Source: Ehretia macrophylla (lineage: Eukaryota; Streptophyta; Magnoliopsida; Boraginales; Ehretiaceae). From it: a stretch of 64,000 bases of DNA. The stretch lies in NCBI GenBank assembly GCA_037974665.1, contig CM075783.1:15904762-15968761 (forward strand), read 5' to 3'. Position numbers and translations under genes: made by a program. Position 1 is the stretch's first letter; the number at the start of each line of letters is the position of its first letter. The notes beneath the pieces were generated by a model that saw only the letters and a program-made list of their open reading frames with translations, was not told the DNA's origin and made no database searches. Of the stretch, positions 1-64,000 are shown in pieces.

Positions 1-5
1 TTTAA

Positions 6-67
<62 letters not shown>
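6..67. repeat. (TAA)n microsatellite
   Basis: About 20 uninterrupted TAA units, followed by A/T-rich sequence to about 160. It lies just upstream of the Athila gag, in what should be the leader between the 5' LTR and gag. A simple repeat; no other role is visible. Confidence 0.95.
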
Positions 68-69
<2 letters not shown>

Positions 70-284
70 TAAAAATAAATAAAAAATAAAAAATAAATAA
101 ATGAAAATTATTTTTATTTTTATTTTTTAAAAAATTAAAAAAAAATTGTTTGGGAATTTTGATTGATTGAAAAATTAGTCATTTTAATAATTCATCTGAT
201 CTTTTATTTATTACTTCTTGTAAAGTATATTAGTATTTTTAATCTTGTAATTTTATTTCGTATTTAAAGTTTATAAGTCGTTGT

Positions 285-1438
285 ATGCATGGGCGTCGTT
301 CTTTGGGTCCAAAACTCGCCTCGTTTGATCTTGAGCTCGAGAAAAATTTGCGTAGGAAGTTAAAATTCCTTATGGCGGATCAAGAAGTAAATATCATGCC
401 TCTTCCTATAACTCAACCTGTTAATCAACCTGTGAACCAACCGATGACTTTACGTCAACATTTTTCACCAGGTGATTTTGACCCTGAATTTGCCATAGCC
501 CCACCGGCTCTTGGCAATATACATTTTGAGCTCAAAACAAGGACTATTTCAATGCTTCCTTCCTTCAATAGAAAAAGCAATGAAAATCCTCACGTTCACA
601 TCATGCAATTGATTGAAGCATACACAACGCTTCACATTCCTAATGTGAGGCGTGAAAATATTCACCTGCATCTGTTTCCCTTTTCATTGAAAGATAAAGA
701 CAAACAGTGGCTAAATCATCTAGACGCAGGAGTGATCACTTCTTGGGGATAACTTATTCGGAAATTTTTACATAGGTTCTTGCCAATGGCTAAGACTACT
801 ACTTTGCGAACAGACATCATGACATTTGCACAGTCAGACTTAGAGCCATTTCATGAATCGTGGGAAAAGTTTAACGATCTTAAGAATCAGTGTCCTCATC
901 ATGGGTTTGATCGTCCCGAACTCTTGCATTATTTTTTCAAAGGTCTTACCCCTCATAATAAGATGATAGTTAATGCAATGAGCAATGAAGGTATTTATAA
1001 CTTCACAGCGGACAAAGCTTGGAGAAGAATAGAAAATATTGCTGAAGACTCTCTCCAAAACACTACTGATGACAGAGAGAGTAAGAGCACCCATAATCCC
1101 CAAAAGAGGGCATTGTTTGAAGTTAACTCTAGCTCCAATTCCCAATTGACTGACAAAGTAGATGCCCTAGCTCAGCAATTAGAAAAATTCATCTGTCTAG
1201 GGTCTTCTTCTTATTCAGCTTCTCAGATCACAGAAGTTTTGTACTGTATATTCTGCAGTAGATCACTCTACTCTGGACTGTCCAATAGGTTCACAATTTC
1301 CTGAATTCATGCAAGAACAAGTTTGTGCCACCCAAGGATATACAAGGAATTACAATCCGTATTCTAACACGTATAATTCAGGCTGGCGAGACAATCCCGC
1401 ATTTTCATGGCGACAAGGGAATCAAGAGATTTAGTTTC
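285..1438 (+). pseudogene. gag: Athila-type gag, N-terminal part, broken
   Basis: Gag is the capsid protein that packages retrotransposon RNA in cytoplasmic particles. The frame opens at 285. The region around LFPFSLKDKDKQWLN, followed by IMTFAQSD and CPHHGF, is the conserved retrotransposon gag domain. A TAA at 750-752 interrupts the domain where relatives continue, and the same frame resumes immediately, so this is a single nonsense change. A frameshift near 1235 moves the downstream Gln/Asn/Tyr-rich part to another frame (continuing as SQFPEFMQEQVC). At 1438 the gene is cut by a solo LTR. The start codon is uncertain; Met at 285 is the first in frame, and a second Met at 372 precedes ADQEVN. 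Confidence 0.8.
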
Positions 1439-4400
1439 TGTGAGGCCTGACCCCAAATAACGTATGTTATCGCGATTTGCATGCCTTAGACCTAGAATTA
1501 TATGACTGACCTTGGATTATGTGCCTTGTCTTGGTTTTCGTGCATGCTCGTCATACATACCTTGACTTAGGATTATGTGCCCAGACCTCGATTTGCGTGC
1601 GTCACCTCATTTTGTGTGCGTTAACCTTGAACTGTGTGCCTTAACCTAGATGTAGAGTTATGCCTTGAATTGCGTGCATTGCATTGAATTACGTGCCTTG
1701 TATTGGTTTACGTGCATTCACCTAGGGTTGCGTGCATTTACTTTAGAATATGTGCATTTGTCTTAAAGTTCGTGCCTTACATCATAGTGCGTGCCCTAGA
1801 TAGAAGCTCACTAAACGATAAAGAATCCTATACAAAGCACTAGACTATAAAATAATCCTACAAACACCACTAACTATTATTATAATCCTAAATCAACTCA
1901 CTAAAAGACAGAAGCTCACTAAACACTAAACATTCTTTATTCTCACCTAAAACATATGCACACAAAAACCTATACACACTAATGCTATAATACAACATTA
2001 TACAATTCAAAACAACACAAAAATGCTCCATAATTGCATGCTATGGCCAGCCTTGCCTAGTATTTGGACAAGCTTGCACAATTTATTAAATATCCTAGAC
2101 ATTCTATGACATACACGAAACACAAAGCATAAAAATAATCCTATACACCCTGCCCCAAGCTCTCTTTCTTGGCCTCCTCACCACATGCTCCCTCACAATT
2201 CAAAAAATGCATAATTGACAAAACAATTTCAGCCTTGTATCATACCAAGGCTGACACACACAAGCTATCACATAACAACTCACCAAAAAACTCTCTCAAG
2301 GCATTCAAACTCTCTCATTCTCTCTCTCTCTCGGCTATGGCTGTCCTTTGAGCTTCCAAGACCTCAAGCTCACACTCTAGGACTCTCCAAGCTTCGGCCC
2401 TAGCTAGGAACTCAAGTTAGATAACTCAAAGTTGCACACAAGCTCACACCACCTCATATTTCGGCTATAGGTAAGTTTTGATAGTTTTCTTCCTTGTCTT
2501 TTGGATTCACACACATGTACACTTCCTACACAAGCTAACTAAGCTAGGATTTAAGGAAAAACCAGATACCATTCGACCAAGCTAAGGATATGAAGGATTT
2601 GGCACCATCCAAGCTAAAAAATAAGGGTTTTATGCACATTTGTTAAGTCTTCAAAGAGGTGAGGGTTAAATCTTTTTGAATGCTTTCAAAACTCACATGC
2701 ATGCTCTCATATGGCTGTATTTACCTTTGAAGTTCATGTATATGTGTTTATATGAGCCTATCTACTCATGCATGGCTTGAGAACAGCTAGAATCTTTGAG
2801 ATATGCAAATACGTTTTCTGGCATATTTTTGACCTTTTAGACCAAAATAGTTTTTGCCTAGTAAAAATGTATGAAAATTTTTAGGTCACTAGATTTTTCA
2901 GTTCTGAACATATTTTTTCAGAAATAGGCTAAGGCTAAATGTGACTTTAAGACCCTTAGAAATGGAAAATATTGTAATATGTCTAAAACTGGACAGTTTT
3001 GCGTAGTCTCACGGTTGTGGCCATAACTATTAAGTCTGAACTCCAAATGCTGCGAGGTTTGTTCCTAGTTTTAAAGCACTATTTAAGCTTAAATTTGACA
3101 TTTGGTTTATAGAATTTGGAGGTTATTTACTTAGTTAAATGAATAAGGGAAAACAGCCTAATGCAATGGGGTTTTTGCTTGATAATATGCTTTGAATCAT
3201 GTGGTAACTTTACTTGTGGTATTGAATGCTTGGAATTGTGGAAATTAGAAGTTGTGTGGGCTATTTTGGTTGGTTGAGGTTGCTTAATTTGGTTGGTGCA
3301 TGGCTTAGATTCATTATTTGATGAATTGTTGCTTAATCGCATGTGTAAGCACGTAGTTGAGGCCTTATTGCTTATGAATACTTGCTAAGTGATGATCCTA
3401 TGGTTAAATGTGTTCAATTGAGTGATTAGTAGGCTGTCCAATAATCCCTAAGCATGTATAAAATGACTTAAGTACCTCTTTTGGTTCTTAGTGAACAAAA
3501 TCAACACCCGAGCACGGCCTTTGCAAACCCTAATGGCTTCGTAGACTCCCAAGTCATAAACCACTCTTGTGTGATTCATAATTGATGTTGAGGAAGGTTA
3601 ATAGGCTGCCCGAAATTGTCTTTATAGCCCTAAGCATGGTTCTCGATAATTGCATGTTGATAAGTGAACTAATCTTGCACCCGGTCTTGTATACGTGTCG
3701 TTGCATGCTTGTATGATCTCAACACTTGATATGTGAACCCAAAATGAGTTATATGACTTGATTTATATGTGTTACTTGGCTGCCCGTTTAATGTTCATAT
3801 ACCTCTAAGTGAATCTACATGACAAAGAATGCCTCGTATGTTTAATTGTCAATATGTGATCTTCTATTTGCTCGGAGGCAACCTACCTTGTTGACCTCCT
3901 AATGTGAATTGTTAAAATACATTCTATGGCTTATTTTGAACATGATTACTTGGCTTCCCGTGAAAGTTTAATTGCTTTCAAATTGATATATGAAATGATT
4001 ATATATTCTTACAATGCCTTACGTGCCAATATGTCGAAATGTGATCATATATTTGCTCAGAGGCAACCTACTTTGTTGATCTTCTAATGTGAAATGTTAA
4101 ATGCCATAAATGTGCATTGCATACAAGGTTGTAACCTTTCATTCTGTCATGGTAGCGTTCGCGTCACTCCGGGCGGCATCGGGCTTGCCGGTGTATTGGC
4201 GTGACTACCATGGTCCAATTCCCTTTATCGCTTAGGGGCTAGACTTCCTCAGAGAGTTGGGTCATAGGATTTGGTGTACATCTATAGTACACCTATTGGG
4301 AGTGATAAGTGGATGATTGATGCCAGCTATAACAAAGGTTATTGGAAATGAACTTGAAGGCAAGAACTAAGTGCTATGCGGGGCAAAATGCTACACCTAA

Positions 4401-5087
4401 AAGTGGTGGGAGCTACCTCTTGAGCCCGTAGAGCCACCTCTAGAGTCCTATACATATCAAACCGTATCTTTTTTACTATGTGTTTTAAGTACTCTCGCTT
4501 GGTTCCTAGAGGACCTTTGCGCACTCGTTATTTCTTTGATGTAAATGACCCCGTTGTAATTTGGGTCTAATTTTGGATTGTACTATCTATAACCGGACGA
4601 ACTCTTTATTTGGTTATTTGCTTTCATTATCTTGAATAGTAGTTATCATAGGCGTTTAAACCACTAGGTGATTAATCCACTAAGTTAACCCTATCTAATT
4701 TCACTTAGGTGCTCACTCATAAGCTAAATGATAATAGGTACTTGCATAATATGAAATTGATAAATAAATAGAACATAGTTATCATGCTAGGCTTGTTAAT
4801 CAAACGAGACTTACGAGATTGACTAGTAGGCATATTGGTTGATGACAAAATAGGAATCTTCATTAGAATCGAATTAATGATTGGAATAATTGAGGCATTT
4901 AGAAATTAGGTCAAACTAAAGAGCCTAATTACAGCCATTATACTGCCGATTTTCCGAAAAATCTTTTGGAGTTCTAAATCAACGTTAGGCATTAATCGTA
5001 AAAAAAAACCACTAAGCCGTACAAATAGTATAAAGGAATTAGGTCATACTCTAGTCTAGCCTCTATAGGTCGGGTTGGGGCGTCACA
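1439..5087 (+). mobile_element. Solo LTR (family A), 3.65 kb
   Basis: It begins TGTGAGGCCTGACCCC and ends GGTTGGGGCGTCACA, so it has TG...CA ends with imperfect terminal inverted similarity. It is flanked by a perfect 5-bp duplication GTTTC (1434-1438 and 5088-5092) inside the Athila gag. It has no primer-binding site, no polypurine tract and no coding domain, so I read it as one LTR left by LTR-LTR recombination. The + orientation is inferred from the similarity of its end to the sense end of LTR H. A CT-rich leader at about 2318-2460 is followed by an exact 5' splice-site match, CTATAG|GTAAGT, at 2465-2476. A short GC-rich inverted repeat, CGGCA...TGCCG, lies in 4150-4200. Confidence 0.85.
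1455..1800 (+). repeat. Degenerate GCGTGCCTT tandem array
   Basis: Units of about 22-28 bp contain a core (T/G)CGTGC(C/A)TT followed by A/T-rich sequence such as ACCTAGAATTG, repeated about fourteen times with drift. The array sits at the start of solo LTR A, where U3 regulatory sequence is expected. Spacing is loose, so it is an old array rather than a satellite. Confidence 0.6.
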
Positions 5088-5092
5088 GTTTC

Positions 5093-5642
5093 CTCAACAT
5101 CAATATCAGAAAAGACAAGGAAACTATGAGCCTCATCAACAAAGTCAGTAGGGAAATGTTGACAATCAATTCCCTCAACAGCAATATAAAGGCCACAAAA
5201 TAATGACCTTCTTGGTTACCACCCAGTCCAACAGGACAATCCGTTCGGAACACAACGGAACACTGTCCCAACTTTTCCTCCTGCACAGTTATCATCTGAT
5301 GACAAATTTGACAAACTTATGCAAATGTTCCAAGTTCAACAATAGTCTATTATAAAACTTGAAGGACAAATTGGGCAGATGGCCCAAACTTTAAGTAAGA
5401 GAGACGAGGGTAAGCTTCCATCTCAGACTGTGATAAATCCACGAGAACAGTGTAGTATTGTCCAAACTGAGACAGTACAAGAATAGGCAAAGGCTATAGT
5501 TACCCTTAGGAGTGGGAAAACCATTGATAACCAGGTTAGAGTAAATGTTAGGGATGTTCTAGACGAAATTGAGGAATTAGATGAATTTGAGATTGAGGTT
5601 TTAAGAAATGATGTTCAAGACTGCCGTAAGAATAAAAACTTA
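5093..5642 (+). pseudogene. gag: Athila-type gag C-terminal part and linker, frameshifted
   Basis: This continues the gag interrupted at 1438. It encodes Gln-rich sequence (PQHQYQKRQGNYEP), then PTFPPAQLSSDDKFD, then IIKLEGQIGQMAQTLSKR, which is the coiled-coil-like region that precedes the protease in Athila-type elements, and then TLRSGK. At least one frameshift (near 5190-5260) and stops at 5344-5346 and near 5485 break it. The last part is in frame with the 721-codon ORF starting at 5643, so the polyprotein was originally continuous. Confidence 0.7.
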
Positions 5643-8272
5643 GTGCTAGAGCCTATAGTTGAACCATCCTCACGAGCACCTTTCCCCACATCTCTGTCCC
5701 GTCCAAAGTCGACTGATGATCCTAAACAACTCAAGGTCTTAGAGCATCTGAAAGATATTAAGATCAATTTGCCATTAGTTGAGGTAATACAACAGATTCT
5801 ACCCTATGCCAAATTTTTGAAGGATTTGTGTGTGAAAAAGAGACGGATCAACTCCATTCCTAAGAAGGTTCGTCTTACTAAAAAGGTTAGCAATATCTGC
5901 ACTAAAGGACTACCTCAGAAGTGCAGTGACCCAGGAGCTTTCACCATTTCATGCTTAATTAATGACCAACGCATAGAAAGCGCCTTGCTAGACTTAAGAT
6001 CTAATGTTAACCTCATCTTTCACACAGTCTACCAAAGGTTAGCTCTTGGAGTGTTAACACTGACTAATGTGACCCTCCAATTGGCTGATAGATCTGAGCG
6101 AAGACCTCGAGGTATTGTAGAGGATGTGATCGTTAGAGTAGGAGAATTCTTGTTCCCAGTGGACTTCATTGTGTTAGATATGGACTTAGGCCCTGATAAC
6201 AAAAATACTACTCCTGTTTTACGAGGCAGACCATTCCTAGCAATAGTTGATGATGTTATTTATTGTAGGACAGGTATGATAGAACTAAAATTTGGGAACA
6301 TAAGAACTAAGCTAAGGGTTGCTGATGCAGCAAACAAATTGAATCAAGATGAAGAAGAAGAATGCTTCCATGTTGATACCATTGACTTATGTATAGATGA
6401 GTTTGTCCAATTGATTCTAACTCCTAATCAAGAAATAGTTGAGTTAGAACGACTTTTGTATGAATGCTACATTTCTCCTGAAATGGTCGCCTCTACTTCC
6501 ATTGTTGCTGATCCAAATAAGGACGATCAAGTAACAACTCATTTCCCTGAAGTTTCAGAGTGTCCCACAATTGAGTCTCTACCAGTTTTGGAACTCAAAA
6601 CCTTGTCCCAACATCTTAAGTATGCCTACTTAGGACCTGATGAGACTCTTCCAATCATCATTGCCTCGGATTTGACTCCCGAGCATGAAGACAGACTGTT
6701 AAAAGTCCTAAGTACCCATAAACAGGCAATAGGTTGGACGATTTTTGACTTGAAAGACATGGATCCCTCTGTGTGTATGAACAAAATTCATCTCGAGGAA
6801 GAAGCTACTCCTTCTCGAGAATTTCAGAGAGGACTAAACCCAAAGATAGGTGATGTCGTCTACAAGAAGATCATTAAGTTGCTTGATGCGGGTATTATAT
6901 ACCCAATTTCTGATAGTCCATGGGTAAGTCCAGTACAAGCGGTACTGAAGAAATCTGGGATTACTGTGGTTCTGAATGATAAAGGTGAGCTAATTTCTAC
7001 ATGCACCACAACAGGGTTGCGTGTATGCATTGACTATAGAAAGCTCAATTCCAAAACAAGGAAATACCACTTCCCTTTACCCTTCCTTGACCAAGTCCTA
7101 GATAGAATAGCTAGACAAAGCTACTACTGCTTTCTAGATGGGTATTCTGGATATAACCAAATCCCAATCTTTCCTGAAGATCAGGAAAAGACTACCTTTA
7201 CATGCCTTTATGAGACCTTTGCGTTCAGATGCATGCCTTTCGGTCTTTGCAATGTTCCTGCAACGTTTCAAATATGTGTGATGGCTCTCTTCTCAGACAT
7301 GATTGAAAAGTTCCTGGAAGTCTTCATGGATGACTTCTTAGTATTTGGAACTATCTTTGATGAGCGTCTCACACACCTTTCTCTAGTACTAGACCGATGC
7401 GTTGAAACAAATTTGGTTCTAAGTTGGGAAAAGAACCACTTCATGGTTAGGCAAGGTATATTTATGGGTCATGTTGTTACACGAGATGGAATCCATGTGG
7501 ACCCAGCCAAAATCGAGCTAATAGAAAAGCTACCCGCACCTAAGACGGTGCATGATATCCGATCATTCCTTGCTCATGCCAATTTTTATCGACGTTTCAT
7601 CAAGGATTTAAGCCATATAGCCCGACCACTCTCTAGTCTTCTAGCAAATGCTACTGAGTTCAAATTTGATGACAAGTGCTCAGAAGCTTTTGAGAAACTT
7701 AAATCCTTACTATCCTATGCTCTTATCATCCAACCTCCTGACTACAGTATCCCCTTTGAGATAATATGCGATGCATCAAACTATGCAGTGGGAGCTGTAT
7801 TAGGATAGCGTAGGGATAAACTGCCTACCGTGATATACTATGCCAGCAAAACCTTGGACGATGCACAAAAGAACTATACAACCACTAAAAAGGAATTGCT
7901 GGTTGTAGTCTTCTCATTGGACAAATTCAGATCTTACATCCTAGGATCCAAAGTAATAGTATACACGAACCATGCGGATTTGTTGTATTTACTGAGAAAA
8001 AAGGATACAAAGCCCTGTCTAATCCGTTCGCTATTACTCCTTCAAGAGTTCGACCTTGAGATTAAGGACAAGAAAGGAAGCGAGAATTCTGTCACCGATT
8101 ATCTATCACGTCTTATACGTGATTCTCCTATTGACTCTTTGCCTTTCAAAGACACGTTCCCCGATGAACAACTTTTTGCCATCTCACATAAGACCCCGTG
8201 GTATGCCCACTTTGTCAATTATTTGGCTGCCCAAGAGTTTCCAACTCACTGGGGTAAAAGAGAAAGGGAACG
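5643..8272 (+). pseudogene. pol: Athila-type pol: protease, reverse transcriptase, RNase H
   Basis: The reading frame is open for 721 codons, then has one TAG (7806-7808) and continues in the same frame to 8272. The aspartic protease lies at residues about 95-215, but the catalytic loop reads ALLDLRSNV where DLGA/DSGA is expected (Asp117 kept, Gly-Ala changed). The CRTGMIELKFG block follows. Reverse transcriptase covers about 390-640, with LRVCIDYRKLN, FLDGYSGYNQI and the catalytic box VFMDDF at 560-565. RNase H begins IICDASNYAVGAVLG, is split by the TAG, and continues [20 protein letters not shown] (usual YTDHxA) and DYLSR. Element NB cuts it at 8272; integrase resumes at 17497 in frame. 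Apart from these defects it is well preserved. Confidence 0.88.
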
Positions 8273-9041
8273 TGTGATAACCCGAACCCGACATGCATTT
8301 AATGGCATTTAATTAAGTGTCATCTTAAATGTTAGCATTCAATTTCGTGGTTATTTTTAGTTAAACATTCATTTCTAGCATTAACTTCATAATTCTTTAA
8401 AATATTCTAGAAATAGTTAAATTAATTATTTTTAAATGAATATTGATTATTTTGATTGTTTTGATTATTTTAATAATCGGTTTTAATTGTCTTGCATTAA
8501 AATCACTCGGTTTTCAAATAAATGAGAAAAGTAACTCTGAGCCGGAGTGAATTTTAATCTATTCTACTATTCTACTTTTCAAAAATTATAGTTTTCTATT
8601 ATTGCTCATCACTTTATTAGTGATCATTTATTGACCGTTCGATCATAGTATTTCAAAAATGAGAGTTAGGGAAATATTCCTTGGACTTAGTGAAAAATGT
8701 TTTTAGCTTAATTTAGCTAGTTTTAATTGGTTTTCATTAAAATTGCATTGTTTTAACTTGAATTAGATTAAATGCATCAAAATAAGCTTATTTGATCAAT
8801 TTTAACTTAAGCTTGATTTTGCAAATGACCAAAATGCTCTTTGTCACCTTTTAAATAATAAAACAAGGCAAAAATCAAGAAAAACAAATTTCAAAATGAC
8901 CATTTTGTCCTTGCCATGGCCGAAACACTCCAAGAGGAAAAAAAGATTTTGCTTTCAATTTTCTTATACAATCATGCGTGGAATTGCTCGAGAGTCGTGG
9001 CTCGGGTCCTTGCGGGTCTTGGTTTTCAATCTCTGTGAGGG

Positions 9042-11429
9042 TGTCAAGCCCCAACTCGACCCCACCTATAATCAGTCAGGACGCAACGAGATTTCGGCAG
9101 TATAACGACAGTAAATAAAATACCGAGGTTCTAAACCAACCTCATTAATAACATTAAACATCCAATTCCATAACCATACAAACAACAACTCCTCAACAGC
9201 ATAACAACACACAACATAACCGTAATATACAATAATCAATCCTCGTTATCTGCCTCCGTTCCAACATAACATACAATACCTCAACCTTATCATACATTTC
9301 AAAAATAAGTTGAGACCCATCTAACAACTTAACCATAGACAAAAGAAGCTGCTAGAATAGTAACAACTAATTTATATTCTTTTCAGCATCCTATACAACA
9401 AAAACTATAAAGCATAGAAAAGGCTACTAAGCTAATATATATGATAAATAACAGCACATAATCACGGATAAGACTCTAGGACATATGACTCGTCCACGTA
9501 AGGCACATTTTCCTCCTCAGGAGGCACGTACCCGTAATCCGGCTCTGCAACACCTGTAAGCATGCAATAATAGAGAGTGAGCTTATATAAATAAACCCAG
9601 TGAGGATCCGATAGATCTCGAGCAAGGTCTACTAAACTCCTTGGAATAATCCTTTGAGTCAGTAAACACACAATAACATAAATAATACTATAATCACATA
9701 ACTATATAACCATTCAATAAAGGATACTATATTTGGTGTAGCTCCAAACGCCATCACGATCTCAACCGTTCTTCTTCTAACTCCCCATTACTCACACACC
9801 CGAGGTACCTCACTAGCCCCTCCCTCCATGACACCTCCATCATGCGAGCTGGGAGTAGCCTCTGGCAGTCATGCCGTTATCAACCCGACAGCCCAACGCT
9901 GCCCGAGAGGTGGCACACACATACCAAGACTCCATAATCATCATCAATCATCAATCAATCATCAATCAATCATCATTTATTCATCATTGATAGCATCAAT
10001 TATCATTTAAACAACAATAACTTAGTTAGATGACAAAGTAGGCCATCTAACTGGACATGCATTATATACACAATTAAACCCTAAATTACTCATCAACAAC
10101 TCACCATTCAACACTAAAACACCACCCAATCATCTAAAGGCATCGTTCAAGAAATTAAAGAATGACAACCTAAACTTCAAAAATTCATAACTTACATTCT
10201 ACTAACCCAAACATTGCCAAATCAGTTTCTATCACTCACCTATTCAACCTACTACATTAGCCCTCTTGGAAATCCACCATAACAGCTCCAAATCATGCCC
10301 GATAACCCTAAAACACTAGGATGTCTTGGCTGAATTTTTCAGACTTTTCCACGAGCAATGTAATCGAAAATTCGGCATTACAACAGCGCTAACACGTAAT
10401 TATCATGTATTTAGAAATCGACGACAATCGATTTCGATCATCACAACTCAATTAATTCAACATTAAACAATTTAATCAAAATTTAATACCCGAAAAATAA
10501 AAATTATGCTACATCCGACAGAAATTCGTAATATTACCACTAAACGATCCCTAGCATGCAAGGAGCAATAATCAAACATCAGATTACAATTCTAACGGTT
10601 CAATCTTCATTTATACGCAAAAATGCAAAAGACAAGTTTTGAGATCTAGAATTTTTCTCTCACCTTTGATGCGATAAAAGCCTAGGGATGTATGAAGTGC
10701 GTGCCCAACAAGCAGAATCCAAATCGGTGCGAAGTTTTACGGACAAAAACCAAGCTTTTCTTTGAATTTTTGCTTTGAAAACCTTGAAAACTCTTTCTCT
10801 TTTTCTCTCTTCTCCCTCTCGGCAATGTGTGTGTAATTGTGGGTGTTTTTGTGCTTTGTGAGTGTGTGTTGGTGATATAAGCTTATTTGGTCAACAATTA
10901 AATAAAGTCAATGTTAGTTTAAATTAGTATTTTTGTGTTTTCTTGACTTTAAATGCATTTTCTTGATCACCAAAGTTCAAAACATTTATTCAACACCCAA
11001 AATAGCTCAAGTAGATTATTTTTAGGTGACAAGAAGTTTTACAATCAAACAATTTCACCCGAGTCGGCTTAAAACTCGATTTTTACAAAAGTCGGTGTAA
11101 AAATCCTAATAAATTCTTAAGCCAATTTTAAAACCGTTTTCATCAAACACAGGTCTATAAAAGTCCATGGACTAGGTCTAGAAAGGTTAAAAAGACCAGT
11201 TTCAAAATTTTAGCGGACGTGTTTTGAAAATACTATTCACTGAAAATCGACGATAAAATTTATGATCCCGTTTTTGATGAAAATTTCATGAATGCACATT
11301 TAGCACGTATTAGGAGTATTGACATCAAAATTATAACTTTCTAGGTCCTATAGCACATAAACAGGTCATATGCACGCAAAATGAGGTATAGCATGTAAAA
11401 CGAGATAAGCAAAAAAGTGGGGTTTCACA
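9042..11429 (-). mobile_element. Solo LTR L1 (family L)
   Basis: In + orientation it reads TGTCAAGCCCCAACTCGACC at its start and TGGGGTTTCACA at its end. A perfect GAGGG duplication flanks it (9037-9041, 11430-11434), inside the NB 5' LTR. There is no internal region, so this is a solo LTR. Family L sense orientation here is minus: TATA-like GCTTATATC near 10873-10882, leader, splice-donor match at 10664/10663, acceptor at 9554, and a short conserved reading frame at 9462-9553. Confidence 0.9.
9462..9553 (-). CDS. Candidate last exon in LTR L1, conserved acidic peptide
   Basis: On the minus strand, after TGCTTACAG (a good 3' splice-site match), the frame reads VAEPDYGYVPP, EEENVPYVDES, YVLESYP and stops at TGA (9464-9462). 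The same frame and stop occur at the matching place in the other L LTRs. Without splicing the frame is also open upstream (to 9671). The candidate intron runs 10663 to 9554 (about 1.1 kb, GT...AG). There is no in-frame ATG in the leader of this copy, so translation of this copy is doubtful. Function unknown; no family recognised. Confidence 0.4.
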
Positions 11430-12665
11430 GAGGGTTTTTACCCTTTTGTGCATTTATATTAGAATTTGAATTTTATTTTAAATTTTTAGATTTGATATAT
11501 AATGTGTTATAATGCCTGTAATTGCTTGATATAGCTTCCTTTGAGTTCGTAGAGCATTGTTTGATAGTTATTTAACAATTTTTACGGTTGAAATTGCGTA
11601 TTTAAAATTGGAGAAGAATAATGAATAGTGATTTTGAATAGTAAAACCCTAGAATTTTGGATTTTGATCCGAATTGCGATTGCTTAATTTGGATAGGTGT
11701 CATTAGTGATAGAAAGATAAAATGTGCAATAAAAACGGACCGGCCTTTGATAAAATTTAAAATTAAACAATGAAACGAAAAGGGGCCGTTTGACCAAAAG
11801 TTGACCGTGCTCGAATTGAGTTGGGGGTTTTGCTATTGAGGGCATAGAAGCACTTTTGGCGCTGTCGTGGCGTTGATTGAGTGACCGGTTAGCATAGCTG
11901 TAGTTCAAAGTAGTAGGTGAACTTTCGGGCTTCGGTTGAGAAAGTGAGGTTTAGTGACATAGAAACGTGCCTTGTAGTGCCTAAGTGAATGTAGTGAAAT
12001 CGGTTTCCTAATCCCGTAGCCCGTTTGATCGTAATTGCCTTTGGGAGTTAGAGATTGAATAGTGATATTGGTCGTTTTCGTGTTTGAACTGCTGTTACTT
12101 GTTTAATTGGTGTTATTGTTGCTATTAATGATAGTTATGCTTGAAAAGTTAATTGAATGCTAGTATTGATTGTAAATGCTTGATATCTCGTTTATCACCT
12201 CTAATTTGTATTGTTGTGCTATTGCTCGTTTATCGCCTTGTATCGTGTCTTGGGCCTCTCTGGGTAGTCTCGGGCTACCAGTGTTGGTTGCTCTAGCTCC
12301 GTGTCCTATTCCCATTCTCGCTTGGGTTGCCTCCCAGGGAGATTTGGATCGTAGAATTGATTGAATACTTCCGGGGTATTCCAAACTGAAGTTATAAGGT
12401 GGTTGCGCGCTTATTGTCATCGTTGTCAACATCAAGCTCGAGATTGATGTAATGCTCGTGGAATCAAATCGAATGGTACATTGCTCATATGAGTGAACCA
12501 TAGCCTTTAGAGTGTGGTATAGCTTTGAATGGTTGTGTTAATGCTTTTATTAATTGCTTATTGTATTGATTGTTTATATTGAATGCTTACTTGTCAGATA
12601 TATTGCTTAACTGCCTTATTTGCATTACACAACTTTCTTTCTCTCCACCTCGATATCTGTCTCGC

Positions 12666-12717
12666 CCTCACTGAGTATACGTGTTGTGTATACTCACTCC
12701 TCACCACCACATTTCAG
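12666..12717 (+). other. CCTCACTG box, hairpin and AG site in NB 5' LTR
   Basis: CCTCACTG (12666-12673) runs into the stem GAGTATAC (12673-12680) with its perfect partner GTATACTC (12688-12695) across a 7-nt loop. A pyrimidine-rich stretch and ATTTCAG (12711-12717) follow. The same layout occurs in LTR families F, H, ND and L with different stem sequences. Confidence 0.6.
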
Positions 12718-13313
12718 GAAATGCCATGTTAGCTGAAAAGTTCGTGGTTACGTGAAAGTTTGTGCTTGAAGAGTTGCCTTGCGTGCTATGTGGCTTGAGT
12801 TGTCAAAGTTGCAAAGATGTATGTTCATGTGTTGTATGTATTTATTGTTAAAAAGAATGTAATCTAAATTTAACTGGGTAATTGAGGTAGAATGATAAGC
12901 TAGTTTATGTATTTGGTTAGTATAGTTTAACTTTAATGCATGTTTGTAATGACCAAAGAAAAAGAGTTAGAATGGTATGATAGTCTATTTTATGCAATAA
13001 GTTAGAATAGTTTAGTTGCCAAGCATGAATGTACTTGTCAAAGATGAGAAGAGATATGTTAGCATTTAAATTGGAAATGTATGTTTACTTGTGTTCGCTT
13101 GTTGAGAACCAAGGCTCGGATGGCCTTGAGGTGTGGGTATGCTTGGACACGGTGCTGGTCCACTTATATGTTATTACAGGTTTTACATTTTGCCTAGAAA
13201 CAGGGGAGACTCCGTCTGTCTTTCCCTAAATATTTTGCCTGGGTTTAGAATTGGGTTGTAAATAGATTGATTGATAGAACTCCCGGTCTTGAGAGGGATC
13301 GGGGTGTTATAGG

Positions 13314-13325
13314 TGGTATCAGAGC
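13314..13325 (+). other. Primer-binding site, tRNA-iMet type
   Basis: TGGTATCAGAGC begins two bases after the 5' LTR end of NB. It is complementary to the 3' end of plant initiator tRNA-Met, the usual primer for minus-strand DNA synthesis in many plant LTR elements. Confidence 0.93.
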
Positions 13326-13924
13326 TTGTTTAGCTCATAAGCCGGGACAAAGTCCTCGGTCTGGTGGGTAGTGATCCTTGGATGTGTGCTTGTTAAGTGT
13401 GTCTTGAAAGTGTGTGCCTGTATGTGAGATTGTGAGTCTTGACTTGAATGTATGCACCTATGTGATATAGTTATGTGTTATGTGTTAAATGTTTCTCAAG
13501 TAAAGTGAAGTGTCTAGTTATGTATTGAGTTGACCTATCGAATTGGCATCATGAATCGAATTGATCTCGTGAATTGTTATTTGCTTGAAGTATTGCTTGT
13601 AATGTGTGTCTTGGAATGTCTTGAATTGGTTATGCCGTGATTTGAATTGATTATGTTGTGCTTGACTTGATTGTCGTGCTTGAGTGACTTTGTTGAATAA
13701 ACTGTTTTATAAACTGTTTTACAAACATGCTTGCATAATAGTTTAAGGCATGTGTATAAATGTGATATCTTGGCATTCATACCTGTCCTGTTGAACTGGT
13801 AAGAAAGACTTCTTCCTTCCCCTGAAGAGAAGTGGTTAGTAGCAGGCCCTCCAAGTTATATGGATTGACGGGAATGAGCAGCATTTGACTAGCCTTTATT
13901 TGGGAGTTGGTGTTTGCCTTTAGA
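13326..13924 (+). other. NB leader, TGTG-rich, no gene
   Basis: This non-coding leader runs from the primer-binding site to the repeat array. It is rich in TATGTG, TTGTGAATTG and CTTGAATTG words (13390-13780), like the leaders of NC, E and NJ read in sense. No gag remains. Confidence 0.6.
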
Positions 13925-14760
13925 GCTCGGTTATTGGCGAATCTCTAGGGTCCTCCTCTGTGCTTAACAGTTGTGAAAGAGTAGTTTCTTTTGAGGTTCT
14001 ATTTGGCTGTTCTTTGGAGCGCATTCTTTGGTTTTCTTACTGGGTATTCCTTGGAGACTTCTGTTGGCACTCCTTGGTAGACTTAGCTATTGGGTTTCAA
14101 TCGGACTTATTGCATGGAATTATCTATGGCATATGTGTCTCAGTCTTTATTGGTGTGTTACTGGCTTCCTTTATTGGAAATTCTTCAATGGTATTCTCTA
14201 GAATTCTCGGTGGTCATTTATCTAGTACTTATTTATTGGGCAACTCTTGGTACTTTCTTACTGGAGCATTGTTCGAGTATTTTCTTTGGCATCCCTCAGT
14301 TGGTTTAGAAATTGGAATTCCTATCGGACTTATTGTGTAATATTACTTACGGTATTCTTTGGAATTCTTATTGGGCATTCTACTAGTATTTTCCTTATTG
14401 GCATTTATTAGAAGAATCCTACACTTGGAATTCTGCTTGGACTTATTATCTTGTATTGTTTACAGCTTCTCCTTCGGCTTTTCAACTCAGGAGAAATCTA
14501 TACTTTCTGTTTACTAAGATGTTGCGGTAGGGACTCAGTGATTGGATGATTTCATTTAGAGATTGGCCTTTGGTATTCTTCTCTATATACTTTTACAGAA
14601 CTTTCAGCTAGGTCTACTTACGGTAATCAGCACTGCATGAGTATCTTTGCTTTAGTCTTTAGTTGGTTTTCTCGGCATTCTTGGTTGGGATTTCTATTCG
14701 GGTTTTCCTACAAGCATTCTTATTCACTATCTTGCTCAGCAACCGATGAAGATTAGTCTG
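13925..14760 (+). repeat. Degenerate TTCTTATTGG/GGAATTC array in NB
   Basis: Short drifting units built from TTATTGGG, GGNATTC and TTCTTACTGG recur at irregular 15-30-bp spacing. The composition gives a 126-codon open frame (13960-14340) rich in F, L, I, W, Y, G and S, but it has no recognisable domain and its content follows from the repeat. It occupies the 3' internal region where pol would lie in a complete element. Similar arrays, in the same sense and place, occur in NC (25600-26060) and ND (30430-31130). Confidence 0.65.
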
Positions 14761-14818
14761 AGTTGGGTTTCAGATGATGCTGAGTTCTATTGGAAGAAGA
14801 ATTACGAGGACGCAATTG

Positions 14819-14835
14819 TTTTAAGGGGGAAATGA
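14819..14835 (+). other. NB polypurine tract
   Basis: TTTTAAGGGGGAAATGA lies directly before the 3' LTR. It is the plus-strand priming site. The upstream GACGCAATTG is shared with chromovirus F2. Confidence 0.88.
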
Positions 14836-17496
14836 TGTGATAACCCGAACCCGGCATGCATTTAATGGCATTTAATTAAGTGTCATCTTAAATGTTAGCA
14901 TTCAATTTCGTGGTTATTTTTAATTAAACAGTCATTTCTAGCATTAACTTCATAATTCTTTAAAATATTCTAGAAATAGTTAAATTAATTATTTTTAAAT
15001 GAATATTGATTATTTTGATTGTTTTGATTATTCTAATAATCGGTTTTAATTGTCTTGCATTAAAATCACTCGGTTTTTAAATAAATGAGAAATGTAACTC
15101 CGAACCGGAGTGAAATTTAATCTATTCTACTATTCTACTTTTCAAAAATTATAGTTTCCTATTATTGCTCATCACTTTATTAGCAATCATTTATTGACCG
15201 TTCGATCGTAGTATTTCAAAAATGAGAGTTAGGAAAATATTCCTTAGACTTAGTGAAAAATGTTTTTAGCTTAATTTAGCTAGTTTTAATTGGTTTTCAT
15301 TAAAATTGCATTGTTTTAACTTGAATTAGATTAAATGGCATCAAAATAAGCTTATTTGATCAATTTTAACTTAAGCTTGATTTTACAAATGACCAAAATG
15401 CCCTTTGTCACTTTTTAAATAATAAAACAAGGCAAAAATCAAGAAAAACAAATTTCAAAATGACCATTTTGTCCTTGCCATGGCCAAAACACTCCAAGAG
15501 GAAAAAAAAAGATTTTGCTTTCAATTTTCTTCTACAATCATGCGTGGAATTGCTCGAGGGTCGTGGCTCGGGTCCTTGCGGGTCTTGGTCTTCAATCTCT
15601 ATGAGGGTTTTCACGCTTTTGTGCATTTATATTCGAATTTGAATTTTATTTCAAAATTTTAAATTTGATATATAATGTGTTATAATGCCTGTAATTGCTT
15701 GATATAGCTTCCTTTGAGTTCATAGAGCATTGTTTGATAGTTATTTAGTAATTTTTACGGTTGAAATTGCGTATTTGAAATTGGGAAAGAACAATGAATA
15801 GTGATTTTAAATAGTAAAACCCTAGAATTTTGGATTTTGATCCGAATTGCTATTGCTTGATTTGGATAGGTGCTATTAGTGATAGAAAGATAAAATGTGC
15901 AATAAAAACGGACTGGCCTTTGATAAATTTAAAATTAAACAATGAAACGAAAAGAGGCCGTTTGACCAAAAGTTGACCGTGCTCGAATTGAGTTGAGGGT
16001 TTTGCTATTGAGGGCATGGAAGCACTTTTGGCGTTGTCGTGGCGTTGATTGAGTAACCGGTTAGCATAGCTGTAGTTCAAACATAGTAGGTGGACTTTCG
16101 GGTTTTGGTTGGGAAAGTGAGGTTTAGTGACTTAGAAACGTGCCTTGTAGTGCCTAAGTGAATATAGTGAAATCGGTTTCCTAATCCCGTAGCTCGTTTG
16201 TTCGTAATTGCCTTTGGAAGTTAGAGATTGAATAGTGATATTTGTCGTTTTTGTGTTTGAACTGCTGTTACTTGTTTAATTGGTGTTATTGTTGCTATTA
16301 ATGATAGTTATGCTTGAAAAGTTAATTGAATGCTAGTATTGATTGTAAATGCTTGATATCTCGTTTATCGCCTCTAATCTGTATTATTGTGCTATCGCTC
16401 GTTTATCGCCTTGTATCGTGTCTTGCATTGCATAGTGTCAGGTGCGTGAGTGATGGGCCTCTATGGGTAGTCTTGGGCTGCCAGTGTTGGTTGCTCTAGC
16501 TCCGTGTCCTATTCCCATTCTCGCTTGGGTTGCCTCCCATGGAGATTTGGGTCGTAGAATTGATTGAATACTTCCGGGGTATTCCAAACTAAAGTTATAA
16601 GGTGGTTGCACGCTTATTGTCATCGTTGTCAACATCAAGCTCGAGATTGATGTAATGCTCGTGGAATCAAATCGAATGGTACATTGCTCGTATGAGTGAA
16701 CCATAGCCTTCAGAGTGTGGTATAGTGTTGAATGGTTGTGTTAATGCTTTTATTAATTGCTTATTGTATTGATTGTTTATATTGAATGCTTACTTGTTAG
16801 ATATATTGCTTAACTGCCTTATTTGTATTGCACGACTTTCTTTCTCTCCACCTCGATATTTGTCTCGCCCTCACTGAGTATACGTGTTGTGTATACTCAC
16901 TCCTCACCACCACATTTCAGGAAATACCATGTTAGCTGGAAAGTTCGTGCTTGAAGAGTTGCCTTGCGTGCTATGTGGCTTGAGTTGTCAAAGTTGCAAA
17001 GATGTATGTTCATGTGTTGTATGTATTTATTGTTAAAAAGAATGTAATCTAAATTTAATTGGGTAATTGAGGTAGAATGATAAGCTAGTTTATGTATTTG
17101 GTTAGTATAGTTTAACTTTAATGCATGTTTGTAATGACCAAAGAAAAAGAGTTAGAATGGTATGATAGTCTATTTTATGCAATAAGTTAGAATAGTTTAG
17201 TTGCCAAACATGAATGTACTTGTCAAAGATGAGAAGAGATATGTTAGCATTTAAACTGGAAATGTATGTTTACTTGTGTTCACTTGTTGAGAACCAAGGC
17301 TCGGATGGCCTTGAGGTGTTGGTATGGTTGGACACAGTGCTGGTCCACTTATATGCTATTACAGGTTTTACATTTTGCCTAGAAACAAGGGAGACTCCGT
17401 CCGTCTTTCCCTAAATATTCTGCCCGGGTTTAGAATTGGGTTGTGAATAGATTGATTGATAGAACTCCCGGTCTCGAGAGGGATCGGGGTGTTACA
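14836..17496 (+). repeat. NB 3' LTR, intact
   Basis: 2661 bp, beginning TGTGATAACCCGAACCC and ending GGGGTGTTACA. It carries the context CCATGGCCAAAACACTCC at 15478-15495, which opens a frame starting MAKTLQEEKKR (15480). Solo LTR L4 has a similar leader start (MAETPKS). The CCTCACTG box and hairpin are at 16869-16898 and CATTTCAG ends at 16920. The block around 16454-16600 (GGGCCTCTATGGGTAGTC onward) is shared with the F2 LTR at 58391-58530. Confidence 0.9.
16869..16920 (+). other. CCTCACTG box, hairpin and AG site in NB 3' LTR
   Basis: The same element as at 12666, with a perfect 8-bp stem: GAGTATAC (16876-16883) and GTATACTC (16891-16898). The candidate acceptor CATTTCAG ends at 16920. 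Confidence 0.6.
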
Positions 17497-18726
17497 GAAT
17501 GGTTCAGGGCACAAGTCAAGTACTTTATCTGGGAAGATCCCTATCTTTTCAAGATTTGTGCCGATCAGGTCATTAGGAGATGTGTACCTGAGGAAGAATT
17601 TGACAGCATACTCCAATTCTGCTACCCTGAAGCATGTGGTGGACATTTTGGAGGAAAAAGGACAGCTGCCAAAGTCCTTCACAGTGGGTTCTTCTGGCCT
17701 ACTCTTTTCAAAGATGCCCAGCAAGTGTGTAAAAACTGCCCTCAATGTCAACAAGTTGCCTCTATCTCAAGAAGGGACATGATGCCCCTTACACCTATCC
17801 TTATTTGTGAAATATTTGATGTGTGGGGTATAGACTTCATGGGTCCTTTCCCTCATTCCTCAGGCTATTTTTATATTCTTGTTAGTGTGGACTATGCGTC
17901 CAAGTGGGTTAAAGTAGTGGCAACCCGAACCAATGACCACAAAGTTGTGGTCAAGTTCATTAAAGAGAACATCTTTTCTCGATTCGGGGTACCACGTGTG
18001 CTTATAAGTGACGGAGGACAGCATTTCCATCACAGGACACTAGAAGCCTTATTGAGAAAATACTCTGTCCACCACAAGATAGCAACGCCTTACCACCCAC
18101 AAACAAGTTGGCAAGTAGAGGTATCGAATAGGGAGATTAAGTCAATTCTTCAGAAAATGGTTAGGCCCGATCGCAAAGATTGGTCAATTCATCTGCATGA
18201 CGCATTATGGGCCTATTGTGCTGCTTTCAAAACTCCCATCGGCATGTCCCTATATAGATTAGTATATGGTAAAACTTGCCATCTTCCTGTTGAATTAGAG
18301 CATAAAGCCTACTGGGCTATTAAGGCCATGAACTTCGACTTACAACAAACAGGTGAAGGTAGGAAGTTGGCGTTAAGTGAATTGGAAGAGCTTCGTTTCG
18401 AAGCTTATGAGAATGCCAAACTCTACAAAGAGAGAATAAAAAGGATTCATGATAGATCTATTTTAAGAAAAACCTTTTCTCCTTCTGACAAAGTTTGGTT
18501 GTTTAACTCCAAATTGAAATTCTTCCCAGGAAAGTTAAGAACAAGATGGGATGGTCCTTATGAAGTGCTTGAAGTATATCATTCTGGAGTTATCTTAATT
18601 AAAAATCCCACGGATGGCTATGTCATCACAGTCAATGGACAAAGATTGAAACATGCATTCAATCCAAATATGGTTCATCATGAAGTTGAATCTGTAGAAC
18701 TTCAGGACCTTACAGGTATTCCATAA
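17497..18726 (+). pseudogene. pol: Athila-type integrase, frame intact
   Basis: Integrase inserts the retrotransposon DNA into chromosomes. The frame is open from inside the NB LTR; true Athila sequence starts at 17497 with [18 protein letters not shown]. The zinc-binding HHCC region includes [14 protein letters not shown] and CKNCPQC. The catalytic core keeps all three acidic residues: Asp in GIDFMGPFP, Asp in ISDGGQHF (usual ISDGGSHF), and Glu in [11 protein letters not shown] (usual [11 protein letters not shown], one Gly to Trp change). The C-terminal part has [10 protein letters not shown] and [12 protein letters not shown] and ends at TAA 18724-18726. It is a pseudogene only because its polyprotein is interrupted by NB and by upstream stops. 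Confidence 0.88.
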
Positions 18727-19707
18727 GTGAGATTCTGCGAAACTAAAGGCATTACAACTCAGCACAACCATCTGGCTGAAGACGTTAAACTTAGCGCTAC
18801 TAGGAGGCAACCTAGATTTTTAAAATGCTTATGTGTGTTTATTTTCCTTTGTTTGTGTGATTTTATGATTTCCTGTCCTCTATATTTACTTTGTTTATGT
18901 ATTTATAGATAACTCTTGAACCCAAAAAAAAAGGTTAAATGATCTGGGTAGTTAAATTATTTGCTTAGTATATTAGTTATTTTCCATGACCATATTTCTT
19001 TTTGATTTCTCCCCTATATATTTGTTTGACTATTTTTAGTATAGATAACTATTTTTCTTTTGTGTTGATGATAATCTGTAAAATATTTTGTCTACTAATC
19101 TTTAATTGCAAAACGATACATCTTTTGTCAAAAGTTAGTAGAAAGGCTTTGACATCAACATAAAAATGCTTCACATCAGGTGTTATCTTTTCTTACTACA
19201 TTTCCTTTTATACTTGATCAACATGCACTGTAGAGTAAGCAAACCATAGGTTTGGGGGTGTAACATTTGTCATTATATTTTTTCTTGCATATTACACTCT
19301 CACTGTTCTACATTGCTATTTGTTTAAGGATACGCAAAGTTTCGGTGTGGGGGTACGTGTATTTCATGAAAATATTTTTCAAAATATGCAAGAAATACAT
19401 CATTTGTGTTCATGAGAAAGAGTATTTTGCTACCTTGTTTAAAGGAAGATGATTTAGATGATTTGAGAACTTTTATTGTTAGCTATGTATTGTGAAAAAC
19501 TCTGAAGAAACTCTATAAGAAAAACTTTGGGGTATTGTATTCATGAGTAGACTTAGCTGTTCTCTTTTCTTCAATTGATAGATATGTGATTATGAAAGGA
19601 CTGAGATAGGATTACCGTTTGTTATAAGAACTTCTTGTGATTGAAACCTGAACCTTTATGCTATGTCTGTACAGTATATTATGTTATTTTGTATGTATGT
19701 ACACTCT

Positions 19708-19792
19708 AAAAAAAAAGAAGAAAAAGAAAAAGAAAAGAAAAAAAAAACAATAAAGAAAACAATGAAAAAAATAGAAAAAGAAAAAAAGAGAG
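19708..19792 (+). repeat. A/G-rich low-complexity tract
   Basis: Runs of A with interspersed G (AAAAAGAAGAAAAAG-like), almost pure purine over 85 bp, within the Athila 3' non-coding region. Confidence 0.9.
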
Positions 19793-20473
19793 TTGTACAT
19801 ACCTTTACTGTTGAATAAAATTTTCGGTGTAAATATGTTGTAAATCTCTAAATACCACTATCTTAGACATTGTAATTTGGGATATATGTTATAGTGTAAG
19901 GTTTCGTGCCTGGATATCTCGGGTGATTAAGGCACGTTGGGGTCCCTTTGAAACTTGGCAACCTCAGTCATAATGGCGGGAGATTATTGGCCTTAAATCC
20001 CGCTACATGGGATATTTAGAAAGCAAAGGAAACTGAACACTATATAGAGATATTATTAGTTGTACTTTTATATTTCTGGCAAATGTTAAAGGGTTAAGGC
20101 ATGATCAAGAGTTTGATTATAAATGTAGGTAAGAATATCAAGGTCCAATCTGTTTGCATAACTTAAAAGTTAAAAATTGTATGAACTTAATCTGCTTAGT
20201 TTACTTTTAAATATGTACCCCGAAGCAATCAATAGTCGATTTCCAATAAGAGTACCTATTTGAGAAAAAATTACAAAAGGTTCTCTTATCATGTTTATCA
20301 TTAACTGCTGAATAGATTTAAGATAGTAGATTGCATTTCTTATGATTCATTTTTGGAATGTGTTTGACAAAAAAATAGGATAGATTTTTGCATCTGTTTT
20401 TGACTTGTAAAAATTCTGCAAAAATTCACTTTCACATCTGTTTTAAAGATAGTCTTGCTTGAGGACAAGCAAT

Positions 20474-20491
20474 CTTTAGGTTTGGGGATGT
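20474..20491 (+). other. Athila polypurine tract
   Basis: TTTAGGTTTGGGGATGT directly precedes the LTR start TGATGTGAT. It is the presumed plus-strand primer site. Confidence 0.75.
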
Positions 20492-20977
20492 TGATGTGAT
20501 TGTATTTGCAGTACTCAAACCATGGTATTTGTACAACATTTGCATCTTAACTCTAAAATAAATGCAACACTTTGATACTTTCGATGCAATGTAGGAAAAT
20601 ACTGAGAAGTGAAGAATTAGGCCCGAAATAATCTAAATTACAAGTCAAGAAGTAAGAATGGGGAAGCACAAGAAGCGGTTGAAGAATGAAGCCATAGAGA
20701 AGAAATTTGGCCGAAACTAGCATGAAATCGGACTCGGAATATTGACCCAGATGATCTTAAATAGTGACCCATGTCCGTTTTTGGCAAATTGTATCAGTTT
20801 TTCAAGTAGAAACAGATTTCTGAGCAAAACGCAAGACAAGTCCTACGCGCAGCGTTATCTTAGCCAAATTTCATCGTTTGGAGCGTCAAAACAGTAAAAA
20901 ATTCTCGAAAATGCTGCGGTCAACAATCTGGGCAAAGTTAACAAATAGAAAAAAGTTAACTATTTCATAATTTTGCC

Positions 20978-20985
20978 TATAAATA
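20978..20985 (+). promoter_or_regulatory. TATA box of Athila LTR
   Basis: TATAAATA in the context TTGCCTATAAATAGAGC, an excellent plant TATA match. Transcription would begin about 30 bp downstream, near 21010, so U3 is roughly the first 500 bp of the LTR. Confidence 0.75.
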
Positions 20986-21110
20986 GAGCTTCAACGCTTT
21001 GAGAATTGGGGAGTTAATTTTGGAGTATTATCAATATTTTTGATATAATTCCAAGTTAGTTCTATTTAGTTTTAAATTTTAATTTTAGTTAATTAAGTTG
21101 CAGTAGAATA

Positions 21111-21312
21111 CGGGGGAAGTTCTGCCTAGGTAGCTCTTATTCAGGAAAATTTTGCCCAAATAGCTACTTTTAGGGGAAGTCCGACCCAAGTAGTTATTAT
21201 TCGAGGGAGGTTCTGGCCGAATAGCTTTTAATAGTAAAGCTCTTATTCGGGGAAAACTCATCCTTAATAGTTTTTATTCGGGGAAAATTAGCTCCGCCCG
21301 AATAACTATTTT
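21111..21312 (+). repeat. TTATTCGGGGAA tandem array in Athila LTR
   Basis: Five or six degenerate units of about 35-45 bp with the pattern GGGGAAGTTCTGCC, then AATAGCT, then TTATTCGGGG. The array lies downstream of the predicted transcription start, so it would be in the transcribed R/U5 part. Confidence 0.65.
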
Positions 21313-22168
21313 GCGTTGGACCTCTGCTCAAATTTCGGGAATTAGAAATATGCGTTTCATCTATATGGGGGACCCTTTCTTGACTCTCTTTTATTTACAT
21401 AACTCGTATTTATTTATGTCTGAGTAGATTGATATCTAGAGGTGAATATTTTAAATGATAGTATTTTAATATATGGTCTCGGATTTAGTTTATTCAATTC
21501 ATATTGCAATGTATGGCTTGTTTTAATTCAGTATTTCATACATAATGCTTTTAAGTAGACGTTATGATTGCTTTACTGTCGCTTCATGAATATTATACTT
21601 GTAGTTAATATTATGAATGTGTTACTTTCGTGCCATATAAATGTTTTAATCATTTATAGGTTGTACCATAGATTCCATGAAATTATATATTGTACCATAG
21701 TTTCTATTTGTAAGGTTAATTCATTAGTTTAATTTGCCTTGTTGTACTAGGTTAAAATAAGCTAAGTAGATTAACTAGGTCTATAGCTTTTAGCTTAACC
21801 GGGTATATGCTTGTACCTTAAGCCCTTGCAGAACTGGATAAACTAGATATTGAGCCTATATTAGTTACCTCATTTACATGTTCAAACCCCTAGATCACCA
21901 CCTCTCGTATTCTACTAATATTTAGTATAACTTAGATAATTTAGTTAGTTTAATTTAGTTTATATTTCTCGCACGTTACTCAAATTCTTTGCGAATTGTC
22001 ACTTAAATGCTTTAACATTTTCACACTACTTCACTAATTTAACTAACGAGCTTCCCTGTGGTACGATTCCGTACTCATAGCATACTACACTACGAAGATC
22101 CGTGCACTTGCGGATATTTTAACTTGGTTTATTTTGCGCACATTTTAATGCACAACCCTATCGCATCA

Positions 22169-22865
22169 CATTTCAAACCATCAAATATATTCTATGAAAT
22201 CATTAGAGCATATGAGAAACAACGGAACAAGTATTAAACCACTACAATATTAGATCACAAAAATAATAGCACAAACTTTAATTGAATTTAATACAAGAAT
22301 GGAATGCAGTATCACCTCTTTTGAAGATCAAAGAATGGTCTTAAGGTCCTAAGGATGAAGCACAACTAATATGAGAAACAATGGAAGCAAGAATGAAGCA
22401 AGAAGCAAATTTTTTTTTTTTGGAGATGTTACTATTCTCGTAATTCTTTTTTGGCTATTTTTTTTTACCCTTTTTTTTTGTTTCTTAGCTTATAATGTTC
22501 TCATAAGATGGTCAAAATGTGGGTCAAGCAATTAGGGCATTTCAGTAAGGGTAAATGGGTCACTTGGGTGATTAAATTTTAGCAAAACAAAATGCCAAAA
22601 AATTTGAAAAAAAATCCCGCTAGTACTATTCATCAGACATCTTGCGATTTTTTTTTTCCGTTGATCCCGATATGCAATGCACGCACGGTTAGGGTCTATA
22701 GTCCCTAAAAGTATGTAGTATTTTATAAAAATATAATATGCATGAAAAGAAACAGTTGAATTTATGGAAATATATAAAAAAAAAATGAAGTAATAAGCTT
22801 AAGTTACATCTAAGTTAACCATTTAATGAATGCAATTAATGAAGTGCTGGGTTCGGGGTGTCACA
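22169..22865 (-). repeat. ND 3' LTR remnant
   Basis: It ends GGTTCGGGGTGTCACA in + orientation, which is TGTGACACCCCGAACCC in sense, close to the NB LTR start TGTGATAACCCGAACCC. About 700 bp remain. It contains T-rich runs near 22410-22480. No overlapping comparison with the right LTR is possible beyond a few bases. Confidence 0.65.
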
Positions 22866-22882
22866 TCCTCATCTCCTTATAA
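22866..22882 (-). other. ND polypurine tract
   Basis: In sense, TTATAAGGAGATGAGGA immediately precedes TGTGACACCCC. It is weaker than the tracts of NB or E. Confidence 0.6.
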
Positions 22883-22990
22883 AAATTGCGTCCTTGCAAT
22901 TTCTTGAGTTAAAATGACTTCCAAGAACTGCAACAATTTTCGTTGGACTTGAAGTCAAGAAGTGTAATGCCAAAGGAGACTAAGAAGAGC

Positions 22991-25562
22991 TGTCACGATC
23001 CAACTCGACCCCACCTACAATCAGTCAGGACGCAACAGAATTTCGACAGTAAAATGACAGTAACACGGAACCCGGGGCTCTAAACCAACCCATTTTAACT
23101 TCATACATCCAACTCCAAAGATCAACAATAACTCCACAACTTGCAACAACATACAACACAACCATTTCCATACATTAAACAACCATTTAACAGTTCATTC
23201 ACAAGTTATACGCCTCCGTTCCAACATCAACCATAGGCCAACTATATACAAGCATAATATATATAACGCTAGCCTTGTAATCTATTCATGTTCCAAAATA
23301 AGACTGCTAAGCTAACAATATTTAAACAACTATCTTTAGATCATCTTATACAACATAAACTTCCAAGTAAATACAACCCAACTGGTTTTAGTAATCAAGA
23401 TAACAAAAAGGGAACTACAACTCAGATATCACGAATAAGACTCTGGCACATAGGACTCGTCCACATAAGGCACATTCTCAGCTTCTTGAGGCATGTACCA
23501 GTAGCCCGGTTCAGTAACACCTGCTTGCAAATAACGAATAAGAGTGAGCTTATATAAAACAAGCCTAATGAGGAATTTATAGATCTTTAACACATAATAA
23601 ACATAATCATCAATACAAGTATAATAATGACCGTAAACAAACAGTAAGGATACGATACACTTGTTGAAGAAGCTCCATACATCATTTCAATGCTCACCAA
23701 CTCCTCCAAACTCATTGACACATGCTTGAGGTACCTTAACCTAGACCCACACCCCATGGCCTCTCCGCCCATGCAAGATAGGGACTAGCCATGATAATTG
23801 TGCCCGCATCCCAGGATACCTCCTGAGGTGACACAACATTATCAAAGCTCACAACAATAAGACTCAACATAAATAAACCGAGAGATCAACAACGAAAGTG
23901 CCCGATTCCCGTACTCAATAATCATCAATATTCTGAGAGATTAGCAACGAAAATACCCGATTCCCATACCCAATATTCATCAATATATATTCCAAGATAT
24001 CAGCAATGAAAGTGCCTGATTCTCATACTCAATAATCATCATTCAATTAACAATGTAACGCTCAGGATTAACCCCGAGCACGCTACTCACGGTTGAAACA
24101 ACAATCAATAATCAATTAAACCATATTTCAACCTTCAATTAAACAACATTTAACAATTAACAATTATATATTCCCGAAACAATTAAGTTAAAAAATAAAG
24201 TAGGCCATCCAACTGAACATGCATTAAACCACACAACCAACCCTAGTCTAACCATCAACAACACAAGATTCAATCACTCAAACACCACCCGAACGACCAG
24301 AGGCATATATCAACATTTTAAAGAAAGACAACCCAAACTTCTAAAAGTCATAACTTACATTCTACTAATCTGATAACCTTCAAACATAGTTCTATCACTC
24401 ACCCACTCAATCAACAACATAAGCCCACTGGGAAACCAACCATAATTCATCCAAATCAAGCCCAACAACCCTAAAACTCTAATGCACCATGTCTGAAATT
24501 TTCGGACTTTCACACCGACATCAAAATCAAAATTTTGGCATTACAACATTACTATCACGTATTTAACAAACTTTTAGAAACTAACAGCAAGCAATTCCAA
24601 CTACCACAACAACATTTATTCAACAATTAGCCAAATTATCAACTTTAATACCCGAAAAATAAAAATACATGCTACAACAGTTCAAAACTGCTATAAACCC
24701 ATATAAACGATCCTTGGTTGCTACTGAGTACTAATCTAAAGACAGTTTAACATTTCACTGAATAAATAAACAGTTATATAAAAAGACATAAAAATAACAC
24801 TCTGAGATCTATAAATTTTCTCTCACCTTTGATGCAAACTAAGGCTAGAAATGTGTGCAATGGATGCCTAACAAGTAAAATCCAACTTTAGATGACAAGC
24901 TTTGCCCTTCAAATGAGTTTTCTCAAGAAAAATTGCTTTGAAAAATAGTTGAAAAACCTCTCAAGCTTGCCTATGGAGTTTTGGCCATCTAGGTGTTTTT
25001 TGAGTATGTTTTGTGTTGTTTTGATTGTGTGTCGATGCTATATAAGTAAAGGTCAAACAAATAAAAATGGTCAAAGTTGAAGCCTTTCTTAGTTTTTAGT
25101 ATTTTAGTTTTTTAATTTAGTTTTCTTGACTATTTTCGCTCACAACATGAAATTGACACTTAGGCTAGTTTAAGTAGTATTTTTTTAGTTGACAAGGAGT
25201 TTCACAAGCAAAAACTTTCACCCGATTCTATTTAAAACTCGATTTTCGCAAAAGAATGTGTAAAAACCCTTTTAAAATCCTAAGCCGATTTGAAATTCAT
25301 TTTAATCAAACACAGGTCTATTAATGTCCGAGGACTAGGTTTTCAAGGGTTAAAAAGTCCAGTTTCAAAATTATAACGGACGTGTTTAAAAAATACTATT
25401 CACAAAAGTCGACGATGAAATTTCTTATTCCATTTTTTATGAAAATTTCATGAATGCATGTATTAGGAATATAAATCACAAATTTAGCACATTCTAACTC
25501 ATATAACACATAAATAGGTCAAAGTACGCAAATCTAAGAAAAGACGAATCTGGGGTTTCACA
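22991..25562 (-). repeat. NC 3' LTR (L2)
   Basis: + strand ends TGTCACGATCC and GGGGTTTCACA. In sense it carries a TATA-like TTATATAG (about 25039-25047), a leader, a donor AAAG|GTGAGAG at 24827/24826, an acceptor GCAAGCAG at 23521, and the short exon 23429-23520. The leader start ATGGCCAAAACTCC is present but closes at once with TAG. Confidence 0.92.
23429..23520 (-). CDS. Candidate last exon in LTR L2
   Basis: The frame reads VTEPGYWYMPQ, EAENVPYVDES, YVPESYS then TGA. The splice acceptor context TTTGCAAGCAG|GT is intact and the donor is intact, giving a candidate 1.3-kb intron (24826 to 23521). Unspliced, the frame is open for about 80 codons but lacks an ATG. Function unknown. Confidence 0.4.
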
Positions 25563-25580
25563 TTTTCCCCTCCTTAAAAT
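25563..25580 (-). other. NC polypurine tract
   Basis: In sense, ATTTTAAGGAGGGGAAAA precedes the LTR start TGTGAAACCCC. Confidence 0.85.
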
Positions 25581-25599
25581 AATTGTGTCCTTGCAATTT

Positions 25600-26060
25600 T
25601 TCCCTGACTCTCGGAGGACCTTATGTATTGTTGGCTCAAACATATGAAATGAAAGATCGATTACCAAATTCTGAATACCAACTAAGAACATCAACTAGGA
25701 ATACCGAACAAGACGCTTGAATAGGAACGCTGAATAAGAACACCGACTAGGACTTCCGAATGTGAATCTCAAATAAATTACAGAAGAAGAATGTCAAACA
25801 TAAATCCCGTAATAGAGCACCAATCGAGAATACCAAGTAAAATGTTCAACAAGATCACTGAGCGTGAATACCAAATAATAATCCCAATATAAGAACTCTG
25901 GATAACACCGTGTAAGAATTTCACATAAGAATACCGCATAGAGAATACCAAGGAAGAAGTCCAAAGAAGTATGCTGAATAATAATCTTCATATAGAAATC
26001 CCGAGGAATAATGCCGAATAAGTTCATCAAATAAGAATCCCAATAGTCAACATATAGTCA
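25600..26060 (-). repeat. Degenerate repeat array in NC
   Basis: On + it reads as drifting units GAATACCGAATAAGAA, with variants such as GAACACCGACTAGGA. In sense this is TTCTTATTCGGNATTC. It fills the space between the gag end and the polypurine tract, where pol is missing. The frame at 25794-26030 (minus) is hydrophobic (F, Y, L, I, W) because of the repeat and has no domain. Confidence 0.7.
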
Positions 26061-26194
26061 TAAAGTAGCTTGACCCCTAATCGAAATTTTATATGCTTCG
26101 GCGTCACATACTACTCAGTCGCCAGCTGATATAATGCACGTGCTAACTTTAATCATATAAGGAAAACTCTATACTTACATTTAGCACGTTGCAC

Positions 26195-27590
26195 TCAAGG
26201 AAATATGATATCTAATTGGTTGGGAATAAGTAAGTTACCTTTTACTACTGCTGTCGTCTCTGGCAATTCCTCAAAGTCTATTGCATAGGCTCGACCCTGA
26301 ACCCACTGCTGCTGCGATACACTGCCTACAGGTCCACTCTGATAACCCTGGACCCCTGGCTGACCCGTAGAACTCTGATACCTGGGACAATCCCTCGCCC
26401 TATGTTGGTTGCTGCCGCAACCCAAACATGTCCCTGCCTTCCTCTGACAGTCGGCCTCCATATGGCCCTTACGTTTACAATAAACACATTGCGGTGTCGG
26501 AGCACTAACACTGCCTACAGAAGCTGAATAAGCAGCTGAACCAGTCTGCTGTTGAGGTCTCCCAACATTGGGCCCATACTGACCCTGAGATTGGGTCAGC
26601 CTGTATTGTGACTGAGCCTGATAGGATCCCGGATAAAACTGTGGCCTAAATGATCCTTGCTGCCCCTGAGGTCGGAAAGAACTCTGGTGAACCGGTGGAT
26701 GATAATCATTCTGCTGTACTGAAGGCCTATACATAACCTGCTGACCCTGCGGCTGAAACGGCCTCTTGCTGGCCTGACCAGAAACAATCTGTTCCCCTTT
26801 CCTCTTCTCTAGCTTGGAAGCTGCATCAAAGGCCTCGGAAAACACGTCATACTGATTCAGGGTCATTGCATCCTGAATCTCGGGCCTTAAACCCAACATA
26901 AACCTCCGAGTCCTACGCTCCTCATCTACTACAAAACTCCGGTGCATACCGGGACAACCTGGTAAAAGTGGCCTCATACTGAGCCACTGAAACATGACCC
27001 TAAACTAAAGACAGGAACTCTGCCTCTCTCCGCTCCCGTGCAATCCTAGAGACATACTTCGCCCAGAATGCTCTGAGAAAGGTATCCTAGACATATGGAG
27101 TACCTCGTGCCTCCCAACTAGATCTCACCGTGTGCCACCACTCCTCTGCCTCATCATCAAACAAATATACGACAAAGGTGTCTTTCCTCTCATCAGTATA
27201 ATATAGAGGATCAAATATTTTCTCAACTTTATTAATCCATGCCTCGGCCTTCCGATCATCTGGCTTCCCCTGAAATCTTGGTGAATAGTACCCCAAGAAT
27301 TCCTTCAACGTACCACGCCCGTGGTAACCACCCTGAACATTTAACAACTGAGTCTGCAATGTCTGTGCTTGGGCAGCCTGCCCTGCTAGTAACTGTGCCT
27401 GCGCTGCCATAATCTCCATCATTTTATCCATGGCTGCACCAATACGGTCATCACCCCGATCTCGGCCCGGTGCCACATTATCCAGAGCCTCATTACCACC
27501 CTCAGGCGTACTACGCATTCTCGGACGCCCAGCCATTCTACTAATTAAAGAGCTAGTACAGGTTATAGCATATAGACAAGCTATAGACAA
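26195..27590 (-). pseudogene. gag: Chromovirus-type gag of NC, one break
   Basis: Two minus-strand frames cover one gag. The first (27590-27087; likely start at the Met of MAGRPRM near 27536) has GTLKEFLGYYSPRFQG, AWINKVEKIFD and WWHTVRSSWEARG, the retrotransposon gag domain. Stops lie near 27088 and 27030. The second (26995-26195) continues DEERRTRRFMLGLRPEIQ, a Gln/Pro-rich linker, and two CCHC zinc knuckles, CVYCKRKGHMEADC and CLGCGSNQHRARDC, which bind RNA. It ends in the linker that leads to the protease in element E (IDFEELPETTAVVKGN), then stops at 26195. The protease itself is gone. Confidence 0.85.
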
Positions 27591-27735
27591 TTATTAGCAC
27601 ATAAGCAACAAACTCACATAAAGCACATAAATCAATTAAATATTATTCACATAAACAAATTGATCACATAATTACATAGTCACTAGATCACATAATCACT
27701 TAATCACTTTGTCATATTGACACACATTTCACTTT
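27591..27735 (-). repeat. TTATGTG leader repeats in NC
   Basis: On + the words CACATAA, ATCACATAAT and AGCACATAA recur at about 10-18-bp spacing between gag and the primer-binding site. In sense this is TTATGTGAN. The same leader occurs in E (53625-53765) and, expanded, in NJ. Confidence 0.7.
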
Positions 27736-27812
27736 TCTTTCACTTCATACATACTTGCATGCTTGGGCCACTACCCACATTCCGAGGATACCCCGGCTGA
27801 CAGCTAACATGC

Positions 27813-27824
27813 GCTCTGATACCA
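27813..27824 (-). other. NC primer-binding site, tRNA-iMet type
   Basis: + GCTCTGATACCA is TGGTATCAGAGC in sense, five bases from the 5' LTR. Confidence 0.93.
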
Positions 27825-27829
27825 CTAAA

Positions 27830-30412
27830 TGTCACGACCCAACTCGACCCCACCTACAATTAGTCAGGACGTAACAAAATTTCGGCAGTATAACGACAGT
27901 AACAGGGAACCCGGGGCTCTAAACCAACCCTTTTTAACTTCATACATCCAACTCCAAAGATCAACAACAACTCCACAACTTACAACAACATACAACACAA
28001 CCATTCCCATACATTAAACAACCATTCAACAGTTCATTCACAAGTTATATGCCTTCGTTCCAACATCAACCATAGGCCAACCATATACAAGCATAATATA
28101 TATAAAGCTAGTCTTGCAATCTATTCATGTTCCAAAATAAGACTGCTAAGCTAACAACATTTAAACCACTATCTTTAGATCATCTTATACAACATAAACT
28201 TCTAAGTAAATACAACCCAATTGGTTTTAGTAATCAAGATAACAAAAAGAGAACTACAACTCAGATATCACGAATAAGACTCTGGCACATAGGACTCGTC
28301 CACATAAGGCACATTCTCAGCTTCTTGAGGCATGTACCAGTAGCCCAATTCAGTAACACCAGCTTGCAGATAACGAATGAGAGTGGGCTTATATAAAACA
28401 AGCCCAGTGAGAAATTTATAGATTTTTAACACATAATAAACATAATCATCAATACAAGTATAATAATGACCGTAAACAAACAGTAAGGATACGATACACT
28501 TGTTGAAGAAGTTTCATACATCATTTCAATGCTCACCAACTCCTCCAAACTAATTGACACATTCCTAAGGTATATTAACCTAGACCCACACCCCATGGCC
28601 TCTCCGCCTATGCAAGATAGGGAGTAGCCATGATAATTGTGCCCGCAGGCCAAGATGCCTCCCAAGGTGACACAACATTATCAAAGCTCACAACAATGAG
28701 ACTCAGCATAAATAAACTGAGAAATCAGCAACAAAAGTGTCTGATTCCTATACTCAATAAACATCAATATTCTGAGAGATCAGCAACGAAAGTGCCCGAT
28801 TCCCGTACCCAATAATTATAAATATATATTTCGAGAGATCAGCAACGAAAGTGCCCGATTCCCGTACTCAATAATCATCATTCAATTAACAATGTAACGC
28901 TCAGGATTAACCCCGAGTACGCTACTCACGGTTGAAACAACAATCAATAATCAATTAAACCATATTTCAACCTTCAATTAAACAACATTTAACAATTAAC
29001 AATTATATATTCCCAAAACAATTAAGTTAAAAAATAAAGTAGGCCATCCAACTGAACATGCATTAAACCACACAACCAACCCTAGTCTAACCATCAACAA
29101 CACAAGATTCAATCACTCAAACACCCCCCGAACGACAAGAGGCATATATCAACATTTTAAAGAAAGACAACCCAAACTTTTAAAAGTCATAACTTACATT
29201 CTACTAATCTGATAACCTTCAAACATAGTTCTATCACTCACCCACTCAATCAACAACATAAGCCCACTGGGAAACCAACCATAATTCATCCAAATCAAGC
29301 CCAACTACCCTAAAACTCTAATGCACCATGTCTGAAATTTTCGGACTTTCACACCGACATCAAAATCAAAATTTTGGCATTACAACATTACTATCACGTA
29401 TTTAACAAACTTTTAGAAACTAACAGCAAGCAATTCCAACTACCACAACAACATTTATTCAACAATTAGCCAAATTATCAACTTTAATACCCAAAAAATA
29501 AAAATACATGCTACAACAGTTCAAAACTGCTATAAACCCATATAAACGATCCTTGGTTGCTACTGAGTACTAATCTAAAGACAGTTTAACATTTCACTGA
29601 ATAAATAAACAGTTATATAAAAAGACATAAAAATAACACTCTGAGATCTATAAATTTTCTCTCACCTTTGATGCAAACTAAGGCTAGAAATGTGTGCAAT
29701 GGATGCCCAACAAGAAAAATCCAACTTTAGATGACAAGCTTTGCCCTTCAAATAAGTTTTCTCAAGAAAAATTGCTTTGAAAAATAGTTGAAAAACCTCT
29801 CAAGCTTGCCTATGGAGTTTCGGCCATCTAGGTGTTTTTTGAGTGTGTTTTGTGTTGTTTTGATTATGTGTTGATGCAATATAAGTAAAGGTCAAACAAA
29901 TAAAAATGGTCAAAGTTGAAGCCTTTCTTAGTTTTTAGTATTTTAGTCTTTTAATTTAGTTTTCTTGACTATTTTTGCTCACAACGTGCAATTGACACTT
30001 AGACTAGTTTAAGTAGTATATTTTTAGTTGACAAGGAGTTTCACAAAGCAAAAACTTTTACCCGATTCGGTTTAAAACTTGATTTTCACAAAATAAGGTG
30101 TAAAAATCCTTTTAAAATCCTAAGCCGATTTGAAATCCGTTTTAATCAAAAATAGGTCTATTAATGTCCGAGGACTAGGTTTTCAAAGGTTAAAAAGACC
30201 AGTTTCAAAATTATAGCGGACGTGTTCCAAAAATACTATTCACAAAAGTCGATGATAAAATTTCTGATTCCGTTTTTTATGAAAATTTTATGAATGCACA
30301 CATAGCATGTATTAGGAATACAAATAACAGATTTAGCACATTCTAACTCATATAACACATAATCAGGTCAAAGCATGCAAAACTAGGCAGAGGCGAAATC
30401 TGGGATTTCACA
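27830..30412 (-). repeat. NC 5' LTR (L3)
   Basis: + strand TGTCACGACCC to GGGATTTCACA. It differs from L2 by scattered substitutions and small indels, so the insertion is not recent but is younger than E, whose LTRs differ more. The splice donor is intact (GTGAGAG); the acceptor AG is changed to TG. Confidence 0.92.
28268..28359 (-). pseudogene. L3 copy of the candidate exon, acceptor lost
   Basis: VTELGYWYMPQ, EAENVPYVDES, YVPESYS then TGA, so the frame is intact. The preceding acceptor reads GCAAGCTGG instead of GCAAGCAGG. Being the partner LTR of L2, it is not an independent observation. Confidence 0.4.
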
Positions 30413-30429
30413 AGAGCGAACGTCACTGA

Positions 30430-31130
30430 AGGAAGCCCGAGTGGGGTAGCTAAATAAAGGCTCCTATGAAAATACCCAATAGGAGTCCGATAAGAATGTC
30501 ACATGAGGAGGCCATTTACTAATGCTGAGAGAGCACCAAAAGAAATCCCATTAAGAAGAGTATGAAGCTAATATTCAAAATGCCCAGATAATATCAAGAA
30601 ATTCCCAAGAAGGAAGTCCGGTGAATCCCAACTCTAACTTGTCAAATAAAGGCTCAAGATTGTCAAATAAAGGCCTAATTAGAAGTCCAGCTTGGGACTC
30701 TGAGAAAATACCACTAATAAATCTGATTAAAGATGTCGAATAAAGGCTCCGAATAAGTATACGAATCCAGAAGTCCGAATAAGAATCTCTCTAATTATGA
30801 ATCACCATACAAGAATCCCCAATATGTTCGTTATACTAGTAGTCCAGAGGAAATCCCAAATAATCTCTAGGCAAGAATACCAGACGAAAATACCGAAAAA
30901 ATACCTAATAGGAATATCAAGGTGGTACCATAAGTAAAATCCCAAACAAGAAATCCAAGTGGGAGTATGCGCAAGGAATACTGACCAATACTCATAAACA
31001 TGAATTCTTTCGAATAAGAGTATCAAATAAGACCTCCATATATGACGCCAACTAAAAGATCTATCCGAGATTCCCAAATAGGAGTTCCAGCCAAGAAGTA
31101 CCGTTTAAGAAGTGCCAAGAGAGTTCGGAT
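30430..31130 (-). repeat. Degenerate repeat array in ND
   Basis: On + units such as AATACCGAAAAAATACC, GAATCCCAAATAGG and AAGTCCGAATAAGAATC recur irregularly. The sense strand resembles the arrays of NB and NC. The minus frame 31077-30802 (91 codons; W, Y, F, L-rich) is a by-product of it. Confidence 0.65.
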
Positions 31131-31726
31131 TTAATCTCGGGGCATCAAATCCCTTCACTGATCCCAATAGCCGATTGAACCATTATTTTCTCACCAGTTA
31201 GCATCAACGGCCATCTTTTTCAAGGGAGAATGCTTACTTACCGATTTAAGGGGACAATGCATGAATGCCAAGATATCACCTAATGTAATTGATGTAATGT
31301 TCATATATCAGGAGATTATGACATATATCACACAAGCTATTATATAACCTGAAGTTTTATAACACAAAGTTAATCAACAAGATAGTTCAAATACGAGTCA
31401 TACGCAATGAATACAATTCACAACACAACATGCCGAGACACTCAAGTATACACGTTACAATCAATATTTCGAACAAGTAGCGATTCATGATAGATCAATT
31501 CAATTCATGATTAGCTATATCACTACACTTGACAAGTATTTAACACACAGTACACATCACTGTCACATAGATCACATATTAAGTTCAAGACACATGATTG
31601 CACAAAAGACACTCACATTCTCGAGGCACACCAAGCACACACCTAATCAAGACACATTTCACAAGCATGCACTCGAGGTTCACTGCCCAGCAGTCCGAGG
31701 ACCCTATCCTGGTTGAGAGCATCTAA
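31131..31726 (-). other. ND leader, no gene
   Basis: Non-coding sequence between array and primer-binding site, with scattered CACATA and ACACA words (31320-31640) like the leaders of related elements. No gag is recognisable. Confidence 0.55.
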
Positions 31727-31738
31727 GCTCTGATACCA
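31727..31738 (-). other. ND primer-binding site, tRNA-iMet type
   Basis: + GCTCTGATACCA, two bases from the LTR start TGTAGCACCC at 31741. Confidence 0.92.
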
Positions 31739-31740
31739 CT

Positions 31741-33261
31741 TGTAGCACCCTGATCCCGCATGGGACTAAGACTTCTATCGATCTCTCTAATCTCAACCCG
31801 ATCCTAAACTCAGTCACAATTTAAAAAAAAAAAATAGATAGAATCTCCTCTGTAACAGAGACATTCGGAGATCTGTAAACATGCATAATTCAAGCATTCT
31901 AACATTCAACAACATAAAGCCAATCTTTCAGGCTACCACCAACATACATTCGTCCCTTCCACGGATTCAATAGTGATCAACAATTCCAAACAACTCCACT
32001 TCCTGTTATATGCACTCATATTCAACATACTTGGTTGTTATCAAAATGTCATTCATACTATACAAGTATCGATGCCACTAAACAATTAACATATTAGCAT
32101 GCTATACATTTTAGTCACGAGCTTACAATACTTGACAACCTTGTTACATAAAGATATACTAGACTACACGGTCTCGAAATATATACAAGAATGGCTTCAA
32201 GAGCCTCAATTACAACGAGTAATCAAATAGACACGGGGGAGTCTATATATAAGATATACATGCACCACGCGATGGCAATTCACGACCCTTCTTTGGAGAT
32301 GAGCCTAAAGTCCCTACAAAATGTTAAAGCGAGGGCTAAGCATGCATAACACGTATGCCTAATGAGGGATAGTCCAAGAAAGGGTTGTACAATGCAAATA
32401 ATAGACAACAAATAGGTCAAGGCCAATTAACAGTATCTCGACACATAAGCCATGTAGATGCAATTAATATAGCATGCAGTAACAAATAACTATAACACAC
32501 ATTGAGAGGTTTCAAGACAAAAAAAATAAATGATTCATTCAAGACGATATACAAGCCATATAACACTTTCAATTCGATATAATGCTTTCGAATCAATAAC
32601 AATATAAGATGTTCGATAAACGATAAACCAGTGAATCCCCCTTATCTTTCCAATTGGCGTACTCTGGATGTACCCCGATCCTACGACCCAACTTTCCAAG
32701 GGTAGCATTGTCCCAAGCGAGAAAGCAGACTCCGAGGATAGCAATGTTCCAAGCGAGAGAGGGAATAGGAAATGGTGCTAGAGCATACCCAATACCGATA
32801 AGCTTGTTGTTGCCCGACAAGGCCCATCGCAACTGCTCCTGACTATGGTTGTAACCAACAATACGATACAAGACTTGATACGACACAACACAACACGACA
32901 TGGCACGACACTTATCAAATATGACCAACATACATTACAATCAATGCACAATCGAGTACACAAACAATACAATTAAGGTAAAACATTAAGTCAGTTAAAA
33001 TACCAAGAATGATGCAACTCTTACATTTACCGAGTTCCAAGATACGAGAAACAACTCAATGGATCAACCTTATCATGCAATAGAATATATATTTATCACG
33101 AGGATTCACATAGTTAACATTTATAACCAATATAACAAAGTTCACATCATATAAACATTTAACAATTTTCGGTCTATATATCATTCAACTAAGCAATATA
33201 GCCATGAAATGCAATGACAATCAATATAGGAAGCATATGGTGCGACATTTCAAGCCAACAC
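31741..33261 (-). repeat. ND 5' LTR remnant
   Basis: It begins TGTAGCACCCTGATCCCGC on +. The block near 32655-32840 (GTACTCTGGATGTACCCC, CCTACGACCCAAC) matches one in LTR H (51010-51180). A box and hairpin are at 32344-32367. It is truncated at the copia fragment. Confidence 0.75.
32344..32367 (-). other. CCTCATTAGG box and hairpin in ND LTR
   Basis: In sense, CCTCATTAG followed by stem GCATA, loop CGTGT, stem TATGC. It occupies the place of the CCTCACTG hairpin of other families. Confidence 0.5.
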
Positions 33262-33271
33262 AAGTCTAATT

Positions 33272-36114
33272 CTTACGTAGGAAGATTATGAATTTTCCTT
33301 TGTTAATGACTTGTGTAATATTCGTTATTGTAATGAATATATCGGCAATGCCATTTCGGTGAACGATCTTTATCATCTTGACATGAACAAATGTATGCAT
33401 ATTGATTCTACTTCATCTTCCACTTTAAAACAAAAACGACGAAGAGATAATCAAATCAATCTTAAACAATTATGGCACTTAAGACTTGGTCATATCAATG
33501 ATAAAAGGATTGCATCTATGGCTCAAAATGAACTTATTGGTTCATTGGGATTTGAGCCCAGCCCTACATGTCAATCATGTATCCTTGGTAATATGACTAA
33601 GTCACCTTTTGATAGACAAGGTGTAAAGGCTACTGAATTGTTAACATTGATACCTAGTGATGTTTGTGGACCATTTAAAGAAATGGCTTGCAGTGGTTAA
33701 TACTACTTCATAACTTTTACCGATGATTATTCATGGTATGGTTATGTATACTTAATAAAGCATAAGTTTGAAGCTTTTGAAAAGTTCAAAGAGTTTAAGG
33801 CAGAAGTAGAAAACCAATTAGGAAAAAGTGTTAAAACTCTGCAATCTGATCGTGGAGTGAATACTTGAGTACTAAGTTTCTTGACTATCTCAAAGGAGTT
33901 GGTATAACATCACAAACAACACCATCTGCTACACCACAATTGAATGGGGTATCTGAATGTAGGAATCGTACATTAATGAATATGGTATGATCTATGATCA
34001 ATTACACTGATCTTCCCATTTCATTGTGGGGTCATGAACTTTTGACAGCTATCTACTTGTTGAATAGGGTTCTAACTAAAGCTGTTCCTACTACTCCGTA
34101 TGAGTTATGGGTTGGTAGGAAACCAAGTCTTAATCACATTAAGATTTGGGGATGTCCTGCTTTTGTTAAGAAACTTAAGACGGATAAGTTGGAAACCAGA
34201 TCTTATAAGGGTTGGTTTGTGGGATATCCTAAGGAAACTAAAGGATATTATTTCTACTTTCCTAGTGATCAAAGAGTTGTGATCAGCCGTGATGCTATCT
34301 TTCTTGAAAAATAGTTTGTTCAAGAAGGTGGTAGCAGGAGAAAAATAAAAATAGAGGAAGGGTCCTCTGAACCACAAATAGACCTGAATCAAGATCCTGA
34401 ACCTATTTAGCAGAATCCAAAACAAGTCATCATGCAAGTACCTCGTAGATCTGGTAGAATATCCCATTCTCTTGAACTATATGGGTATCTTCTTGAGGAA
34501 GCACAAAAACTATTTGTGGTAGAGGATAACGATCATATTGATGCTCCTACTACTTATGAGGAAGCGATACGTGATATTGATTCTGAGAAATGGAAGCAGG
34601 CAATGCAAATTGAAATGAACTCTATGTACTTCAATGATGTTTGGACCTTGGTAGACCCGCTTGAAGGAATTGTACCTATAGGTTGCAAATGGGTCTTCAA
34701 GAGAAAACTTGGAATTGATGAAAAAGTTGAGACTTTTAAAGCAAGGCTAGTTACAAAAGGTTTTCATTAGAAACAAGGTGTTGACTACGACGAAACGTTT
34801 TCACCTGTAGCCATGCTTAAGTCCATTCGCATTATGCTTGCTATTGTAGCATACTATGATTAGGATATTTGGTAGATGGATGTCAAAACTGCGTTCTTGA
34901 ATGGATATCTAGATGAAGATATCTATATTGATCAACCTTTGGGTTTTGAATCCAAGGATCATAAAGTATGCAAGCTTAAAAGATCAATTTGTGGCCTTAA
35001 ACAAGCTACTCGGTCTTGGAACATCCGATTCAATAATAAGATCAAAGAGTTTGGTTTCATAAGGAATGAAGATGAACAATGTGTTTACAAGAAGGTTAGT
35101 GGGATTGCAACCACTTTTTTGATCTTGTACGTTGATCACATTCTTATTATGGGAAATGACACGGGTCATATGATGTCCACAAAAATTTGGTTAAGTAATA
35201 AATTCTCCATGAAAGATTTGGGAGAAGCCACTTATATTTTGGGGATTTGTGTCTATAGAGATAGAACAAAAATATTAATTGGCTTATCTCAGAGCATGTA
35301 CATAGAGCGGATCTTGAAGAAATTCAAGATGGAAAGTTCAAAGAAAGATCTATTGCCTATAAGGCACAGTGTACACCTTTCTAAGGAAATGTCTCCTAAA
35401 ACCGATGAGGAAAGGCAACGTATGGATAAAGTGCCTTATGCTTCCGCGATAGGCAGTCTCATGTATTTTATGCTATGTACACGGCCTGATCTTGCTTATG
35501 CAGTAAGTATTATGAGCAGATATCAGTCCGATCCAGGTGAAGGACACTGGATTGCTATAAAACATATCTTGAAGTACTTGCGAAGAACTAAGGATCTTGT
35601 CTTAATTTATGGAGACGGTGAACTCCGTGTAGATGGATACGCTGATTCAGATTTTCAATCTGATAAAGATGATAAAAAGTCTACATCTAGGTTTGTCTTT
35701 GTATGTAATGGAGGTGCAGTCTGTTGGAAAAGTTCAAAACAGTCGGTAACTGCTGATTCTACAACTGAAGCTGAATACATCGTTGCATGTGATACTGCAA
35801 AAGAAGCAATTTGGATAAAGAAGTTCTTGATAGAGCTCGAAGTGGTTCCATCCATTGAATTACTGATACCGTTGTATTGCGATAACAATGGGGCTATTGC
35901 ACAAGCCAATGAACCAAGATCTTACCAAAAATCCAAACATATTGAAATGATATTTCATATTATTCGAGAGATTATGGCTCGAAAAGATATTAGTTTGTAG
36001 AAAGTTCCTACATTGGATAATGTAGCTGACCCACTCACCAAGCCTATGAGTCAACCACAGTTAGATCATCATCTTGAGAAGATGGGTATGCGATACCATA
36101 GTATGATACACTAA
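33272..36114 (+). pseudogene. pol: Copia pol: integrase, reverse transcriptase, RNase H, many stops
   Basis: The zinc-binding region WHLRLGHIN ... CQSCILGN is at 33473-33590. Integrase follows with FTDDYSW, LQSDRGV and the Glu-containing block; stops lie at 33698-33700 and 33866-33868. Reverse transcriptase contains WKQAMQIEM, CKWVFKRK, KARLVTKGF, MDVKTAFLNG and the catalytic box LYVDHILI, where YVDD is expected; the second Asp is His. RNase H has DGYADSDF, STTEAEYIV and YCDNNGAI and ends with NVADPLTKPM. Several TAG/TAA stops replace codons that relatives write with CAG, TGG or TAT (for example at 34768 and 34861). Inactive. Confidence 0.88.
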
Positions 36115-36138
36115 TTCTATATAATGTAGCATTAGTGC

Positions 36139-36149
36139 AAGTGGGAGAT
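36139..36149 (+). other. Copia polypurine tract
   Basis: AAGTGGGAGAT sits immediately before the LTR start TGTTAGAGATATGCCC, shortly after the pol end. Confidence 0.85.
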
Positions 36150-37446
36150 TGTTAGAGATATGCCCTAATACAGTATAGTTAGATGACCTATGTAGGTCAT
36201 TTTGATGTAAATACATGTTTTATTAATGGAATTTTGAGTCGAACCAATGGACTTAATCATATCATGGTCTTTATTCGATCGGGACATATTAATGGAAGGA
36301 TCGTATTACACGTTAATTCGTGACTGTAAATAGATTCACAAGAGATTGACTTCATTATTGTATATATTGTCTTGATATGTTACTAGACGTCACTCTAGAA
36401 CGTGAGGGTATTCCGAGAATGACGGGGACATTTCCAGAATAGATTAAAAGGTTATAATAGTCCATCATTACTATACGGTGGTGAATCTAGAAAGTCACAC
36501 ACGTTCGAGTATCATGAATAGAGTTTCTGTAATAAGCTTACAATAAGTTTAGAAACGTTAAGGAGTTAACGTTGTTATTTTTTGTCATTAAGTAGTAATG
36601 GGCCAAAAGTATAATTATTGAAAGTATTGGGGTCAAAGTATAAATATGAAAAGTTAGTTTCCAATAAATTAATCTAATATTGATTAGGATTAGTTTAATT
36701 ATAATCTATGGCTAAGATTTATTCTTATTCAAATATATGGCTAGGATTTGGCAAGATTAAGTGGAAAATTCCATAATTTTTTACGATCACTTACAACCCA
36801 ATAAACAAATATATTACACAAGACACTAAGTTGCATAGTAGACATAAATGCATGGAAAGTTACAATTTCATGCCACAAGGTTGTCTTGAAAGCTTGAATG
36901 CATTGAAGACTACATATGCATCAAACACAAGAGTGCATAGAGATAATATATGCATAGAAATCAAGAAGAAAAAATCAGAATTTTTTAACACAACTCAAGA
37001 GAGCAAAATCTGAAATTTTTCTCTTTATTTTCTCTCTCAATTTCGGCCAAGGCAAGCTTGCTTGGCTAGGCTTGTTCTCTTTCTTTCTAAACTTGTGTAA
37101 GCTCATATTTCCATCCAAATAGCTAGTACATACATTTGGTTTGTGGAGGAGAAACTCTTGGATGCTTGTGTGGACAAACTAGTGCTTTTGCAAGGTATGA
37201 AAGGCTTGTCATCATTCTTATGGTGCTTCTTTATCTTCTTGGCTGAATCTTCAAGAGGTATACTTTGATAAATTTTGTTCATTCATATATATGGTTATAT
37301 ATGCAGTATATATGTTTATTACATGGACTAGACATAAGGTATTATGGTGAATACAAATGTCATGATGCTGAAATTTTTTGAAATCATGGTTTTGCTTCCA
37401 CCTAGCTCATTATGTATATTGTGATTCACTTCTTGCTATGGTCCTT
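36150..37446 (+). repeat. Copia 3' LTR, right end lost
   Basis: Starts TGTTAGAGATATGCCCTAA. There is no second LTR in the window for comparison. The exact end is unknown because the sequence changes to chromovirus F1 near 37447. No ORF. Confidence 0.65.
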
Positions 37447-39420
37447 TCACTTAATGCAGAGGGTCTTTCAACCTTATCTTGATCAATTTGTCCTAATCTT
37501 TATTGATGACATTTTAGTATACTCTAAGGATAAGGCTGCACAGGAACGACATTTGAAGATTATGCTACAGACTTTGCAAGAAAACAAGCTTTTTGCTAAA
37601 TTCAGCAAGTGCGAATTCTGGTTGAATCAAATATCTTTTCTAGGCCATATCATTTCACATCAAGGAGTTTCAGTAGACCCAACTAAGATTGAAGTTGTTT
37701 CGTCCAAGAAGAGACCTGAAACCCTGTCAGACATCTGCAGATTTTTGGGATTGGCAGGTTACTATTGGAGGTTTGTCAAGGACTTTACCAAAATTTATGG
37801 GCCTTTGACCCAGTTGACTCAAAAGAAAATTGGCTACAACTGGGATGCTAAATGTGAATCTAGTTTCCAAGAACTGAAAATGAGACTAATTACAGCTCCT
37901 ATACTTGCTTTACCTAAAGGTACGGAAAACTTTGTTGTCTATAGTGATGCGTCTAAAGAAGGTTTGGGCTGTGTTTTAATGTAGAATGGTAAGGTGATTG
38001 CCTATGCTTCTAGAAAGTTGAAACCATATGAAGTCAATTACCCTACATATGATCTTGAGTTAGCTGCAGTCGTGTTTGCTTTGAAAAAGTAGCGTCATTA
38101 CTTGTTGGGTAGCAGATTTGAAATTTTTATTGACCACAAAAGCCTCAAGCCGAAAGCTTACTATTGCAAGTATAATTATCAAGGATTGGGTGACTTTGGA
38201 AGAAATTTGCTTGTGGAATCCAGAAACTACTACAATTGGGATTCGATTTATTAGCTTGCAAATTCAATCTAGATTGTTAACACATATTAGGGAGGCTCAG
38301 AAGACTGATCCTCAAATCTTGAAAATCCAAGAAAAAGCAAAAGGGGGAGAGTCGGAGTTTAAATTACATGCAGATGGTATCTTTAGATTTAGGGATAGAG
38401 TATGTGTTCTTGGTGATCCGACTTTGAAGAATGAGATTTTGTCTGAGGCATATAATTCAAGATATACAATTCTCTCGGGCAATACTAAAATGTACAGAGA
38501 TCTGAAATAACACTTCTGGTGGAACAATATGAAGAGGGAGATTGTTGGGTATGTATCCAGGGGTTTAACTTGCCAGAGGGTTAATGTTAAGCATCAGAGG
38601 CCAGCCGGGCTTTTGCAACCGTTGTCGATTCTGCAATAGAAATAGGTACATATAACAATGGACCTTGTGACAGATTTTCCAAGATCTCTAAGAGAGTGTG
38701 ATTCTGTTTGGGTCGTCGTGGACCGATTGACTAAAGTTTCACATTTTATTTCTGTGAACAAGTAGGATAACCTGGATAAACTATCTGAACTTTACATTGC
38801 TAACATTCTGAGACTCTATGGTGTACCAAAGAGTATAGTGTCAGATAGAGATCCCAGATTCATTTCTCATTTTTGGCAAAAGTTACAGTTGGCCATGGGG
38901 ATTAAATTGAGCTTCAGTACTACATACCATCCACAAACTGATGGCCAGTCTGAGAGAACTATCAGGATCTTGGAAGACATGCTTCGGGCATGTGTGTTGG
39001 ACTTTGGGAAGAACTGGGATAAATTTCTTTTAGCGGAGTTCGCCTACAATAATAGTTACCAATCTACTATAGGTATGGCTCCCTTCGAGGCATTGTATGG
39101 TCGTAAATGCAGATCCCCAATGTATTGGGAAGAGGTTGGAGAGATGAGAACATTTGATCCAACTATGTTACCTGAGATGATTAAGATAGTAGATAATGTT
39201 CACCTTATTTGCCAACGTATGCTTACTGCTCAAAGTCGTCAGAAGTGTTATGCTGATAAGTACCATCGGGATCTCGAGTTTGCTTTAGGTGATCAAGTAT
39301 TCCTTAAGATTTCTCCGCGAAAGGGATTGATTCGGCATGGTAAGAGTGGTTAGTCCCAGGTATGTAGGTCCATTTGAGATCACTGAAAAGGTGGGTCCCT
39401 TAGCTTACCAGTTAGCTTTG
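37447..39420 (+). pseudogene. pol: Chromovirus fragment F1: reverse transcriptase end, RNase H, integrase
   Basis: It starts inside reverse transcriptase at [17 protein letters not shown], just before the catalytic [10 protein letters not shown], and continues with RNase H (VYSDASKEGLG, TAG at 37982-37984). After HKSLK about 50 codons of RNase H are missing and the frame shifts; F2 has the identical deletion. Integrase follows with zinc-binding sequence, VSDRDPRFIS, TDGQSERTIRILEDML and LYGRKCRSP. A 5-bp deletion near 39350 breaks the tail. At 39420, after LAYQLAL, the sequence jumps to the protease region of F2. No LTR or gag belongs to F1. Confidence 0.85.
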
Positions 39421-41342
39421 CAAATCTTGTGATATATGCATTGAGGACCGTAATTTTCCTGCTGATTTAATCATACTGCCTTTTCGTGACTTCAAAATCA
39501 TATTGGGAATAGACTGGTTAGGGAAATACTATTCACAGTTGGACTGTAGAACAAAAATTGTTTACCTTCAGATTCTTGACCTACCAGTGCTTGAGATTGT
39601 TGGGAACCGCAGGGCTGCTAGGACGCCCATTTTATTGTCAATCAAGGCTTCCAAATTGATGAATAAGGGCTGTGAAGCTTACCTAGCTTATCTAATCAAT
39701 CAACCTACTAATAAGTTGAATTTGAATGAGGTTGCAATTGTTAAGGACTTCCCTGGTGTATTTCCTGAGGAATTACCGGGTTTACCACCGGACAGGTAGA
39801 TTGAGTTTGTGATTAACCTAATACGGGCATTGCGCCAGTTTTTAGAACTCCTTATAGAATGGCACCTGCTGAACTTCAGGAATTGAAAATTCAGCTTCAG
39901 ATCTTGCTTGAGAAAGGGTCTATACAACCTAGTTCTTCGCCGTGGGGTGTGCCTGTGTTACTTTTGAGAAAGAAAGACGACTCGCTACGGTTATGCATCG
40001 ACTATAGGAGACTTAATCAAGTTATGATTAAGAACAAATACCCTTTGCCATTGATTGAAGAATTGTTTGACCAACTGTAGGGTATAAGTGTGTACTCGAA
40101 TTTTGACTTGAGACAGGGTTATTATCAACTCAGGATTCGGAGTGATGATGTACCTAAAACAGCAATCAGGACTAGATATGTTCACTATGAATTTCTTGAG
40201 TTACCATTTGGGTTGACGAATGCACCGACCACATTCATGGACTTAATGCAGAGGGTCTTTCGACCTTATCTTGATCAATTTGTCGTAATCTTTATTGACG
40301 ACATTTTAGTATACTCTAAGAATAAGGCTGAACATGAACGACATTTGAAGATTATGCTACAGACTTTGCAAGTAAACAAGCTTTTTGCTAAATTCAGCAA
40401 GTGCGAATTCTGGTTGAATCAAATATCTTTTCTGGGCTATATCATTTCACATCAAGGAGTTTCAGTAGACCACCTAAGATTGAAGTTGTTTCGTCTTGGA
40501 AGAGACCTAAAACCGTGTCAGAGATTTGCAGATTTTTAGGATTGGCAGGTTACTATTGGAGGTTTGTCAAGGACTTTCCCAAAATTTCTGGCCCTTTGAC
40601 CCAGTTGACTTGAAAGAAAATTGGCTACATATGGGATGGTAAATGTGAATCTAGTTTCCAAGAACTGAAAATGAGACTAACTACAGCTCCTATACTAGCT
40701 TTACCTGAACGTACATAAAACTTTGTTGTCTACAGTGATGTGTCTAAAGAAGGTTTGGGCTGTGTTTTAATGCACAATGGTAAGGTGATTGCCTATGCTT
40801 GTAGAAAGTTGAAACCATATGAAGTCAATTACCCTACACATGATCTTGAGTTAGCTGCAGTCGTGTTTGCTTTGGAAAAGTGGTATCATTACTTGTGGGG
40901 TAACAAATTTGAAATTTTTATTGACCACAAAAGCCTCAAGCCGAAAGGCTACTGTTGCAAGTCTAATTATCAAGGATTGGGAGACTTTGGAAGAAATTTG
41001 CTTGTGGAAGTCAGAAACTACTGCAATAGGGATTCGATTTACTAGCTTACAAATTCAATCTGGATTGTTAACAGAAATAGGGAGGCTCGGAAGACTGATC
41101 CTCAGATCTTGAAAATCCAAGAAAAAGCAAAAGGGGAGAGTTGGAGTTTAAATTACATGCAAATGGTATCTTCAGATTTAGGGACAGAGTGTGTGTTCTT
41201 GGTGATCCGACTTTGAAGAATGAGATTCTATCCGAGGCACATAATTCAAGATATACAATTCACCCGGGAAGTATTAAAATGTACATAAATATGAAATAAC
41301 ACTTCTGGTGGAACAATGTAAAGAGGGAGATTGCTGGGTATG
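39421..41342 (+). pseudogene. pol: F2 pol: protease end, reverse transcriptase, RNase H, broken
   Basis: The protease end is ILGIDWLGKYYSQLDCRTK. The linker ends in FPEELPGLPPDR with a stop. Reverse transcriptase starts near 39859 with [26 protein letters not shown], stop at 40078-40080, then [19 protein letters not shown] and [11 protein letters not shown] frameshift lies near 40470, and stops at 40613 and 40717. RNase H reads [15 protein letters not shown] (catalytic Asp kept, usual DAS) to HKSLK at about 40940, followed by the same deletion as in F1. It is cut by L4 at 41342. Confidence 0.85.
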
Positions 41343-41736
41343 TGTAACGCCCCAACTTGACCCCACCTATAATCAGTCAGGACGCAATGGAATTTCAGTA
41401 TTATAACGACAGTAATACGGACGTCAAGACTCTAAACCAACCCTTTAGAACTTCATACAACCAACTCCACAAATCATCGATCAACTCCACAACCAAGTTA
41501 TCAACATACAACTCAACCATATTATACATTAAACATTCTTTCAGTAATTCATCCATAGTTATACGCCTCTGTTCCAACATCGTACATTGGCTATAACATA
41601 TACTTGCAAAATAGATTATAAACTAATCTTGCAACCTAATTATGTTCAAAAGAAAGGCTACTAAACTAGCAATATACATAAGTCTTATAATTGAGTAAGT
41701 TATACAATATAACATATTACAACAACTAAGACAAAC

Positions 41737-41828
41737 TCATGGCAACGACTCCGGCACATAAGACTTGTCCACATAAAGCACATTCTCAGCTTCTTAAGGC
41801 ACGTACTCGAAATCCTGTTCAGTATCAC
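41737..41828 (-). pseudogene. L4 copy of the candidate last exon, with one stop
   Basis: DTEQDFEYVP, stop TAA, EAENVLYVDKS, YVPESLP then TGA. The TAA stands where L2 and L7 have CAA/CAG (Gln), a C to T change. The acceptor ATGCATACAG|GT is good. Confidence 0.4.
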
Positions 41829-42860
41829 CTGTATGCATATAACGATTGAGGATGAGCTTATATAAAACAAGTCCAGTGAGGATTCGATAGATCTCTTAAC
41901 AGTATTTACTATACTCCTTAGAAATCATCTTTTGAGCAGTAAACACATAATAAACATCAATAATAATATAAGCACAACAATAATAATAATAACCAATCAA
42001 TAAGGATACTCTAGTTGGTGTAGCTCCAAACGCCATCACGATCTCAACCATCTTCTTATAACTCCCCATTACTCACGCGCCTGAGGTACCTCACTAGCCC
42101 CTCCCTCCATGGCACCTCCGCCCATGCGAGCTGGGGGTAGCCTATGATAGTCATGCCATTATCAACCTGACAGCCCAATGCTGCCTGAGAGGTGGCACAT
42201 ACATACCAAGACTCATGATAATAATAATAATCATTCATATCATAGAAGGACAACAAAGTAGGTTGCCTATCTCTCGGCTTCATCAATAATCAATCAATTA
42301 ACATTATGTCAATAACATAACATCAATTAATAACTCAACAACTAAGTTAGATGACAAAGTAGGTCATCCAACTTAACATCCATTTAACCACTCAACCAAA
42401 CCCGTATCTAACCAACAACAACCCATGATTCAACCACTCAAACAACTAAAGACATTATTTCAACATTTAAAGAAAGACAACTCAAACTTCTAAAAGTCAT
42501 AACTTATATTCTACTAATCCGATAACCTCCAAACCAGTTTCTATCACTCACCCACTCAAGAAACAACAGAAACCCCTCGGAAACCAGCCATAATCCATCT
42601 AAAACAAGCCCAACAATCCTAAAACGTCAATGCACCATGGCTGAAGTTTTCGGACTTTCACCACGACATCACAATCAAAATTTCGGCATTACAACATTAC
42701 TACCATGTATTTAACAAACTTTTAGAAGCTAACAGCAATCAATTCCAACCATCGTAACAATCTAACATTTTTTGCTCAATTTAACATTTCAACGGCTAAA
42801 AATTCAATTATATGAATTGACACAAAAATAGCATTTTGAGATCTAAAATTTTTCTCTCAG

Positions 42861-43011
42861 CTTTGGTATTATTTGATGCAAGAAAGGTGTGCAATGAGTG
42901 CCCAACAAGCAAAAACAAATTTTGGTTCAAGATTATTGGCTTAATATTGCAAGTTCTAAGAGAAAAATTGAGCAAAAATAAAGCAAAAATGGACTTGGGA
43001 GTTTCGGCCAT
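42861..43011 (-). CDS. L4 candidate first exon, MAET start
   Basis: The frame starts MAETPKSIFAL and runs through LLVGHSLHTFLAS to the position where other L LTRs have the splice donor. It is in the phase that would join the last exon in the other copies. The block (L)LVGH.L.TFLA recurs in L1, L2, L5, L6 and L7. An upstream in-frame Met lies at 43074. The donor GT is mutated to CT here. Function unknown. Confidence 0.35.
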
Positions 43012-43617
43012 GTGTGTGTGTGTTTGTGGTGTTTGAGCTTTTGTTTTATGAGTTATTTTAGTTATATTAGGCATATATAAGCAAAGTCAACAAAAATAAT
43101 AAAAGGTCAAAGGTGAACAATTAGTATTTTATTTGTCTTTAATTATTTTCTAGTCTTTTAATTCTATTTCTTGACTATTTTGCTCACCAACATGCAATTA
43201 ACTCCTAGACTAGTTTAAGTAGTATATTTTTAGTTGACAAGGAGTTTCACATGCAAAAACTTTTGCCCAACTCGGTTAAAAACTTGATTTTTTCAAAAGA
43301 AGGTGTAAAAACCCTTTTAAAGTCCTAAGCTGATTTAAAATCCGTTTTGATCAAACACATGTCTATTAATATCCGAGAGCTAGGTTTTCAAGGGTTAAAA
43401 AGACCATTTTCAAAATTATAGCGAACGTGTTTCAAAAATACTATTTATAAAAACCGACGATAAAATTTATGATGTCAATTTTGATGAAAATTTCATGAAT
43501 GCACACATAGCATGTAATATGAATATAAATGACAGAATTAGCGCATTCTAACTCATATAACACATAAACATGTCAAATCACGCAAATCTAGGCAAAGATG
43601 AAATTTGGGGTCTCACA

Positions 43618-44000
43618 GTATGTATCCAAGTGTTTAACTTGCCAGAAGGTTAAAGTTGAGCATCAGAGGCCAGTCGGGCTTCTGCAACCATTGTCGATTC
43701 TGCAATAGAAATGGGTACATATAACAATGGACCTTGTGGCTAATTTTCCAAGATCTCCAAGAGGGTGTGATTCTGTTTGGGTCATCATGGACCGATTGAC
43801 TAAGGTTTCATATTTTATTTATGTGAACAAGCAGGATAGCTTGGATAAACTAGCTGAACTTTGCATTGCTATCATTGTGAGACTCCATGGTGTATCAAAT
43901 AGTATAGTGTCAGATAGAGATCCCAGATTCACTTCTCGTTTTTGGCAAAAGTTACAGTCGGCCATGGGGACTAAATTGAGCTTCAGTACTACATAACATT
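43618..44000 (+). pseudogene. pol: F2 integrase, central part
   Basis: Resumes after L4: YVSKCLTCQKVKVEHQRP, one stop at 43707-43709, HITMDLVANFP (first catalytic Asp), a readable stretch with VWVIMDRLTK and IVSDRDPRFTS (second Asp), then SFSTT, where element E inserted at 44001. The catalytic Glu is on the far side of E at about 56240. Confidence 0.88.
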
Positions 44001-44390
44001 TGTAACGCCCTAACTCGACCCCTAATACGATCAGTCAGGATACAGCGGAATTTCGGTAGTATAACGACAGTAATATGGACATCATGGCTCTAAACCAACC
44101 CTTTAGATCATCATACAATCAACTCCACAAATCACCAATCAACTCCACAATTAAGTTAACAACATACAACGCAACCATATTATACATTAACATTCTTTCA
44201 ACAAGTCATCCATAGTTGTACGCTTCCGTTCCAACATAATACATAGGCTATAATATACATTGCAAAATATATTTAAAACCAATCTAACAACCTAATCATA
44301 ATCAAAAGAAAGACTACTAAATTCTCATACATAAGTCTTTATATTAAGGTAGGTTATACAATACATCATGTTACAACAACTAAGATAATC

Positions 44391-44482
44391 TCATGGCAAT
44401 GACTCCTGCGCATAGGACTCATCCACGTAAGGCACATTTTCTTCTTCAAGAGGCACGTACCCGTAGTCAGGCTCAGTAACAC
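44391..44482 (-). CDS. Candidate last exon in LTR L5
   Basis: VTEPDYGYVPL, EEENVPYVDES, YAQESLP then TGA. Compared with L1, L2 and L7, most differences are in third codon positions. The acceptor GCAAGCAAG|TG is off by one; an AG three bases upstream (TGCAAG|CAAGTG) would keep the frame. Confidence 0.4.
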
Positions 44483-45598
44483 TTGCTTGCAGACAACGAA
44501 TGAGAGTGAGCTTATATAAAACAAGCCCAGTGAGGAATTTATAGATCTTTAACACGTAATCACATAATCATCTATATAACATAACAATAATCATAACCAA
44601 TCAATAAGGATACTCTACTTGGTGTAGCTCCAAATGCCATCACGATTTCAACCATTTTCCTTATAACTCCTCATTACTCACGCACCCGAGGTACCTCACT
44701 AGCCCTTCCCTCCATAGCACTACCGCCCATGCGAGCTAAGGGTAGCCTTTGATAGTCATGTCGTTATCAACCCGATAGCCCAACGCTGCCCAAGAGGTGG
44801 TACACACGTATCAAGACTCATCATAATTACAATATTCATTCATATCTCCAGAGGACAACATAGCAGGTTGCCTATCTCCCGGCTTATGAATAATCAATCA
44901 ATTAATATCATTTCAACAACATAACAACAACTAATCAAATAAATAACAACCAACTAAGTTAAATGACAAAGTAGGCCACCCAACTTAACATGCATTAAAC
45001 CACACAACCAAACTCTAGTCTAACCATCAACAATTCACGATTCAATCACTCAAACACCACCCAAACAACCAAAGGCATATTTCAACATTTTAAAGAAAGA
45101 TAACCCAAACTTCTAAAAGTCATAACTTGCATTCTACTAATCCGATAACCTCTAAACCAGTTTCTATCACTCACCCACTTGATCAACAATATAAGCCCCC
45201 TCGGAAACCAACCATAATCCATCCAAATCAAGCTCAACAACCCTAAAATCCTAATGCATCATGGCTGAAATTTACAAACTTTCACACCGACATCACAATC
45301 AAAATTTCGGCATTACAACATTACTACCATGTATTTAACAAACTTTTAGAAACTAATAGCAAGCAATTCCAACCACCACAACTCCATTAATTCATCAACA
45401 AGCCAACAACTCAATTTTAATACCCGAAAAATAGAAATTCATGCTACAATAGTTCAAAACTTATACAAACACATATAATTGATCCTTAGCATCCACTGAG
45501 AACTAATATAACCTCAATTCAACATTCTAATGGTTCAAAATTCAATTATATGCAAAGACACAAAAATAGCATTTTAAGATCTAAAACTTTTCTCTTAC

Positions 45599-45737
45599 CT
45601 TTGATGAGATATGATGCAAGAAATATGTACAATGGATGCCCAACAAGTGATTTCAAGCTTTGGTTGACAAGATTTGGCTTTGAATTGCAACTTTTAATAA
45701 AAATTTGCCTTGAAAACTTGAAGAAAAAATCCTTCAT
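45599..45737 (-). CDS. Candidate first exon in LTR L5
   Basis: 46 codons starting MKDFFFKFSRQIF, through SLVGHPLYIFLAS, ending at a strong donor AAAG|GTAAGAG. The intron phase (one base before the junction) fits the last exon. It is mostly hydrophobic and basic with no recognised domain. Its counterpart in L6 is nearly identical. Translation and splicing are inferred only. Confidence 0.35.
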
Positions 45738-46364
45738 TTTCTCCTATGGTGCTCTTAGCCTTGTGTGTGTTGTGTGAGTGTGTTTTATGTTGTTTCATTG
45801 TATGTTGGTGATATATAAGCAAAGGTCAAATAAAATAAAAGAAAGTCAAAGTTGAGCAAAGTTAATTTTTTAGTATTTTCTAGTCTTTTAATCATTTCTT
45901 AGACAATTTTTGCTCAAAACAATTATGCAACACTTAGACTATTTTAAGGAGCTTATTTTTAGGTGACAAGAAGTTTAACATTCAAACATTTTCACCCGAC
46001 TCGGTTTAAAACTCGATTTTTGCAAAAGAAAGTGTAAAAACCCTTTTAAATTCCTAAGCCGATTTGAAATCCATTTTAGTCAAACACATGTCTATTAATA
46101 TCCGAGGACTAGGTTTTCAATGGCTAAAAAGAACAGTTTCAAAATTATAGCGGACGTGTTTCAAAAATACTATTCATAAAAGTCGACGACAAAATTTCTG
46201 ATGCCGTTTTTTATAAAAATTTCATGAATGCACACATAGCATGTATTAGGAATATAAATAACAAAATTAGCACATTCTAACTCATATAACACATAAAAAG
46301 TTCAAATCACACAAATAGGCAAAGATACGCAAATCGAGGTAAAGACAAAAACTGGAGTTTCACA

Positions 46365-46382
46365 TTCTCCCCCCCTTAAAGA
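46365..46382 (-). other. E polypurine tract
   Basis: In sense, TTTCTTTAAGGGGGGGAGAA directly before TGTGAAACTCC. Confidence 0.88.
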
Positions 46383-46457
46383 AATTTTGTCCACAAAATT
46401 CTTACTTGTTGTATGAAAAAGATCTGGGTACTGTTGCTTCATCTGATCTCTCATCTC

Positions 46458-47480
46458 CTAAGTAGCTTCTTCAATCCCGTGATGCTTCCACAATACCTTG
46501 ACCATTGGAATCTTCTTCGATCTCAACTCCCGTTCCATCTAATCAAGAACGCGAATCAGACGCTCATCATAAGTCAGATTCTCACGAAGTTGTAACGGTT
46601 CTGGCGCCAGAATATGAGAAGGATCCGAATTATACTTCTGCAATTTAGACACGTGAAAGATATCATGGACATTAGAGAAATTCTCCGGTAAAGCCAACCG
46701 ATATGCCAACTTGCCAACTCTGCCGGTAATCTCAAATGGCCCTGCAAACCTCGAACTCAGCTTACCACCTTTCAAGAAGACAATTTGAAGAAAACCCGAT
46801 CCCCGACTACAAACTCTAAATCCCGATGATGCTTATCAGCATATCTCTCGAATCTGCTATGTACTGTAAGCATTCTCTGCCTGATCAACTAAACATTCTT
46901 AATCTTATCTAGAAACTCTGGCATGATAGTCAGATCAATAGTCTTCATCTCTCCTAATTCGTCCCAATACAAAGGTGAACGACACTTACAGCCGTAAAGA
47001 GCTACAAAAGGTGCTATCCCAATAGTAGCCTGATAACTATTGTTATAGGCAAACTCGGTAAGTGGTAGATGTTTCTCCTAGTTCTTATCGGAGTCCAGAA
47101 CACAAGCCCTGAGCATATCCTCCAGAATCTTAATAGTCCTCTCAGATTCACCGTCGCTCTGCGGATTATACGCGGTACTGAAGTTCAACTGAGTACCCAA
47201 AGTCTCCTGAAGTTTCTCCCACAATCGAGAAGTAAATCGAGGATCTCGATCTGAGACAATACTAGATAGAATCCTGTGAAGTCTAACAATATGGTCCAAA
47301 TAAAGATCCGTCAACTTTGCAACTTCATCTCCCATCTTCATCGAAATAACATGAGCTGTCTTCGTCAAACGATCCATGACAACCCAAACTGCATCGTTAC
47401 CCCTCGGTGTTCTAGGCAAACCAGTGATGAAGTCCATCGTAATATGCTCTCATTTCTACTCTGGTATTGCCAACTGCTGA
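46458..47480 (-). pseudogene. pol: E integrase and chromodomain-like tail
   Basis: ORF 47437-47078 starts MDFITGLPRTPRGND (first catalytic Asp), with IVSDRDPRFTSRLW (second Asp) and SDGESERTIKILEDML (Glu). A stop is at 47077. It continues EFAYNNSYQATIGIAPF and, after a frameshift near 46780, GPFEITGRVGKLAYRLAL and DIFHVSKL. The tail IPMVKVLWKHHGIEEATWE (about 46515-46458) is the chromodomain-type C-terminus that may direct integration to heterochromatin. Zinc-binding sequence lies upstream to about 47700, with stops. Confidence 0.85.
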
Positions 47481-49433
47481 AGTAACCCTGCAGGTCGTTG
47501 ATGTTCGGCCTTCACTTACTGACAAGTCAAACATCTAGATACAAACTGAGCAACTTCCCTCTTCATGTTATTCCACCAATAATGTTGCTTCAAATCTTGG
47601 TACATCTTGTTTCCACCGGGATGAATGGTGTATTTAGAATTATGAGCCTCCTTCAGAATACCTCTCGTCAAACCCGGTTCATCGGGAACACATACCCTAT
47701 TTCGAAACTAGAGAATACCGCCCTCATGTAATTTGAAGTCAGACTGATCATCCGTAATCTGATCATTGATCTTCTGAAGTTTTGAGTCAAGTTGCTGAGC
47801 TTCTCTGATTTGAGACAACAATAAAGGTTGAATATGGAGATGTGAACATATCACCCCAACCTTAGTTAATTCTGGTCTCCAATAACTGAATTCCTCAAGA
47901 ACCTCCCACTTCTTAACAGCCAAACAAGCAATACTTGCCTTACGGCTGACAGCATTTGCTATAACATTTGTCTTCCCAGGTAGATAATTGATAGAACAAT
48001 TATAATCTCCAAGAAGTTTCATCCACCTCCGTTGACGCATGTTCAACTCCTTATGTGAGAACAAGTACTTCAGACTTTTATGATCAATGAAAATCTCGAA
48101 CCTACTGCCCTACAGATAATGACGCCACTTTTTAAGTGCGAAGACCACTGTTGCCAACTCAAGATCATGAGTCGGATAATTCACCTCATACGGCTTCAAC
48201 TTTTTAGAAGCATAGGCAATAACCCGGCCGTTCTGCATAAGCACACATCCCAAGCCCTCCTTGGATGCATTACTGTAGATAACTATATTATCGATTCCCT
48301 CTGGTAGAGCAAGTACTAGAGCAGTAGTCAACCTCTTTTTCAACTCCTGAAACCCACTCTCACATTTCTTATCCCAAGTAAAGCTAGTCCGTTTCTGAGT
48401 TAACTTCGAAAGTGCCCCGACAATCTTAGAAAAGTCCTTCACAAACCTATGGTAATAACCCGCCAAGCCAAAGAAGCTACGAACCTCCGAAACATTTTCC
48501 AGCCATTTCCAACACATCACCACTTCAATCTTAGTGGGATCCACAGAAATACCGCTCTGTGTAATCATATAGCCAAGAAAAGATATCCGTTGCAGCCAAA
48601 ATTCACATTTGTTGAACTTCGCAAATAACTGATGCTCCTGCAGCTTCTGTAAGACAAGCCGAAGATGTTGCTCGTGCTCTGATTCAGTCTTGGAATAAAC
48701 CAAGATATCATCAATAAAGATTACCATGAACTGGTCCAAGTACGGCTGAAAGACCCGATGCATAAGATCCATCAATGCTGCCGGTGCATTAGTTAATCCA
48801 CAAGGCATAACAACAAATTCATAATGCCCGTACCGAGTCCTGAAGGCAGACTTCGAATCATCTATGAATCCGAAGCTGATAATACCCCTGCCTCAAGTCA
48901 AACTTAGACTAGACTTTGGCTCTCTAAAGTTGATCAAACAACTCGTCAATCAGTGGCAAATGATACTTATTCTTGATGGTCACATGATTCAAACCACGAT
49001 AATCAATACATAATCTCAAGGTACCATCATTCTTCTTCACAAATAAAACAAGTGCTCCCCATGGTGAAGAACTCTGCCGAATGAAACCCTTCTCCAATAA
49101 CTCATGCAATTGAGTTTTTAGCTCCTTCAATTCAGTTGGTACCATCTGGTACGCTGACTTAGAAATAGGTTGAGTGCCGGGAATCAGATTAATTACAAAT
49201 GCCACATCTTTCTCTAGCGGTAACCCTAGCAACTCCTCGGGAAATACATTAGGATATTCCCGAATAATAGGAACTTTTTCCAACTTTAGTTTATCAGATG
49301 ACTTGTTGATCAAATAAGCTAGATAACCCAAACATCCCTTACTCACCAACTTAACAGCTTTAATTGCTGAGATAACAAAACTCGTCTTAGCATCCCGGTT
49401 CCCTGCTACCTCTACTACTGGCTGATCTAGCAA
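47481..49433 (-). pseudogene. pol: E reverse transcriptase and RNase H, several stops
   Basis: N-terminal part 49433-48924: [42 protein letters not shown], ending in a stop after [10 protein letters not shown] damaged stretch (48923-48809) covers [10 protein letters not shown]. From 48808: [15 protein letters not shown] and the catalytic FIDDILVYS (Asp-Asp at 48707-48712). RNase H has [13 protein letters not shown] (usual SDAS, catalytic Asp changed to Asn), [13 protein letters not shown], a stop near 48109, [16 protein letters not shown] and NAVSRK (usual ADALSR). It has the segment that F1 and F2 lack. The tail runs into the integrase zinc region. Confidence 0.87.
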
Positions 49434-49802
49434 CCGAAACCGTACTACCTTTGTTCTACAGTTTAACTGGGCATCATACTTAGAAAGCTAGTCCATACTC
49501 AAAATAACATCATACCCCCGGATAGAAAATAAGATAAGGTCCGAAGGAAAATTATGCCCCTTGACATGTATTTTACAATCTTTACATACTAAGCCAGTCA
49601 CATACTTATTATTCATAGAAGTACTAATATGAACCATATAAGGCAATCTTTCAGGTTGCATGTTAACACGTTGCACACAAGTAGGTGTAATGAAAGAATG
49701 CATAGCACCATAATCAATCAACACTTTAACAAGTTGATCAAGTATAAGGAAGTTACCTTCCACAACTACCGTATCCTCAGGTATTTCTTCCAAATCCACC
49801 AT
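49434..49802 (-). pseudogene. pol: E protease
   Basis: VDLEEIPEDTVVVEGN, then VLIDYGAMHSFI, where DSGATHSFI is usual: the Asp-x-Gly is present but Ser is Tyr. The flap region and LFSIRGYDVILSMD (usual YDVILGMDWL) follow, then a stop at 49488-49490. The remainder [14 protein letters not shown] reads on to 49434. Confidence 0.85.
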
Positions 49803-50157
49803 GTAGGCCCGAGCCTGAACCCGCTACTACTGAGGTGCACCCCCGGTAGGTTGGCCCTGATAACCTTGGGTCGCTGCCCGACCCTCAGTCCTCTTAAATC
49901 TAGGGCAATCCCTTGCCCTATGCTGATTGCTGCCGCAACCCAAACAAGTTTCCGCTTTCACCCTACAGTCGGCCTTCACATGGCCTTGACGTTTGCAGTA
50001 AGCACACTGCGGTGACAAAGCACTGCCACTGCCCCTAGAAGAACCAGAAGCCGAGAAAGCAACTGTACCAACCTACTGTTGAGGTCTCGCAACACTAGGC
50101 CTATATTGACCCTGAGACTGGGCCGGCCTATACTATGACTGAGCCAGATAAAACCCC
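49803..50157 (-). pseudogene. gag: E gag C-terminal part, zinc knuckles
   Basis: Two CCHC knuckles, CAYCKRQGHVKADC and CLGCGSNQHRARDC, as in NC, followed by a Gly/Gln-rich linker to the protease. Stops lie at the linker (near 49828) and upstream. H is inserted at 50158 in the Gln/Tyr-rich part of gag. Confidence 0.85.
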
Positions 50158-50667
50158 TGTCACGCCCCGACCCAACCCCCAAGCTAAAGGTTAAGTCCGG
50201 ACCCGACACACGGACAGAGTTTCCTCTGTACCGTGGACATTCTAAAAACCTGTAAACACTTAAACAAGGTCCCAACAATACAATACAAGCTTTTCTCAAT
50301 TAAACAACAAAGCTATAAGGCCATCCGAGCCTTATAGTACACAATATCTCCAAAACACACAAGCATGCGAGAACTTGTTGTCAGCATAGTTTTATAATCC
50401 TGACATTCTAGGAAATCAATAAAACAACTTAAAGGATAAAGCATTCTACATTAACCATCCACTCCCAAGCATGCAAGGAAATAAGGCAAGAATAAAAGTT
50501 ATTACAGTTCATAGACTTTCAAAGCTACAACCCAACCAACTAATCTTCAACTTATACAACAAGCATATACATAGCCCTTGGGCTACAAAATAGTACATAA
50601 AGTAATCAGATGAGTCTTCCACATAGCAGCAAAATCATTAACCACCTCAAGTTATCAGACACAGCAA

Positions 50668-50741
50668 CTAAGGTAAAGGCTCGATCTGAAATTCTTCTTC
50701 CTCAACTAAATCAACAAGCTGGGGATCACCCTCAGCGTCTC
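50668..50741 (-). CDS. Candidate last exon in LTR H, acidic peptide
   Basis: After TATCTGTTTCAG the frame reads DAEGDPQLVDL, VEEEEFQIEPLP and stops at TAG. It begins two bases into the exon, the same phase as in family L. The candidate intron is 52080 to 50742 (about 1.34 kb). The frame upstream of the donor is open for about 17 codons to a TAG, with no Met in this copy. Function unknown. Confidence 0.35.
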
Positions 50742-50762
50742 CTGAAACAGATATCGAGGTAT

Positions 50763-50787
50763 GAGCAACCACTGTTGCCCAGTGAGG
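50763..50787 (-). other. CCTCACTG box and hairpin in LTR H
   Basis: In sense, CCTCACTG (50787-50780), stem GGGCAAC, loop AGTG, stem GTTGCTC (one G-U pair), then CATACC. The acceptor TTTCAG follows within 25 nt. Confidence 0.6.
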
Positions 50788-52656
50788 GATATAGTCCCGG
50801 GGCGTGCAATACAACATATAATACAATCATGCAACAATAACACTTAGACAATTAAAGAAACAACGATAACTTAAATAACCACACATTTAAAAGGATACGT
50901 TTCAACAATCCCCTATACACCAATCTTCACTGGTCTTCAATCACGATCCACGAACCACGAACCACGAGCACGATCACGATAAGCCGGCATAACCCCAATC
51001 ACTCCAGTGGGTGTACTCCGGATGTACCCCAAATCCTACGACCCAACATCCCCTGGCAATCTCCGGACCAGGCGAATGAGGGAATAGGGCACGGAGTTTG
51101 AATATCCACCGGCAAGCCCTCTGCCGCCCAGCCGATATTCAACACATCCGCCCCTGACACTATGGTTGCGCAACCACTATGCAATGCACTTAACGATGGC
51201 AAGTTAATAGCAATAATATAAGCATTAACACATATGAGGATCAACAAAGTAGGTTGACCTCGTTGCAATTAGGATAGAAGCAAATATAGAAGCTAATAAG
51301 CAGTTTACAAATGAACATATACCAAATAAGCATAGAATCATACCAAAAGCTCCAAATCAATTTAAAATCACATATAAACACTCAAGAAGTCCTGACATGG
51401 GTTTAGACGTGTGAGACAACTTAAATTGCACCTAAACCCCTTTGTTTTTCGAACTATTTCTCTTCCAAACCAAAGTTAATGATTTCATTTTCAAAGGAAA
51501 CTCTCCCAACCTTCTAACTAACCCCCGAGGTACCCTCTCAACCCTCTAACTCATTCAAATGCCCGCATTTACCCCGAAAGCCCCAAATTCCCTCTTATGG
51601 CTTTAAACTACACATACGTTGTCCGGGCTTCAAACAAGGGATATCAAGGCATCTATAGCACCTAGGTAGCCTAAGGATACTAGAATTGAAGCCCGAATCC
51701 ACCCGGATTCGCATTAACCCCGAAAGCCCCAACTTAAAGTCGGCTATTTTCCATTTTTAGGCAATTTAAGGCAATGCAAGTGCACGGGGCTATTAGGCTA
51801 TCTTCACTAACACCTAAGGCATCTATTAGAAGCATTAAATCAAGCTAATTCGAGCAATTACACAAAACCCTAGAAAAAACGTCACTATTCACCCTAAAAA
51901 TTAAACTAACGATTCTAACTGTTTAAAAAGCGAAACAACGGCTCAAATGTGTTCTCTAGCATTCATATAGATGGTATATTAGCATAGATAACAATTACAA
52001 TGACATTTAATCATGTTTTCAACAATTCAAGAAATGAGCAACTATTTAAAAATGCAAAAACAAGCCATGAAATCCCTCACCAATACGCGTAGGAGCACCT
52101 AGGGACCTTGCAAACACCCTACACTAGTTGCTCAAGGCTTAGAGAGGCTTGGATTGGAGGCTTGGTGAGCAAAATCTCTCTCTTTTCTTCTCTTGCTGCT
52201 GTCGGGTTTGGGGCTCCTGTTTTCAGCTTTTATTATTATTATTTTTTTTTTGCCTTTTTGTGAGCTTAGGTGATATATAGAAGGGTTAAGTTATGGTGGG
52301 GTCATTTGGGTGCTTAAATGATCTATTATAATGCGCGTTGAAAGCTTAGAAGCGAGCCTAAGGGGTGACACATTGGCTAACTAATTAAATCTATAAAGTT
52401 ATTACGTAACACTATTCACTTGACTTCTAAAATTATTTTCTAAACGAGCCCTCCTAACGCCTTTAGCTCAAATGCACATTTTTCCCACTACTTTTACAAT
52501 TAATATGATTTAATAAAAATGCTAATTAATTAATAGAAGACAGTTTAGAAATGGAATGAATAGTAACCCAAGAAGGCAGTCAATAATGCACAGAAGGAAA
52601 TGCGTAAACAAAGATGCAACAGTAATTAAATGCATGGCTAAATCTCGGGCGTCACA

Positions 52657-53618
52657 CCCCTACTGAAACTGAGGCCGATAGTAACCTTGTTGACCCTGCG
52701 GTCTAAAAGAACTCTACTGTGCTGGTGGCCTATACACAACCTACTGTACTGGAGGCCTATATACTCCTTGCTAGCCCCGCGGCTGATATGGCCTCTTACT
52801 AGGCTGACTAGGACCAATCTGTTCCCCTTTCCTCTTCTCTAACCTAGATGCCGCATCAAACGCCTTGGAAATATATCATACTGATTCAGGGCCATTGCAT
52901 CCTGAATCTCGAGCCTCAATCCCAACATAAAGCTCCGAGTCTTACACTTCTCATCTGCTACAAACTCCGGTGCATACCGGGACAGTCTGGTAAAAGTGGC
53001 ATCATACTGAGTCACTAAAGCATCACCCTGAACTAAAGACAGGAACTCCGCCTCTCTCCGCTCCCGTGCAATCCTCGGGACATACTTCGCCCAAAACGCT
53101 ATAAGAAAGATATCTCAGACATAAAGAGTACCTCTTACCTCCCAACCAGATCTCACTATGCGCCACTATTCCTCTGCCTGATCATCAAACAAGTAAACTG
53201 CATAAGTGACTTTCATCTCATCCGTGTAGCCTAGAGGATCAAATATTTTCTCAACCTTATTAATCCAAGTTTTCGCCTTCCTATCATCTGGCTCTCCTTG
53301 GAACCTCGGTGGATAATAACCCAAGAATTCCTTCAGCGTACCACGCTCGTGGTAACCACCCTGAACATTCAACAACTGAATCTGTAATGTCTGTGCTTGG
53401 GTAGCCTGCCCTGCTAGTATCTGTGTTTGCCCTACCATGATTTCTATCATCCTATCCATGGCTACACCAATACGGTCATTACCCCGATCTCGGCCCGGTG
53501 CCACATTATTCGGTGCCTCATTACCACCCTCAGGCCTACCATGCATTCTCGGACGCCTAACCATTCTACTAATCAAAGAGTTAGCACAGGTTATAGCACA
53601 TAGACAGGCTATAAACAA
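52657..53618 (-). pseudogene. gag: E gag N-terminal part
   Basis: ORF 53618-53166 (likely start near the Met of MVRRPRMHG) contains GTLKEFLGYYPPRFQG, TWINKVEKIFDPLGY and AVYLFDDQAEE, then a stop at 53165. Downstream frames continue FLSLVQGDALVTQYD and FMLGLRLEIQDAM with further stops and a frameshift, then a Gln/Pro-rich linker that H interrupts. It matches NC gag closely. Confidence 0.85.
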
Positions 53619-53624
53619 TTATTA

Positions 53625-53765
53625 GCACATAAGCAACAAACTCACATAAAGCACATAAATCACTTAAGTATCAATCACATAAACAAATTGATCACATAAT
53701 CACATAATCACTAAATCACATATTCACTTAATCACTTAATCATATTAACACATAGTTCACTTTTC
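53625..53765 (-). repeat. TTATGTG leader repeats in E
   Basis: + CACATAA/ATCACATAATC words repeated between gag and the primer-binding site, nearly the same as in NC. Confidence 0.7.
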
Positions 53766-53841
53766 TTACACTTTATATATACTTTCATGCTAAGACCATT
53801 ACCCACATTCCAAGAATACCCCGGCTAATAACTAAACATGC

Positions 53842-53853
53842 GCTCTGATACCA
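53842..53853 (-). other. E primer-binding site, tRNA-iMet type
   Basis: + GCTCTGATACCA, five bases from the 5' LTR start at 53859. Confidence 0.93.
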
Positions 53854-54248
53854 CTTAATGTAATGCCCCAACTCGACCCCTCCTACGATCAGTTAGGACG
53901 CAACAGAATTTCGGCAGTATAACGACAATAATATGGACATCAGGGCTCTAAACCAAACCTTTAGATCATCATACAATAAACTCCAAAAATCACCAATCAA
54001 CTCCACAATTAACTTAACAACATACATCGCAACCATATTATACATTAACATTCTTTCAACAACTCATCCATAGTTGTACGCCTCCGTTCCAACATAATAC
54101 AAAGGCTATAATGTACGTTGCAAAATAGATTTAAAACCAATCTAGCAACCTAATCGTAATCAAAAGAAAGACTACTAAATTAACATACATAAGTCTTTAT
54201 ATTAAGGTAGGTTATACAATACATCATGTTACAACAACTAAGATAATC

Positions 54249-54339
54249 TCATGGCAATGACTCCTGCACATAGGACTTATCCACGTAAGGCACATTTCCT
54301 CTTCAAGACGCACATACCCGTAGTCAGGCTCAGTAACAC
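54249..54339 (-). pseudogene. L6 copy of the candidate last exon, 1-bp deletion
   Basis: The frame starts VTEPDYGYVRLEE, then one A is missing relative to L5 (CTTGAAGAGGAAATG), shifting the frame before the usual end. Confidence 0.4.
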
Positions 54340-55454
54340 CTGCTTGCAGACAACGAATGAGAGTGAGCTTCTATAAAACAAGCCCAGTGAGAAATTTATA
54401 GATCTTTAATACGCAATCACATAATCATCTATATAACATAACAATAATTGTAACCAATCAATAAGGATACTCTAGTTGGTGTAGCTCCAAACGCCATCAC
54501 GATCTCAACCATTCTTCTTATAACTCCCCATTACTCATGCACCCGAGGTACCTCACTAGCCCCTCCCCCCATGGCACCTCCGCCCATGCGAGTTGGGATA
54601 GCCTTTGATAGTCATGTCGTTATCAACCCAACAGCCCAACGCTGCCCGAGATGTGGTACACACTTATCAAGACTCATTACAATAATAATAATCCTTCATA
54701 TCTCAGGAGAACAACATAACAGGTTGTCTATCTCCCGGCTTATCATTAATCAATTAATTAATATCATTTCAACAACATAACAATAACTAATCAAATAAAC
54801 AACAACCAACTAAGTTAGATGACAAAGTAGGCCACCCAACTTAACATGCATTAAACCATACAACCAAACTCTAGTTTAACCATCAACAACTCACGATTCA
54901 ATCACTCAAATACCACCCAAACAACCAAAGGTATATTTCAACATTTTAAAGAAAGACAACCCAAACTTCTAAAAGTCATAACTTACATTCTACTAATTCG
55001 ATAACCTCCAAACCAGTTTCTATCACTCACCCACTCGATCAACAACATAAGTTCCCTCGGAAACCAACCATAATCCATCCAAATCAAGCCCAACAACCCT
55101 AAAACCCTAATGCATCATGGCTGAAATTTTCAGACTTTCACACCGACATCACAATCAAAATTTTGGCATTACAACATTACTACCATGTATTTCACAAACT
55201 TTTAGAAACTAACAACAAGCAATTCCAACCACCACAACTCCATTAATTCATCAACAAGCCAACAACTCAATTTTAATACCCGAAAAATATAAATTCATGC
55301 TACAACGGTTCAAAACTTATACAAATACATATAACTGATCCTTAGTATCCACTGAGCAATAATATAACCTCAATTCAACATTCTAACGGTTCAAATTTCA
55401 ATTGTATGCAAAGATATAAATATAGTATTTTAAGATCTAAAACTTTTCTCTTAC

Positions 55455-55590
55455 CTTTGATGAGATATGATGCAATAAATATGTACAATGGATGCCCAAC
55501 AAGTGAATTCAAGCTTTGGTTGACAAGATTTGGCTTTGAATTGCAACTTTTAATGAAAATTTGCCTTGAAAACATGAAGAAAAAATCCAT
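55455..55590 (-). CDS. Candidate first exon in LTR L6
   Basis: Starts MDFFFMFSRQIF and continues through SLVGHPLYIFIAS to the donor AAAG|GTAAGAG. It matches L5 with a few substitutions. Same caveats as L5. Confidence 0.33.
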
Positions 55591-56215
55591 CCTTTTCTCC
55601 TATGGTGCTCTCAGCCTTGTGTGTGTTGTGTGAGTGTGTTTTATGTTGTTTCATTGTATGTTGGTGATATATAAGCAAAGGTCAAAGAAAATAAAAGAAA
55701 GTCAAAGTTGAGCAAAGTTAATTTTTTAGTATTTTCTAGTCTTTTAATTCATTTCTTAGACTATTTTTGCTCAAAACAATTATGCAACACTTAGACTATT
55801 TTAAGTAGATTATTTTTAGGTGAGAAGAAGTTTTATATTCAAACATTTTCACCCGACTCGGTTTAAAACTCGATTTTCGCAAAAGGTGTAAAAATTAAAT
55901 TCTTAAGCCGATTTAAAATCCGTTTTAATCAAACACAGGTCTATTAATATCCGAGGACTAGGTTTTCAATGGGTAAAAAGACCAGTTTCAAAATTATAGC
56001 GGACGTGTTTCAAAAATACTATTTACAAAAGTTGACGATAAAATTTCTGATGCCGTTTTTTATGAAAATTTCATGAATGCACGCATAGCATGTATTAGGA
56101 ATATAAATCATATAATTAGCACATTCTAACTCATATAACACATAAAAAGGTCAAATCACGCAAATTGAGGCAAAGACACGCAAATCGAGGTAAAGATAAA
56201 AATTGGGATTTCACA

Positions 56216-57000
56216 CCCTCCACAAACTGATGGCCAGTCTGAGAGAACTATCAGGATCTGGGAAGACATGCTTTGGGCATGTGTGTTAGACTTTGGGAAG
56301 AACTGGGAGAAATTGCCTTTAGTGGAGTTCGCCTACAATAATAGTTATCAATCTACTACAAGTATGGCTCCCTATGAGGCATTATATGGTCGTAAATGCA
56401 GATCCCCATTGTATTGGGAAGAGGTTGGAGAGATGAGAACAGTTGATTCGACTGTGTTACCTGAGATGATTAAGATGATAGATAATGTTCACTTGATTCG
56501 CTAGCGTACGCTTACTACTCAGAGTCGTCAGAAGAGTTATGCTGATAAGCATCATCGGGATCTCGAGTTTGCTTTGGGTGATCAGGTATTCCTTAAGTTT
56601 TCTCCTCGAAAGGGGTTTATTCGACATGGTAAGAGTGGGAAACTTAGTCCCAGGTATGTAGGTCTATTTGAGATCACTGAAAATGTAGGTCCCTTAGCTT
56701 ACTGGTTAGCTTTATCTCCGAGCTTGTCGAGATTGCACGATGTCTTTCCATGTGTCAATGTTAAGGAAATATCATCCAGATCCTTCACATGTACTTGAAC
56801 CTGAGCCTTTGCAGATTGAGGATAAATTAAGTTATGAGGAAAGACCGATTCGAATTGTGGATCGGAAAGTTCAGGAGCTTCGCAGAGAGAGCATTCCGAT
56901 GGTAAAGGTTCTGTGGAGTCATCACGGGTTTGAGGAAGCAACTTGGGAAAGAGAGGACTAGGTTCAGAGTCAATATCCGGAGTTGTTTGTCGACTAGGTA
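56216..57000 (+). pseudogene. pol: F2 integrase C-terminal part and chromodomain-like tail
   Basis: TDGQSERTIRIWEDML (catalytic Glu), EFAYNNSYQSTTSMAPYE, LYGRKCRSPLYWEEVG, stop at 56502-56504, then LEFALGDQVFLKFSPRKG, LSPRYVGLFEITENVGPL. A frameshift near 56745 leads to SMLRKYHPDPSHVLEPEP and the tail VKVLWSHHGFEEATWERED, stop 56959-56961. Confidence 0.87.
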
Positions 57001-57022
57001 AGAATTGCATAGACGCAATTAT

Positions 57023-57039
57023 TTTAAAGGGGGAGAGAG
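57023..57039 (+). other. F2 polypurine tract
   Basis: TTTTAAAGGGGGAGAGAG lies just before the LTR start TGTAATACCC, preceded by AGACGCAATT as in NB. Confidence 0.88.
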
Positions 57040-59334
57040 TGTAATACCCGAGCCCAGAACATGAAATTTTTCTGTTTCTTTTTTTGAAAGTTATATTTTT
57101 TCTATATTCCTTGATATTTAAATGTTATTCGTTTATCGTCGCAAAGTACATTGCATATCGAGAGTGGTAGCTAGGAAATGATTTCTAGTCCTCAGCAAAT
57201 AGTAAAAATAATATTTATAGTATTTAGTATTTTAGTTTAGTGTTTTAGTTGTTATTTTTATTAGAATTGTGGTTTTAGCTTTGTTTTAACTAAAATACCT
57301 ACAAAATAAGTTAGCATTGACCAATACTAAAGGCCTTTGACCTTTGACCTTTAGTTGTTGTCATCTTTTAGTCTTTTAATAGGTAAAACAAAGCAAATAA
57401 GCTAGCCAAAACCGAGAGCTCAAGGAGAAAGAAAAAAAAACCTTTCAACTTCAATTCATCAAAACTTCGCGCGGGGTTGCTTAGGATCATTCTCGGGCCT
57501 TTCAACGTTACTTTCCTAGAGTCTAGTAGTGGCTAAGGTGAGGAATGCATCATTATTTGCGCATTTGAATATATTGTGTCTAAACTTTAATTTTTAGAAT
57601 TATGCATAGAATGTTATTCTAATCTTTTTGTTGCTTGAAGAATGTTCCTTGATGATTGTAGAACATGAATTTATAGGTTTTTAGTATTTTTTACTATTGA
57701 ATTTGGCTATTGCAATTTAAGCTGTTAATGGAATAGTAAAATATGAATAGTAAAACTATCGTTTTTCAATCTTATTCTGAATTGTGATCTTTTGATTTAG
57801 AAAGTTGCTAGATATGCTAAAATGCTTAAATGTATGGTTTATTTGGGTTGTGTAATGGAAAAATGGAGGAAAATGCCTTGGTACATATTGGGGTCGTTTT
57901 GGTCGAGTTTAGCATTTCCTCGTTTTGCATGATGGCATTGTCTCGAGAGGCCATGGAAGCACTTTTGGTGTGGTTATGGCATTGGTTGGATGTTTGGTTA
58001 GGGTAGCTGTAGTTCAACGAGTAAAGGGGAAAACAGGGGCTTTGCAGGAGTTCTAGGTTAAAGAAAGGTTTTGTGGCTTCTAGTCGTGCCTTATGGTGTC
58101 CTATGATGAGTGGTGAAGTTGGTTTCCAAAACTCGTGGCTCGTTTAGAAGTAGTAGCATTTTGAAAGTGGGGCTGTTGTGTGATTTTGTTGGTTTTTATA
58201 ATGCTATGCTTTTAAAATGCTTATTGTTTCTTATTATTCTTGTTATAGTTGTTTATGATTGAAATGTGTACCAATTGTTGCTATTGCGTGAGAGGATAAC
58301 CTACTTTGTTATTATCCCATGCGTGGATCTATCGCTCGATTGTTGTATTGTATATTGTATTGCATTTATAGAGTCAGGGGCGGGTATGATGGGCCTCTCT
58401 GGGTAGCCTCGGGTTGCCAGGGTTGGTTGCTCTAGCTCCATGTCCTATTCCCTTTCTTGCTTGGGTTGCCGCCTAGGGATATTTGGATCGTAGTATTGAT
58501 TGGATACTTCTGGGGTATTCCAAACTGAAGTTATAAGGTGGTTGGGCCGGTGCGTCGTCATCAGATTCATGAATTGAAGTTGTTCATGGAAAGTAAATTG
58601 TATCTTATAATTGAGCGGTTATAACTATAGTACTTGTAATGCTTGTCTTGATCTATTTGATTGGTTTGATCTAGTTGTTCTTAAATGTTTAATTGATTGA
58701 CCTACTTGGCTATTTGTATTGCACTCTTCTCTCACTTCCATCCTATGAGACCATTTAACCCTCACTGAGCAATAGTTTTTGCTCATCCCTTTCTATACTA
58801 TATTTTACAAGAGTAGTTGAGGCTGTTCCTATTGAGGTGGTTTAGGAAAAGGAGGAGCAAGTGGAGGTGTTTCCCTAATTGCTCTTTCTTTGCTTAGGTG
58901 GTGGTTGGTTGCCAGACTTTTGTGGCGGGCCATGCTTGTTGCACATGTTGCTTGGTTGTCACTTTATTTTGAGGCTTGTAGCCTTGTATGTAGTGTCTAT
59001 TTTGAGGCCTCCAAGGTCTTGTAATGTATAAGTTGAAAGTTTGTAAAACTGTAAGTTGTACTCGAATAACTAGTAAAGAACTGCATGCTAATGGTTTAAC
59101 TACTTAGTGACATAAGTACCTGTGTAGTATGCATGACATTTTGGACTTTATCAAGTTGGTTAATGAAAGAATGTATGTTTTCAAGGGAAGTTGTCTTGTT
59201 TCAAATGAATATTGTAGTTTCCACATATATTCTATTGAATGTAGGGTTTTTAGATCGCCCACTATACAGGGGAGACTCCGTCCGTGTGTCGGGTCCGGAT
59301 TTGGCCTTTTGCGGGGTCGGGTTGGGCCGGGACA
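57040..59334 (+). repeat. F2 3' LTR
   Basis: Starts TGTAATACCCGAGCCC and ends about GGTTGGGCCGGGACA. No second copy is in the window, so the right end is uncertain by a few bases. A donor match GGCTAAG|GTGAGG is near 57537; a CCTCACTG box with hairpin is at 58760-58784; a possible acceptor TTTTACAAG is near 58810, followed by a short acidic frame (VEAVPIEVV, TAG, EKEEQVEVFP, TAA). The block 58390-58530 is shared with NB LTRs. Confidence 0.78.
58760..58784 (+). other. CCTCACTG box and hairpin in F2 LTR
   Basis: CCTCACTG (58760-58767), stem GAGCAA (58767-58772), partner TTGCTC (58779-58784). Same place as in NB with different stem bases. Confidence 0.6.
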
Positions 59335-60509
59335 TTGCACATGAAAGAAATCACAATTCCAAGGTCTTAGCACGACACTACTACTTATCAATCATCCCCT
59401 ACTACACAAAAGGGCTCTATAAACACCCCGAGAGTTTAAAAACTCATTCACGATAACATGAATGATTACTGATCAAGGGAATATCACAAAAGTGACATTG
59501 GGCAGAATATGGCTATTATGAAATTTACAAGAAAATAAGGATATGGAAAGTCGTATTCGAGCCAACAATCAAGTGAACAAGAGATCAAACAAGTTAGAGA
59601 ATCAAAAGGCTAATAGTTTAATAAGAAAGCATGATGACTAAGAAAAGGAATGTCTCAGCATTTATCAGTTAAATAAATACAATCAAATGATGATGACGAG
59701 TCAAAACAGTGCTGAATATGTTGAACAAACATTCCTGAACAAGTAAACATTTCAATTCTCGATGATTGTTCAAGGAACTGGCAAGTAAGTTATACTTGAG
59801 GCGAAATGAAATTAAGAGATAAAAGATGATTAATTCAATAGAAAACATGAGTGGCAATATAATGAGTATCTCAGCACGCAATAGCCAAAGAAGTATAAAT
59901 AAGAAAGGATAGTGCTGAGTATATTGAATGAGCAATTACAAGCAAAGTAATGGCTCAAGATTTAATAATAAAATAATAGGATTAACAAGGATCAACAAGA
60001 ATGACAATGATGTACTTAGATAGGGAGTACATCAAGCAAGTGAAATTCAAATAAGTAAAATGGTATACCAAAAGAGAAATTACTTTCAAATGAATACTAA
60101 TAGGATGAAATGAAATATTGAAACCAATGGCTGGAGATATAGAATGAAATATAGAAGTCTCAAACCTTAACTTTAATAAGTGGCATTGCTATTAGAAGCA
60201 AATATGAATGTTAAGAATAGAAACAATGTCAAATGAATATAAGATCCATTAATCCAATAAGCAAAACTTTCAAGAAACATTTGTTATACTAGAAAAGTAT
60301 AACTCTCTCTCAAGTAGGTAAGAATATAGTAGAAGAGAATAACAAGACCCATAGAAATAGGAAGAGCAAAAAAGGTGTCCCACCTACACACTTAAACACC
60401 ATTAAATCAAATCCTACAGTCTACCTCTCTCACCAAAACTAGACACTAAGGAGATTTAGAAAATGTGATCAGTCTTACAATCACTCTAAAATTTATATAT
60501 TTCAAGAAA
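59335..60509 (-). other. NJ internal non-coding sequence
   Basis: 1.2 kb, purine-rich on +, with recurring AAGAATA, AACAAGTA and AGAAAAT words and no ORF with a domain. It resembles a further decayed form of the repeat arrays in NC and ND, but the units are too worn to define. Confidence 0.5.
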
Positions 60510-62463
60510 CTAGTTGTGAAACCCCAGATTTTATCTTTATCTCGATTTGTGTGATTTGACCTATTTATGTATTATATGAATTAGAATGAGCTAATTCTAT
60601 TATTTATATTCCTAATACATGCTATGTGTGCATTCATGAAATTTTCATCAAAATCGGCATCGGAAATTTTATCGTCGGTTTTTGTGAATAGTATTTTGAA
60701 CGCATGTCCGCTAAAATTTTAACACGGGTGTTTTTAGGGTTTGAAAACTTAGTCCTCTGTTATTAATAGACACATGTTTGATAAACATTGATTTTGAAAT
60801 GGAATAGAAATTTAAATGGATTTTTCGAGCCAAAAATAGTATTTTTGAGCCAAATAGTAATTTCTTCTAAACCCGATTCTTGCATTGACTTTTGTTGACC
60901 TAGTATATATTAATATAGATGTATTTATATGTGGTATTAAATGATTTTAGATTAATTGTGCATTCAAAAGACATTTGAAAATAAATAATATGACTTTTCA
61001 TCTTCTTTTGCAAAAACTAAGTTTTTAACCGAGTCGGGTGTTAATGTGTGCAAATGAAAGATGTTGTCACCTATTCTTGAACTACTAAATATAGTATTTT
61101 TACTTGTTTGAGCAAAATAGTCCAAAAATGCAATTAAAAGACTAGAAAACAATTAAAAGACTAAATAAACTAACTTTGACTTTTATATTTTGTCAACTTG
61201 AGCTAATATATCACCAACATACATTAAAAACAAAGTAAACACACACATTACCGAAAATCCAAAGGGAAGCAAAAAGAAGGCATTTTCAAGGTTTTTCAAA
61301 ACATTTTTCACATAAATTTTGCATTTCAAAGCCGAATTGAGACATTCAAAGCTTGATTTTGCTTGTTGGGCATCCATTCTACCTATTTCTAGCCTTAGTT
61401 TGCATCAAAGGTGAGAGAAAATTTATAGATCTCAAAATGCTAGTTTTATGTCTTTTCATATAACTGTTTATTTAGCTGGTGCAATGTTAATCTGACTTTA
61501 GATTATTTCTCAGTAGATGCTAAGGATTGTTTATATGGATTTATAGTAGTTTTGAACCATGGTAGCACGTATTTCTATTTTTTGAGTATTAAAATTGAGA
61601 ATTTGGCTATTTGTTGAATAAATGTTGTTGTGGTGGTTGGAATTGCTTGCTGTTAGTTTATAAAAGTTTGTTAAATATGTGGTAGTAATGTTTTAATGCC
61701 AAAATTTCAATGGCGATGTCGTGGTGAAAGTCCAGAAATTTCAGCCATGGTACATTGAGGTTTTAGGGTTGTTGGGCTTGATTTGGATGGATTATGATTG
61801 GTCTTCGAGTTGGCTAATGTAGTTGCTTGAGTGGGTGAGTAATAGAAACTGGTTTGGAGGTGATTGGATTAGTAGAATGTAAGTTATGATTATTAGAAGT
61901 TTGGCTTGTCTTTCTTTATAATGTTGAATTATGCATTTGGTTGTTTAGGTGGTGTTTGAGTGATTGAATCATGAGTTGTTAATGGTTAAACTATGGTTTG
62001 GTTGTGTGGTTTAATGCATGTTAAGTTGGGTGGCCTACTTTGTCATCTAACTTAGTTGTTTGATGTTTATTTGATTAGTTGTTGTTATGTTATTGAATGA
62101 TGATTATTGATGAGTCGGGAGATAGGCAACTTGCTATGTTGTCCTCATGAGATATGAATGATTATTATTATTATCATGAGTCTTGGTTTGTGTGTGCTAC
62201 CTTTGGAGCAGCATCGTGTTATCAGGTTGATAATAGCATGACTACCAGAGACTACCCCCAACTCGCATGGGCGGAGGTGCCATGGAGGGAGTGGCTAGTG
62301 AGATACCTCGGGTGTGTGAGTAATGGGGAGTTACAAGAAGAATGGTTGAGTTCGTGATGCCGTTTAGAGCTATACCAACTAGAGTATCCTTATTGATTAG
62401 TTATGATTATTGTTATGGCTTTATTGATGTTGTTATTTGCTATGTGATAAAGATCTATAAATT

Positions 62464-62491
62464 CCTCACTGGGCTTGTTTTATATAAGCTC
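62464..62491 (+). other. CCTCACTG box and hairpin in LTR L7
   Basis: CCTCACTG (62464-62471), stem GGGCTT (62471-62476), partner AAGCTC (62486-62491) with one G-U pair; in L3 the partner is AAGCCC, a perfect match. L1 pairs as GGGTTT/AAGCTC with wobble pairs; L4 has one mismatch. Confidence 0.55.
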
Positions 62492-62507
62492 ACTCTCATT
62501 GTTACAG

Positions 62508-62590
62508 AACCAGATTACGGGTACGTGCCTCAGGAAGCTGAGAATGTGCTTTATGTGGACGGGTCTTATGTGCCTGAGTCTTATCCATGA
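62508..62590 (+). CDS. Candidate last exon in LTR L7
   Basis: Relative to L2, 18 bp including the usual acceptor are missing, but ATTGTTACAG|AA (AG at 62506-62507) offers an acceptor in the same phase. The frame reads EPDYGYVPQ, EAENVLYVDGS, YVPESYP then TGA (62588-62590). Unspliced, the frame is open from 62342 with a Met. Function unknown. Confidence 0.4.
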
Positions 62591-63036
62591 TGTCTGAGAT
62601 GTAGTTTTCTTTTGTTATCTTGTATATTAAAACTAGTTGGTTTGTATTTACTTAGAAGTTTATGTTGTATAAGATGTTTTAAAGACAGTGGTTTAAATCT
62701 TGTTAGCTTAGCAGTCTTGGTTTTGGAACATGATTAGATTGCTAGACTGGTTATAATCTATTTTGAAAATGTACGATATAGCTTATGGACTGATGTTGGA
62801 ACGGAGGCATATAACTAATGAATGAACTGATGAATGGTTGTGTAAAATATGGAATTGGTTTGGTTGTTTGTTGTTGAATTGGTTATGGAGTTGTTGTTGA
62901 TTTGTGGAGTTGGTTGTATGTGTTACAATGGGGTTAGTTTAGAGCCTTGGTGTCCGTGTTACTGTCGTTATACTGTCGAAATTTCGTTGCGTCCTGACTG
63001 ATCATAGGTGGGGTCGAGTTAGGGCGTGACACTAGT

Positions 63037-63419
63037 CACTAGACAAGATAAATCATTGGTTACCAAACAAGATTCACTGACGAAGACTTCAAAAGTGCAA
63101 GATCACAACCTCAAGGGAAACCTTTACTTATGACTCATCTCCAAGTAATAACAAGTTACACATATTAAGAAAAATAACTTTAATCATCAAAATTGATTGT
63201 TATTTCCTCGAACAACTTCATTCTCGCTAAAGGAACATCAAGATCAATCTATTAAGCTGAGACTAAAATCCATTAGCATAATAATCAAAATCTCAATGAT
63301 AAACTATTAGAATATTAATAATTCAAAATCACAGCCTATCTCTGGTTTCGAAAGCTCTTGCAACCTCCCTTGACATTGTCACTCACGAGTTAAAACATGT
63401 ATACAACTATATCATATGA
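63037..63419 (-). other. NJ internal sequence, no gene
   Basis: A/T-rich non-coding sequence between L7 and the leader array. No ORF or domain seen. Confidence 0.5.
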
Positions 63420-63900
63420 AAGACAAGTACAATGTAATGCGCAATTATCATACAATGCAACATTATCACATAACGCACAATTCAGCACATAAGAAGCAAA
63501 TATCACCTAAGCAGATTATATTATGAAAGTAAGTTATAAACAATTAAGTCACATAGGCAACAAACTGCACATAAGACAAGTTGATCACATAACTCACATT
63601 GGTTACTTAAAGTACATTAAGCACCTACAGCACGTTGTTTCACATAAGCTAGTCATAAATAATTAAAACCACATAAACAACTAACTTCACACAAGATACT
63701 TCGATCACATAAAACACATTAGTCACATAACACACATTAATCACATAATGCACATTAATTACAACACATTGTGTACATAAAGCACGTTGTCACATAAAAT
63801 GTATTGACCACATTAGTACACTTAACAAATAAGACATATTGATCATATAGAAGTGAGTCACACAAGTAAGTTAATCACATAAACATATTAACATGATATT
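63420..63900 (-). repeat. Expanded TTATGTG leader array in NJ
   Basis: + CACATAA, GCACATTA, ATCACATAA words repeat about every 16-20 bp over nearly 500 bp, much longer than the about 140-bp leaders of NC and E. In sense TTATGTG(A/C). Confidence 0.7.
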
Positions 63901-63980
63901 CACTTTACACTTAGTACATGCATTCATGTTAAGACCTCTACCCACATTCCGAGGATACCCTGGTTGACAACTAAGCATGC

Positions 63981-63992
63981 GCTGTGATAGCA
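63981..63992 (-). other. NJ primer-binding site, two mismatches
   Basis: + GCTGTGATAGCA, against GCTCTGATACCA in the other elements; two changes weaken pairing with tRNA-iMet. The LTR starts at 63998. Confidence 0.7.
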
Positions 63993-64000
63993 CTTAATGT

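What the first reader, a model, noticed from the sequence alone, without database searches (positions are those of the whole stretch)
44391..45737. LTR family L looks like a two-exon gene with a conserved short peptide
Seven L LTRs share the same order: TATA-like box, leader, 5' splice-site match (GTGAGAG or GTAAGAG), about 1.1-1.3 kb, 3' splice-site match, then a frame of about 29 codons ending at the same TGA. The last exon keeps the blocks EPDYGYVP, E(E/A)ENV.YVD and ESYP or ESLP. Comparing L1, L2, L5 and L7 by hand over 30 codons gives 28 variable codon positions: 4 first, 8 second, 16 third. This points to past selection on a protein. First-exon frames with Met exist in L4, L5 and L6, and the intron phase matches. 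LTRs normally hold only regulatory sequence. Counter-points: several copies lack Met, L3 and L4 lost a splice site, L5 has a shifted acceptor, and an unspliced frame is also open in places.
Basis: partly seen in the sequence, partly recalled or inferred. Interest (0 to 1): 0.87.

Follow-up and report, generated by a model that had tools for sequence, protein, structure and literature searches.

The report
Spliced coding exon inside retrotransposon LTRs
The repeated ends (LTRs) of an abundant plant retrotransposon contain an intron that appears to be really spliced and, right behind it, a short protein-coding exon that evolution has kept, which is surprising because LTRs normally hold only control signals; what the peptide is attached to is not settled, and the end of the element's own Pol protein is the best candidate.

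Summary
A 17-base non-coding anchor beside the exon occurs 10,342 times in the 1.58-Gb genome. In 81 copies not found through coding sequence the last-exon frame is intact in 65; dN/dS falls from 0.72 (near-identical pairs) to 0.23-0.28 (diverged), against 0.75-1.28 in other frames for diverged pairs; third positions vary most (p=5e-5). The pattern is absent upstream in the same frame (p=0.97). Splicing: intron-less LTRs have exon 1 joined to exon 2 exactly at the predicted sites; a second family shows matching junctions, by pattern match only. Best candidate for the N-terminus: Pol. In 13 pol-bearing copies, 12 have no stop between a phase-1 GTAAG-type donor and the LTR, and Pol's coding pattern ends at that donor. 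Against: no Pol|exon retrocopy in the one subfamily searched; in the second family the same joining makes an immediate stop. RNA data are needed.

The parts
44001..46364 (-). L5 LTR (3' LTR of the L5/L6 element), TGTGAAAC...GTTACA
   Evidence: purine tract directly before TGTGAAAC
53859..56215 (-). L6 LTR (5' LTR of the same element); a primer-binding-like TGGTATCAGAGC follows it
45599..45762 (-). L5 exon 1 of the LTR transcript from the column of the ATGGCC start seen in other copies (AAG here) to the donor; probably non-coding leader
   Evidence: coding tests negative
44483..45598 (-). L5 intron, CAAAG|GTAAGAG ... GCAA|GTG (the usual acceptor is CAG)
   Evidence: splicing supported by intron-less copies elsewhere
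44391..44482 (-). L5 last exon: phase-1 coding exon ending in TGA
44507..44529 (-). hairpin TGGGCTT...AAGCTCA about 25 nt before the acceptor; covaries between LTR families
46401..46406 (-). putative Pol-end splice donor in the L5/L6 element, A|GTAAG, phase 1, in frame with the last exon
45810..45817 (-). TATA-like box of L5 upstream of exon 1
9462..9553 (-). L1 last exon (intact, CAG acceptor)
23429..23520 (-). L2 last exon (intact, CAG acceptor)
28268..28359 (-). L3 last exon (acceptor mutated to CTG)
41737..41828 (-). L4 last exon (in-frame stop; the donor of this copy is also lost)
54249..54339 (-). L6 last exon (1-nt deletion, frameshift)
62500..62590 (+). L7 last exon (acceptor deleted)
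50158..52656 (-). F2: LTR of a second family inserted inside the L5/L6 element; donor at 52080, hairpin from 50786 downwards, acceptor TTTCAG ending at 50742, short open frame 50741-50668
57040..59334 (+). F5: 3' LTR of another Ty3-like element with the same layout (donor 57538, hairpin from 58761, acceptor region to 58811); right end approximate
16870..16920 (+). F4 LTR: hairpin and acceptor TTTCAG (second copy at 12667-12717)

Best explanation
The LTR contains a genuine intron: a promoter-proximal leader exon, about 1.1-1.3 kb of intron, and an acceptor preceded by a conserved hairpin (shown by sequence and by intron-less copies). Just behind the acceptor lies a phase-1 coding exon of about 30 codons that was kept by purifying selection in the lineages that multiplied (shown). 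Inferred: in the 5' LTR this intron shortens the leader of the full-length RNA. In the 3' LTR the same acceptor is used by a donor at the very end of pol (A|GTAAG, phase 1), which removes the polypurine tract and most of the LTR and gives Pol a short acidic, tyrosine-rich C-terminal tail that ends inside the LTR. RNAs spliced this way could be translated but would make poor genomes, because the polypurine tract is gone; unspliced RNAs would serve as genomes. A Pol stop placed in the last exon would also avoid a stop codon upstream of an exon junction, which plant nonsense-mediated decay would recognise (inference from general knowledge).
For: Selection on the last exon: 81 copies, dN/dS 0.72 for near-identical pairs and 0.28/0.23/0.25 for diverged ones, other frames 0.75-1.28 for diverged pairs, p=5e-5; holds for 21, 13 or 8 cluster representatives. 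The same frame upstream of the acceptor shows no such pattern (p=0.97), so the signal begins at the acceptor. A 9-nt insertion kept in frame in a subfamily. Splicing: the joined sequence CATCAAAG|GTGTTACTGAGCC is found at 9 places with 0-2 mismatches (17 with up to 3; control 5); 5 of these 9 were read and all 5 are intron-less. Second family: 3 places by pattern match, control 0, two of them 6.2 kb apart against about 7.5 kb for intron-bearing pairs. Pol link, in 13 pol-bearing copies: no stop between donor and LTR in 12; CAAGTAAG in 12 and CAAGTACG in one, absent at that place in 13 of 13 checked copies without pol (related copies, not 26 independent events); Pol third-position excess up to the donor (last 29 codons p=0.0057), none in the 12 codons after it (p=0.43); phase 1 matches. 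LTR exon 1 lacks a conserved start.
Against: No genomic retrocopy of the Pol|exon junction in the one subfamily searched; the pattern for the other subfamily did not complete. In family F2, whose Pol end (two copies read) also has a phase-1 GTAAG and no stop up to the LTR, joining to the acceptor its intron-less copies show in use gives T|GA, a stop; an AG 3 nt further on would avoid it. Element F5 has TAG directly before its GTAAG (one copy). Of 120 public Pol tails printed (of 6,068 found), 57 end within 5 residues of the YPxLF block and none holds the exon blocks. Copies without pol still show dN/dS 0.31 when far apart (0.27 with pol), though 0.47 against 0.23 at intermediate distance; both sets include copies found through coding sequence. 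A Pol donor would have to bypass the LTR's own AAG|GTGAGA donor. Most pol-bearing copies carry other stops or frameshifts upstream. No RNA or protein data.
Confidence: 0.48

Rival explanations
1. One reading: a small two-exon protein made wholly from the LTR, with exon 1 supplying the start codon, its decay in most copies being recent.
For: The LTR exon 1|exon 2 splice is real. Some copies have an in-frame Met open to the donor, for example L4 of the window, L015, L020; 8 in the exon frame against 0 and 3 in the other two. The phase fits.
Against: Only 8 of 74 copies, 2 of 12 pol-bearing. Shared stops in large subfamilies. No coding pattern in the exon 1 tail (p=0.13). F2 exon 1 has no ATG between its TATA-like site and donor (read directly).
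Confidence: 0.15
2. An unspliced micro-ORF: the ATG 10 nt before the last exon (M-H-T/A-G...) starts a peptide of about 34-37 residues on an RNA begun at the TATATAAG just upstream.
For: ATG at that place in 70 of 81 copies; TATATAAG lies about 26 nt before it.
Against: A start site at the usual distance from that TATA would fall on or behind the ATG (general knowledge). The window's L2, L3, L5, L6, L7 lack the ATG. In families F2, F4, F5 the TATA is replaced by other bases that keep the hairpin stem, so the TATA likeness looks incidental. The frame upstream of the acceptor shows no coding pattern. F2 has no ATG there.
Confidence: 0.14
3. The exon is coding but is joined to another upstream exon (gag region, an unseen LTR middle exon, or a second element-encoded product).
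For: Selection needs translation, and no partner is proven.
Against: No candidate with a conserved donor and frame was seen in the parts examined; gag and the 5' internal region were not searched.
Confidence: 0.18
4. The pattern is not protein selection but RNA or DNA structure, or sampling of related copies.
For: Copies are related, and the region next to the exon carries a conserved hairpin. One of six flank tests gave p=0.017, in a frame other than the exon's.
Against: Third-position excess in the one exon frame only; downstream flank flat (p 0.26-0.82); in-frame insertion; holds for cluster representatives.
Confidence: 0.05

Closest known systems
CRM group A chromoviruses (PMC3059260, passages read)
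   Same: Ty3-type chromovirus whose coding sequence reaches into the 3' LTR; the paper says the LTR part carries the CR motif.
   Different: There the coding region simply extends into the 3' LTR, and the passages name no intron. Here the contiguous Pol frame ends at varied places (14-43 codons past the donor in 12 copies, 6 in one), and the conserved peptide lies about 1.9 kb further on, behind an acceptor.
Ogre elements (PMC6317226 and PMC12786077, passages read; the original paper PMC2596294 is not held)
   Same: Partly spliced plant Ty3 retrotransposon in which an intron controls what is translated.
   Different: [quoted passage not shown] here the intron lies in the LTR.
EVADE (PMC12786077, passage read) and BARE (PMC3735527, search listing with start of abstract only)
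   Same: Splicing or separate RNA pools divide translation from replication.
   Different: Recalled as Ty1/copia elements (the review says so for EVADE); splicing is described for subgenomic RNA, not for a terminal exon in the LTR.
MMTV Sag (recalled, not checked)
   Same: A protein-coding sequence in a retroviral LTR.
   Different: Animal retrovirus with a much longer protein and its own start codon; no sequence relation tested.
SpIREs, spliced integrated L1 copies (PMC5860796, search listing with start of abstract only)
   Same: Genomic copies made from spliced element RNA reveal splicing.
   Different: Non-LTR element; here intron loss is seen in LTRs.

Membership tests
Ty3/gypsy chromovirus | RT, RNase H and integrase of Ty3 type | tested here: met
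   RVT_1 and RT_RNaseH_2 in the L5/L6 element; integrase-type SH3_Tf2-1 domain at 74 bits in copy L061
Ty3/gypsy chromovirus | chromodomain after the integrase | tested here: inconclusive
   Chromo PF00385 at 19.3 bits, below its cut-off of 25.1; some of the closest database relatives carry PF00385
Tekay clade | placement by RT phylogeny | not tested
   suspected from long LTR and Pol end, recalled only
CRM group A (coding sequence extends contiguously into the 3' LTR) | contiguous Pol frame carrying a conserved LTR-encoded end | tested here: not met
   the frame reaches the LTR in 12 of 13 copies but stops at varied places; no coding pattern in the 12 codons after the donor
Ogre-type intron | intron between GAG-PROT and RT | not tested
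   the intron described here is in the LTR
LTR-encoded small gene (reader) | conserved start codon in frame with the last exon | tested here: not met
   8 of 74 copies
LTR-encoded small gene (reader) | the intron is spliced | tested here: met
   intron-less copies, (L family, 5 read; second family, pattern match only)
LTR-encoded small gene (reader) | last exon under protein selection | tested here: met

The most novel reading that the evidence does not exclude
Several abundant families of plant Ty3 elements carry a spliceosomal intron inside the LTR itself, with a covarying hairpin before the acceptor. In the L family the 3' LTR copy of that acceptor supplies a terminal coding exon to Pol, so one LTR segment is non-coding leader at one end of the RNA and protein-coding at the other, and splicing decides between genome and message.
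Probability: 0.4. Interest if true: 0.87.

Novelty: new variant of a known kind. Interest (0 to 1): 0.73.

Why it matters
LTRs are usually annotated as regulatory only. A 2025 review (PMC12786077, passages read) says plant LTR elements generally lack introns, naming Ogre and EVADE as notable exceptions. A spliced LTR intron with a selected coding exon in thousands of copies would change how LTRs are annotated and how Pol ends are drawn. It also offers a simple test, with ordinary RNA data, of how these elements divide RNA between translation and replication.

Tried and rejected
Rejected: LTR exon 1 as the coding start; the unspliced upstream frame, which in most of the 117 copies meets a stop 19 codons or fewer before the anchor's end and shows no coding pattern (p=0.97); a TATA-driven micro-ORF as first choice. 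No homologue of the spliced LTR product (870 candidates, none at E 0.01) or of Pol tail plus exon (no candidate). No Rfam match in the window at gathering scores. No exact match of one exon pattern in viral contigs. No paper in the library holding the string EPDYGYVP or the phrases tried for introns or exons in LTRs. A tree from intron sequence grouped copies with unlike exons, and close intron pairs were more different in the exon than in the intron (a sign of recombination), so pairwise tests were used.

Full report
What is there. The seven L LTRs of the window are real. They belong to Ty3-type elements, six read on the minus strand and L7 on the plus strand: RT and RNase H domains lie inside the L5/L6 element, a purine tract precedes TGTGAAAC, and a TGGTATCAGAGC primer-like site follows L6 (its reading as a tRNA-Met site is recalled). 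L2/L3 and L5/L6 are spaced as pairs, so the window holds about five lineages.

Genome-wide material. The window lies in a 1.58-Gb genome held here. The exon 23-mer with up to 3 mismatches occurs 5,927 times (control 0). The exact non-coding anchor TTTATATAAGCTCACTC, about 21 bases before the exon, occurs 10,342 times (control 1). I aligned 117 copies, a small part of these, mostly from the first 20 Mb of one contig; 10 overlapped others and were dropped, leaving 107, of which 26 had been found through coding sequence and were kept apart; 81 remain, the seven of the window among them.

Selection. In these 81 the last-exon frame is intact in 65, has an early or lost stop in 15 and a frameshift in 1. 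Pairwise dN/dS in the true frame is 0.72, 0.28, 0.23 and 0.25 with rising distance; in the +1 frame 0.61, 1.06, 1.28, 1.05 and in the +2 frame 0.70, 0.76, 0.90, 0.75. With all 107 the true frame gives 0.69, 0.37, 0.27, 0.26, the +1 frame 0.61, 0.64, 0.94, 1.05 and the +2 frame 1.31, 0.86, 0.77, 0.60, a smaller contrast. Column diversity at codon positions 1/2/3 is 0.122/0.171/0.318 (p=5e-5 by shuffling within codons), and with one copy per cluster (21, 13 or 8 copies) p is 5e-5, 5e-5 and 1e-4. The flank behind the stop is flat (p 0.26-0.82). Upstream of the acceptor the same frame shows nothing (p=0.97); one other upstream frame gives p=0.017, one of six flank tests. So the signal begins at the acceptor and ends at the stop. 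The blocks DYGYVP, NVPYVDESY and ES(L/Y/C)P recur, and one subfamily has three extra codons in frame. Frame +1 is also mostly open (69 of 81), so openness alone proves nothing; the codon pattern does. Near-neutral values among close pairs fit dead copies; low values among distant pairs fit selection in the active lineages.

Splicing. A donor could be aligned in 73 of 87 copies and reads AAG|GTGAGA in 51; the acceptor is CAG in 70 of 81, another AG in 3 more. The joined sequence of LTR exon 1 and the last exon occurs at 9 places with 0-2 mismatches; the 8 further matches with 3 mismatches are about as many as the 5 control matches. I read five of the nine, in two clusters: in all five exon 1 is joined to the last exon exactly at the predicted sites, with LTR sequence on both sides in the two compared by BLAST. 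Those on C1 form a pair 2.6 kb apart. The second family, F2, whose LTR sits inside the L5/L6 element at 50158-52656, gives 5,585 matches of its exon start and three intron-less junctions with no control match (pattern matches, flanks not read). Two of these are 6.2 kb apart on one strand, where the usual pairs are about 7.5 kb apart; the difference is close to its 1,339-nt intron, as expected if both LTRs of one element lost it. I take this as strong evidence that RNA of both families is spliced inside the LTR and can then be copied back.

Hairpin. Before the acceptor lies a stem (TGGGCTT...AAGCTCA in L5). Over eight sequences chosen by me from four LTR families (L, F2, F4, F5; 7 distinct rows; a degenerate fifth place at 32366 and L3, L6, L7 were left out) 95.9% of cells pair, three of seven pairs change on both sides, and no shuffle of 500 reached the covariation score; two of the five measures, pairs with a double change and further pair types, were reached by 54 of 500 shuffles. 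The TATA-like core of the L anchor is part of this stem and is not kept in the other families.

What supplies the start. Exon 1 of the LTR does not: its in-frame tail lacks a coding pattern (p=0.13, 53 copies), subfamilies share stops, and 8 of 74 copies have an in-frame ATG open to the donor (0 and 3 in the other frames), 2 of 12 among pol-bearing ones. The ATG 10 nt before the exon is present in 70 of 81 copies, but it sits inside the spliced-out intron, close to the TATA, and is missing in five window copies. Pol is the best candidate. In 13 pol-bearing copies there is no stop between the donor and the LTR in 12 (L062 has one; in L067 and L009 the stop falls on the first bases of the LTR). 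CAA|GTAAG stands in 12 and CAA|GTACG in 1, in phase 1 like the exon; the 13 copies without pol that could be checked do not have it there. Pol shows third-position excess up to the donor (119 codons p<0.0001; last 29 codons p=0.0057) and not in the 12 codons behind it (p=0.43), a small sample. These copies are mostly decayed upstream.

Against this: no retrocopy of the Pol|exon junction for one subfamily; the other subfamily's search did not complete. In F2 the two Pol ends read likewise have no stop up to the LTR and a phase-1 GTAAG, but joined to the acceptor that its intron-less copies show in use they would read T|GA, a stop. F5 has TAG right before GTAAG (one copy). Whether the F2 frame is itself selected is untested. 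Among 120 listed relatives of 6,068, 57 end within 5 residues of the YPxLF block, 10 within 6-15, 32 later, 21 lack the block as written, and none holds the exon blocks. Copies without pol show only a mild relaxation (0.47 against 0.23 at intermediate distance, 0.31 against 0.27 far apart; 13 copies each, some found through coding sequence). So the Pol link is inference, at somewhat under even odds for the whole account.

Novelty. Coding that reaches the 3' LTR is known in CRM elements (PMC3059260, passages) and in some sugar-beet chromoviruses (PMC3605345, passages). Introns are known in Ogre and EVADE (PMC6317226, PMC12786077, passages). A review of additional ORFs in plant LTR elements gave no hit for the phrases tried on ORFs in the LTR (PMC7264820). 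Searches found no paper; in searches I saw only the titles and abstract starts listed (7 of 7, 15 of 77, 15 of 200, 12 of 79), none of which names an intron or terminal exon inside a plant LTR. The library lacks most subscription papers, so this is not proof of absence.

Noticed in passing
50158-52656 (-): LTR of a second family inserted in the L5/L6 element, with GGGG on both flanks and no partner LTR noticed there; same leader-exon, intron, hairpin and acceptor layout, 5,585 matches of its exon start genome-wide.
   Followed up: partly
G000:C2:7314629-7326673: Row of five matches to the intron-less L junction about 3.0 kb apart (two of them read), which looks like a tandem LTR-internal array of an intron-lost lineage.
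   Followed up: partly
46381-46411 and L059-L071: Inverted repeat AATTTCG...CGAAATT (AATTGCG...CGCAATT in most copies without pol) just before the purine tract; the two arms seem to change together between lineages.
   Followed up: no
8273-9041 plus 11430-13053, and 14836-17238 (+): Apparently a pair of F4-type LTRs; L1 is inserted inside the first of them.
   Followed up: no
L030 and L037 among others: Intron and last-exon histories disagree between copies, a sign of recombination between LTR subfamilies.
   Followed up: no
34876-36000 (+): Fragment of a Ty1/copia-type reverse transcriptase (RVT_2) in the same window.
   Followed up: no
F2 50741-50668 and F5 58812 onwards: Short acidic frames behind the acceptors of F2 and F5 (the F5 one has an inner stop) end in Pro-stop (PLP*, VFP*) like the L exon (LP*, YP*); may be chance.
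   Followed up: no
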